Source of the DNA: Elioraea tepidiphila DSM 17972
GTDB lineage: Bacteria; Pseudomonadota; Alphaproteobacteria; Acetobacterales; Acetobacteraceae
DNA length: 39,535 nt
NCBI RefSeq assembly: GCF_000378465.1
Contig: NZ_KB899940.1
Location: forward strand, 1 to 39,535
Direction of reading: 5' to 3'
Part shown: positions 1-39,535 of the stretch, piece after piece
Layout: the number at the start of each line of letters is the position of its first letter
How positions within the stretch are numbered: the first letter of the stretch is position 1
The notes under the pieces: model-generated
Database searches by the model: none
The model's input: the letters and a program-made list of their open reading frames with translations, nothing else
Told to the model about the DNA's origin: nothing
Translations under genes and position numbers: made by a program

Positions 1-940
1 GACGTCGCTTGGTCAGCGTGGCGAACAGGCCCTCGACGGCGTTGATCCAGGAGGCCGAGGTCGGCGTGAAGTGGACATGGAAGCGCGGATGCCGGGCCAG
101 CCAGCGCTTCACTGCCTCGGTCTTGTGGGCGGCGTAGTTGTGCCGCTTCGCGTCGCCTTTGGCTCCGAGGATCAGGTGCAGGTCGAGCTCCGCCGGGGTC
201 TGCTTGTCGATCAGGCGGAGGAAGCGGATGAACTCGGCGGCACGGTGGCGGAGCATGCACTGGCCGATGACGGTGCCCGCCTTCACGTCGAGGGCGGCGA
301 ACAGCGTCGTCGTGCCGTGGCGCTTGTAGTCGTGCGTCATGGTGGCACCCCGGCCGCGCTTCATCGGCAGCCCCGGCTGGGTGCGGTCGAGCGCCTGGAT
401 CTGGCTCTTCTCGTCCACCGACAGCACCAAGGCGCGATCGGGCGGATTGACGTAGAGGCCGACGATGTCGCGGACCTTTTCGACGAACTTCGGGTCGTCG
501 GAGAGCTTGAAGGTCTCGACCCGGTACGGCTTCAGGCCGTGCTCGCGCCAGATGCGGTGGATGGTGGACGGCGCCAGGCCGCTCGCCTTGGCCATCGAGC
601 GCAACGTCCAGTGCGTCGCCGCGGGCGGGTCCTCGTGCAGCGTGCGCTCGACCACCGCGGCGATCTGCCCGGGCGAGACGGCGGCGAAGGCGCGGCCACG
701 CGGGGCGTCCCGGAACAGCCCGTCGGCGCCGTCCCGCATGTAGCGCGCCTGCCAGCGCCAGATCGTCGGCTTGCCTTTGCCGGTCGCCGCGCGGATCGCC
801 ATCGTCCCCGCACCGTCCGCGCTCAGCAGCACGATCCGTGCCCGCCACACATGATGCTGCGGGCTCTTGCGGTCGGAGACCACGCCCTGGAGCCGCTCCC
901 GCTCGCCCGGCCCAAGCCGGACCTCAATGCCTTCCCTCAT
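1..940 (-). CDS. IS630-family DDE transposase, 3' end beyond the window, with altered second-Asp motif
   Basis: An open frame of 313 codons starts at the ATG complementary to 938-940 and runs off the left edge. About 30-40 residues of a normal IS630 transposase are missing. Residues 30-140 hold the helix-turn-helix and winged-helix DNA-binding part (TGKGKPTIWRWQARY, then LAPSTIHRIWREHGLKPYR). The catalytic domain shows the first Asp in SVDEKSQ (D176) and the Glu in the family signature FTPTSASWINAVEG (E303). The second Asp, normally in a DNYxxHK motif, is not in place: at residues 258-272 the sequence reads LGAKGDAKRHNYAAHK, as if GAKGDAKRH had replaced the single Asp. This in-frame change corresponds to positions 140-166. 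The protein may be inactive, or D263 may substitute. The family call is secure; activity is doubtful. Confidence 0.88.
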   Translation of the reverse strand, partial: MREGIEVRLGPGERERLQGVVSDRKSPQHHVWRARIVLLSADGAGTMAIRAATGKGKPTIWRWQARYMRDGADGLFRDAPRGRAFAAVSPGQIAAVVERTLHEDPPAATHWTLRSMAKASGLAPSTIHRIWREHGLKPYRVETFKLSDDPKFVEKVRDIVGLYVNPPDRALVLSVDEKSQIQALDRTQPGLPMKRGRGATMTHDYKRHGTTTLFAALDVKAGTVIGQCMLRHRAAEFIRFLRLIDKQTPAELDLHLILGAKGDAKRHNYAAHKTEAVKRWLARHPRFHVHFTPTSASWINAVEGLFATLTKRR

Positions 941-999
941 GCGCCCAGACTCGCAGGTCCAGGCCAGCATGGGAATCGTCAACAGCGATCAGACCACTA
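1..999 (-). mobile_element. IS630-family insertion sequence, left portion cut by the window edge
   Basis: The element consists of the transposase gene on the minus strand plus about 57 bases of upstream end sequence. IS630/mariner elements insert at TA and duplicate it. A TA at 998-999 sits just where the transposase-upstream sequence meets the neighbouring histone-deacetylase-family gene, so I place the element end there. The same TA supplies the first two bases of that neighbour's TAG stop codon. The other end lies outside the window, so terminal repeats could not be paired and the exact boundary is inferred. Confidence 0.65.
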
Positions 1000-2031
1000 G
1001 GCTGCCCATCCCGCCAGGAACCGGCCGAGCAGCCGCCCGAGCGCGGCCACCGCGTAGCCGCCCTCCTGGGTGATCACGGTGGGCAGGCCGAGCACGGCGG
1101 CGGCCCGGGCCGCGCGGGCGAAGCCGTCATCGCTGATGCGGAGCGAGCCGAGCGGCTCCTCGACCGACGGATCGAAGCCGAGCGCCAGCACCAGCGCATC
1201 GGGGCGGAACGCGCGGATCGCGGCGATACCGGTGCCGATCGCCTCGAGCCAGGGTCCGTCCTCGGTGCCGCGCGGCAGCGGCAGGTTCAGGTTGCAGCCC
1301 TCGCCCGCGCCGGCACCGCGCTCCTCCGCCCGGCCGACATACCAGGGATAGAGCCCGTCCGGATCGCCGTGCACCGAGACGGTCAGCACGTCGCCGCGCG
1401 TCCAGAAGATGCCCTGCGTGCCGTTGCCGTGATGCACGTCGATGTCGAGCACGGCCACACGCGCGGCCCCGCCGCGCCGCAAGGCCTCGGCGGCGATCGC
1501 GGCGTTGTTGAGATAGCAGTGCCCGCCGGCGCGCGCGGCATAGGCGTGATGGCCGGGCGGGCGCGTCAGCGCATACGCGGCACGGGCGCCGGCGAGCACG
1601 CGCTTCGCCGCCGCCTCGGCGCAGGCCGCCGCGGCGAGCGCCGAGGTCCAGGCATGCTCGCCGACCGCGCAGGCGGTGTCGGCGAGGTACCAGCCCGCCC
1701 GCGCCACCATCCCCGCACCGGGCCGCCCGCCCTGCGCCAGCATCTCCGGCGTGGGGTGGATGTTCGGGATCATCTCCTCGCCCGCATCGGGCAGCGCCCG
1801 CCAGCCCGCGTAGCCGTCGCGCAGGAAGGCGAGGTAGTCGGGCGCGTGGACCGTTTCCACGAGGGTTCGATCCGCGGGCGGAGGCTCGATCGGGCTGAGC
1901 CCTGCCTGCCGCACGGCGTCGAGCAGGGCATGCGCGCGTGCCGGCACCTCGAAATGCTGCGCGACGCGGCCGCGCAACAGGAAGAAGCGCGGATCATGCC
2001 GCATCTGGTCGGGATGGAAGAACACGTCCAT
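997..2031 (-). CDS. histone deacetylase / acetylpolyamine amidohydrolase family protein
   Basis: A 344-residue arginase-fold, zinc-dependent deacetylase of the class II HDAC/AphA/AcuC superfamily, expected in the cytoplasm. In bacteria these remove acetyl groups from acetylated polyamines, other small N-acetyl compounds or sometimes proteins. Visible motifs: RPPGHH with the general-base His pair (H161, H162), GGHCYLNN (about 169-176), DIDVHHGNGT carrying zinc ligands D198 and H200, LALGFD with third zinc ligand D287, and EGGY with catalytic Tyr326. All active-site residues are present and the length is normal, so it should be active. The ATG is at 2029-2031. It diverges from the peptide transporter operon across about 110 bases. 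Its TAG stop shares bases with the presumed TA target of the adjacent IS630 element. Substrate is unknown; the acetylpolyamine type is favoured by length and the N-terminal FFHPDQ style. Confidence 0.9.
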   Translation of the reverse strand: MDVFFHPDQMRHDPRFFLLRGRVAQHFEVPARAHALLDAVRQAGLSPIEPPPADRTLVETVHAPDYLAFLRDGYAGWRALPDAGEEMIPNIHPTPEMLAQGGRPGAGMVARAGWYLADTACAVGEHAWTSALAAAACAEAAAKRVLAGARAAYALTRPPGHHAYAARAGGHCYLNNAAIAAEALRRGGAARVAVLDIDVHHGNGTQGIFWTRGDVLTVSVHGDPDGLYPWYVGRAEERGAGAGEGCNLNLPLPRGTEDGPWLEAIGTGIAAIRAFRPDALVLALGFDPSVEEPLGSLRISDDGFARAARAAAVLGLPTVITQEGGYAVAALGRLLGRFLAGWAA

Positions 2032-2140
2032 GCCGCGACGCTAGGTGCCGCTCGCCGCGACGGCAAGGCCCGCTTGCCGCGGCTTGCGACCGCGCGTTAG
2101 CCTTGCCCTGAGGCAACGAACACGAACGGGAGCTTCACCG

Positions 2141-3748
2141 ATGACCGATCCGCGCCTGACCGCGCTCGGCCGCCGCAGCCTTCTCGCGGGCGCCGCCGCC
2201 GCACCCGTGCTGATGACGCTCGACCAAGCGCGTGCGCAAGGTGTCGCGCCGCGCCGCGGCGGCACGCTGACCACCATGCTGACCCCCGAGCCGCCGGTGC
2301 TCGTGCTGGGCGTGAACAACCAGGGCCCGACGCTGGTCGCGGCCAGCAAGATCTACCAGGGCCTGGTGAAGTTCTCGCCTACGCTCGAGCCGCTGCCGGA
2401 ACTCGCGAAGTCCTGGTCCGTCTCGGAGGACAAGCGCACCTACACCTTCGAGCTCCAGCCGAACGTCAAGTGGCATGACGGCCGCCCCTTCACGGCCGAG
2501 GACGTGCGCTTCTCGATCATGGAGTTCCACATGCAGCTGGCACCGCGCGCACGCGGCGTGTTCCAGCGCATCACGGACGTCAGGATCAACAACGACCACA
2601 GCATCAGCTTCACGCTGAACGCGCCGTTCGAGCCGTTCCTGCTGATGTTCGACGTCACCGCCTGCGCGATCGCGCCCTCGCACATCTACAAGGGCACGGA
2701 TTTCCGCAACAACCCGGCGAACGCACGGCCGATCGGCACGGGTCCGTTCCAGTTCGTCGAATGGCAGCGCGGCAACTTCATCCGCATGCGCCGCTTCGAC
2801 GACTACTGGAAGCCGGGCCAGCCCTATCTCGACGAGATCATCTACCGCATCATCCCCGACAGCCAGTCGCGCCGGCTCGCGCTGCAAACCGGGCAGGTGC
2901 AGCTCAGCCAGGCGAACGACATCGAGCCCTTCGACATCCCGCAGTTCGAGACCCTGCCGAACACGCAGGTGGTCAAGACCGGCTGGGAGTATTTCGCGCC
3001 GCTCTCGTGGATCGAGGTGAACCAGCGGCTCGACGTGCTGAAGGACGTGCGGTTCCGCCGCGCGATGGCGCATGCGATCGACCGCAACTTCATCGCCCAG
3101 AGGCTCTGGTTCGGTACCGCCAAGGCGGCGACCAGCCCGATCGCCTCCGGCACGCGCTTCCACGACCCGAACGCGCGGCTGCCGGAGTTCAACCCGCGCG
3201 CGGCCACCGCGCTGCTCGACGAGATGGGGCTGAGGCCGAACGCGCAGGGCGTCCGCCACAGCGTGAAGCTGCTGACGCTGCCCTATGGCGAGGTGTGGAC
3301 GCGCCTGTCCGAGTACCTGCGCCAGGCGCTGCGCCAGGTCGGCATCGACGTGACGCTGGAATCGACCGACGCCGGCGGCTGGGTCCGACGGCTCGCCAAC
3401 TGGGAATACGAGCTCACGGTGAACTTCGTCTACCAGTTCGGCGACCCCACGCTCGGCGTGGCGCGCACCTACATCAGCAGCAACATCCAGAAGATCGCCT
3501 TCACCAACACCTCGGGCTACAGCAACCCGGAGATCGACCGTCTGTTCGACGAGGCGCAGGCCGAGCCGGAAACCGCCAAGCGCGCGGAGATCTTCAAGCA
3601 GGTGCAGGCGAAACTCATCGCCGACATGCCGCTGATCTGGACCATCGAGCTGTTGTTCCCGACCGTGCATGACCGGCGGCTCAGGAACGTGATCCAGCTC
3701 GGCACGGGCGTGCACGCCTCCTTCGACGACGTGTTCTTCGCCGCCTGA
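2141..3748 (+). CDS. ABC transporter substrate-binding protein, family 5 (peptide/opine type)
   Basis: A 535-residue periplasmic binding protein that captures peptides or related solutes for the permeases encoded just downstream. The ATG at 2141 was chosen because a Shine-Dalgarno-like ACGGGAG ends about 8 bases before it and the product then begins with a signal peptide; the longer in-frame start at 2045 would put 32 residues before it. The N-terminus has twin arginines and a hydrophobic run (GRRSLLAGAAAAPVL), with likely cleavage after ARAQ near residue 32, consistent with Tat export. The family-5 core follows: LAKSWSVSEDKRTYTFELQPNVKWHDGRP compressed over roughly residues 88-116, and GTGPFQFVEW near 200. 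Length is normal for DppA/OppA-like proteins. It heads an operon with two permeases and a fused ATPase, so this is a complete importer. Ligand unknown. Confidence 0.93.
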   Translation: MTDPRLTALGRRSLLAGAAAAPVLMTLDQARAQGVAPRRGGTLTTMLTPEPPVLVLGVNNQGPTLVAASKIYQGLVKFSPTLEPLPELAKSWSVSEDKRTYTFELQPNVKWHDGRPFTAEDVRFSIMEFHMQLAPRARGVFQRITDVRINNDHSISFTLNAPFEPFLLMFDVTACAIAPSHIYKGTDFRNNPANARPIGTGPFQFVEWQRGNFIRMRRFDDYWKPGQPYLDEIIYRIIPDSQSRRLALQTGQVQLSQANDIEPFDIPQFETLPNTQVVKTGWEYFAPLSWIEVNQRLDVLKDVRFRRAMAHAIDRNFIAQRLWFGTAKAATSPIASGTRFHDPNARLPEFNPRAATALLDEMGLRPNAQGVRHSVKLLTLPYGEVWTRLSEYLRQALRQVGIDVTLESTDAGGWVRRLANWEYELTVNFVYQFGDPTLGVARTYISSNIQKIAFTNTSGYSNPEIDRLFDEAQAEPETAKRAEIFKQVQAKLIADMPLIWTIELLFPTVHDRRLRNVIQLGTGVHASFDDVFFAA

Positions 3749-3766
3749 GGGGCGCGCGAGAGGGCA

Positions 3767-4750
3767 ATGGGGGCAGAGCGGCTTCTTCGGTTCCTGGCCC
3801 AGCGACTGGTGAAGGCGGCGATCGTCGTGCTGGCGATCGTCGTCTTCCAGTTCGTGCTGATCCGCCTCGCCCCGGGTGATCCGGCGAGCGTGATCGCCGG
3901 CCAGTCGGGGGCCGCGGATGCCGAGTTCATGGCACAGCTGCGCGCGCAGTTCGGCCTCGACCGGCCGATGCACGAGCAGCTCTGGATCTACGTCAAGGGC
4001 ATCCTGACGCTCGATCTCGGCTTCAGTCATCGACAGCAGCTGCCGGTCGCGACGCTGATCTGGGACCGGCTGCCGGCCACCCTGCTGCTCACGGGTGCCG
4101 CGTTCCTGTTCGCGATCTCGGCCGGGGTGGCGCTTGGAGTCGCGGCCGCGCGGCGGGTCGGCCGTCCCGCCGACAGCGTCATCACCGTGATCGCGCTCAC
4201 CTTCTACGCCACACCGATCTTCTGGGTCGGGTTGCTGCTGGTGCTGATCTTCTCGGTCTGGCTGGAGTGGCTGCCGTCCTTCGGCATGTACACGGTCGGG
4301 GCCGACCTCACCGGCCTCGCCTATGCGCTCGATGTCGGACGGCACCTGATCCTACCCGCGATCACGCTCGGCCTGTTCTTTCTCGCGATCTATGCACGGC
4401 TCGCGCGCGCGTCGATGCTGGAGGTCGCCGACCAGGACTTCGTGCGCACCGCCCATGCCAAGGGCGTGCCGGAGGGGCGCATCATCCGGGCGCATGTGCT
4501 GCGCAACGCGCTCCTGCCGGTGATCACCTTCGCCGGCATCCAGGCCGGACAGCTCGTCGGCGGCTCGATCCTGGTCGAGACCGTGTTCGCCTGGCCCGGC
4601 ATCGGCCGGCTCGCCTTCGATGCCCTGCTGCAGCGCGACTACGCCGTGCTGCTCGGCGTGTTCTTCTGCACCGCGGTGATGGTGGTCCTGTTCAACCTGA
4701 TCACCGACCTGCTCTATGCCGTGATCGACCCGCGCGTGGAGGTGGCGTGA
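3767..4750 (+). CDS. ABC transporter permease, DppB/OppB type
   Basis: A 327-residue inner-membrane permease, one of two forming the channel of the peptide-type importer. The N-terminal LIRLAPGDPAS motif is characteristic of DppB-like proteins. About six membrane segments are visible (for example AIVVLAIVVFQFVLI near 17-31, LLTGAAFLFAISAGVALGVAA and VGLLLVLIFSVWL). The EAA loop that docks on the ATPase is ADQDFVRTAHAKGVPEGR near residue 220, followed by the typical HVLRNALLPVITF. The ATG at 3767 lies 18 bases after the binding-protein stop with GAGAGGG before it. Its stop overlaps the next start by one base (TGATG), so translation is probably coupled. Confidence 0.95.
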   Translation: MGAERLLRFLAQRLVKAAIVVLAIVVFQFVLIRLAPGDPASVIAGQSGAADAEFMAQLRAQFGLDRPMHEQLWIYVKGILTLDLGFSHRQQLPVATLIWDRLPATLLLTGAAFLFAISAGVALGVAAARRVGRPADSVITVIALTFYATPIFWVGLLLVLIFSVWLEWLPSFGMYTVGADLTGLAYALDVGRHLILPAITLGLFFLAIYARLARASMLEVADQDFVRTAHAKGVPEGRIIRAHVLRNALLPVITFAGIQAGQLVGGSILVETVFAWPGIGRLAFDALLQRDYAVLLGVFFCTAVMVVLFNLITDLLYAVIDPRVEVA

Positions 4751-5594
4751 TGGCCGATTTCTGGCGTCGCTTCCGCCGCAACATCGGCGCCGTGGTGGGT
4801 CTGGTGATCCTCGTGCTGGTCGGCCTGACGGCGGTTCTGGCGCCGATCGTCTTCCCGTTCAGCCCGTGGGAGATGCGCGGCGTGCCGTTCATGCCGCCGG
4901 GCGAGATGGGCTTCCTGCTCGGCAGCGACTCCCTCGGCCGCGACGTCGCCGCCGGGATCGCGCACGGCACGCTCGTGTCGCTGCTGGTTGGTGGTGTCTC
5001 GACCGTCGTCGCGCTCGCGATCGGCATCACGCTCGGCGCGGTCGCGGGCTACGCCGGCGGGCGCGTCGATGATGCGGTGATGCGTTTCACCGAGTTCTTC
5101 CAGACGATCCCGTCCTTCGTCCTGGCCGTGGTGCTCGTCGCGATCTTCACCCCCTCGATCACCTCCATCGTCATCGCGATCGCGATCGTCTCCTGGCCGC
5201 CGGTGACCCGCGTCGTGCGCGCCGAGTTCCTCAGCCTCCGCTCGCGCGAGTTCGTGCAGGCCGCCGAGGTGCTGGGGCGATCGCGCATCGCCATCATGCT
5301 CACCGAGATCCTGCCGAACGCGCTCTCGCCGATCATCGTCCTCTCCTCGCTGATGGTCGCGACCGCGATCCTGCTCGAAAGCGCGCTGTCGTTCCTCGGC
5401 CTCGGCGATCCCAACCTGATGTCCTGGGGCTTCATGATCGGCGCGGGCCGCTCGGTGATCCGGCTCGCCTGGTGGATGAGCGTATTCCCCGGCATCGCGA
5501 TCTTCCTCACGGTGCTGGCGCTCAATCTCGTCGGCGAGGGCCTGAACGACGCGCTCAATCCGCGGCTCGCGCGCCGGCGCGGCATGGTGGTGAC

Positions 5595-5598
<4 letters not shown>
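4750..5598 (+). CDS. ABC transporter permease, DppC/OppC type
   Basis: A 282-residue inner-membrane permease partnering the upstream DppB-like protein. The order of motifs is that of DppC: an N-terminal FWRRFRRNIGAVVGL followed by the first membrane segment, then the conserved periplasmic GSDSLGRDV near residue 58, then four further membrane segments. The ATPase-docking EAA loop reads SREFVQAAEVLGRSRIAIM around 165-185, followed by LPNALSPIIV. The C-terminal LSFLGLGDPNLMSWG and NLVGEGLNDALNPRL are family hallmarks. The ATG at 4750 overlaps the previous stop by one base. Longer in-frame starts upstream would fall inside the first permease and were discarded. Complete and of normal length. Confidence 0.95.
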
Positions 5599-7199
<1,601 letters not shown>

Positions 7200-7203
7200 G
7201 GCC

Positions 7204-8493
7204 ATGACACCACTCGATCCCGGCGCCAAGCGCGCCATCCTCGACGCCTGTGCCTCGCTCGAGGCCGAGGCCACCGCCCTGCTGGGGCGGCTGGTGCAGT
7301 TCGACTCCACGCTCGGCCGCGAGGGGCCGTGCCTCGACTTCGTCGCCGACGCCCTCGCGTTGCAGGGGCTCGCGGTGCAGCGCGTGCCCACCGAGCCCGA
7401 TCGGTTGAAGGATCACCCCGGCTTCTCGCCGCCGCTGATCCCCTATGCCGGGCGCGACAATGTCGTCGGCCTGCATCGCCCGCGCGCGCCCAAGGGCCGG
7501 TCGCTCGTGCTCCAGGCGCATGTCGATGTCGTGCCGTCCGGGGCGGTCGAGGAGTGGACCACCCCGCCGTTCCAGCCGGACGTGCGGGGCGGGCGCATCT
7601 ATGGCCGCGGCGCGGGTGACATGAAGGCGGGCCTCGTCTCCAACACGATCGCGCTGAAGGCGCTGAGACGGGCGGGGCTCGCCCCGGCCGCCGAGGTGCA
7701 GGTGCATGCCGTGATCGAGGAGGAGTGCACCGGCAACGGCGCGCTTGCTGCGATGCTGGCGATGCCGAAGGCGGATGCGGTCATCATCCCCGAGCCTGGC
7801 CCCGGCTACGAGGCGATCTACACCGCCGAGGTCGGCGTGGTCTGGGCCTGGGTGACGGTCACCGGGCGGCCCGCGCATGTGCGCGACATGCAGGCCGGGG
7901 TGAACGCGATCGAAGCGGCGATGGCGGTGGCCGCGCGCTTCAAGGACTACGAGGCCGAGATGAACCGCGCCGAGCGCGTCCATGCCGCGTTCCACGGCGT
8001 GAACCACCCGGTGAACGTGAATCTCGGCACGGTCGAGGGCGGCGAGTGGAACTCCTCCGTTGCCTCGAAGTGCCGGATCGGCCTGCGTGTCGGCGTCATG
8101 CTCGGTTACACGGCGAAACGGGTGAAGGCCGATATCGAGCGCATCGTCGCCGAAGCCGCAGCCGATCCCGCGTTGCGCGGCGCGAAGCTCACGCTCTCCT
8201 GGGGCGGGTTCATGGCCGACGCTTGCGCCTTCGACCGGTCGAGCCCGATCGCGCAGCTCGCCGAGCGCTGCTTCGCCGAGGTCGGCGGCGGCAACCTGCG
8301 CGCCTATCCGGCCACGGGGCTCACCGACGGGCGGTTCTTCGAGCTCTACCAGGGCACGCCCGTGGCGGTGTTCGGCCCGGACGCCGAGAACATCCACGGC
8401 ATTGACGAGAGTGTCGGCATCGCCAGCATGCACGCGATCACGCGCACCATCGCGCTGACGATCGCGCACTGGTGCGGCACGGAGACGGCATGA
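7204..8493 (+). CDS. M20-family metallohydrolase (ArgE/DapE/acetylornithine-deacetylase-like)
   Basis: A 429-residue dinuclear zinc amidohydrolase/peptidase of the ArgE/DapE/ACY1 group. Such enzymes hydrolyse N-acyl amino acids or dipeptides in the cytoplasm. The catalytic domain shows QAHVDVVPSG (metal His and catalytic Asp, about 101-110), YGRGAGDMKAG (bridging Asp, about 135-145), EEECTGNG (catalytic and metal Glu, about 178-185), EPGPGYEAIY and the late metal His in ENIHGIDE near 400. A dimerisation lid lies between (GRPAHV onward). The ATG at 7204 is 4 bases after the ATPase stop. The stop overlaps the next gene (ATGA). It sits in the peptide-import operon, so it probably processes what is imported. 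The exact substrate (N-acyl amino acid, N-formyl compound or dipeptide) cannot be read from sequence. Confidence 0.9.
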   Translation: MTPLDPGAKRAILDACASLEAEATALLGRLVQFDSTLGREGPCLDFVADALALQGLAVQRVPTEPDRLKDHPGFSPPLIPYAGRDNVVGLHRPRAPKGRSLVLQAHVDVVPSGAVEEWTTPPFQPDVRGGRIYGRGAGDMKAGLVSNTIALKALRRAGLAPAAEVQVHAVIEEECTGNGALAAMLAMPKADAVIIPEPGPGYEAIYTAEVGVVWAWVTVTGRPAHVRDMQAGVNAIEAAMAVAARFKDYEAEMNRAERVHAAFHGVNHPVNVNLGTVEGGEWNSSVASKCRIGLRVGVMLGYTAKRVKADIERIVAEAAADPALRGAKLTLSWGGFMADACAFDRSSPIAQLAERCFAEVGGGNLRAYPATGLTDGRFFELYQGTPVAVFGPDAENIHGIDESVGIASMHAITRTIALTIAHWCGTETA

Positions 8494-9722
8494 TGGACAA
8501 CCTGCCGATCAGCGGCGAACGCCTGTGGGACAGCCTGATGGAGATGGCGCAGATCGGCGCCACACCCAAAGGCGGCTGCAACCGTCAGACGCTGACCGAT
8601 CTCGATGGCGAAGGCCGGCACCTACTCCGTCGCTGGTGCGAGGCGCTCGGCCTCACCATGATGGTCGATCGCGTCGGCAACATGGTGTTCCGCCGCGAGG
8701 GCACCGATCCCGCGCGCAGGCCGGTCGCGATCGGCAGCCACCTCGACACCCAGCCCACGGGCGGCAGGTTCGACGGCGTGCTCGGCGTGCTGGCGGGGCT
8801 GGAGACGCTGCGCGCGATGCACGAAGCGGGCGTGCGGACACGCGCGCCCATCCTGCTGATCAACTGGACCAACGAGGAGGGTGCGCGCTTTGCGCCGCCG
8901 ATGATGGGCTCGGGCGTCGCGGTCGGGGTGTTCAGCGAGCAGGAGGTGCTCGCCAAGACCGACCCCGCCGGCGCGGTGTTCGGCCAGGAACTCGCCCGCA
9001 TCGGCTGGCGGGGCGAGGCCGATCCCGGCTGGGCGCGCGATCTCGCCGCCTGCTTCGAACTCCACATCGAGCAAGGTCCGTACCTGGAAGCCGAGGGCGC
9101 CGTGATCGGCGTCGTCACCGGCGCCTCCGCCCAGGCCTGGTTCGAGGTGACGGTCGAAGGCGCGGAGGCGCATGGCGGCAACGGCATGGCGATGCGTCGC
9201 GACGCGCTGGTCGCCGCCTCTCTCATGATCGCCGCGGTCGAAGGGATCGCGCTGGAACACGGCGGCAACGGCACGGTCGGGCGGCTGACGCTGCACCCCG
9301 ACAGCCGCAACGTCGTGCCCGGACGCGTCTGGTTCACGGTCGATCTGCGCCACCCGAGCGAGGACACGCTTGCGCGCATGGCGGCGACGTTGCGTGCACG
9401 GATCGGTGCGATCGCCGCCGCGCGGCGTGTGACCGCCGCGATCACGCCGTTCTGGTCGTTCCCCGCGACGCCGTTCGACCCCACCCTGGTCGGCCGCGTG
9501 CGCCGAGCGGCGCAGGCGCGCGGCTATCCCTGGCGTGACATGGTGACGGGGATCGGCCACGATGCCGTCTATGTCGCGCGCGTGGTGCCGACCTCGCTGA
9601 TCTTCGTGCCCTGCCATGGCGGGCTCAGCCACAACGAGGCCGAAAGCATCACGCCCGAGTGGGCGGAAGCGGGCTGCCGGGTGCTCGCCGATGCCGTGCT
9701 CGCCACAGCGGAGATCGTCTGA
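8490..9722 (+). CDS. Zn-dependent hydrolase, hydantoinase/carbamoylase family (M20)
   Basis: A 410-residue amidohydrolase of the group containing allantoate amidohydrolase, beta-ureidopropionase and N-carbamoyl-L-amino-acid hydrolase. Metal-site motifs in order: GSHLDTQPTGGRFDGVLG (about 79-96), NEEGARF near 128, ELHIEQGPYLE near 195 and GLSHNEAE near 383 with the last metal His. GIGHDA near 353 is also typical. The usual HAGTTPM substrate-binding segment reads HGGNGMAMRRDA here, so substrate preference may differ from the well-studied carbamoylases. The ATG at 8490 overlaps the upstream stop (ATGA); a second ATG at 8493 is equally possible. Its place in the peptide/N-acyl amino acid operon suggests release of free amino acids from N-carbamoyl or related precursors. 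A role in allantoate breakdown is possible because a PuuE-like allantoinase is encoded about 7 kb away, but the link is weak. Confidence 0.9.
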   Translation: MMDNLPISGERLWDSLMEMAQIGATPKGGCNRQTLTDLDGEGRHLLRRWCEALGLTMMVDRVGNMVFRREGTDPARRPVAIGSHLDTQPTGGRFDGVLGVLAGLETLRAMHEAGVRTRAPILLINWTNEEGARFAPPMMGSGVAVGVFSEQEVLAKTDPAGAVFGQELARIGWRGEADPGWARDLAACFELHIEQGPYLEAEGAVIGVVTGASAQAWFEVTVEGAEAHGGNGMAMRRDALVAASLMIAAVEGIALEHGGNGTVGRLTLHPDSRNVVPGRVWFTVDLRHPSEDTLARMAATLRARIGAIAAARRVTAAITPFWSFPATPFDPTLVGRVRRAAQARGYPWRDMVTGIGHDAVYVARVVPTSLIFVPCHGGLSHNEAESITPEWAEAGCRVLADAVLATAEIV

Positions 9723-9724
9723 CC

Positions 9725-11194
9725 ATGCGCATCGGCATCGCCGGTCTGCAGCACGAGAGCCACTCCTTCGCGCCCTTCCCGGCCGACCTCGCCGCGTTCG
9801 AGAAGCCGGGCGGATTCCCGCCCCTCTCGCGCGGGCCAGCGATGCTGGACGCGATCGCGGGCACGCGCGTCCCGGCGCAGGGCGCGCGCGAGGTCGCGGC
9901 GGCCGAAGGGCACGAGATCGTGCCGCTGGCCTGGGGATTCGCGATGCCCTCCGCGCCGGTCACCGCGCACGCCTTCGACACGATCGCGGGCTGGATCGTC
10001 GAGGACGCCGCGGCGGCGATGCCGCTGGACGGGCTCTATCTCGACCTGCATGGCGCGATGATGGTGGAGGGGGCGCCCGACGGCGAAGGCGAGCTCCTGC
10101 GCCGGCTGCGCGCCCGGCTCGGATCGCGTCTGCCGATCGCCGCGAGCCTCGATCTGCACGCGAACGTCACGCGGGCGATGGTCGATGCCGCCGATGTGCT
10201 GACGGCCTATCGCACCTACCCGCACGTCGACATGAAGGAGACCGGCGCGCGGGCGATGCGCCTGCTGCTCGATCGCCTTGCCTATGGACGCGCCTATGCG
10301 CGGCGGCACGTGCCGATCGACTTCCTGGTCCCGCTCTCGGCGCAGTGCACGCTCGCGAGCCCGATGCGCGAACTCTACGAGGCGATCCCGACGCTGATCG
10401 AGCAGACCGGGGCGGTCGATCTCTCGCTCTGTCTCGGCTTTCCCTACTGCGACTTCGCCGGCTGCGGCCCGGCCATCACCGCCTATGCCGTCAGCGAGGA
10501 GGCGGCGGAGGCCGCCGCGGCGCAGCTGCGCGCGACCTTCGTGGGGCGGCGCGCCGAGATGGTGCAGCGTCTGTGGTCTCCCGAGGAGGCGGTGCACTAC
10601 GCCAAGGCGCATGCGGCGCTCGCCGGACCGCCGATCGTGCTCGCCGACACCCAGGACAATCCGGGCGGCGGCGGCCATGGCGACACGACGGGGCTGCTGC
10701 GCGCGCTGGTGGAGGGCGGCGCTGGCGGCGCCGTGATCGGTGTCATCAATGACGCGAGCACCGCCGCCGCCGCGCATGCCGCCGGCGAAGGCGCGACGCT
10801 GGACGCGGCGCTGGGCGGGCGGAGCGACGGCGTGCCGTTCTCCGGCCGGTTCACGGTGCAACGCCTGGGCGACGGCCGCTTCACCTGCACCGGCCCGATG
10901 ACGCGCGGCAACCGCGCCGATCTCGGGCCCTGCGCGCTGCTCGAGACCGGCGGCGTGCATGTGCTGGTCGCGAGCCGCAAGATGCAGGCCTACGACCAGG
11001 CGATGTTCCGCCATCTCGGCGTGGAGCCCGCGACGCTGCCGATCGTCGCGCTGAAGTCCTCGGTGCATTTCCGTGCCGACTTCCAGCCGATCGCGAAGGA
11101 GGTCCTGGTCGTGGTCGCGCCCGGCCCGGTGGTCGCCGACCCGTCCGCGCTGCCGTTCCGCAACCTCCGCCCGGGCCTCGCGTTGTCCCCCTGA
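9725..11194 (+). CDS. M81-family metallopeptidase (MlrC / microcystinase C-like)
   Basis: A 489-residue zinc-dependent enzyme of the MlrC family. The characterised member finishes breakdown of linearised microcystin peptides; most homologues, like this one, have no known substrate. The N-terminal domain has GLQHESHSF (8-16), YLDLHGAMMVEGAPDGEGE near 110-130, SLDLHANVT near 145 and TAYRTYPHVDM near 165. The C-terminal domain has ADTQDNPGGGGHGDTT near 305. The Asp and His residues of these motifs are the expected metal site and are all present. The ATG at 9725 follows the previous stop by 2 bases and its stop overlaps the next start by one base. The peptide importer and two amidohydrolases upstream fit a role in cleaving imported, perhaps modified or D-amino-acid-containing, peptides. 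That role is inference from context. Confidence 0.92.
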   Translation: MRIGIAGLQHESHSFAPFPADLAAFEKPGGFPPLSRGPAMLDAIAGTRVPAQGAREVAAAEGHEIVPLAWGFAMPSAPVTAHAFDTIAGWIVEDAAAAMPLDGLYLDLHGAMMVEGAPDGEGELLRRLRARLGSRLPIAASLDLHANVTRAMVDAADVLTAYRTYPHVDMKETGARAMRLLLDRLAYGRAYARRHVPIDFLVPLSAQCTLASPMRELYEAIPTLIEQTGAVDLSLCLGFPYCDFAGCGPAITAYAVSEEAAEAAAAQLRATFVGRRAEMVQRLWSPEEAVHYAKAHAALAGPPIVLADTQDNPGGGGHGDTTGLLRALVEGGAGGAVIGVINDASTAAAAHAAGEGATLDAALGGRSDGVPFSGRFTVQRLGDGRFTCTGPMTRGNRADLGPCALLETGGVHVLVASRKMQAYDQAMFRHLGVEPATLPIVALKSSVHFRADFQPIAKEVLVVVAPGPVVADPSALPFRNLRPGLALSP

Positions 11195-11577
11195 TGGCCG
11201 GATCGGTCCCGCGCAGCAGCGGCGCGCTGCCGCCCAACGACGCCGAGCGGCGCGCGCGCACTCTCGTGCTCGCCGTCTACATCCTCTACGGCGTGGGCTT
11301 CATCACGGGGCTCGCGTTCATCGTCGGCGTGGTGATCGCGCATCTCAAGCGCGACGAGGCGCCCGCGTGGCTGCGCACGCATTTCACGTTCCAGATCCGT
11401 ACCTTCTGGATCAGCCTGTTCTGGGGCGTGATCGGCGTGCTGAGTGCGTGGCTTCTGGTCGGGTTCCTGTTCCTGGCCTGGGGCTTCGTGTTCGTGCTGG
11501 TGCGCACGGTGAAGGGGTTCCTGCGCCTGAACGATGACAAGCCGATCGAGAACCCGGAGAGCTGGGGCTTCGGCTGA
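11194..11577 (+). CDS. small membrane protein, DUF4870-like
   Basis: A 127-residue inner-membrane protein with two or three hydrophobic segments: LAVYILYGVGFITGLAFIVGV (about 26-46) and a long pair around FWISLFWGVIGVLSAWLLVGFLFLAW split near residue 82. Between them is a polar stretch, DEAPAWLRTHFTFQIRTFW, that resembles the conserved loop of the DUF4870/TIC20-like family. No catalytic residues are apparent and the function is unknown. The ATG overlaps the stop of the metallopeptidase gene by one base (TGATG), making it the last gene of the plus-strand operon. Its stop abuts the stop of the convergent sugar kinase gene with no spacer. Confidence 0.8.
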   Translation: MAGSVPRSSGALPPNDAERRARTLVLAVYILYGVGFITGLAFIVGVVIAHLKRDEAPAWLRTHFTFQIRTFWISLFWGVIGVLSAWLLVGFLFLAWGFVFVLVRTVKGFLRLNDDKPIENPESWGFG

Positions 11578-12507
11578 TCAACCGCCGAGCAACGCCTCGA
11601 CCGCGGCGCGGCGCGGGATCGGCGCGACCGCGCCGTAGCCGGTCGTGGACAGGGCGGCGGCGGCATTGGCGTAGGCGAGCGCCGCTTCGGGCGCATCGCC
11701 GAGCACGATGCGCGCGAGGAAGGCGCCGCAGAACGTGTCGCCCGCGCCGGTCGCATCGACCGCCACGACCGGGTGCGGGGCAGCGCGCACCATCGTGCCG
11801 TCGGCGGTGGCGAGCAGCGCGCCATCGCGCCCGCACTTCACCGCGACGATCCGCGGACCGAGCTTCAGATAGCGCTCGGCGATCGCCCGCGGATCGGCGA
11901 GGCCGGTGAGCGCCTCGGCGTCCTCGCGGCTCGGCAGGGCGATGTCGCTCATCGCGATCGCCTCGTGGATCACTGCGCGGGCCCGGGCCGCGGGCCAGAG
12001 GCGCAGGCGCAGATTGGTGTCGTAGGCGACCGTGACGCCTGCGCCGCGCGCGATCTCCATGGCACGGAACACGGCATCCGCCGCCGAGGCGCTGATCCCC
12101 TGGCTGATGCCGGAGGCGTAGAACACCCGCGCCGCGCGGATCGCCGCCTCGGGCAGCATCGCCGGCGTATAGCGGCTGGCCGCGGAGCCCGTGCGGTAGA
12201 AGGTGAAGTGGTGCCCGCGCGCATCGTGATCGACGAAGTAGACGCCCGTCGGCGCGTCGGGATCGCGGATCACCGTCGCCGTGTCCACGCCCTCCTCGGC
12301 CCAGAGACGCATGAACGCATCACCCGCCCAGTCCGTGCCGATGGCGGTGACATAGCCCGTGCGCACACCCTGGCGCGCGGCCGCGATCGCCGCATTGGAC
12401 GTATCGCCGCCGAAACCGCGCAGATAGAGCACGCGGCCTGACCCGTCCTCGGGCTGATGGTTGAACTCCAGCATGGGTTCGCCCATGCACAGGATGTCGA
12501 CGCTCAC
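11578..12507 (-). CDS. kdgK: 2-keto-3-deoxygluconate kinase (PfkB family sugar kinase)
   Basis: A 309-residue cytoplasmic ribokinase-fold enzyme expected to phosphorylate 2-keto-3-deoxygluconate (or a similar keto sugar acid) to KDPG. The N-terminal GFGGDTSNAAIAAARQG (31-47) is the first PfkB signature, in the GDTSN form seen in KDG kinases. YDTNLRLRLW (162-171) is a strong KdgK feature involved in sugar-acid binding. The second signature DATGAGDTFCGAF (251-263) carries catalytic base D257. The start is a GTG complementary to 12505-12507, overlapping the upstream aldolase stop (GTGA). Pairing with a KDPG aldolase in the same unit makes the assignment firm. The stop abuts the convergent membrane-protein gene exactly. 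Confidence 0.92.
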   Translation of the reverse strand: MSVDILCMGEPMLEFNHQPEDGSGRVLYLRGFGGDTSNAAIAAARQGVRTGYVTAIGTDWAGDAFMRLWAEEGVDTATVIRDPDAPTGVYFVDHDARGHHFTFYRTGSAASRYTPAMLPEAAIRAARVFYASGISQGISASAADAVFRAMEIARGAGVTVAYDTNLRLRLWPAARARAVIHEAIAMSDIALPSREDAEALTGLADPRAIAERYLKLGPRIVAVKCGRDGALLATADGTMVRAAPHPVVAVDATGAGDTFCGAFLARIVLGDAPEAALAYANAAAALSTTGYGAVAPIPRRAAVEALLGG

Positions 12508-13124
12508 GCGGCGAGTGCGGCGCGCGCCGCCTCCTGCACGGCTGCCTTGTCGCCGGCCGCGATCAGCGTCTCATCGACCAGCTTGCCGCCGATGCCGACG
12601 AACGAGGCGCCGGCATCGAGATAGGCGCGCAGGTTCGACGGATCGACCCCGCCCGTGGGGCAGAACGGCACCTCGGGGAAGACGCTGCGCAGCGCGCGGA
12701 TATGCGCGGGCCCGCCCATCGAGGCGGCCGGGAAGATCTTCACCACGTCGGCGAACCCTTCCAGCGCCTCAACCACCTCGTCGGGGGTGAGTGCCCCGAG
12801 CATGACGAGCGCGCCGAAGCGGCGCCCGGCCGGCACGATCTCGGGTTCGTTCCAGGGGCAGACGATGAAGCGGGCCCCCGCCTCGCCGCAGGCATAGGCC
12901 TCGGCGGCGGTGCGCACCGTGCCGGCGCCGACCAGAAGCGCAGGATCGCGCGCGAGCTCGGCGATCAGCGCCGTCGCGTTCGGCACGGTGAGCGTGATCT
13001 CAAAGGTGGTGAACCCCGCCTCGCGCAGCCACGCGACGGCGGTGCGCGCGGCCTCGTGCGAACGCGTGCGCACGACCGGAACCACCCGCGCCTCGATCAG
13101 GCGCGGCAGCAGCGGATGACTCAT
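12504..13124 (-). CDS. eda: KDPG/KHG aldolase
   Basis: A 206-residue class I aldolase of the Entner-Doudoroff pathway, cleaving 2-keto-3-deoxy-6-phosphogluconate to pyruvate and glyceraldehyde 3-phosphate. The TIM barrel shows FEITLTVPNA with catalytic Glu (E42), LVGAGTV (64-70), the Schiff-base lysine in VVKIFPA (K129) and the phosphate-binding PTGGVDPSN near 157. The segment after strand 5 (VCPWNEPEIV) differs from the common SPGFT form and may reflect a keto-deoxy sugar acid other than the glucose-derived one. Translationally coupled on both sides: its ATG overlaps the dehydrogenase stop (ATGA), and its stop overlaps the kdgK GTG. It should act directly after KdgK. Confidence 0.93.
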   Translation of the reverse strand: MSHPLLPRLIEARVVPVVRTRSHEAARTAVAWLREAGFTTFEITLTVPNATALIAELARDPALLVGAGTVRTAAEAYACGEAGARFIVCPWNEPEIVPAGRRFGALVMLGALTPDEVVEALEGFADVVKIFPAASMGGPAHIRALRSVFPEVPFCPTGGVDPSNLRAYLDAGASFVGIGGKLVDETLIAAGDKAAVQEAARAALAA

Positions 13125-14098
13125 GCCGGAAACGGACCCTTGTTGACCTGGTTGAGCGGCTTCTCGCCGCGGAGCACGCGCGCGACCTCCTCGGCCGCCT
13201 GACGCTGGAGATCGGCGATCGCCTCCTCGCTGTACCAGGCGGCGTGGTCGGTGAGCACCACGTTCTCGAGCGCGCGGAGCGGGCTGTCGGCGCGCAGCGG
13301 CTCCGGTGCGTAGACGTCGAGCCCGGCGGCGCGCAACCGCCCCTCCGCGAGCGCGGCGGCGAGCGCGGCCTCGTCCACCAGCGCGCCGCGCGCGGTGTTC
13401 ACCAGGATCGCGCTCGGCTTCACCTGGGCGAGGAAGGCGCGGCCGACGATGTGGTGGGTCGCGTTGGTGGCCGGTGCGTGCAGACTGATCACGTCCGACT
13501 CGCGGGCGATCCGGTCGAGGCTTGCCGGCTCCGTGCCCTCTGGCAGCGATTTCAGGAACGGGTCGTGCACGAGCACCCGCGCGAGGCCGAGGGCGAGGGC
13601 CTTGCGGTGCACGGCCGCGCCGATCCGGCCGTAGCCGATCAGCCCGAGTGTGCCGCCGCGCAGGCGGTAGACCTTGCGGTCCATGGGCACGCCCCAGGCG
13701 CCCGCCCGCACGCGCCGGTCGGCCTCGACGATGCGTCGGGCGGCGGCGAGCATCAGTCCGATCGCATGGTCGGAGACCTCGTCCGTCCCGAAGCCCGGGA
13801 CATTGCAGACGGGAATCCCGCGCGCGGCCGCGGCCGCACCGTCGATGTTCTCGTGGCCCACGCCGTAGCGCACGATCACCCTGGCCCTGGTCGTCGCGAT
13901 CGCCTGTGCATCCACCGGGCTCTCGCGCACCAGCACCGCGTCGGCCTCCGCCATGGCCGCGCGCACCGCCTCGGCATCGCCGCGACAGGGGCGCAGGACG
14001 AGCTCGGCGCCGAGCGGCGTCAGCACCGCCTTCTCGGCCTCGTAATGGGCGTATCCATCGTCGAGCACGACGACGCGTCGGGGGGTCTGTTGCGTCAT
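13121..14098 (-). CDS. NAD(P)-dependent D-2-hydroxyacid dehydrogenase
   Basis: A 325-residue oxidoreductase of the D-isomer-specific 2-hydroxyacid dehydrogenase family (phosphoglycerate dehydrogenase / CtBP-like group). It interconverts a 2-keto acid and a D-2-hydroxy acid. The substrate domain contains VRYGVGHENID (76-86). The nucleotide-binding loop is GLIGYGRIG (152-160), with D179 after the second strand suggesting NAD over NADP. The catalytic triad is R237 (NTARGALVDE), E266 (YAPEP) and H285 (TDHAAWYS). All are present. It is the first gene of the eda-kdgK unit. A candidate promoter lies upstream at 14127-14156. In this company it may reduce or oxidise a keto sugar acid, tartronate-type compound or pyruvate; the substrate is not determinable. 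Confidence 0.92.
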   Translation of the reverse strand: MTQQTPRRVVVLDDGYAHYEAEKAVLTPLGAELVLRPCRGDAEAVRAAMAEADAVLVRESPVDAQAIATTRARVIVRYGVGHENIDGAAAAARGIPVCNVPGFGTDEVSDHAIGLMLAAARRIVEADRRVRAGAWGVPMDRKVYRLRGGTLGLIGYGRIGAAVHRKALALGLARVLVHDPFLKSLPEGTEPASLDRIARESDVISLHAPATNATHHIVGRAFLAQVKPSAILVNTARGALVDEAALAAALAEGRLRAAGLDVYAPEPLRADSPLRALENVVLTDHAAWYSEEAIADLQRQAAEEVARVLRGEKPLNQVNKGPFPA

Positions 14099-14126
14099 CC
14101 CGGCCTCGGCCTTCCCTGCCGATGCC

Positions 14127-14156
14127 GGGTTAGCACGGAGATGCCACGCCTGTCAG
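14127..14156 (-). promoter_or_regulatory. candidate promoter for the dehydrogenase-eda-kdgK unit
   Basis: Reading the minus strand, CTGACA (14156-14151) is separated by 18 bases from TAACCC (14132-14127), which is preceded by TG one base upstream, an extended -10 form. The distance to the ATG at 14098 leaves a leader of about 20 bases. The -35 match is 5 of 6; the -10 hexamer alone is weak. It overlaps the stop codon of the upstream hydrolase gene. This is pattern matching only. Confidence 0.4.
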
Positions 14157-15247
14157 GTCGGCGGCACGCCCGCGGCGCGGCAGGCCGACCGATCGCCCTC
14201 GGCGATGAAGCGCAGCAGGCAGTCGCCGAAACGGTCATTGAAGGCGGGCGCGGCGCCCGCGCCGTGGCCGGCGAGCCCGGCGGGCCGCTCGATCACGACC
14301 GCGCCGCCGTTGCGCCAGGCGAGCGCGCGGCGCATCGCGGCCGCACTGGCGGCGGGGTTGGGCAGCAGCGGATCACCCTCGAACATCACCGCGACGATCG
14401 GCGCGTCGGCGTCGCGCACACCCGCGAGCAGGGCATCGAAGTCGAGCAGGTCGCGCCGCCCGTCCGGGGCGACGTAGTAGCCCGCACCGGCGATCGCAAT
14501 AACGCCGTCGAGCAGCCCGGGCGTGTCGAGCGCGGCGAGCGCCGCCCAGCCGCCGGCCGACTGGCCGGCCGCGATCACCCGGTCATAGCCCCGTTCGGTG
14601 CGCAGCCAGCGCGCGGCGGCCCGCAGCGTCTCATCGGCGAAGGACAGCACCCGGTCGTAGTTGCGGTCCGCGCGCGGCTCGCGCAGCAGCAGCCAGACGT
14701 CGAAGCCGGCATTGTTGAAGCGCTGCACGAAGGGCTGCGGCATGCGCGCCTGCGGCGAGGCCGGCTCGCCGCCGCGGCCATGCGTCCACAGCACTGCGCC
14801 GCGCCCGGACGGCCCGTGATGCAGCGTCCCCGGCGGCACGAACAGCATCCAGCCTGGCCCGCCGGTTCCTTCGGGCGGCGGATCGTCGGCCGCCGGCTCG
14901 CCGTCCCACACCACCGCCTGGTCGCGCGCATAGAGGCGGCACGGCCGGTTCCGGTTCGCGCGCTGGCAGCCGGCCAGCGCCCGGTCGACGGCGACGCCGG
15001 TGCTGGGCGCGCCGGCCGTCCAGGCGATCCCGCCGGCCTCGCCGATCGCGAAGGCGCGCGGCGCGGGATAGGTGAGGAACCGGGCGTAGACCGGCCGCGC
15101 CTCGGGGCTCGGCAGGGGCACCGCGTCGAGGTCGAGCACGGAGACGCGCGGTGGCACGTCCGGCTGGCCCGGCGGCGCGACTGTCTGCGGCACCGCGCAG
15201 GCGGCAAGGCCCAGCAGCGCGGTGAGCATGGCGGGCAGGCGGCGCAT
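14153..15247 (-). CDS. alpha/beta-hydrolase family lipoprotein
   Basis: A 364-residue protein with a lipoprotein signal: MRRLPAMLTALLGLAAC ends in a lipobox with Cys17, so it should be processed by signal peptidase II and anchored to a membrane facing the periplasm. The mature part has an alpha/beta-hydrolase fold: WTHGRGGE near residue 154 (oxyanion region), nucleophile elbow GQSAGGW near 223 (Ser), a candidate Asp in VMFEGDPLLPNP near 290 and a candidate His in AGLAGHGAG near 325. Homology to dienelactone-hydrolase-type or peptidase-like hydrolases is likely, but the substrate is unknown. A Cys pair in the N-terminal mature region (CQRANRNRPC) could form a disulfide. The gene stands alone, between the divergent binding-protein gene and the dehydrogenase gene. 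Confidence 0.85.
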   Translation of the reverse strand: MRRLPAMLTALLGLAACAVPQTVAPPGQPDVPPRVSVLDLDAVPLPSPEARPVYARFLTYPAPRAFAIGEAGGIAWTAGAPSTGVAVDRALAGCQRANRNRPCRLYARDQAVVWDGEPAADDPPPEGTGGPGWMLFVPPGTLHHGPSGRGAVLWTHGRGGEPASPQARMPQPFVQRFNNAGFDVWLLLREPRADRNYDRVLSFADETLRAAARWLRTERGYDRVIAAGQSAGGWAALAALDTPGLLDGVIAIAGAGYYVAPDGRRDLLDFDALLAGVRDADAPIVAVMFEGDPLLPNPAASAAAMRRALAWRNGGAVVIERPAGLAGHGAGAAPAFNDRFGDCLLRFIAEGDRSACRAAGVPPT

Positions 15248-15454
15248 GGCTCAGACATACGCCAGGTGCGCGGCACGGCAAGCCCCGCGGGCATCTCCTC
15301 GCTTCCGTCATGTCCTGACGCGCTGCTAGGCTGCCCTTCGGCGGGGGCGCCATCCCGCCCAACGTCCCGGCCCGCCGGGCGACTGCCAGCCGCATGTGCC
15401 GTCCGCACCGGTCCGGATCCGGGAAACACCGACTGCGCCAGAGGAGGCCGTCTG
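15248..15454. other. 207-bp divergent intergenic region with candidate promoter elements
   Basis: This spacer separates the lipoprotein gene (minus) from the orphan binding protein (plus). On the plus strand TGCTAGGCT at 15324-15332 resembles an extended -10 element (TG, one base, TAGGCT), but no convincing -35 is seen. GAGGAGG at 15441-15447 is a clear ribosome-binding site for the ATG at 15455. I see no other open frame or RNA structure that I would defend here. Confidence 0.35.
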
Positions 15455-17029
15455 ATGCTGAAGCGCCGATCCCTGCTTGCCGCCACGACAGCCGCGGCAC
15501 TCGCCCGCCCCGCGATCGCCCAGCGCGCGGCGGCGAGCGTGCTGCGGTTCATTCCGCATTCGAACCTCGCCGCGGTCGATCCGGTGGCGACCTCGGGCTA
15601 CATCGTCCGCAACTACGGGTTCATGGTCTACGACACGCTCTACGGCGTGGACACCGAGTTCCGGCCCAAGCCGCAGATGGTCGAAGGACACCAGCTCTCG
15701 GCCGACGGCAAGGTCTGGTCGTTCCGGCTGCGCGAGGGGTTGAGGTTCCACGACAACGCGCCCGTGCGCGGGGTGGACTGTGTCGCCTCGATCCGCCGCT
15801 GGGGCGCGCGGGACACGATGGGCCAGACCATCATGCGCATCGTCGATGACATCCGCGCGACCTCGGACCGCGACTTCGAGATCCGGCTCCAGCGCCCCTT
15901 CCCGCTGATGCTGGATGCGCTGGGCAAGCTCTCCACCCAGGCGCTGTTCGTCGTGCCCGAACGTGTCGGCACCTCGGATCCGATGGTGCCGAACACGGAG
16001 ACGGTCGGCTCGGGCCCGTTCCGGTTCGTCCGCGAGGAATGGGTGCCCGGCAGCCGCGCGGTGTTCGCGAAATTCGACGGCTACGTGCCGCGCAGCGAGC
16101 CGCCCGACGGGGCGGCGGGCGGCAAGCGGGTGCTGGTCGAGCGCGTCGAGTGGCACATCATCCCCGACCCTGCCACGGCCTCGGCGGCGCTGCAGACCGG
16201 CGAGGTCGACTGGTACGAACAGCCGGCCTTCGACCTGCTGCCCACGCTCGCGCGCAACCGCGACATCCGGATCCAGATCAGCGATCCGATCGGCTCGCTG
16301 GCGATGATCCGCTTCAACCACCTGCATCCGCCCTTCGACAAGCCGGCCGTGCGGCGCGCGGTGATGATGGCGGTGAACCAGACCGACTACCTCGCGGCGA
16401 TCACCGGCAACCCGCAATACGCGACCCTCTGCCGCAGCTTCCTCGTCTGCGGCACGCCGATCGGCAAGGACCAGGGCGAGGCCAAGATGCCGGCCGATCT
16501 CGCGGCCGCACGCCGGGCGCTCGCCGAGGCCGGCTACGCCGGCGAAACGGTGGTGATCATCAGCCCGACCGACATCCCGGCCACGCACACGATGGGTCAG
16601 GTCACGGCCGATCTGCTGCGCCGGCTCGGCATGACCGTCGATTTCGTCGCGACCGACTGGGGCACGGTGCTGGCGCGCCGGGCGAACCGCAACCCGCCCG
16701 ACCGCGGCGGCTGGAGCATCTTCCACACCTCCTGGGCCGGGCCGGATGTCGCGACGCCGGTGATCCACCTGCCGCTGCGCACACACGGCGCGCAGGCCTG
16801 GGCGGGCTGGCCGACCGATCCGGTGCTGGAAGAGCTGCGCGACAGGTTCATGGACACGGCGGATGCCGACCAGCAGGCGGCGCTGATCGCGCAGATCCAG
16901 GCGCGCGCGTTCGAGACGGTGCCGTTCGTGCCGCTTGGCCAGTTCCAGCAGCCGACCGCGTTCCGCCGCACCGTGCAGGGGATCGCGAAGGCGCCCGTGC
17001 CGTTCTTCTGGGGCGTGTCGAAGAGCTGA
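15455..17029 (+). CDS. orphan ABC substrate-binding protein, family 5 (peptide/opine type)
   Basis: A 524-residue periplasmic binding protein. The ATG at 15455 has GAGGAGG 7 bases upstream and gives a Tat-type signal (LKRRSLLAATTAAALARPAIAQ, compressed; twin Arg at 4-5, cleavage after AIAQ near 23). The long upstream extension in the same frame is not coding. Core motifs: VWSFRLREGLRFHDNAPV near 90, CVASIRRWG near 110, GSGPFRFVREEW near 190 and NHLHPPFDKPAVRRAVMMAV near 290. No permease or ATPase lies next to it; the neighbours are a divergent lipoprotein and a convergent allantoinase-like gene. It is clearly paralogous to the binding protein at 27100-28689 (shared YI.RN..MV.DTL, CVASIRRWG and NHLHPPFD), and presumably feeds transporter parts encoded elsewhere. 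Ligand unknown. Confidence 0.92.
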   Translation: MLKRRSLLAATTAAALARPAIAQRAAASVLRFIPHSNLAAVDPVATSGYIVRNYGFMVYDTLYGVDTEFRPKPQMVEGHQLSADGKVWSFRLREGLRFHDNAPVRGVDCVASIRRWGARDTMGQTIMRIVDDIRATSDRDFEIRLQRPFPLMLDALGKLSTQALFVVPERVGTSDPMVPNTETVGSGPFRFVREEWVPGSRAVFAKFDGYVPRSEPPDGAAGGKRVLVERVEWHIIPDPATASAALQTGEVDWYEQPAFDLLPTLARNRDIRIQISDPIGSLAMIRFNHLHPPFDKPAVRRAVMMAVNQTDYLAAITGNPQYATLCRSFLVCGTPIGKDQGEAKMPADLAAARRALAEAGYAGETVVIISPTDIPATHTMGQVTADLLRRLGMTVDFVATDWGTVLARRANRNPPDRGGWSIFHTSWAGPDVATPVIHLPLRTHGAQAWAGWPTDPVLEELRDRFMDTADADQQAALIAQIQARAFETVPFVPLGQFQQPTAFRRTVQGIAKAPVPFFWGVSKS

Positions 17030-17032
17030 GCG

Positions 17033-17965
17033 TCATCCCGCCGGGTGGGTCGCGCGCCAGTGCCGCGCGATCTCCACCCGGCGGCAGAGCCACACGCGGT
17101 CGTGCCGCTGCACGTGATCGAGAAAGCGGATCAGCCCGGCGAAGCGCCCCGGACGCCCAACCAGCCGGTTGTGCAGCCCGACGCTCATCATCTTCGGCCG
17201 CCCCTCCAGCCCCTCGCGGTAGAGCACGTCGAAGGCGTCGATCAGGTAGCGCGCGAAGTCCTCGCCGGTGTTGAAGCCCTGCGCAACCGCGAAGCGCATG
17301 TCGTTGTTGTCGAGCGTGTAGGGCACGATCAGTTCCGGCTTGCCGTTGACCCGCTCCCAGTAGGGCAGGTCGTCGGCGTAGGAGTCGGCGAAATAGAGGA
17401 AGCCGCCCTGCTCCGACAGAAGCCGCTTGGTGTTCGCCGAGAACCGCCCCGTGTACCAGCCGAGCGGGCGCGATCCCGTCACCACCGTCTGCAAGCGGAT
17501 GCTCTCGGCGATGTCCGCGCGCTCGGCATCCTCGGGCATGTCGCGGTACTCGATCCAGCGGCACGCATGCGAGGCGATCTCCCACTCGGCCTCCACCATC
17601 GCCGCGGCCGCCTCCGGGTTGCGCGCGAGCGCCATCGTCACCGCATAGACCGTGAGCGGAATGCCGCGCGAGGTGAACAGCCGGTGGATGCGCCAGAACC
17701 CGGCACGGCTGCCGTACTCGTACTGGCTCTCGACCGAGAGCGCGCGCTGGCCCACCAGCGGCTGCGTCCCCACCACCTCGGTCAGATACGCCTCCGAGGC
17801 CGCATCCCCGTGCAGGATGCAGTTCTCGCCGCCCTCCTCGTAGTTCAGCACGATCTGCACCGCGATCGCCGCACCGCCCGGCCATTGCGGATCCGGCGGG
17901 TTGCGGCCGTAGCCGACCATGTCGCGCGGATAGCCGGACGTGCGGGGATCGTAGGGATTGGTCAT
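17033..17965 (-). CDS. puuE: PuuE-type allantoinase / polysaccharide-deacetylase-fold amidase
   Basis: A 310-residue protein of the carbohydrate esterase 4 / NodB fold, matching the PuuE branch, whose characterised member hydrolyses allantoin to allantoate without a metal. Hallmarks: PRDMVGYGRNPPDPQWPGG (13-31), VLNYEEGGENCILHGD (39-54), ESQYEYGSRAGFWRIHRLF (79-97) and EIASHACRW with H133. The third position of the last motif carries Ala-Cys where most homologues I recall have Gly-Leu/Tyr. The ATG (17963-17965) overlaps the upstream pyridoxal kinase stop (ATGA). No urate oxidase or HIU hydrolase gene is present, so a broader ring-amide hydrolase role must stay open. The symbol reflects family, not proven function. 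Confidence 0.85.
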   Translation of the reverse strand: MTNPYDPRTSGYPRDMVGYGRNPPDPQWPGGAAIAVQIVLNYEEGGENCILHGDAASEAYLTEVVGTQPLVGQRALSVESQYEYGSRAGFWRIHRLFTSRGIPLTVYAVTMALARNPEAAAAMVEAEWEIASHACRWIEYRDMPEDAERADIAESIRLQTVVTGSRPLGWYTGRFSANTKRLLSEQGGFLYFADSYADDLPYWERVNGKPELIVPYTLDNNDMRFAVAQGFNTGEDFARYLIDAFDVLYREGLEGRPKMMSVGLHNRLVGRPGRFAGLIRFLDHVQRHDRVWLCRRVEIARHWRATHPAG

Positions 17966-18813
17966 GGCAAGCGCTCCGGGGTGAACAACCGCGAGGGTGC
18001 CACAAGTTCCGCCTGCGCGGCGATCAGCGCCATCTCCTCGCGTCCCGCCTTGACCGTCGCCGCGAGCACCCCATGGAGCGACGAGACCGCGCGGGCGAGA
18101 CACTCGGCGAGCGGCAGTCCCGCGAGCGTGTGGACCAGGAACAGCGCGGCGATCACGTCGCCGGTGCCGCGGCCGAGGATCGGCAGCAGCGGCGCACGCA
18201 CCCGGTACGCCCCCTCGCCATCGAGCGCCAGCACGTCGATCGCATCCGCGGGCGTATCCTCGACGTGCAGCGAGGTGACCAGGATGCGCTTCGGCCCGCG
18301 CGCCATCAGCGCGCGCGCCGCGTCGCGCAGCGCGCCGAGCGCGCGGGTCTGGCGCCCCGTGAGCCAGTCGAGCTCGAAATGGTTCGGCGTCAGGATGTCG
18401 GCCGCCGGTACGCAGCGATCGCGGAAGAACTCCGGGATGCCCGGACGGACGAACACGCCACGCCCGACATCGCCGATCACCGGATCGCAGCACCAGAGCG
18501 CACGCGGATTGGCGCGGATCAGGCGCGCATGGGCGTCGAGCACCGCCTCGCCGATCGCCGCGTCACCCATGTAGCCGGTGAGCAGCGCGTCCGTGTCGGC
18601 AAGCGCGCCGCGATCCTCCACGCCGGCGACGACGTCGCGCACGAGCGCCGGGTCCACCACCTGGCCGCGCCAGGCGCCATAGCCGGTGTGATTGGAGAAC
18701 AGCACCGTATGGACGGCGACCACCTCGGCGCCGAGGCGCTGCATGGGGAACACCGCCGCGGCGTTGCCGGCATGGCCGTGCGACACCCAGGACTGGATGG
18801 ACAGGATCTTCAC
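17962..18813 (-). CDS. pdxY: pyridoxal kinase
   Basis: A 283-residue ribokinase-fold enzyme phosphorylating pyridoxal (and related vitamers) in the PLP salvage pathway. Motifs: SIQSWVSHGHAGNAAAVFPM (5-24), the PdxY/PdxK N-terminal signature; VLFSNHTGYGAW (37-48); TGYMGD near 80; CDPVIGD near 110; LTPNHFELDWLTG near 142; and the ATP/anion-hole motif GRGTGDVIAALFLVH near 215 with catalytic Asp. The start is GTG (18811-18813). It lies 76 bases after the sugar-type binding-protein gene, separated by a strong hairpin, and is translationally coupled to the allantoinase. PLP supply would suit the PLP enzyme encoded three genes upstream. Confidence 0.93.
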   Translation of the reverse strand: MKILSIQSWVSHGHAGNAAAVFPMQRLGAEVVAVHTVLFSNHTGYGAWRGQVVDPALVRDVVAGVEDRGALADTDALLTGYMGDAAIGEAVLDAHARLIRANPRALWCCDPVIGDVGRGVFVRPGIPEFFRDRCVPAADILTPNHFELDWLTGRQTRALGALRDAARALMARGPKRILVTSLHVEDTPADAIDVLALDGEGAYRVRAPLLPILGRGTGDVIAALFLVHTLAGLPLAECLARAVSSLHGVLAATVKAGREEMALIAAQAELVAPSRLFTPERLP

Positions 18814-18830
18814 CAGGCACTCCCGAACAA

Positions 18831-18861
18831 GGACGAGCGGGGGGACGACGCTCGTCCCCCC
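18831..18861 (-). terminator. overlapping inverted repeats forming two alternative hairpins
   Basis: Two perfect stems share bases and cannot form together. Stem A is 9 bp: GGACGAGCG (18831-18839) with its complement at 18849-18857. Stem B is 8 bp: GGGGGGAC (18839-18846) with GTCCCCCC (18854-18861). They lie in the 75-base gap between the binding-protein stop and the pyridoxal kinase start. There is no T-run, so this may be a Rho-aided or partial terminator, an mRNA-processing stem, or a switch that sets pdxY-puuE expression apart from the upstream genes. Confidence 0.5.
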
Positions 18862-18888
18862 ACACCCCCCTGCACTACCGCCCCCGGG

Positions 18889-20166
18889 CTAGGCCAGCAA
18901 CGGCTGCACCCGGCGCACCAGATCGTCCATCGCCTGCTGCGGCGTCTTCATCCCGAGCACCGCCGCCTCGGCCTCCTCCTTGAAGAAGTCGCCGGCGCGC
19001 GCCGCCTGGTCGAAGGCGGGCATCGGCACGCGCGCCACCTTCAGCACCGCACGCTCGGCATCCGCATAGGGCACGCGGGCACGGATGCGGGGATCGTCAT
19101 AGGTGCTGTTGCGCACCGGGCCGTTGCCGTTCAGCGCCGCCTTCAGCGTGTTCTCGCGGCTGACCATCTCCTTCATCAGGCTCCACGCCCGCTCCTTGTC
19201 GCGCGAGGCGCGCGGGATCGCCATGCCCCAGAACTCCACCTTCGCCGGGGCCACCTCGAACTTGCCGGACAGCTCGCGGCTGACCGGAATCGTCGTGGTC
19301 TTGATCCTGCCGGGGAACTGCGACCGCTGCGGATCGTTGTAGATCTGGTTGCGCCCCATCGAGTTGATGATCAGCGCCGCGCGGCCGTTCTGCATCCAGA
19401 CATTCACCTCCTCGGTGCTGATGCCGGCGAAGTTGCGCGGGAAGGCACCGGCGACGAACAGTTCGCGCAGCAGGGTGATCGCATTCACCATCGGCTTCTC
19501 GTTCGCCACGCACCTCATGTCGGGCGTGATGAACTCGCCGTCCCAAGCACGCGCGATGTCGATCACGTTCGGATAGGTCACGCCCGGCAGCAGGAAGCCG
19601 ACCACCGGCGTGCCGTTGGCGCGCGTGTAGGTGCAGCGCTTCGCCACCTCCACCAGTTCCTCGATCGTGCGCGGCGGGCCGCTGATGCCGCGCTCGGCGA
19701 GGATCTCCTCGTTGTAGTGCAGCCCCGAGGAGGCATGCCGGAACGGCAGGCCGTAGAGCTTGCCGCCGATCGTCATGCCCTGGAGCATGCCGGGGAAGAT
19801 GTCGGCCACGTCTTCGACCGGGTCGCGCGCCATGTACTCGTCCAGCGGCTCGAACAGCGTCGTGATGCGCGGCACGGTCTGGGTGTTCAGCAGGAAGCCG
19901 ATATCGACGCTGGTCTCGCGCAGGCTCGCCTCGCGGAACAGCCGCTCCTGCAACGGCCCGGTGTCGAAGGTCACCCACTCGACGCCGATGCCGGTGCGCT
20001 GCGACCAGGCCTCGGTGATGTCGCCGCCCTGCGTGCCGGTGGCGACCGTGCGGTGCACGCGGTGCGCATAGATGTTGAGCCTCTGCGCCTGGGCCCGCGC
20101 GCCGCTTGCGGCAAGGCCCGCGGCAACGGCGGTGGCGCCGATCAGACGGCGACGGCTGATGGTCAT
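18889..20166 (-). CDS. ABC sugar-type substrate-binding protein (family 1, UgpB/MalE-like)
   Basis: A 425-residue periplasmic binding protein of the carbohydrate family 1. The ATG at 20166 was chosen because AGGGGAGAG lies about 6 bases upstream and the product then begins MTISRRRLIGATAV, a Tat signal with cleavage after ARAQ near 28; an in-frame GTG at 20184 would run through that ribosome-binding site. Mature features: ITEAWSQRTGIGVEWVTFDTGP near 50, NTQTVPRITTLFEPLDEYM near 92, LYGLPFRHASSGLHYNEEIL near 138 and VNVWMQNGRAALIINSMG near 255. The matching permeases are on the opposite strand at 24129-25830, within the same divergent cluster, so together they form one importer lacking only an ATPase here. 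The ligand could be a sugar, sugar acid or polyol-type compound. Confidence 0.9.
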   Translation of the reverse strand: MTISRRRLIGATAVAAGLAASGARAQAQRLNIYAHRVHRTVATGTQGGDITEAWSQRTGIGVEWVTFDTGPLQERLFREASLRETSVDIGFLLNTQTVPRITTLFEPLDEYMARDPVEDVADIFPGMLQGMTIGGKLYGLPFRHASSGLHYNEEILAERGISGPPRTIEELVEVAKRCTYTRANGTPVVGFLLPGVTYPNVIDIARAWDGEFITPDMRCVANEKPMVNAITLLRELFVAGAFPRNFAGISTEEVNVWMQNGRAALIINSMGRNQIYNDPQRSQFPGRIKTTTIPVSRELSGKFEVAPAKVEFWGMAIPRASRDKERAWSLMKEMVSRENTLKAALNGNGPVRNSTYDDPRIRARVPYADAERAVLKVARVPMPAFDQAARAGDFFKEEAEAAVLGMKTPQQAMDDLVRRVQPLLA

Positions 20167-20194
20167 GGCGTTCTCTCCCCTCACGGTTGCGTTG

Positions 20195-21202
20195 TCATGG
20201 GCCCGGATCGGTCGCGAGATGGGCGACGCAATCGCCGGGTGTCACCTGAGCGGGCACGCGCCGGCAGACGACGAGCCCCGCACGGGCGAAGTGTAGCGTC
20301 ACGGGGGGCCGGTCGGCCTCGTCGAGCGACAGGATGCGACCGGCGCACTGGCCCGCCGCCACGGTCTCGCCGAGCCCGATCTCAGGCACGAACAGCCCGC
20401 GCGTGGTCGCGAACAGGAAATGATCGCTGCCGGCCACGTGCATCAGCCGCGGTGTCGCTGCGGGCGGCCCGTCCAGCGCCAGCACGCCCGCATGATCGAG
20501 GAAACCATACAGCGCCCCCTTGGCCGCGGCGACCGAGGCGGGCGTCAGCGAACCGCCGCCGCCGATCTCGCAGGCGACATGCACCACGCCGCGCGCGAGG
20601 CCCGCCGCCGGCAGCGTGCGCGCATCCTGCGTCGCCTGCACCACGAGCGCCAGCGGAAGCCGCATCGCCCGCATCGCCGCCTCAAGCTTTGTGGCCAGCG
20701 CGGGGTCGTCCGTTGCGCGCACCATCGCGCAGGGCAGGTACTCCATCGAGCTGCCGCCGGAGTGGAAGTCGCATGCCCAGGCGACGCGCGGCAGCAGCGC
20801 GCTGTCGATGAAATGCGCGAGCATCGCGGTCGGCCCGCCATTCGGGTCGCCCGGGAACAGCCGGTTGAGATTGCCGCCGTCGAGCGGCGAGTCGCGCCGG
20901 CCGGCCAGCACCGCCGGCAGGTTCAGCGCCGGCAGCACGATCAGCCGGCCGCGCAGGTGCGCGGGATCGAGCTCGCGGATCAGGTCGCGCAGTACTGCCT
21001 GGCCTTCGTACTCGTCGCCGTGATTGCCGGCGGTGAGCAGGACGGACGGTCCCTCGCCCCCGTCCAGCACGGCAATCGGTACCGGGATCACGCCGTAGCC
21101 GCTCTCGTGGCGCGACTGCGGAATGCGGAGCCAGCCGATGCGCGTGCCGGGCGTGCGAGCGTCGAGATCGAGGTCGCTGTGGATGCGGCTCGGCGCGCTC
21201 AT
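20195..21202 (-). CDS. DoeB-like succinylglutamate desuccinylase/aspartoacylase family deacylase
   Basis: A 335-residue zinc carboxypeptidase-fold (M14-related) deacylase. Such enzymes remove acetyl, succinyl or similar groups from N-acyl amino acids. Zinc ligands H61 and E64 are in TAGNHGDEYEGQ, and H147 is in CDFHSGG. The RIPQSR....YGVIPVPI opening (26-43), LPALNLPAVLAGRRDSPLDG (90-109), GNLNRLFPGDP and GGGGSLTP (near 220) closely resemble DoeB/EutE, the N-acetyl-diaminobutyrate deacetylase of ectoine breakdown. No ectoine hydrolase or aminotransferase lies nearby, so that exact role is not assigned. The C-terminal part is a barrel-like domain. The ATG (21200-21202) overlaps the upstream PLP-enzyme stop (ATGA). 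The preferred start excludes a long unsupported upstream extension. Confidence 0.88.
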   Translation of the reverse strand: MSAPSRIHSDLDLDARTPGTRIGWLRIPQSRHESGYGVIPVPIAVLDGGEGPSVLLTAGNHGDEYEGQAVLRDLIRELDPAHLRGRLIVLPALNLPAVLAGRRDSPLDGGNLNRLFPGDPNGGPTAMLAHFIDSALLPRVAWACDFHSGGSSMEYLPCAMVRATDDPALATKLEAAMRAMRLPLALVVQATQDARTLPAAGLARGVVHVACEIGGGGSLTPASVAAAKGALYGFLDHAGVLALDGPPAATPRLMHVAGSDHFLFATTRGLFVPEIGLGETVAAGQCAGRILSLDEADRPPVTLHFARAGLVVCRRVPAQVTPGDCVAHLATDPGP

Positions 21203-22203
21203 GCCGGGGCGACCTCGCGCGTTGCCGCCGCGGCCACCGCGTCGGCGGCGGCGAACAGTCCTGGCAGGCCGCCCGAGTGCAGGAACACCACCGGTCCCTC
21301 CGGCAACACGCCCTTGTGCAGCGCGCCGATCAGCCCCGCCATGGCCTTGCCGGTATAGGCGGGATCGAGCACCACGCCTTCGCTGCGCGCCACGCGCAGC
21401 AGTGCCGAGAGCGACGCCTCGCTCGGGATCGCGTAGCCGGAACCGATCCAGGCATCGTCCACCGCGAGCTTCAGGGTCGGCGGCAGCGCCCAGCCCGCGC
21501 GGTCGGCGGCTCGGCGCACGACATCGGCGATCCACGGCCCAAGCCGATCCGCCGGCTGCTGCACGCTGACGGCGCGCACCTGGCAGCGCCGGCCGAGTCG
21601 CGCCAGGCCGAGCGCAAGGCCGGCCGCGGTCAGCCCGGAGCCGGCCGCGACGACGATCGTGCCGGGCTCGATTCCGGCCGCGCGCCAGTCGGCGTCGAGC
21701 TCCTCGGCCGCAACCGCCCATGCCTGTGCGGCGAGCGGCGCGCTGACGCCGGGCAGGTGGATCACGTAAGGACGGCGCCCACGCGCGCGCAGCGAGCGCG
21801 CGGCCTCATCGAGCGCGGCCGCGAGCGACGGGTCCCACGGATCGGCGGACTCGACGAACCGGATCTCGGCACCGAACACCGCATCGAGCAGCAGGTTACC
21901 CTGACTCGGCGGCGCCGGCCCGCGCAGCACCAGCGTGCAGGCGAGCCCGAGCTTCGCCGCCGAGCCGGCGAGCGCGCGGCAGAAATTCGACTGCGCGCCT
22001 GCCGTGGTCAGCACGGCATCGGCGCCCTCGGCCAGCGCTTCGCCCAGCAGCCATTCGATCTGGCGGATCTTGTTGCCGCCGAGCGCGGCACCGGCGAGGT
22101 CCTCCCGCTTGAACCAGATCTCGCGGCCGATGGCGGCGGAGAGCCGTTGCACCTTCTCGAACGGTGTCGGCCAGTGCCCGAGCACAACCCGGCCCGGTGT
22201 CAT
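21199..22203 (-). CDS. PLP-dependent D-cysteine desulfhydrase / ACC deaminase family enzyme
   Basis: A 334-residue fold-type II PLP enzyme. Relatives include D-cysteine desulfhydrase, 1-aminocyclopropane-1-carboxylate deaminase and L-cysteate sulfo-lyase, most of which release ammonia and a 2-keto acid from an amino acid. The PLP lysine is K45 in LGGNKIRQIEW. TTAGAQSNFCRA (66-77) is the substrate carboxylate/PLP ring loop. AAGSGLTAAGLALGL near 187 is the phosphate-binding loop. The C-terminal LHSGGLPGLF is the pyridine-nitrogen region. An WFKREDLAG segment (30-38) is typical of the family. The ATG overlaps the regulator's stop (ATGA) and its own stop overlaps the deacylase start. Coupling to an N-deacylase suggests its amino acid substrate may arrive N-acylated; the reaction itself cannot be fixed from sequence. 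Confidence 0.9.
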   Translation of the reverse strand: MTPGRVVLGHWPTPFEKVQRLSAAIGREIWFKREDLAGAALGGNKIRQIEWLLGEALAEGADAVLTTAGAQSNFCRALAGSAAKLGLACTLVLRGPAPPSQGNLLLDAVFGAEIRFVESADPWDPSLAAALDEAARSLRARGRRPYVIHLPGVSAPLAAQAWAVAAEELDADWRAAGIEPGTIVVAAGSGLTAAGLALGLARLGRRCQVRAVSVQQPADRLGPWIADVVRRAADRAGWALPPTLKLAVDDAWIGSGYAIPSEASLSALLRVARSEGVVLDPAYTGKAMAGLIGALHKGVLPEGPVVFLHSGGLPGLFAAADAVAAAATREVAPA

Positions 22204-22943
22204 GTGGGCCGCCGTGCCGGGGCGATGGCCTCGATCAGGTCGCGCGAGGCATCGAAATGCGCGTGCAGGGCCAGCCGCGCCGCGTCGGGATCATGCTTGC
22301 GGATCGCCGCGAGGATGCGCTCATGCCGCGCGAGCGTGCGCCGCGCGTCGCGCAGTTCGCGCCGATCCTGCATCAGCCGCATCACGTGCTTCGCCGCCGG
22401 CGCCAGCGCCTCCATCAGGAACAGCATGAGCGCGTTGCCGGCCGCGCGCGCGAGCGCGAGATGGAAGGCGAGATCGGCCTCCACCCACGGATCGACCGTG
22501 TCGCGCACCGACCGCATGCTCGCCACCAGCGCCGCCAGCGTCTCGATATCCGCCGCGGTCGCGCGCACCGCCGCCAGTGCGCCGATCTCGGTCTCGATCG
22601 CGCGGCGGAGTTCGATCGCCTCACGCAATCCCTCGGGACGCGAGCGGATCGCGCGATCGAAGAAGGTCGCGAGCGGCGCGGCCGAGGGCGGCAGCACCGT
22701 CGTCGGTCGGCCTTGTTGGATCAGCACCGCGCCCATCGCGGCGAGCTGCCCGAGCGCCTCGCGCACCACCGTCTTGCTGACGCCGAAGCGCTGCGCGAGC
22801 GCCGCCTCGGGCGGCAGTTCCTCGCCCGGCGCGAGGCGGCCGGCCGCGATCCCTTCCAGCAACTGCCCGACCACGTGATCGGACAGGCGTTGGCGCGGTG
22901 CAGCCACGAGATCGAGCGCGTCGGCCATCGCCCTCTTGCTCAC
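22200..22943 (-). CDS. GntR-family transcriptional regulator, FadR/FCD type
   Basis: A 247-residue regulator. Residues about 15-85 form the GntR winged helix (LSDHVVGQLLEGIAAGRLAPGEELPPE; ALAQRFGVSKTVVREALGQL, split here; MGAVLIQQGRPTTV). Residues about 100-235 form the all-helical FCD ligand domain, with its metal/ligand residues visible in EADLAFHLALARAAGN and ARHERILAAIRKHDPDAARL followed by H in LHAHF. FCD regulators usually bind small organic acids and repress the adjacent catabolic genes. The start could be GTG at 22943 or ATG at 22928; neither has an ideally spaced ribosome-binding site, and the longer form is given. It is the first gene of the minus unit and lies beside a clear inverted repeat, so it probably controls both divergent units and itself. 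Confidence 0.92.
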   Translation of the reverse strand: MSKRAMADALDLVAAPRQRLSDHVVGQLLEGIAAGRLAPGEELPPEAALAQRFGVSKTVVREALGQLAAMGAVLIQQGRPTTVLPPSAAPLATFFDRAIRSRPEGLREAIELRRAIETEIGALAAVRATAADIETLAALVASMRSVRDTVDPWVEADLAFHLALARAAGNALMLFLMEALAPAAKHVMRLMQDRRELRDARRTLARHERILAAIRKHDPDAARLALHAHFDASRDLIEAIAPARRPT

Positions 22944-22985
22944 TGTTCTGCTATCTGCTTATCATAACAGCAGAACAGACGTCAA
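22936..22985. promoter_or_regulatory. face-to-face overlapping promoters with an inverted-repeat operator (22944-22977)
   Basis: A perfect 9-bp inverted repeat, TGTTCTGCT (22944-22952) and AGCAGAACA (22969-22977), is separated by 16 bases. Inside it is a second short palindrome, TTAT-C-ATAA (22959-22967). Plus-strand promoter candidate: TTGCTC (22936-22941), 18 bases, TATCAT (22960-22965), serving the gene at 23001. Minus-strand candidate: TTGACG (22985-22980), 16 bases, GATAAG (22963-22958), serving the regulator gene. Both -10 elements fall on the inner palindrome, so a protein bound to the repeat would cover both promoters. The AT-rich patch stands out in an otherwise GC-rich window. The binding protein is presumably the adjacent GntR regulator. 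Confidence 0.7.
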
Positions 22986-23000
22986 TTTGCGGAGGGAACG

Positions 23001-24119
23001 GTGCGCATCGTCGAGGTGAAGGCCCACCCGCTCGCCGCGCCGATCGCGCCCGACATCCAGAAGACCTCCGCCGGCAACTGCCCGACGATCTCGATCCTGG
23101 TGGTGGAGGTCGTCACCGACACCGGCATCACCGGCTGGGGCGAGGGGCTGTTGCGTGCTTCCCCCCGAGCGGCCGCGACGCTGGTGGAGCAGACGCTGAC
23201 GCCGCTGCTGCTCGGCGCCGACCCCTTCGCGGTCGAGGCGCTCTGGCCGACGCTCGCGCGCGCGACGACCGGGCGCTCCGGCGGGTTCCTGATCGAGACG
23301 GTGGCGGCGATCGACATCGCGCTGTGGGACATCATGGGCAAGGCGCTCGGCCAGCCGGTGCATCGCCTGCTCGGCAGTTGCGGGCGCGAGCGCGTCACCG
23401 CCTATGCGTCGTCGATCTCCTGGGGGCCGCTCGCGATCGCCGAGGCGCAGGCCGAGGAGGCGGTCGGGCGCGGGTTCCCGTTGATCAAGGTCAAGATCGG
23501 CGCGCCGGTCGAGGCCGCGATCGAGCGCATACGGGTCCTGACGCGGCTGGTGAACGGGCGCGCGAAGCTCTGCGCCGACGCGAACTGGGTGTTCGACTAT
23601 GACGACGCCGTGCGGCTCGCGCGCGCGCTGCTCGACCTCGACGTCCATTGGCTCGAGGAGCCGATCGTGCCGGAGGACCTCGACGGTTATCGACGCCTGC
23701 GTGCAGCCGTGCCGATCCGACTCGCCGCCGGCGAAAGCGAGTTCACCGCCTGGGGCGCGCGCGACCTGATCGCGAGCCGCGCGGTCGGCGTCATCCAGCC
23801 CGATGTCGCGCGTTCGGGCGGCATCACCGAGACGCGGCGCATCGCCACGCTGGCGCACTGCTTCCACCTCGCCTATGCGCCGCACATGGGCTTCTCCGGC
23901 GCGATCTGCGCCGCCGCCTCGCTGCATCTCGCCGCGGCGATGCCGAACTTCGCGACCTTCGAGTGCATGATCTTCCCCAATCCCCTGCGCGAGGAGCTCG
24001 CGACCACGCGTCCGGGCGATCCGTCGCTGCTGCAGGATGGCGCTGTGCCGGTGCCGGAGGGACCCGGGCTCGGCATCGAGATCGACCGCACTGCGCTCGC
24101 TCGCCTGACGGTGTCCTGA
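23001..24119 (+). CDS. mandelate racemase/muconate lactonizing enzyme family protein (enolase superfamily)
   Basis: A 372-residue enolase-superfamily enzyme that abstracts the alpha-proton of a carboxylate via an enolate held on magnesium. The N-terminal capping domain covers about 1-120. In the barrel: KxK base K163-K165 (LIKVKIG), metal ligands D193 (CADANW), E219 (LEEP) and E245 (GESE), the Asp of the His-Asp dyad D268 (QPDVARSGG), base H295 (YAPHMGF) and E321 (FECM). This pattern is that of the mandelate-racemase subgroup, whose members are mostly acid-sugar dehydratases or racemases; it lacks the second Lys base of dipeptide epimerases. The GTG at 23001 has GGAGGG 4 bases before it and no better ATG. 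It heads the plus unit with the importer permeases. Substrate unassigned. Confidence 0.92.
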   Translation: MRIVEVKAHPLAAPIAPDIQKTSAGNCPTISILVVEVVTDTGITGWGEGLLRASPRAAATLVEQTLTPLLLGADPFAVEALWPTLARATTGRSGGFLIETVAAIDIALWDIMGKALGQPVHRLLGSCGRERVTAYASSISWGPLAIAEAQAEEAVGRGFPLIKVKIGAPVEAAIERIRVLTRLVNGRAKLCADANWVFDYDDAVRLARALLDLDVHWLEEPIVPEDLDGYRRLRAAVPIRLAAGESEFTAWGARDLIASRAVGVIQPDVARSGGITETRRIATLAHCFHLAYAPHMGFSGAICAAASLHLAAAMPNFATFECMIFPNPLREELATTRPGDPSLLQDGAVPVPEGPGLGIEIDRTALARLTVS

Positions 24120-24128
24120 CGACGCATC

Positions 24129-24998
24129 ATGCGCGCCCGGCCCATCCACTACCTGCTGATCTCGCCGGCACAGCTGCTGCTCGTGGTGACGATCTTCGTG
24201 CCTTCGCTCTGGGTCGGCTGGCTCAGCCTGCACGAGGCCTCGTTCGGCACCGAGGCACGCTATGTCGGCTTCGCCAACTACGCCAAACTGGCGGCCGATC
24301 CCTATTTCTGGCGCGCCTTCCTCAACACCGTCGTGATCGTCAACGTGATCGTCTATGCCGAGCTGCTGCTCGGCCTCGGCATCGCGCTCCTGTTCGCCGG
24401 CGGCCTGCCTTTCCCGCGGCTGATGCTCGCGATCGTGCTGGCGCCCTATGCGATCAGCGAAGTGGTCGTCGTGATCATGTGGAAGACCATGTTCGAGCCG
24501 CAGGTGGGGGTGATGCAGCTGCTGCTCGCCGCCCTCGGGATTCCCGGGCTCGAATGGGCGGTCAATCCCGTGCACGGGCTGACGCTGATCGTGCTGCTCG
24601 CGGTGTGGCACCACCTCCCCTTCACCTTCCTGCTGCTCTACGCCGCGCTGCTCGGTGTGCCGAAGGAGCTGCATGAGGCCGCGAAGGTTGATGGCGCGGG
24701 CGCCTGGCGCGCGTTCCTGCACGTCACCCTGCCCTCGATCATGCCGGCGATCCTGGTCGCCTTGCTGTTCCGCTACGTCTTCGCGTTCCGCCTGTTCTCC
24801 GAGCCCTGGCTGCTGACCCAGGGCGGGCCTGCGCGCATGACCGAGGTGATGGCCGTCTATCTCTACAAGGCCGCGTTCCGCTATCGCGAGCTTGGCCTTG
24901 CCGCGGCGACGGGCTGGGCCATGCTGCTGCTGTCGCTCGCGATCTCGGTGCCGTATCTGCGCGCCGTGCGGCGCAGGATGTTCGCCGATGCGACCTAG
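24129..24998 (+). CDS. ABC sugar-type transporter permease (MalF/UgpA-like)
   Basis: A 289-residue inner-membrane permease with about six hydrophobic segments, beginning YLLISPAQLLLVVTIFVPSLWVGWL (split near residue 20) and ending in LLLSLAISVPYL. The conserved docking loop that contacts the ATPase is LHEAAKVDGAGAWRAFLHV near residue 180, followed by TLPSIMPAILVALLF, typical of the MalF/UgpA family. NYAKLAADPYFWRAFLNT near 50 is the usual first periplasmic region. The ATG lies 9 bases after the preceding stop. It should pair with the following permease and the binding protein at 18889-20166. Confidence 0.93.
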   Translation: MRARPIHYLLISPAQLLLVVTIFVPSLWVGWLSLHEASFGTEARYVGFANYAKLAADPYFWRAFLNTVVIVNVIVYAELLLGLGIALLFAGGLPFPRLMLAIVLAPYAISEVVVVIMWKTMFEPQVGVMQLLLAALGIPGLEWAVNPVHGLTLIVLLAVWHHLPFTFLLLYAALLGVPKELHEAAKVDGAGAWRAFLHVTLPSIMPAILVALLFRYVFAFRLFSEPWLLTQGGPARMTEVMAVYLYKAAFRYRELGLAAATGWAMLLLSLAISVPYLRAVRRRMFADAT

Positions 24999-25830
24999 GC
25001 GCTGGCGGCCGCTCCTGCGGCGCACCCTGCGCGGGCTCGCGTTTCTCGCCGTCGCGGTGTGGTCGCTGTTCCCGATCCTGTTCGTGGTCCACGCCTCGTT
25101 CCGTCCGCCGGCGACCATCTTCGCGGTTCCGCCGCAATTCATGGTCCCACCGACCACGCAGAATTACATCGAGCTTGCGCGGCTCTGGCCCGACTTCTTC
25201 GGCTCGCTGATCAACAGCCTGATCATCACCCTTGGCGCCACCGCGCTCACCGTGATCGCGAGCGCGCTCGCGGGCTGGGTCTATGCGCGCCGGCGCGGCA
25301 GGCTGCTGACCACCAGCGCGTTCTTCATGGTGCTGGTGCGGATGTTCCCGCCGATCGTCATCACCCTGCCGCTGTTCCCGGCGGTGAACGCGGCCGGGCT
25401 CTCGGACACGCATCTCGTGTTAGTGCTGCTCTACGCGGCGTTCTTCGTCTCGCTCGGAACCTGGATCATGAAAGCCTTCGTCGATCAAGTGCCGCGCGAG
25501 TTCGAGGAGGCGGCCGAGGTGGACGGTGCCTCGCTGGTCCAGATGTTGCGCCACGTGATCGTGCCGCTGGTGATCCCGGGCATGATCGCGGCGGCCGTGT
25601 TCATCTTCATCTTCGCCTGGAACGAGTTCCTGTTCGCCTTCGTGTTCACCACCACACGGGCGCGCACCGCGCCGCTGATCATCAGCGAGATGCTGGGCTC
25701 GGTGACCGGTGTGGACTGGGGACCCGTGTTCGCGGCGGCAACCATCCAGCTTGTGCCGGTGCTGCTGTTCGTCGTCCTGCTGCAACGCCACCTGGTCGCC
25801 GGCCTCACCGCGGGCGGCGTCAAGGGATAG
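24988..25830 (+). CDS. ABC sugar-type transporter permease (MalG/UgpE-like)
   Basis: A 280-residue inner-membrane permease, second half of the sugar-type channel. The ATG at 24988 overlaps the end of the first permease by 11 bases and gives the short basic N-terminus MRPRRWRPLLRRTLRG before membrane segment 1; an ATG at 24892 in the same frame would add a Cys/Arg-rich stretch with no family counterpart. The docking loop is EEAAEVDGASLVQMLRHVI near residue 172, followed by VPLVIPGMIAAAVF and FIFAWNEFLFAF, diagnostic of MalG-type proteins. No ATPase gene follows; the next genes encode proteins of unknown function. Confidence 0.93.
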   Translation: MRPRRWRPLLRRTLRGLAFLAVAVWSLFPILFVVHASFRPPATIFAVPPQFMVPPTTQNYIELARLWPDFFGSLINSLIITLGATALTVIASALAGWVYARRRGRLLTTSAFFMVLVRMFPPIVITLPLFPAVNAAGLSDTHLVLVLLYAAFFVSLGTWIMKAFVDQVPREFEEAAEVDGASLVQMLRHVIVPLVIPGMIAAAVFIFIFAWNEFLFAFVFTTTRARTAPLIISEMLGSVTGVDWGPVFAAATIQLVPVLLFVVLLQRHLVAGLTAGGVKG

Positions 25831-25846
25831 AGAGGGAAGGAACCCC

Positions 25847-26719
25847 GTGACCGTCACCTTGCATGATCTGCGGCTCGCCGATCCGCGCCTCAGCCGCTTC
25901 GATCCGATGCGGCGCATCATCTGCTTCGACGACTTCGACCGCGGCTATTGCGGCTGGACCCAGCTGGTCGGCAACTACGAGCACACGCTCGACTCCATGA
26001 CCGCCTCCTATGCCGCCCACACCCATCCGCAGCTCGCCACCGTCAGCCACTGGGATGCCGGCACGCATGGCGGCGTGGACGGCACCTACGCGCTGAAGAT
26101 CGCGACCCGCCCGAAGCGCGGCATCCGCTCGACCGCGATCAAGCGCCTGACCTTCCGCGAGGCCGGGCCGATCCGGCTCGAGTTCTACTTCACCTTCAAG
26201 CCCGAGGCGACCGAGCTCCGCCTCTCCGAGACGGACGTGCGCTCGGTCGGGTTCCTCTACGATCTCCAGACCGGATACGAGCAGAACGGGCTGCGCGTGA
26301 TGCCGCATATCCGCTTCCTCAACGCCGAGAACGGCAAACACATCCAGCGCTGGCAGTACAAGGACGAAACAACACCGGTGCGCGAGATCGGCACCGAAGG
26401 CAAGACCGCGACGCACGACCATCTCGCGCCGTTCGGCTGGAAGGACATTCCGGGCGGCGAGCAGAAGCTCTGCTACAACGAGATCCCGACCAAGATCAAC
26501 TGGCACTACATGCGCTTCGATTTCGATCTCGCCACGATGCGCATGATCGAGATGCAGTGCAACGACCGACGCTACGACCTCGCCGGCATTCCCAACATCG
26601 TCATCCCGGCGATGCGGAATCTCTGGTGCATGCTGAACCTCGTCTTCTTCGCCGAGGCGGAAACGGACAAGCGCGTGTTCCTCTACATCGACAGCGTCTG
26701 CCTCTCGGGGGAATTCTGA
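25847..26719 (+). CDS. uncharacterised conserved protein (DUF6772-like)
   Basis: A 290-residue protein without signal peptide or membrane segment. It begins after a GTG at 25847 preceded by GAGGGAAGGAA. The composition (many aromatic residues, alternating hydrophobic strands such as PIRLEFYFTFKPEATELRL and NLVFFAEAETDKRVFLYID, compressed) suggests a beta-sandwich, perhaps a carbohydrate-binding or lectin-like fold. Distinct motifs are CFDDFDRGYCGWTQLVGNYE (24-43), SVGFLYDLQTGYEQNG near 130 and NWHYMRFDFDLATMRM near 220. From memory it resembles the family NCBI lists as DUF6772, unverified. Cotranscription with the importer permeases and the enolase-superfamily enzyme suggests an enzyme or binding protein for the same substrate. 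I do not know its function. Confidence 0.72.
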   Translation: MTVTLHDLRLADPRLSRFDPMRRIICFDDFDRGYCGWTQLVGNYEHTLDSMTASYAAHTHPQLATVSHWDAGTHGGVDGTYALKIATRPKRGIRSTAIKRLTFREAGPIRLEFYFTFKPEATELRLSETDVRSVGFLYDLQTGYEQNGLRVMPHIRFLNAENGKHIQRWQYKDETTPVREIGTEGKTATHDHLAPFGWKDIPGGEQKLCYNEIPTKINWHYMRFDFDLATMRMIEMQCNDRRYDLAGIPNIVIPAMRNLWCMLNLVFFAEAETDKRVFLYIDSVCLSGEF

Positions 26720-26722
26720 GCC

Positions 26723-27061
26723 ATGCTGCGCGAGAGCCACACCGCGATTATCGCCCGCAACGAGCGCTGGCAGGGCGAGGCGGCGACCGAGCCATTCGAG
26801 GCCGGCTGGGCGTCGGAGGCGATCTTCTTCCTGCGCGCGCTGGCCGCCGAGGGGCCGACCGGCGACGGGCGCGCGTACGTGCAGATCTCACCCGACGGCA
26901 TGCGCTGGGTCGATGAGGGGACGACCGCGCAGGTGCCGGACGCGGCGGAGGGTATCGCCGTGCTGCGTGTGGCGCATTTCGGCTCGTGGCTGCGACTGCG
27001 CGTGACGCTCCCGGCGGGCGCGACGCTGACGCCTGTGGTCGCGCTCTCGCTCAAGGCGTAG
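26723..27061 (+). CDS. hypothetical protein, last gene of the enolase-superfamily/importer operon
   Basis: A 112-residue soluble protein that I do not recognise. The ATG is 3 bases after the previous stop. The sequence alternates hydrophobic and polar residues (AIFFLRALAAEG, AYVQISPDGMRWVDEG, IAVLRVAHFGSWLRLRVTL), as in a compact beta-sandwich of jelly-roll or discoidin type. There is no Cys, signal peptide or obvious catalytic motif. Tight spacing to the DUF6772-like gene suggests the two act together, possibly as two small beta domains. The stop codon's last base begins a perfect 13-bp inverted repeat that ends the operon. Confidence 0.65.
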   Translation: MLRESHTAIIARNERWQGEAATEPFEAGWASEAIFFLRALAAEGPTGDGRAYVQISPDGMRWVDEGTTAQVPDAAEGIAVLRVAHFGSWLRLRVTLPAGATLTPVVALSLKA

Positions 27062-27092
27062 CGGCTGCACCGGATCCGGCCGGTGCAGCCGC
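27061..27092. terminator. 13-bp perfect inverted repeat between convergent genes
   Basis: GCGGCTGCACCGG (27061-27073) pairs with CCGGTGCAGCCGC (27080-27092) around the six-base loop ATCCGG. It fills the 38-base gap between two convergent genes and would form the same hairpin in either transcript, so a bidirectional terminator is likely. Neither side has a T-run, so it is not a textbook intrinsic terminator; in GC-rich genomes such stems often do the job alone or with Rho. Confidence 0.65.
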
Positions 27093-27099
27093 ACAGGGG

Positions 27100-28689
27100 T
27101 CAGGTCTTCTCGATGTTCCAGTAGAACAGCGCTGGCCCGGGGATCAGCCCCTTCAGCCAGTTCCGGTAGGCGATGACGCTGCGGTACTGACCCAGCGGGA
27201 TCGAGCTCACATAGTCGACGTGGAACCGTTCAAGCTCCACCCGGATCTGTTGCCGCTTGGCCGCGTCGGTCTCCAGCGCCCACGCGCTCGTCAGCTCGGG
27301 CACACGGGCATTGCACGGCCAGCCGAACCAGGCATCGTCGCAGTGGCGCGTGAACACGTTCAAAAGGGGATTCGCCACACCTGTCAGCGTCGCGTTGGTG
27401 ACGAAGATGTTCCAGCCGCCCTGGTCCGGTGCGGCCCGCGAGGCGCGCCGCTGCACCAGCGCGCTCCAGTCCATCGCGATCAGGTCGACATTCACGCCGA
27501 TCTGCTTCAGCGTATCAGCAGCCATCAGCGCGGCCGGATGCAGGATCGCGTTGTCGGCCGGGTCCATCACCACCACTCGTCGGCCGTCATAGCCCGCCTC
27601 TCGCAGCAGAGCGCGCGCCTTGTCGAGATCGCGCGCTGGCCATCCAAGGGCCGCGAACCGATCGTCCTCCTCCGCGCCGCAGCCGAAGATCGCCGCGCAC
27701 TCGCGCGAGGGCGTATGCCGCCCCACCACGGCGGCCATGAAGTCCTTCTGGTTCACCGCAATCTGCAGCGCCTTGCGCGCCTGCTGGTTGTCGAAGGGCG
27801 GATGCAGATGGTTGATCACCATGAACAGTTGGTAGCCAAGCGGATCGTTGGGCGCGACCGTGACATCGCGTGACCGCTCAAGCAGGGGGACAAGATCATG
27901 GGCGACCGTCTCGAGAAGATCGAGCTCGCCCGTCAGCAGCCCGTTCGACGCTGTGGCCGCATCGGGCGTGTAGACCGACTCGACCCGATCGACCTTGACA
28001 ACCTTGCCGCCCGCCGCTTGGCTCGCCGGCTCGCTGCGCGGCACGTAGCCTTCGAACCTCTCATAGACGACCCGCGCACCCGGAATCCACTCCTCGCGCT
28101 TGAACCGGAACGGACCCGAGCCGATCACCTCGGTGATCGCGGTGTTCGCATCCGTGCGCGCGAGCCGCTCGGGCATCATGAACGGGACGTTGCTGTCGAT
28201 CTTGCCGAGCGCATCGAGCACGAAGCCCACCGCCCGCTTCAGCTTGAGCTGGAAGGTGCGGTCATCGCGCGCCTCGATGCTGTCGGTCACGGCCATCAGC
28301 GCGCGGCCCATGCCGTCGCGCTGGCCCCAGCGGCGTATCGAGGCGACGCAGTCGGCCGCGCGCACGGGCGTGTTGTCGTGCCAGCGCAGGCCGTCGCGCA
28401 ACTGGAACGTCCAGGTGAGTCCGTCCCCGCTCGCCTCGTGGCCGCCGACCATCTGCGGCTGCACCTTGTTCTCGGCATCGAGGGCGAACAGCGTGTCCCA
28501 CACCATGTAGGCGTGGTTGCGGGTGATGTAGGCGGTGGTCCAGATCGGATCCAGCGCGCGCAGATCGCCGATCGGCACCGAGCGGATCACCCGCCGCCGG
28601 TCCTGCGCCAGGGCCGCGCGTGTGGCGGAGGACAGCAATGCCGGTGTCGCCAGGCCCGCCTGCACCATGGTTCGACGCTTCAGCGTCAT
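27100..28689 (-). CDS. orphan ABC substrate-binding protein, family 5 (peptide/opine type)
   Basis: A 529-residue periplasmic binding protein. The ATG (28687-28689) has GGGAGG about 6 bases upstream. The N-terminus TLKRRTMVQAGLATPALLSS is a Tat-type signal, cleaved probably after ALAQ near 29. Core motifs: LTWTFQLRDGLRWHDNTPV near 95, CVASIRRWGQRDGMG near 115, GSGPFRFKREEWIPGARVVY near 195 and INHLHPPFDNQQARKALQIAV near 295. It is a close paralogue of the protein at 15455-17029 and, like it, has no permease or ATPase beside it. On the minus strand it follows the amidohydrolase gene by 76 bases; a weak promoter-like pair (TTCACA 28758-28753, CATAAC 28737-28732) lies in that gap. It may import a substrate for the neighbouring amidohydrolases. 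Confidence 0.92.
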   Translation of the reverse strand: MTLKRRTMVQAGLATPALLSSATRAALAQDRRRVIRSVPIGDLRALDPIWTTAYITRNHAYMVWDTLFALDAENKVQPQMVGGHEASGDGLTWTFQLRDGLRWHDNTPVRAADCVASIRRWGQRDGMGRALMAVTDSIEARDDRTFQLKLKRAVGFVLDALGKIDSNVPFMMPERLARTDANTAITEVIGSGPFRFKREEWIPGARVVYERFEGYVPRSEPASQAAGGKVVKVDRVESVYTPDAATASNGLLTGELDLLETVAHDLVPLLERSRDVTVAPNDPLGYQLFMVINHLHPPFDNQQARKALQIAVNQKDFMAAVVGRHTPSRECAAIFGCGAEEDDRFAALGWPARDLDKARALLREAGYDGRRVVVMDPADNAILHPAALMAADTLKQIGVNVDLIAMDWSALVQRRASRAAPDQGGWNIFVTNATLTGVANPLLNVFTRHCDDAWFGWPCNARVPELTSAWALETDAAKRQQIRVELERFHVDYVSSIPLGQYRSVIAYRNWLKGLIPGPALFYWNIEKT

Positions 28690-28765
28690 CGGAGCCTCCC
28701 TTGCTCGTGACCGGCGCTTCTTGGACGTCAGGTTATGGCGTATGTCCCCGCCTGTGAAGGCACGC

Positions 28766-30151
28766 TCAGAACGCGGCCGGCAGCCCGGGCAGGATGCGCA
28801 GTTCCGGCTTCGCCGCGAACAGATCGCCCCAGGCGCGGCGGGCGATCCGATCCGCCTCCTTCACGATCGTCGCCTCGTCCATCGTCCGCACTGTGCCGTC
28901 GCGCATCAGCCAGACGCCATCGACCATGACGCTCTCGACATCGTGCGGCTGGCCCTGGTGCACGAAGGTCGAGACCGTGCGGATCATCGGCACGAGATGC
29001 GGCCGGTCGGTGCGCACGACGATCAGGTCGGCCTTGTTGCCGGGCGCGAGGAAACCGGCATCGGAGATCCCCATCGCCGCGTAGCCGTTGCGCGTGGCCC
29101 AGCGCAGCGCCTGCTCCGGTGTCGGGTTGCGGCCGTCCTCGCGGCGGATGCGCTCCATGAACAGGCCGGTGCGCGTCACCTCCACCATGTCCTCGGCCAT
29201 GTTGTCCGAGCCCATGCCGATCGTGCAGCCCTCCTGCTCCAGCACCGCGACGCGCGGGCTGAGGCCACGCCGTGCCGCGATCGCGGAGTTGAACGACACG
29301 CATGTGCGCGCCTTCCCGAGCAGCTTCTCCTCGCGATGCGCCATGCACCGGCAATGCGCGCAGACAAGCCGCGGGCTGAGGAAGTCGAGGCTCGCGAGAT
29401 ACTCGGTCGGCAGCATGCCGCGATGCGCCTGCACCGCCGCGACCTCGCCCCAGATCTGGTTGAGGTGGATGGTCGCGACCGTGTCGAGCTCCTCCTGCAT
29501 TGCGCGCACGCGCTTCAGCAGGCCGGGCGAGCACATGTCGGGCGCCCAGGCCGCGAGCCCGACGCTGATCCGCCCCTGGCCCGCGCCGTGCCATTTCGCG
29601 TGCAGATCGGCGATCCGTTGCAACCCTGCCTCGCCGAGCCTGTCGTCCTGCTCGAACGGGCCGGGGTCGCCGATCGAGGTGTTGCCGCGATCCCAGGTGC
29701 GCTCGGCGAGCAGCATGCGCAGCCCCGTCTCGACCATCTGCGGCGCGTAGCCGGCGATGTTCGCCCCGTCCTCCAGAACGGCGGTGGTGCCGCTGCGGAT
29801 CGCTTCGAGCGCCCCGAGCTGGCACATCACCGCGTACTCCTCGGCCGAGAGCTTCGGCAGCGGCAGCGGCGAGAGCCCACCCGAGAACGGCGGCTTGTGC
29901 GGCGGCGAAAGGTCCTCGTAGAGGCCGCGCGCGAGCGTCATGCCGAGATGGGTGTGGATGTTGGCGAAGCCCGGGAACACCGCGCGATTGCGCCCGTCGA
30001 TCCGCTCGGCCTCGGGAAATGCGCGCGCCACCTCGTCATCGGGACCGATCGCGGCGATCCGGTCGTCACGGATCGCGATCGAGGCGCCGTGATGCACCGT
30101 GTCCGCATCATCGCCTGTGACGATCGTGGTGGCGTGGATCACCAGGCTCAT
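28766..30151 (-). CDS. amidohydrolase, TRZ/ATZ (chlorohydrolase/deaminase) type
   Basis: A 461-residue metal-dependent hydrolase of the cytosine deaminase/AtzA/guanine deaminase branch. These deaminate or dechlorinate heterocycles such as purines, pterins or triazines. A small beta domain flanks a barrel whose metal site is visible: H66 and H68 (NIHTHLG), His in TIHLNQIW, His in VCAHC and Asp in GMGSDN, the last followed by MAEDMVEV as in AtzA/TrzN-like proteins. APGNKADLIVV near 390 is the usual return to the beta domain. The ATG at 30151 has GGGGAGG about 9 bases before it, so I reject the long in-frame extension to 30484. Divergent from a second amidohydrolase; the ring substrate cannot be named from sequence. 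Confidence 0.9.
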   Translation of the reverse strand: MSLVIHATTIVTGDDADTVHHGASIAIRDDRIAAIGPDDEVARAFPEAERIDGRNRAVFPGFANIHTHLGMTLARGLYEDLSPPHKPPFSGGLSPLPLPKLSAEEYAVMCQLGALEAIRSGTTAVLEDGANIAGYAPQMVETGLRMLLAERTWDRGNTSIGDPGPFEQDDRLGEAGLQRIADLHAKWHGAGQGRISVGLAAWAPDMCSPGLLKRVRAMQEELDTVATIHLNQIWGEVAAVQAHRGMLPTEYLASLDFLSPRLVCAHCRCMAHREEKLLGKARTCVSFNSAIAARRGLSPRVAVLEQEGCTIGMGSDNMAEDMVEVTRTGLFMERIRREDGRNPTPEQALRWATRNGYAAMGISDAGFLAPGNKADLIVVRTDRPHLVPMIRTVSTFVHQGQPHDVESVMVDGVWLMRDGTVRTMDEATIVKEADRIARRAWGDLFAAKPELRILPGLPAAF

Positions 30152-30257
30152 GCCGTTTCCTCCCCGGGGGTCGCGCATGCGATTGCCGCGCCGGGCCGAG
30201 TGTCGCACCATGACGGGGCGGCGTGAACCTCCTGCCCGCCGAGCCTGGAGACCCGCG

Positions 30258-31703
30258 ATGCCGACACCGACGCTGATCCGAAACGCTGGCTGGGCCGTGC
30301 TGTGGGATGCGGCAGCGAAACGGCACGTGTACGGCCGTGACGTCGATATCCTGCTGCGCGACGGGCGCGTCGCCGCGATCACACCGCACACGGACGGCCC
30401 GGTCGGTGCCGACCTCACCGTGATCGATGGGCGGCGGATGCTGGCGATGCCCGGCCTCGTCAACGTGCACACGCACCCGACCACCGAGCCCGCCTATCGC
30501 GGCGTACGCGAGGATCACGGCGTGCCGGAACAGCACATGAGCGGGCTGTTCGAGCGGCTCCAGGCCTTCCGGCTCGACGCGGCCGGACAGCAGGCGGCGA
30601 TGCGGCTCGCCTATGCCGAGCTGATGGGGGCGGGTGTGACGGCGGTGGTCGATCTCACCGCGCCGTTCGAGGGCTGGATGGACATCATGCGCGAGTCGGG
30701 GCTCCGCGTCTGGGTGGGTCCCGGCTACGCGAGCGCGCGCTGGGGCATGAGCGCGCCGCAGACCGTCACCTGGACCTGGGACGAGGCGCGCGGCCGCGCG
30801 GGCTTCCGGCGCGCCCAGGCGATCATGGACGAGGCGGATGCGGACCCGTCGGGCCTGCTGCGCGGCATCGTCTTCCCCGCGCAGATCGACACGGTGGAGG
30901 AAGGGTTGCTGCGCGATTCCGCGGCGCTTGCGGCGGAGCGCGGGCGTCCCTTCACCACCCACATCGCGCAGGCGGTGGTCGAGGTGCAGGAGATGATCCG
31001 CCGGCACGGGATGACGCCGATCCAGTGGGCGGCCTCGATCGGCATCCTCTCGCCGCGCTCGATCCTCGGCCATGCGATCTTCATCGACGAGCATCCGTCG
31101 ATCCGCTGGCACACATCGCGCGATCTCGCGCTGATGGCCGAGCACGGTGTCGCGGTCGCGCACTGTCCGTCGCCCTTCGCGCGCTACGGCGAGCATCTGC
31201 GCGACTTCGGCCGCTACCGCCGCGGCGGCGTGCGCATGGCCATGGGCACGGATGTCGCGCCGCACAACATCATCGAGGAGATGCGGCTCGCGATCCTGCT
31301 CGCGCGCAACGCCGCGCGCGATCTCGCCGCTGCCGACACGGCAGCCGTGTTCCACGCCGCGACGGTGGGCGGGGCGGAGGCGCTGGGCCGGCCGGACATG
31401 GGCCGGCTGGCGGTAGGCGCAGCGGCCGATCTGGTGCTGATCGATCTCGCGCACCCGCAGATGGTACCGGCGCGCGATCCGCTGCGTTCGCTCGTGTTCC
31501 ACGCCGCCGATCGCGCGGTGCGCCATGTGTTCGTCGCGGGGCGACAGGTGCTGGCGGACGGGCGGCCGACGCTGCTGGATGTCGGCGAGGCTGCCGGCAT
31601 CCTCGCCGAGAGTCAGGCCAAGATGCTGCGGGATTCCGGCAAGTACGACTACCGCGGCCGTGCGGGCGATGCGATCGCGCCGCTCAGCCTGCCGCTCGCC
31701 TGA
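30258..31703 (+). CDS. amidohydrolase family protein (metal-dependent)
   Basis: A 481-residue member of the amidohydrolase superfamily, distinct from its divergent neighbour but with the same architecture. Metal ligands: H71 and H73 (NVHTHPTTE), His in FTTHIAQAVVEVQE, His in ILGHAIFIDEH and Asp in MGTDVAPHN. The Glu of VEVQE follows the third His at the expected distance for deaminase-type members. GAAADLVLIDL near 395 marks the C-terminal beta strands. The ATG at 30258 has GGAG about 7 bases upstream; the longer in-frame frame from 30099 runs back into the divergent gene and is not credible. The intergenic gap of 106 bases must hold both promoters. Its stop lies 6 bases from that of the convergent nitronate monooxygenase gene. 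Substrate unknown. Confidence 0.9.
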   Translation: MPTPTLIRNAGWAVLWDAAAKRHVYGRDVDILLRDGRVAAITPHTDGPVGADLTVIDGRRMLAMPGLVNVHTHPTTEPAYRGVREDHGVPEQHMSGLFERLQAFRLDAAGQQAAMRLAYAELMGAGVTAVVDLTAPFEGWMDIMRESGLRVWVGPGYASARWGMSAPQTVTWTWDEARGRAGFRRAQAIMDEADADPSGLLRGIVFPAQIDTVEEGLLRDSAALAAERGRPFTTHIAQAVVEVQEMIRRHGMTPIQWAASIGILSPRSILGHAIFIDEHPSIRWHTSRDLALMAEHGVAVAHCPSPFARYGEHLRDFGRYRRGGVRMAMGTDVAPHNIIEEMRLAILLARNAARDLAAADTAAVFHAATVGGAEALGRPDMGRLAVGAAADLVLIDLAHPQMVPARDPLRSLVFHAADRAVRHVFVAGRQVLADGRPTLLDVGEAAGILAESQAKMLRDSGKYDYRGRAGDAIAPLSLPLA

Positions 31704-31709
31704 CGGCCC

Positions 31710-33110
31710 TCAATCCCCCGTCGCGATGCGCTCGACGAGCTGCTTCACGGTCGGGATGAAGCCGTTCGAGTAGAACGGATCAGTCGCGAACCGGTAGGCG
31801 TTGTGGCCCGAGAACATCAGGTTCCGGTCCACATCGTCGCCATGCGCGATGTCCTGCAACGTCTTCTGGATGCAGAAGCTGCGCGGATCGGCCTTCTTGC
31901 CGGTCGAGTAGTCGGGCTCGTGCTGCGCCCAGTTCGAGAACCGGCAGGCCGACAGGCAGCCCATGCAGTCGATCTGGTCGCGCCGGATCTCGGCCGCCTT
32001 CTCGGGCGTGACGAAGATCAGCGTGCCGTCGGGCGTGCGCATCGCCTCGGTGAAGCCGGCCGCGGTCCAGGCGCGCGCGCGCGCCGCATCCTTCGGCGTC
32101 AGATACACCAGCCGCCCGCGCGGACCCGTCGGGAAGCCCTCGGTGTGCTCGCCCATCGCCTCGGCGGTGTAGGCGACCTGCCGCTCGTTGCGCTCGCGCA
32201 GCTCGTTGATGAAGCCGTTGTTCACCGCCGAGGAGTAGAACCCGGTGGGCGAGAACCGGTTGAGGAAGACATCGCCCTCCTTCAGCGTCAGCAGCCGGCG
32301 CTTCCAGGCATCCGAGATCGGGCTCTCCTTGGTCAGCAGCGGGCGCGTGCCGAACTGGAACGCGACCGGTCCGATCTCGGGATTGTCGAGCCAGTCCTCC
32401 CACTCGCGCAGGCACCACACCCCGCCCGCCATCACCACCGGCGTGTCGTGCAGGCCGAACTCGTTCATGGTCTTGCGCAGCGCGGCGACACGCGGATAGG
32501 GCGGCTCGGGCTTCTCGGGATTCTCGCTGTTCGAGAGGCCGTTGTGCCCGCCCGCGAGCCAGGGGTCCTCGTACACCACGCCGCCCAGCCATTCGCGCGT
32601 CTTGTGATAGGCGCGCTTCCAGAGCGCGTTGAACGCGCGCGCCGAGGAGACGATCGGGTAGTAGTAGACGCTGAACCGCGCGGCGATGTCGGACAGGCGA
32701 TAGGGCATGCCGGCGCCGCAGGTGATGCCGTGCACGAGACCCTTCGCCCCCTCCAGGATGCCGGTGATGACGCGCTCGGCCCCGCCCATCTCCCAGAGGA
32801 TGTTGGCGTGGATGCGCCCCTGGCCGCCCGACATCTCATAGGCCGTGCGCGCCTGCTGGATGCCGCCCTGGATGCCGAAGGCGACCAGCTCCTCGTGGCG
32901 CTCGCGCCGCGTCTTGCCCTCGTAGATCTGGCGCACCAGCCGGCCGTCGGGCGTGTAGCTGTCGGCGTTCACCGCCGAGAACGTGCCGACGCCGCCCGAG
33001 GCCGCCCAGGCGCCCGAGGACACCCCGTTCGAGATGGAAATGCCCTTGCCGCCCTCGATGAGCGGCAGGACCTCGGCTCCGCTCACGCGGATGGCATTCA
33101 GCGCCCTCAC
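31710..33110 (-). CDS. nitronate monooxygenase family protein with C-terminal four-Cys motif
   Basis: A 466-residue FMN-type TIM-barrel protein of the 2-nitropropane dioxygenase/nitronate monooxygenase family; PfaD-type enoyl reductases are close relatives. Barrel motifs: GKGISISNGVSSGAWAASGG (21-40), VHGITCGAGMP (126-136), VVYEDPWLAGGHNG (178-191), TPVVMAGGVW (223-232) and FQFGTRPLLTKES (251-263), the latter three forming the FMN phosphate site. The C-terminus adds about 90 residues beyond the usual enzyme and contains C382, C385, C389 (DCMGCLSACRF) and C413, an arrangement suited to an iron-sulfur cluster or zinc. The start is GTG at 33108-33110 with GGGAGG about 4 bases before it. Substrate and role are unknown; detoxifying nitronates is only the family default. 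Confidence 0.85.
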   Translation of the reverse strand: MRALNAIRVSGAEVLPLIEGGKGISISNGVSSGAWAASGGVGTFSAVNADSYTPDGRLVRQIYEGKTRRERHEELVAFGIQGGIQQARTAYEMSGGQGRIHANILWEMGGAERVITGILEGAKGLVHGITCGAGMPYRLSDIAARFSVYYYPIVSSARAFNALWKRAYHKTREWLGGVVYEDPWLAGGHNGLSNSENPEKPEPPYPRVAALRKTMNEFGLHDTPVVMAGGVWCLREWEDWLDNPEIGPVAFQFGTRPLLTKESPISDAWKRRLLTLKEGDVFLNRFSPTGFYSSAVNNGFINELRERNERQVAYTAEAMGEHTEGFPTGPRGRLVYLTPKDAARARAWTAAGFTEAMRTPDGTLIFVTPEKAAEIRRDQIDCMGCLSACRFSNWAQHEPDYSTGKKADPRSFCIQKTLQDIAHGDDVDRNLMFSGHNAYRFATDPFYSNGFIPTVKQLVERIATGD

Positions 33111-33166
33111 GGCACCTCCCGTCCGACGTCGTTCATCCCGGCGTCACACTATTGGCCGGCGGAACG

Positions 33167-33188
33167 GGCGGGGACGCAAGTCCCCGCC
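33167..33188 (-). terminator. hairpin after pnp
   Basis: GGCGGGGAC (33167-33175) and GTCCCCGCC (33180-33188) form a perfect 9-bp stem around a four-base loop. It begins 20 bases after the pnp stop codon on the minus strand. No T-run follows, so it may work with Rho or serve as a 3' stability element. Read on the plus strand the loop is GCAA, a stable GNRA type, but no plus-strand gene is seen here. Confidence 0.55.
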
Positions 33189-33208
33189 TTGCCCCTGCGG
33201 ACCGCACA

Positions 33209-35386
33209 CTACTCGGCCGCCGGCGCGGGCGCATCGCCCTCCGCCTTCTCCTCGCGCCGGCGCCCGCCCTTCGGCCCCACCTTGTCGGTGATGTCCTCGC
33301 CGGTCTGCTGATCGACCACGCGCATCGACAGCTTCACCTTGCCGCGCTCGTCGAAGCCGATCACCTTCACCTTCACCGCGTCGCCCACGTTCACCACGTC
33401 GGTGGTCTTGGCGACCCGGCCCTGCGCGAGCTCGCTGATGTGCACGAGCCCGTCGCGCGAGCCGAGGAAGTTCACGAAGGCGCCGAAATCGGCCGTCTTC
33501 ACCACCTTGCCGTCGTAGATCACGCCGATCTCGGGCTCGGCGACGATGCCGCGGATCCAGTCGATCGCCGCCTTGGCGGCGCGCTCGTCGGTCGCGGCGA
33601 CCTTGATCGTGCCGTCATCCTCGATGTCGACCTTGGTGCCGGTCACCTCGGTGATCTCGCGGATCACCTTGCCGCCCGAGCCGATCACCTCGCGGATCTT
33701 GTCGCGCGGGATGTGGATCACGGTGATGCGCGGGGCGTTCTGGCTCACGCTCTCGCGCGGGCGGTTCAGGCCCTTCGCCATCTCGCCCAGGATGTGCATC
33801 CGCCCTTCCTTCGCCTGGTCGAGCGCGATCTTCATGATCTCGGGCGTGATCGAGGTGATCTTGATGTCCATCTGCAACGAGGTGACACCGAGCTCGGTGC
33901 CAGCCACCTTGAAGTCCATGTCGCCGAGATGGTCCTCGTCGCCGAGGATGTCGGAGAGCACCGCGAAGCCGCGATCCTCCTTGATCAGCCCCATGGCGAT
34001 GCCGGCGACGGAGCGCGGCAGCGGCACGCCCGCGTCCATCAGCGCGAGCGAGGAGCCGCACACGGTCGCCATCGAGGACGAGCCGTTGCTCTCGGTGATC
34101 TCGCTCACCACGCGCAGCGTGTAGGGGAACTGCTCCTTGGACGGCAGCAACGGGTGGATCGCGCGCCAGGCGAGCTTGCCGTGGCCGATCTCGCGCCGAC
34201 CGGGCGAGCCGAACCGCCCTGCCTCGCCCACCGAGTAGGGCGGGAAATTGTAGTGCAGCAGGAAGCTCTCGCGGTATTCGCCCTCGAGCGCATCGATGAT
34301 CTGCTCGTCATCGCCGGTGCCGAGGGTAGCGACGCACAGCGCCTGGGTCTCGCCGCGCGTGAACAGCGCGCTGCCATGCGTGCGCGGCAGGAGGCCCACC
34401 TCGACATAGATCGGTCGGACCGTCTTGGTGTCGCGGCCGTCGATGCGCAGGCCGGTGTCGAGGATCGCGTTGCGCACGATGTCGGCCTCGAGGGCCTTCA
34501 GCAGCTCCTTCGCCTTGCCGGTGTCGAGCTCCTCGGCGGCGATCGTGTCGAGTGCCGCCTTCTTCGCCGCCGCCAGCTTCTCGACGCGGGACTGCTTCAC
34601 GGTCTCGCGATACGCCTCGGTGAGCGGGCCGCGCGCGAGCGCGTCGAGCCGCGCCTTCAGCGCCGCCACGGAGGCGTCCTCCTCCGGCACGGGCCACGGG
34701 TCCTTCGCCGCCACCTCGGCGAGCTGGATGATCGCCTCGATCACCGGCTGCATCGCCTGGTGGCCGAAATTGACCGCGCCGAGCATCACCTCCTCGGAGA
34801 GCTCCTTCGCCTCGCTCTCGACCATCATCACGCCCTCGCTCGTGCCGGCGACGACGAGATCGAGCGCGGTCTGCTTCATCTGTTCCGCGGTCGGGTTCAG
34901 CACGTACTCGCCGTTGATGTAGCCGACGCGCGCGCCACCGATCGGGCCAAGGAACGGAATCCCCGACAGCGTCAGCGCCGCGGAGGCGCCGATCATCGCG
35001 ACGATGTCGGGATCGTTGGTCAGGTCATGCGAGAGCACGGTGACGATCACCTGCACCTCGTTGCGGAACCCCTCCGGGAACAGCGGGCGGATCGGCCGGT
35101 CGATCAGCCGGCTGGTCAGCACCTCCTTCTCCGTCGGTCGGCCCTCGCGCTTGAAGAACCCGCCGGGGATCTTGCCCGCGGCGAAGGTCTTCTCCTGGTA
35201 GTGCACGCTGAGCGGGAAGAAGTCCTGGCCGGGCTTGGTGGTCTTGGCCCCGACCACGGTCGCCAGCACCACGGTGTCGCCGTAGCGGGCGACCACCGCG
35301 CCATCGGCCTGGCGGGCCATCTTGCCGGTCTCGAGGACGAGCGTGCGCCCGCCCCAGCTCAGCTCCTTGCGAAAGAACTGGAACAT
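33209..35386 (-). CDS. pnp: polyribonucleotide nucleotidyltransferase (PNPase)
   Basis: A 725-residue 3'-5' phosphorolytic exoribonuclease, a trimer and core part of RNA-decay complexes. The first RNase PH domain begins [28 protein letters not shown] (split near 15). An all-helical linker covers about 215-300. The second RNase PH domain carries the phosphate/metal region [23 protein letters not shown] (split) and [19 protein letters not shown] near 440. A KH domain follows ([20 protein letters not shown] near 560, GxxG loop) and then an S1 domain ([20 protein letters not shown] near 625). A Lys/Arg/Glu-rich tail ends the protein. Length and domain order are normal. It follows rpsO on the same strand after a 298-base leader with strong hairpins. 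Confidence 0.98.
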
Positions 35387-35684
35387 TCCGTCTCTATCTC
35401 CATCGCGCGAGCTTGCGGCGGAGCACCCTTCGGACGACGGCCTCGCCCACGCGGGGCAACGGCGTCTCGGGCGGCATGGAGGGGGGACTTAACGCGGTTG
35501 CCCGCGCGCCCCGGGCGCCATGTGGCCGGAAACGCCGTCATTGCACCGTGACGGTCCGGTCGCGTCCCGGCGGGACTGTCCCGCCGCGCGCTCGCGATTG
35601 TCCGCGCGCCCCCATGGCGCGCGGCATCGGGGGCAGGGATGGCCATCGGGGCCAAGGGGGGTCCTGCCCGGTGATGGGGCTCGG
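35387..35684 (-). other. rpsO-pnp intergenic leader with two strong hairpins (35568-35586, 35602-35624)
   Basis: This 298-base spacer has no credible gene. It holds two perfect stems: CGGCGGGA/TCCCGCCG (35568-35575 with 35579-35586, 3-base loop) and CCGCGCGCC/GGCGCGCGG (35602-35610 with 35616-35624, 5-base loop). In E. coli the same spacer contains the rpsO terminator, a pnp promoter and an RNase III-cleaved stem through which PNPase represses itself. The location and structures here suggest a similar arrangement, but I could not identify a pnp promoter with confidence. Confidence 0.55.
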
Positions 35685-35954
35685 CTATCGCCTGAGCCCC
35701 AGACGCTTGATCAGCGCCTCGTAGCGCGCCGCGTCCTTGTTCTTCACATAGTCCAGCAGGCGGCGGCGCTGGCCGACCAGCATCAGGAGGCCGCGGCGCG
35801 AATGGAAGTCCTTCGCGTGCTCCTTCAGATGCTCGGTCAGGTTCTTGATCCGCTCCGAAAGGATCGCGACCTGCACCTCGGGCGAGCCCGTGTCGCCCGC
35901 ATGCGTCGCGTATTCCTGGATCAGCGCCGTGCGGCGCTCGGCCGTGATCGACAT
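35685..35954 (-). CDS. rpsO: 30S ribosomal protein S15
   Basis: An 89-residue ribosomal protein that binds 16S rRNA near the central-domain three-way junction, early in 30S assembly. The N-terminal [27 protein letters not shown] (split near residue 14) and the H...D...[18 protein letters not shown] segment (HSRRGLL at 51-57) are the invariant features. It ends with the usual [12 protein letters not shown]. Length is exactly typical. The ATG (35952-35954) is preceded by GAAGGA. It sits between truB and pnp in the standard alphaproteobacterial order, 69 bases after truB. Confidence 0.98.
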
Positions 35955-36023
35955 CGTGTTGGTCCTTCATCCTGGCCGTTGCGTTGCCCGGGCCTCTCGG
36001 CGCTCGGGGTCTCGGGCGTGCTC

Positions 36024-36956
36024 TCAGGCCGCGGCGGTGAGCATGCGCACCGGGTGCAGCATCCCCCCCTCCAGGCGGCCGATCGCGAGCGCCTTGCCCC
36101 CCGCCATCACGCGGACGATCCCGCCATCGGGATCGGCCTCGGGCGGAACCCGGCCGAGAAACGCGACAAGCGACAGCGCCTGCCCGCTCGACAGCCGTGA
36201 AGCCTCGCCCCCCGTCAGGGCCAGCGCCGGGATGTCGGCCAGCGCGGTCTCGACCGGGAGGAGAGGGCTTGAGGCAGCGTCCTCTTGCCCCAAGGCGGCC
36301 GCGCTGTCCAGGGAAACCGCCATCGCCTCGCTGAAGGGGCCGACCCGCAGCCGGCGCAGGGCGGCAACATGCCCGACCGTGCCCAGCGTCACAGCGAGGT
36401 CGCGCGCGAGGCTGCGCATGTAGACGCCCTTGCCGGACACCACCCGGAACACCGCCGTGTCGGCATCCGGCCGGTCCTCCAGCGTGAACGCATCCACCCG
36501 CGCCGGCCGCGGCGCGAGCTCGACCGCCTCGCCGGCGCGGGCGAGATCATAGGCCCGCTCGCCCGCCACCTTGATCGCCGAGAAGCGCGGCGGCACCTGC
36601 ATGATGTCGCCGACGAACCGGGGCAGCGCCGCGCGGATCGCCTCGTCCTCGGGGCGGATATCGGAGGTCGCCGTCACCACCCCGTCCGCATCGTCCGTGT
36701 CGCGCGCCTCGCCGAACCTCAGCGTGAAGCGGTACTCCTTCGTGCCATCCATCACGTAGGGCACGGTCTTGGTCGCCGCGCCGAAGGCGATCGGCAACAC
36801 ACCCGTCGCGAGCGGATCGAGCGTGCCGCCATGGCCGACCTTCTGCGCCTGGAACGCCCGCTTCAGCCGGTTCACCACATCCGTCGAGGTGATGCCGGCC
36901 GGCTTGTCGATCACCAGCCAGCCGTCGATCCTCCGGCCCTTGGGCTTGCGCGCCAC
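36024..36956 (-). CDS. truB: tRNA pseudouridine(55) synthase
   Basis: A 310-residue enzyme making pseudouridine 55 in the T loop of tRNAs. DGWLVIDKPAGITST (11-25) and the catalytic motif GHGGTLDPLATG with D47 are clear. KEYRFTLRFGEARDTDDADG near 73, PPRFSAIKVAGERAYDLAR near 125 and GKGVYMRSLARDL near 180 are further family blocks. The GTG start at 36956 leaves one base after the rbfA stop and gives VARKPKGRRIDGW, matching other alphaproteobacterial TruB proteins; the in-frame ATG at 37031 lies inside rbfA and is rejected. Transcribed as rbfA-truB-rpsO-pnp. Confidence 0.96.
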   Translation of the reverse strand: MARKPKGRRIDGWLVIDKPAGITSTDVVNRLKRAFQAQKVGHGGTLDPLATGVLPIAFGAATKTVPYVMDGTKEYRFTLRFGEARDTDDADGVVTATSDIRPEDEAIRAALPRFVGDIMQVPPRFSAIKVAGERAYDLARAGEAVELAPRPARVDAFTLEDRPDADTAVFRVVSGKGVYMRSLARDLAVTLGTVGHVAALRRLRVGPFSEAMAVSLDSAAALGQEDAASSPLLPVETALADIPALALTGGEASRLSSGQALSLVAFLGRVPPEADPDGGIVRVMAGGKALAIGRLEGGMLHPVRMLTAAA

Positions 36957-36957
36957 G

Positions 36958-37338
36958 TCAGTCCTCGTCGCGATCGAGATCGCGCCGCACCTCGGGTGAA
37001 TGGAACAACGCCTCGATCCGCGCGGCGGCATCGATCGTGGTGTCGGCGCGGAAGACGAGATCGGGCGCGTACTTGGTGCGCACCGACTTCGCCACCTGCC
37101 CGCGCAGGAACGGTGTGGCGCGCTTCAGCGCTGCCAGCAGCGGCGCGGCATCGCCGCCGCCCAAGGGCGTGATGAACACCGTCATAAGCTTGAGATCCGG
37201 CGAGGCCCGCACCTCGGTGACCGTCACATGGGCGGACGCGAGATCGGGGTCGCGGAAGTCGCCGCGCTCGAAGATCATCGCCAAGGCATGGCGGACCTCC
37301 TCGCCGACGCGGAGCTGACGCTGGGAGGGAGGTTTCAT
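36958..37338 (-). CDS. rbfA: 30S ribosome-binding factor A
   Basis: A 126-residue KH-type protein that binds the 30S subunit during late assembly and cold adaptation. SQRQLRVGEEVRHALAMI (5-22) and VTEVRASPDLKLMTVFITPL (about 40-59), plus the KRATPFLRGQVAKSV segment, are typical. Two in-frame ATG codons are possible: 37344 and 37338. I prefer 37338 because AAAGGA lies about 7 bases before it but only one base before the upstream ATG. infB, which normally precedes rbfA in this operon, is absent; upstream are a triple hairpin and a tRNA gene. Confidence 0.95.
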   Translation of the reverse strand: MKPPSQRQLRVGEEVRHALAMIFERGDFRDPDLASAHVTVTEVRASPDLKLMTVFITPLGGGDAAPLLAALKRATPFLRGQVAKSVRTKYAPDLVFRADTTIDAAARIEALFHSPEVRRDLDRDED

Positions 37339-37351
37339 GGCCATGTCCTTT

Positions 37352-37420
37352 CGGGGGCTCCGCCCCCGACCCCGCCAGGGGGGCCGCCCCTGGACCCCGC
37401 CAAGGGCCCTCGGCCCTTGG
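37352..37420. repeat. cluster of three GC-rich hairpins between tRNA-Val and rbfA
   Basis: Three consecutive perfect stems: 37352-37368 (7 bp, CGGGGGC/GCCCCCG), 37375-37393 (7 bp, CCAGGGG/CCCCTGG) and 37400-37420 (9 bp, CCAAGGGCC/GGCCCTTGG), linked by short ACCCCGCC-like spacers. This layout is the familiar mosaic intergenic repeat of GC-rich alphaproteobacteria. It could terminate the tRNA transcript and protect or set the 5' end of the rbfA message. Only one copy is present in the window, so its dispersed nature is from general knowledge, not seen here. Confidence 0.7.
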
Positions 37421-37444
37421 AACCCCCGGAACGACGAGCGTGGA

Positions 37445-37519
37445 TGGTGGGCGCGGTAGGGATTGAACCTACGACCCCTGCCGTGTGAAGGCAGTGCTCT
37501 CCCGCTGAGCTACACGCCC
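37445..37519 (-). tRNA. tRNA-Val, anticodon CAC
   Basis: A 72-base cloverleaf plus encoded CCA. From the 5' end: acceptor GGGCGTG (pairs with CGCGCCC, one G-T pair), D stem GCTC/GAGC, anticodon stem CTGCC/GGCAG with loop TTCACAC giving anticodon CAC, a five-base variable loop GGGTC, T arm GTAGG-TTCAATC-CCTAC, discriminator A, then CCA. It reads GUG, a frequent valine codon in GC-rich genomes. No intron or mismatch in any stem. Confidence 0.97.
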
Positions 37520-37532
37520 ATCCGAAGCGCGC

Positions 37533-37562
37533 GCTATAGGGCTGCGCACGGCGGGGCGTCAA
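37533..37562 (-). promoter_or_regulatory. promoter of the tRNA-Val gene
   Basis: On the minus strand TTGACG (37562-37557) and TATAGC (37538-37533) are 18 bases apart, close to the sigma-70 consensus (5 of 6 and 4-5 of 6). Initiation about 7 bases downstream would start near 37526, leaving a short 5' trailer before the mature tRNA end at 37519. Read-through could also supply rbfA, truB, rpsO and pnp. Confidence 0.7.
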
Positions 37563-37607
37563 GCACGCGCGCTTGCACGCGGCAGCGCCGTCGCCCACGT
37601 CTTCGCC

Positions 37608-38396
37608 ATGCGCCCCCCGACCGCCGCGGCCGCCCTGCTGCTCGCGCTCGCCCCGGCCGCCCACGCGGCCGAAGCGGTGGAGGCGCACTACGTCGCCCGC
37701 GTCGCCGGCCTGCGCGTCATGACCATCGACGTGCACGCCACCATCGGCCCCGGGACCTACCGGATCAGCGCCCGCGCGCGCTCCGCCGGCCTCGCCACCC
37801 TCGCCACCCGCTTCGACCAGACCGCCACCGCCGAAGGCGCGGTCACCGACGCCGCCATCCGGCCGTACCGGTTCCGTGCCGAAGGCGCGTGGCAGGGCGA
37901 GACGCGGCGCGTGGACCTCGTGCTCGCGGAGTCCCCGCCGCGCGTCGCCCTCGATCCGCCCGAGGTCCCGGAACGCGAGCCGGTTCCGCCCACCCTCGCC
38001 CAAGGCGGCGTCGATACCCTCACTGCCCTGCTGGCCGTCTCGCGCCAAGTCTCGCGCCTCGGCGCGCGCGGCTGCGATCTCGACGTGACCGTGTTCGACG
38101 GACGGCGGCTGAAGAGGATCATCCTGACCCCCGCCGGCGAAGGCCGCGTCTCCGGCCATCCCGGCGTGACCGCCGTGCGCTGCCGCGTCGAAGGGCGCCA
38201 GCTTGCCGGGTTCTGGCGCAACTGGGACCGCGAGGAGGCGGAACGCCCGCAGACCGGCATGGTCTGGATCGCCGCCCCGTTCGAAGGCGCTCCCGCCCTG
38301 CCGCTCCGTCTCGAAATGGGCATCGACTGGCTCGGCACGCTGGTGGTCACCCTGGACACCGCGCATCCGCCGACGCGACGCGCGGACGGACGATGA
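37608..38396 (+). CDS. DUF3108-type exported protein, first of tandem pair
   Basis: A 262-residue protein with a Sec signal (MRPPTAAAALLLALAPAAHA, cleaved near residue 20), expected in the periplasm. The mature part is a predicted beta-rich barrel: EAHYVARVAGLRVMTIDVHA (24-43), YRISARARSAGLATL, then the shared block EREPVPPTLAQGGVDTLTAL near 122 and VFDGRRLKR near 160. Two cysteines (GCDL and RCRVEG) are at spacing suited to a disulfide. The family is present in many proteobacteria without known function; an envelope or lipid-related role has been suggested by fold only. The stop overlaps the next gene's ATG (ATGA). Confidence 0.85.
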   Translation: MRPPTAAAALLLALAPAAHAAEAVEAHYVARVAGLRVMTIDVHATIGPGTYRISARARSAGLATLATRFDQTATAEGAVTDAAIRPYRFRAEGAWQGETRRVDLVLAESPPRVALDPPEVPEREPVPPTLAQGGVDTLTALLAVSRQVSRLGARGCDLDVTVFDGRRLKRIILTPAGEGRVSGHPGVTAVRCRVEGRQLAGFWRNWDREEAERPQTGMVWIAAPFEGAPALPLRLEMGIDWLGTLVVTLDTAHPPTRRADGR

Positions 38397-39259
38397 CGCA
38401 AACGCGCCTTGCACCCGCTCGGCCTCTGCCCCTACACGGCCGCATGCGCATGCTGATCGCCGCGGCCGCGCTGGCGGCCTTCGCCCCCGCCGCCCGCGCC
38501 GCCGAGCCGCCCGTCCTCGCCTCCTATACCGCTTATTTCTCCGGCTTCTCGGTCGCCACCCTCGACGCCGCGCTGCGGTTGGACGGCGAGCGCTACAGCC
38601 TCGCCGCGCTGATGCGCACGGCCGGCATCCTCGCCGCCTTCGTGCGCGGCGAGCAGACCGCCGAGGTCGAGGGCATCGTCCAGCCCGCCACTGCCGTCGG
38701 CCTGGCGCCGGCGCGCTACACCATGGAGGGGCGCTGGCGCGATCGCCTGCGCCGCATCGCCATGCGCTGGCCGGGCGGTGAGCCCGAGGTGCTGGCGCTG
38801 ATCCCGGCCAACACCGAGGAGCGCGAGCCCGTGCCGCCCGAGCTTCAGCGCGGCACCATCGACACCATGACCGCGCTCGTCTCGCTGCTGCGCCGCGCAA
38901 CCGAGACCGGGCGCTGCGAGGGCGAGGCCGCGCTGTTCGACGGCCGCCGCCGCACCGATGTGACGGCGCGCACCGAAGGCGAAGACACGCTGCGCGAGCA
39001 CCGTTGGGGCATCTTCGCCGGCCCTGCGCTGCGCTGCACGGTGGAGGGCCGCCAGGTCGCCGGGTTCTGGTCCGGCCAGAACCGCGACGAGGCCGGCACG
39101 CCGCGCAGCGCCACCGCCTGGCTTGCCCGGCCCGAGCCCGGCATGCCGCTGATCCCCGTGCGGATTGAGGCGGAGACCGGCTGGGGGCCGGTCTACATCC
39201 ACCTGACCCGCATCGGCCGGGGCGATCTGGCCCTGCCGACCCGGGAGAGCCGGAACTAG
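38393..39259 (+). CDS. DUF3108-type exported protein, second of tandem pair
   Basis: A 288-residue paralogue of the upstream gene. The ATG at 38393 overlaps its stop (ATGA); an ATG at 38444 would give a cleaner signal peptide (MRMLIAAAALAAFAPAARA) and is a real alternative. Mature region: SYTAYFSGFSVATLDAALRL, then EREPVPPELQRGTIDTMTAL, LFDGRRRTDV and LRCTVEGRQVAGFW, each matching the first copy in order and spacing, with two cysteines again in the same relative places. The TAG stop at 39257-39259 coincides with the TA at which the next IS630-type element appears to be inserted, so the original C-terminus may have been slightly different. The conserved region is complete. Confidence 0.82.
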   Translation: MTQTRLAPARPLPLHGRMRMLIAAAALAAFAPAARAAEPPVLASYTAYFSGFSVATLDAALRLDGERYSLAALMRTAGILAAFVRGEQTAEVEGIVQPATAVGLAPARYTMEGRWRDRLRRIAMRWPGGEPEVLALIPANTEEREPVPPELQRGTIDTMTALVSLLRRATETGRCEGEAALFDGRRRTDVTARTEGEDTLREHRWGIFAGPALRCTVEGRQVAGFWSGQNRDEAGTPRSATAWLARPEPGMPLIPVRIEAETGWGPVYIHLTRIGRGDLALPTRESRN

Positions 39260-39535
39260 AGCCTGATTCCTTCTGGTGGAATCGGATTGGGTGTTCCGGC
39301 GCGTTTGGTTTTCTGATTCAAGCTGCTGGCTGGGCTGGAGGCCAGCAGCCGATGACCCGAGCCCTGTCCTGTGATCTGCGTGATCGCGTCGTGGCGGCCA
39401 TGCGGAATGGCGCGAGTTGCCGCGAGGCGGCCAAGCTGTTCTCGGTGAGCGTGGCGAGCGCGGTGCGTTGGTCGCAGTTGTATCGCGCGACCGGCAGCAC
39501 GGCGCCGCGGCCTCATGGTGCGCGGCGACGCCCGG
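39257..39535 (+). mobile_element. IS630-family insertion sequence, right portion cut by the window edge
   Basis: Begins at the TA of the preceding gene's TAG stop. The end sequence GAGCCTGATTCC (39259-39270) followed by GGAATC (39278-39283) gives a subterminal inverted repeat. A transposase gene starts at 39352. The GC content drops between 39260 and 39330 relative to the flanking gene, supporting a foreign boundary. The other end is outside the window. It differs from the element at the left edge in transposase N-terminus and end sequence. Confidence 0.75.
39352..39535 (+). CDS. IS630-family transposase, N-terminal fragment (continues past window)
   Basis: An open frame of 61 codons begins at ATG 39352 and runs off the window. 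It reads TRALSCDLRDRVVAAMRNG, then SCREAAKLFSVSVASAVRWS, a helix-turn-helix typical of IS630 transposases with the SxxLxxDLRxRVV opening, and GSTAPRPHGARRRP, the usual linker with a PxPxG..R pattern. The catalytic domain is outside. The frame cannot be judged intact. Confidence 0.85.
   Translation, partial: MTRALSCDLRDRVVAAMRNGASCREAAKLFSVSVASAVRWSQLYRATGSTAPRPHGARRRP

Follow-up and report, generated by a model that had tools for sequence, protein, structure and literature searches.

Routes for hexuronates and aldonates that pass through KDG employ UxuA and UxuB, sugar-acid dehydratases of the mandelate racemase (MR) family, KdgK and Eda. In the ong pathway of Pseudoalteromonas, oxidised chitin (GlcNAc1A) is processed by a deacylase, a PLP-dependent deaminase and KdgK to KDG-6-P (PMC9537276), and OngB has a D-aminoacylase-like fold (PMC12017989). 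The cassette described here lies in a window of 39,535 nucleotides of Elioraea tepidiphila DSM 17972, and the steps proposed for its deacylase and PLP enzyme resemble ong, in which an amino-sugar acid is deacylated, PLP-dependent deamination then gives KDG, and KdgK follows. However, the window deacylase belongs to the AstE/AspA family (PF24827) instead of sharing the fold of OngB, import in ong relies on an SSS symporter, and the ong passages name no MR enzyme, DUF6772 or ORF112. With the hexuronate and aldonate routes the cassette shares the MR-subgroup residues and, in a few relatives, genes for UxuA, a PfkB-like kinase and an Eda-family aldolase; yet its MR scores under every named dehydratase model, and DUF6772 and ORF112 are extra. 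Its deacylase is in the same AstE/AspA deacetylase family as DoeB/EutE of ectoine breakdown, with conserved motifs, but falls under the equivalog cut-off, and the cassette has no DoeA-type hydrolase or aminotransferase. The PLP lysine, QSN serine and tyrosine of its PLP enzyme are shared with D-cysteine desulfhydrase, ACC deaminase, CuyA and XcbE, yet the enzyme reaches no curated cut-off. No described system matching the gene set was found in the literature searched, which was screened for the two domain families, for sugar acids in Elioraea and for combinations of the enzyme names, just as an earlier sequence-only reading had known of no described pathway with this set.

The conserved set occupies positions 18889–27061, and it is a genuine gene set, beyond a chance neighbourhood. 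All genes are open at the positions first given, and family scans (Pfam, NCBIfam) agree with the families assigned by the sequence-only reading. We compared the set with 36 DUF6772 loci from other genomes, using presence thresholds of our own; a locus with a 35% identical DUF6772 and an adjoining ORF112 relative (L075) and a short fragment (L073) were kept out of this sample. Gene starts in the relatives come from a dicodon caller, not from annotation, and contig ends cut several loci (for example L005, L006, L007, L015, L024, L031 and L034); alignment A1 was built without the incomplete proteins from L031 and L034. ORF112 was present in 35 loci, the permeases in 29, the substrate-binding protein (SBP) in 27 (at 43% identity or more), MR in 26, the GntR regulator in 22, an SDR in 16, the PLP enzyme (PALP) in 9 and the DoeB-like deacylase in 6. 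ORF112 adjoins DUF6772 in 35 of the 35 loci whose sequence continues past DUF6772. Thus DUF6772, ORF112, MR, GntR, the permeases and the SBP do co-occur elsewhere, contrary to the outcome under which the genes would have been merely neighbours; for the PLP enzyme and deacylase co-occurrence is present but weaker (9/36 and 6/36 loci). The claim of an uptake and degradation set under one regulator stands as far as the genes are co-inherited and, judging from sequence, probably co-regulated; its inclusion of PdxY and PuuE, and its linear order of steps, are not supported.

Mantel correlations were 0.72 for DUF6772 with ORF112, 0.76 for DUF6772 with MR and 0.98 for MR with GntR, each reached by none of 999 permutations. 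DUF6772 was present in 3 of 385 sampled genomes of the class; with up to five candidates scored per genome, MR relatives of 56–100% identity were found in the same three genomes (next best 41%), and PALP relatives of 51–100% identity in the same three and in 0 of 382 others (next best 46%). The importer was swapped in four loci (L022, L025, L027 and L084; permeases 29–32% identical) that retained MR, DUF6772, ORF112 and GntR. Three neighbourhoods of MR and PALP relatives without DUF6772 were read and gave no substrate hint. Chelatococcus and Bosea strains are among the listed hosts. Our preferred reading, which takes in the steps proposed below, is a horizontally shared cassette that moves jointly between distant bacteria and may take up and break down an unusual sugar acid; we give this reading as a whole somewhat less than an even chance.

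The MR enzyme (23001–24119, plus strand; MR_MLE_C 213.3 bits) has the residues K163xK165, D193, E219, E245, D268, H295 and E321, invariant in 23 rows, which we take to be the KxK motif, the Asp-Glu-Glu metal ligands and the Asp-His dyad; by these residues it belongs to the mandelate racemase subgroup of the enolase superfamily. It lies below every NCBIfam cut-off listed, its top scores being to sugar-acid dehydratases (D-galactonate dehydratase NF010624, 206.7 against 311 bits), and it is a probable sugar-acid dehydratase, as judged from sequence, which would dehydrate a 2-hydroxy acid, with a 2-keto-3-deoxy acid as product. The DoeB-like N-deacylase (20195–21202, minus strand) scores 124.1 bits to the AstE/AspA catalytic domain PF24827, its sole Pfam match, over a gathering cut-off of 25, and 247.8 bits to the DoeB model TIGR02994, under the cut-off of 402.7. 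Residues H61, E64, N111, L112, R114, H147 and E212 are invariant in eight rows, H61, E64 and H147 presumably being the AstE/AspA metal motif. The fold-type II PLP enzyme (21199–22203, minus strand; PALP 163.6 bits) forms its own branch of the D-cysteine desulfhydrase/ACC deaminase family; K45, S72 of QSN and Y283, which we assume to be the PLP lysine, the QSN serine and the tyrosine, are invariant in 11 rows, and all listed NCBIfam cut-offs lie above its scores (D-cysteine desulfhydrase TIGR01275, 250.1 against 289.4 bits).

The sequence-only reading had placed these enzymes in a single order of alpha-proton chemistry, deacylation and PLP-dependent elimination. Such a linear pathway is unlikely, because MR and the deacylase/PLP module separate across loci: MR occurs without PALP in 20 of the 36, PALP without MR in 3, both in 6 and neither in 7. 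The three loci with PALP and no MR are L004, L006 (cut 1.3 kb upstream) and L030 (an 8.4 kb contig); MR is absent from L004, L016 and L018 although 9.5–10 kb upstream is present, as well as from the short contig L030, and L033 has an MR relative at 27% only. All six DoeB-bearing loci also carry PALP, and three of the nine PALP loci (L020, L026 and L032) lack DoeB, L026 having a different AstE/AspA-family protein. The separation weighs equally on the chemistry that this order would imply, salvage of N-acyl amino acids, in which MR would racemise an N-acyl-L-amino acid, the DoeB-like enzyme would deacylate it and the PLP enzyme would eliminate from the D-amino acid. The deacylase and PLP families do act on amino acids, and MR weakly matches DgcA (57.6 bits); however, its highest scores are to the sugar-acid dehydratases, the importer is of the CUT1 type, and UxuA, Eda, RraA and SMP-30 are companions in a few loci, so we regard such salvage as improbable. 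Our preference is for two routes that run side by side and both end in a 2-keto-3-deoxy acid, with MR acting on a sugar acid and the deacylase and PLP enzyme on its 2-acylamino analogue. In window-type cassettes, deacylation and an ammonia-releasing elimination would then yield the same kind of product as MR. The substrate and reactions are inferred; if the parallel routes are true, the cassette is a case of two eliminations with parallel chemistry that meet in a single type of intermediate, and a second, unrelated enzyme pair serves amino-sugar acids.

The importer had been described as a sugar-type system split across both strands, and so it is: a CUT1-type SBP (18889–20166, minus strand; SBP_bac_1 64.2 bits) and two CUT1 permeases on the plus strand, A at 24129–24998 (PF00528 56.9 bits; UgpA/GlcT-like, under cut-offs) and B at 24988–25830 (PF00528 64.8 bits, scanned from 25015; GlcU/MalG-like, under cut-offs). 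The N-terminus of the SBP has an export signal that looks twin-arginine-like by eye, and among solved structures it is closest to sugar-binding proteins, for example the trehalose/maltose-binding protein 1eu8. There is no ATPase gene in the cassette; elsewhere in the genome at least 18 ATPase matches (E up to 1e-60) were found among the 150 of 176 candidates scored, the best of these being 67% identical to the ATPase adjoining ORF112 in L009. The SBP and permeases, powered by an ATPase encoded elsewhere, would import a sugar acid or its conjugate. SmoF is also among the solved relatives of the SBP (E 2.7e-8), and the first and third matches of the PLP enzyme are the coenzyme M enzyme XcbE (266.2 bits) and the sulfo-lyase CuyA (248.7 bits), as would suit a sulfonate pathway in which a CuyA-like PALP acts on an imported sulfo-sugar or N-acyl-cysteate. 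Yet both scores are far under the cut-off of 450, most cassettes lack PALP, and no gene for handling sulfite caught the eye next to the loci. We regard this pathway as very improbable.

DUF6772 (25847–26719, plus strand) scores 434 bits to PF20562, scanned from 25838, against a gathering cut-off of 27. Its predicted model (mean pLDDT 87.6; residues 69–76 low) had the PL36 alginate lyase as top Foldseek match at TM 0.40/0.46, and a ConA-like jelly roll is predicted, TM values of about 0.4 indicating fold type only. The ConA-like jelly-roll lyase Aly36B of PL36 thus resembles DUF6772 in predicted fold type and in having invariant polar residues, but no sequence relation between them was found, and DUF6772 has no export signal as judged by eye and comes with a constant small partner. 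A profile search for solved sequence relatives gave two matches (best E 0.02), which we rejected; the widest match to another Pfam family, PHB_acc, which covered 9 of the 33 rows with E values no better than 0.00064, was taken as chance. The partner, ORF112 (26723–27061, plus strand), has a predicted small beta-sandwich model (mean pLDDT 96.1); its DUF6385 match in the window is sub-threshold (21.9 against 26.8 bits), and a weak DUF6385 match recurs in 34 of 34 ORF112 rows (E of 5 or less allowed; best 6.7e-6).

Structure searches returned small lectin-like and ConA-like matches. These would agree with a conventional operon for aldonates or uronates, with DUF6772 and ORF112 as non-catalytic carbohydrate-binding or chaperone-like accessories and PALP and the deacylase as neighbours, as would the minority of loci with PALP (9/36) and DoeB (6/36). 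However, across 33 rows of DUF6772 there are 62 columns that never vary, many of them Arg, Lys, His, Glu and Tyr; of the 62, 39 are kept in a 35–39% identical relative, and PALP at more than 50% identity accompanies DUF6772 in three of three genomes and occurs in none of the 382 others; we find the accessory reading doubtful. DUF6772 and ORF112 may instead form a two-part enzyme, which would act in the cytoplasm on what is imported, most likely by lyase- or hydrolase-type cleavage. The fuller proposal is that the pair is a two-subunit ConA-fold enzyme of an undescribed class and opens a sugar-acid conjugate, the halves of which reach 2-keto-3-deoxy acids through parallel eliminations of water by MR and, after the AstE-family deacylase, of ammonia by the D-cysteine-desulfhydrase-family PLP enzyme; it is tentative, and rather unlikely to hold as a whole. 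PF20562, a domain of unknown function, and its small partner gain a functional context and a testable substrate class, and the proposal, if true, would extend the ways in which sugar acids are opened or processed by a new one.

The GntR/FCD regulator (22200–22943, minus strand; FCD 87.4 bits, GntR 70.3 bits) more likely starts at ATG 22928 than at GTG 22943. Between the two units lies the site TCTGCTTATCATAACAGCAGA (22954–22974), which L001 and L002 carry unchanged and L009 and L010 retain in part; from this conservation it is a probable operator serving both units, which are probably co-regulated. A shared operator had been claimed before, and the inner site is in keeping with it, but the long inverted repeat is not retained: as an outer candidate (22943–22952/22969–22978) it was rejected, its left arm being altered in L001 and both arms lost in L002. 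A CTTATC, CTTAGC or CCTATC word occurs in 21 of 21 regulator-bearing spacers, a pattern for which no chance level was computed; motif counts are not probabilities, because the loci share ancestry and the shuffles preserve nothing beyond base content. The FCD regulator would sense a pathway acid and control both divergent units.

The 2-keto-3-deoxy product would leave by a host-variable route of KDG kinase and Eda, RraA or SDR. Genes for such exits seldom accompany the cassette: of the 36 loci, two have UxuA, two SMP-30 and three RraA (L020, L028 and L029), while PfkB and Eda of the L034 type occur in 1 each. L034 encodes, all on the same strand, an SBP, UxuA, a PfkB-like kinase (identified by eye and by 27% identity to the window kinase) and an aldolase of the Eda family; L084 has UxuA, a fructuronate-reductase-like gene and an SMP-30 lactonase-family gene. 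In the window, a PfkB protein resembling KDG kinase and the KDPG aldolase Eda form a possible exit route (11578–13124, minus strand), the former (11578–12507) reaching 178 of the 400 bits required by NF040938 and the latter 162.4 bits to TIGR01182, over the cut-off of 156.05. Both lie about 6 kb from the cassette. The KDG-kinase-like gene and the hydroxyacid dehydrogenase of the window recur in none of the 36 loci and Eda in one; all three may be unrelated neighbours.

PdxY (NF004398, 352 bits over 292) and PuuE (TIGR03212, 513.9 bits over 424.6), at 17033–18813, fall outside the conserved set. What had been called a PuuE-like amidase in fact exceeds the PuuE cut-off; its membership, like that of PdxY, was rejected, since each is kept in just one of the 36 loci, which for PuuE is L001, the nearest relative. 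By eye, the other Elioraea locus (L002) has flagellar-looking genes in place of PdxY and PuuE.

The minus-strand unit comprises, in order, a GntR/FCD regulator (GntR, 22200..22943), a PLP enzyme (PALP, 21199..22203), an AstE/AspA-fold deacylase (DoeB, 20195..21202), a CUT1-type binding protein (SBP, 18889..20166), PdxY and PuuE. The divergent plus-strand unit carries a mandelate-racemase-subgroup enzyme (MR, 23001..24119), two CUT1 permeases (PermA, 24129..24998; PermB, 24988..25830), a DUF6772 protein (PF20562, 25847..26719) and a 112-residue protein, ORF112 (26723..27061). Minus-strand genes overlap at 22200/22203 and 21199/21202, which suggests translational coupling. Neither unit contains an ATPase gene. 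In a second cluster of the same genome (L092, 1921-7523), an MR-like enzyme and two permeases were recognised by eye, alongside a UgpC-type ATPase; the latter is closest (67%) to the ATPase beside ORF112 in locus L009 and could serve both importers.

The spacer that separates the regulator gene from the neighbouring gene was compared in 20 loci and the window. CTTATC, on either strand, occurs in 14 of the 21 spacers; in 100 shuffles that kept base content, the best 6-mer averaged 8.1 and never exceeded 11. The best 7-mers occur in 12 and 11 spacers (at most 7 in shuffles) and the best 8-mer in 8 (at most 5). All these figures are weakened by the relatedness of the spacers and the simplicity of the shuffles. 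At least one CTTATC, CTTAGC or CCTATC is present in all 21, as a raw count. Several spacers contain an imperfect palindrome, such as ACCTATCnGATAGGT, whose counterpart in the window lies at 22954-22974. This shared motif supports the placing of both units under one predicted operator. An RpiR/SIS-type regulator replaces the usual one in L004 (by Pfam), L008 (by clustering) and the L103 contig (by eye).

A search of 84,980 species genomes with the DUF6772 protein, by a method limited to close relatives, returned 34 loci; most carry an Alphaproteobacteria label, some a Betaproteobacteria label and one that of an Anaerolineae bin. Genome sampling added two more, and the distant L075 and the short fragment L073 stand outside this set of 36. 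With gene presence called at thresholds that we set, ORF112 accompanies DUF6772 in 35 of the 36 loci, the sole miss being L034, where the sequence stops inside DUF6772. Taking the starts of the dicodon caller, the two reading frames overlap by one base in 20 of 33 loci; in the others the gap between them never exceeds 14 bases. PermA and PermB are each present in 29 loci, SBP in 27, MR in 26, GntR in 22 and an SDR gene in 16, followed by PALP (9), a UgpC-type ATPase (7, including one that lies 9.6 kb off), DoeB (6), RraA (3), UxuA and SMP-30 (2 each), and PdxY and PuuE (1 each). Pairwise identities of the cassette proteins are correlated (Mantel r 0.41 to 0.98 over 15 pairs), the observed value being attained in at most 1 of 999 permutations. 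DUF6772 is rare: it was found in 7 of 249 genomes of the family (own included; two of these are one distant match and one fragment match), 3 of 398 in the phylum sample and 3 of 385 in the class sample, the window's genome being among the three in each of the latter. The same three class genomes hold the relatives of PALP and MR above 50% identity, while 63 others have PALP relatives at no more than 46% and three others MR relatives at 40-41%; with the window's genome excluded, either enzyme is found at >50% in 2/2 DUF6772 genomes against 0/382 others. Within the genus, DUF6772 is present in two of the five listed genomes and missing from three, a patchiness consistent with a cassette that is mobile or readily lost.

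MR and PALP occur together in 6 of the 36 loci, MR alone in 20, PALP alone in 3 and neither in 7, although in one of these seven (L003) both are present on other short contigs of the genome. In the DUF6772 tree, PALP falls in the same part as the window, where L009 and L010 lack it, and in the scattered rows L020, L026 and L030. It accompanies DoeB in all six DoeB loci, and in L026, one of three PALP loci lacking DoeB, a different AstE/AspA-family protein directly follows ORF112. This distribution makes the deacylase/PLP pair an optional module and DUF6772 with ORF112 the constant one. In L022, L025, L027 and L084 the importer has been replaced by a different CUT1 set, whose permeases show 29-32% identity, yet GntR, MR, DUF6772 and ORF112 are retained. 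L033 likewise has distant permeases, with an MR relative of only 27% and no GntR match.

The catalytic residues are well kept. The complete MR-subgroup set is present in all 23 aligned MR rows, K45, S72 and Y283 of the PLP enzyme in 11 of 11, and the metal-site motifs of the deacylase in 8 of 8. The top MR scores are to sugar-acid dehydratases, yet below every cut-off, and its closest solved relatives are entries titled putative mandelate racemase (E about 1e-60). The DUF6772 model, built from 33 rows (mean pLDDT 87.6), matched ConA-like proteins in Foldseek, the top one being the PL36 alginate lyase Aly36B (TM 0.40/0.46), in which, according to a review, lysine replaces the catalytic tyrosine (PMC8618178). 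Of 62 invariant DUF6772 columns, 39 are still kept in the distant L075 relative, including K99, R100, E112, R132, R150, R156, Q170, H192, Y210, E212 and K216. For ORF112 the model shows a small beta-sandwich (mean pLDDT 96.1); its structural matches are generic and headed by the exported phage protein XepA. No export signal was seen by eye in either DUF6772 or ORF112. L075 (2526-8695) carries the distant pair (DUF6772 35%, ORF112 41%), separated by an FAD-dependent oxidoreductase gene from a cassette-type binding protein and permeases.

Sugar-acid catabolism via 2-keto-3-deoxy acids is a known pathway type. MR would dehydrate a 2-hydroxy sugar acid, and the deacylase followed by PLP-dependent elimination would convert a 2-acylamino sugar acid to the same type of product. 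The alpha carbon of D-glucosaminate has the D configuration, which suits a PLP family acting on D-amino acids. Since DUF6772 and ORF112 stay constant while both branches vary, they are expected to act either upstream of both branches or on the product that these share; an upstream cleavage step is favoured because of the predicted fold. For the amino branch to a 2-keto-3-deoxy acid, a described precedent is the ong pathway (PMC9537276, PMC12017989), which follows the same logic but with a deacylase unrelated to that of the window. No description of the constant pair or of the present version of the amino branch was found in the literature searched.

Genomic links to sugar-acid breakdown are few and none is conserved, yet all point one way. 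In L034 the genes adjoining the binding-protein gene on the same strand encode UxuA (373.5 bits in Pfam), an Eda-family aldolase and a kinase judged to be PfkB-like from inspection by eye and from its 27% identity with the KDG-kinase-like protein of the window. L084 has UxuA above cut-off, a fructuronate-reductase-like gene under cut-off and an SMP-30/gluconolactonase-family gene directly after ORF112, and RraA-family genes in L020, L028 and L029 adjoin permease or binding-protein genes and lie in line with them. The window itself encodes a KDG-kinase-like protein, an Eda that exceeds its cut-off and a 2-hydroxyacid dehydrogenase, all within 11578-14098 and some 5 to 6 kb away from the binding-protein gene; the genome holds one further Eda-family copy.

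Other genes near the cassette were noted. The stretch 2141-11194 encodes a dipeptide-type binding protein, a YejF/GsiA-like ATPase, an ArgE/DapE-family deacylase, an MlrC/M81 protein and a member of the allantoate amidohydrolase family that scores above its subfamily cut-off (NF006769, 568.3 against 452 bits). This is likely a cluster for ureides or peptides, and PuuE may be part of it. Family-5-type binding proteins at 15455-17029 and 27100-28689 flank the cassette, both oriented towards it, and no permease gene was recognised adjoining either. Next to the cassette in L012 (Bosea, 11308-13843) lie genes for a SelA-like PLP protein, assigned by Pfam, and for a RidA-like protein, recognised by eye; they probably form a separate amino-acid cluster. 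L003, L008, L011, L012, L021, L028 and L032 have, beside an SDR gene, a second binding protein that is less closely related (43-50% identity) and may indicate a second ligand.
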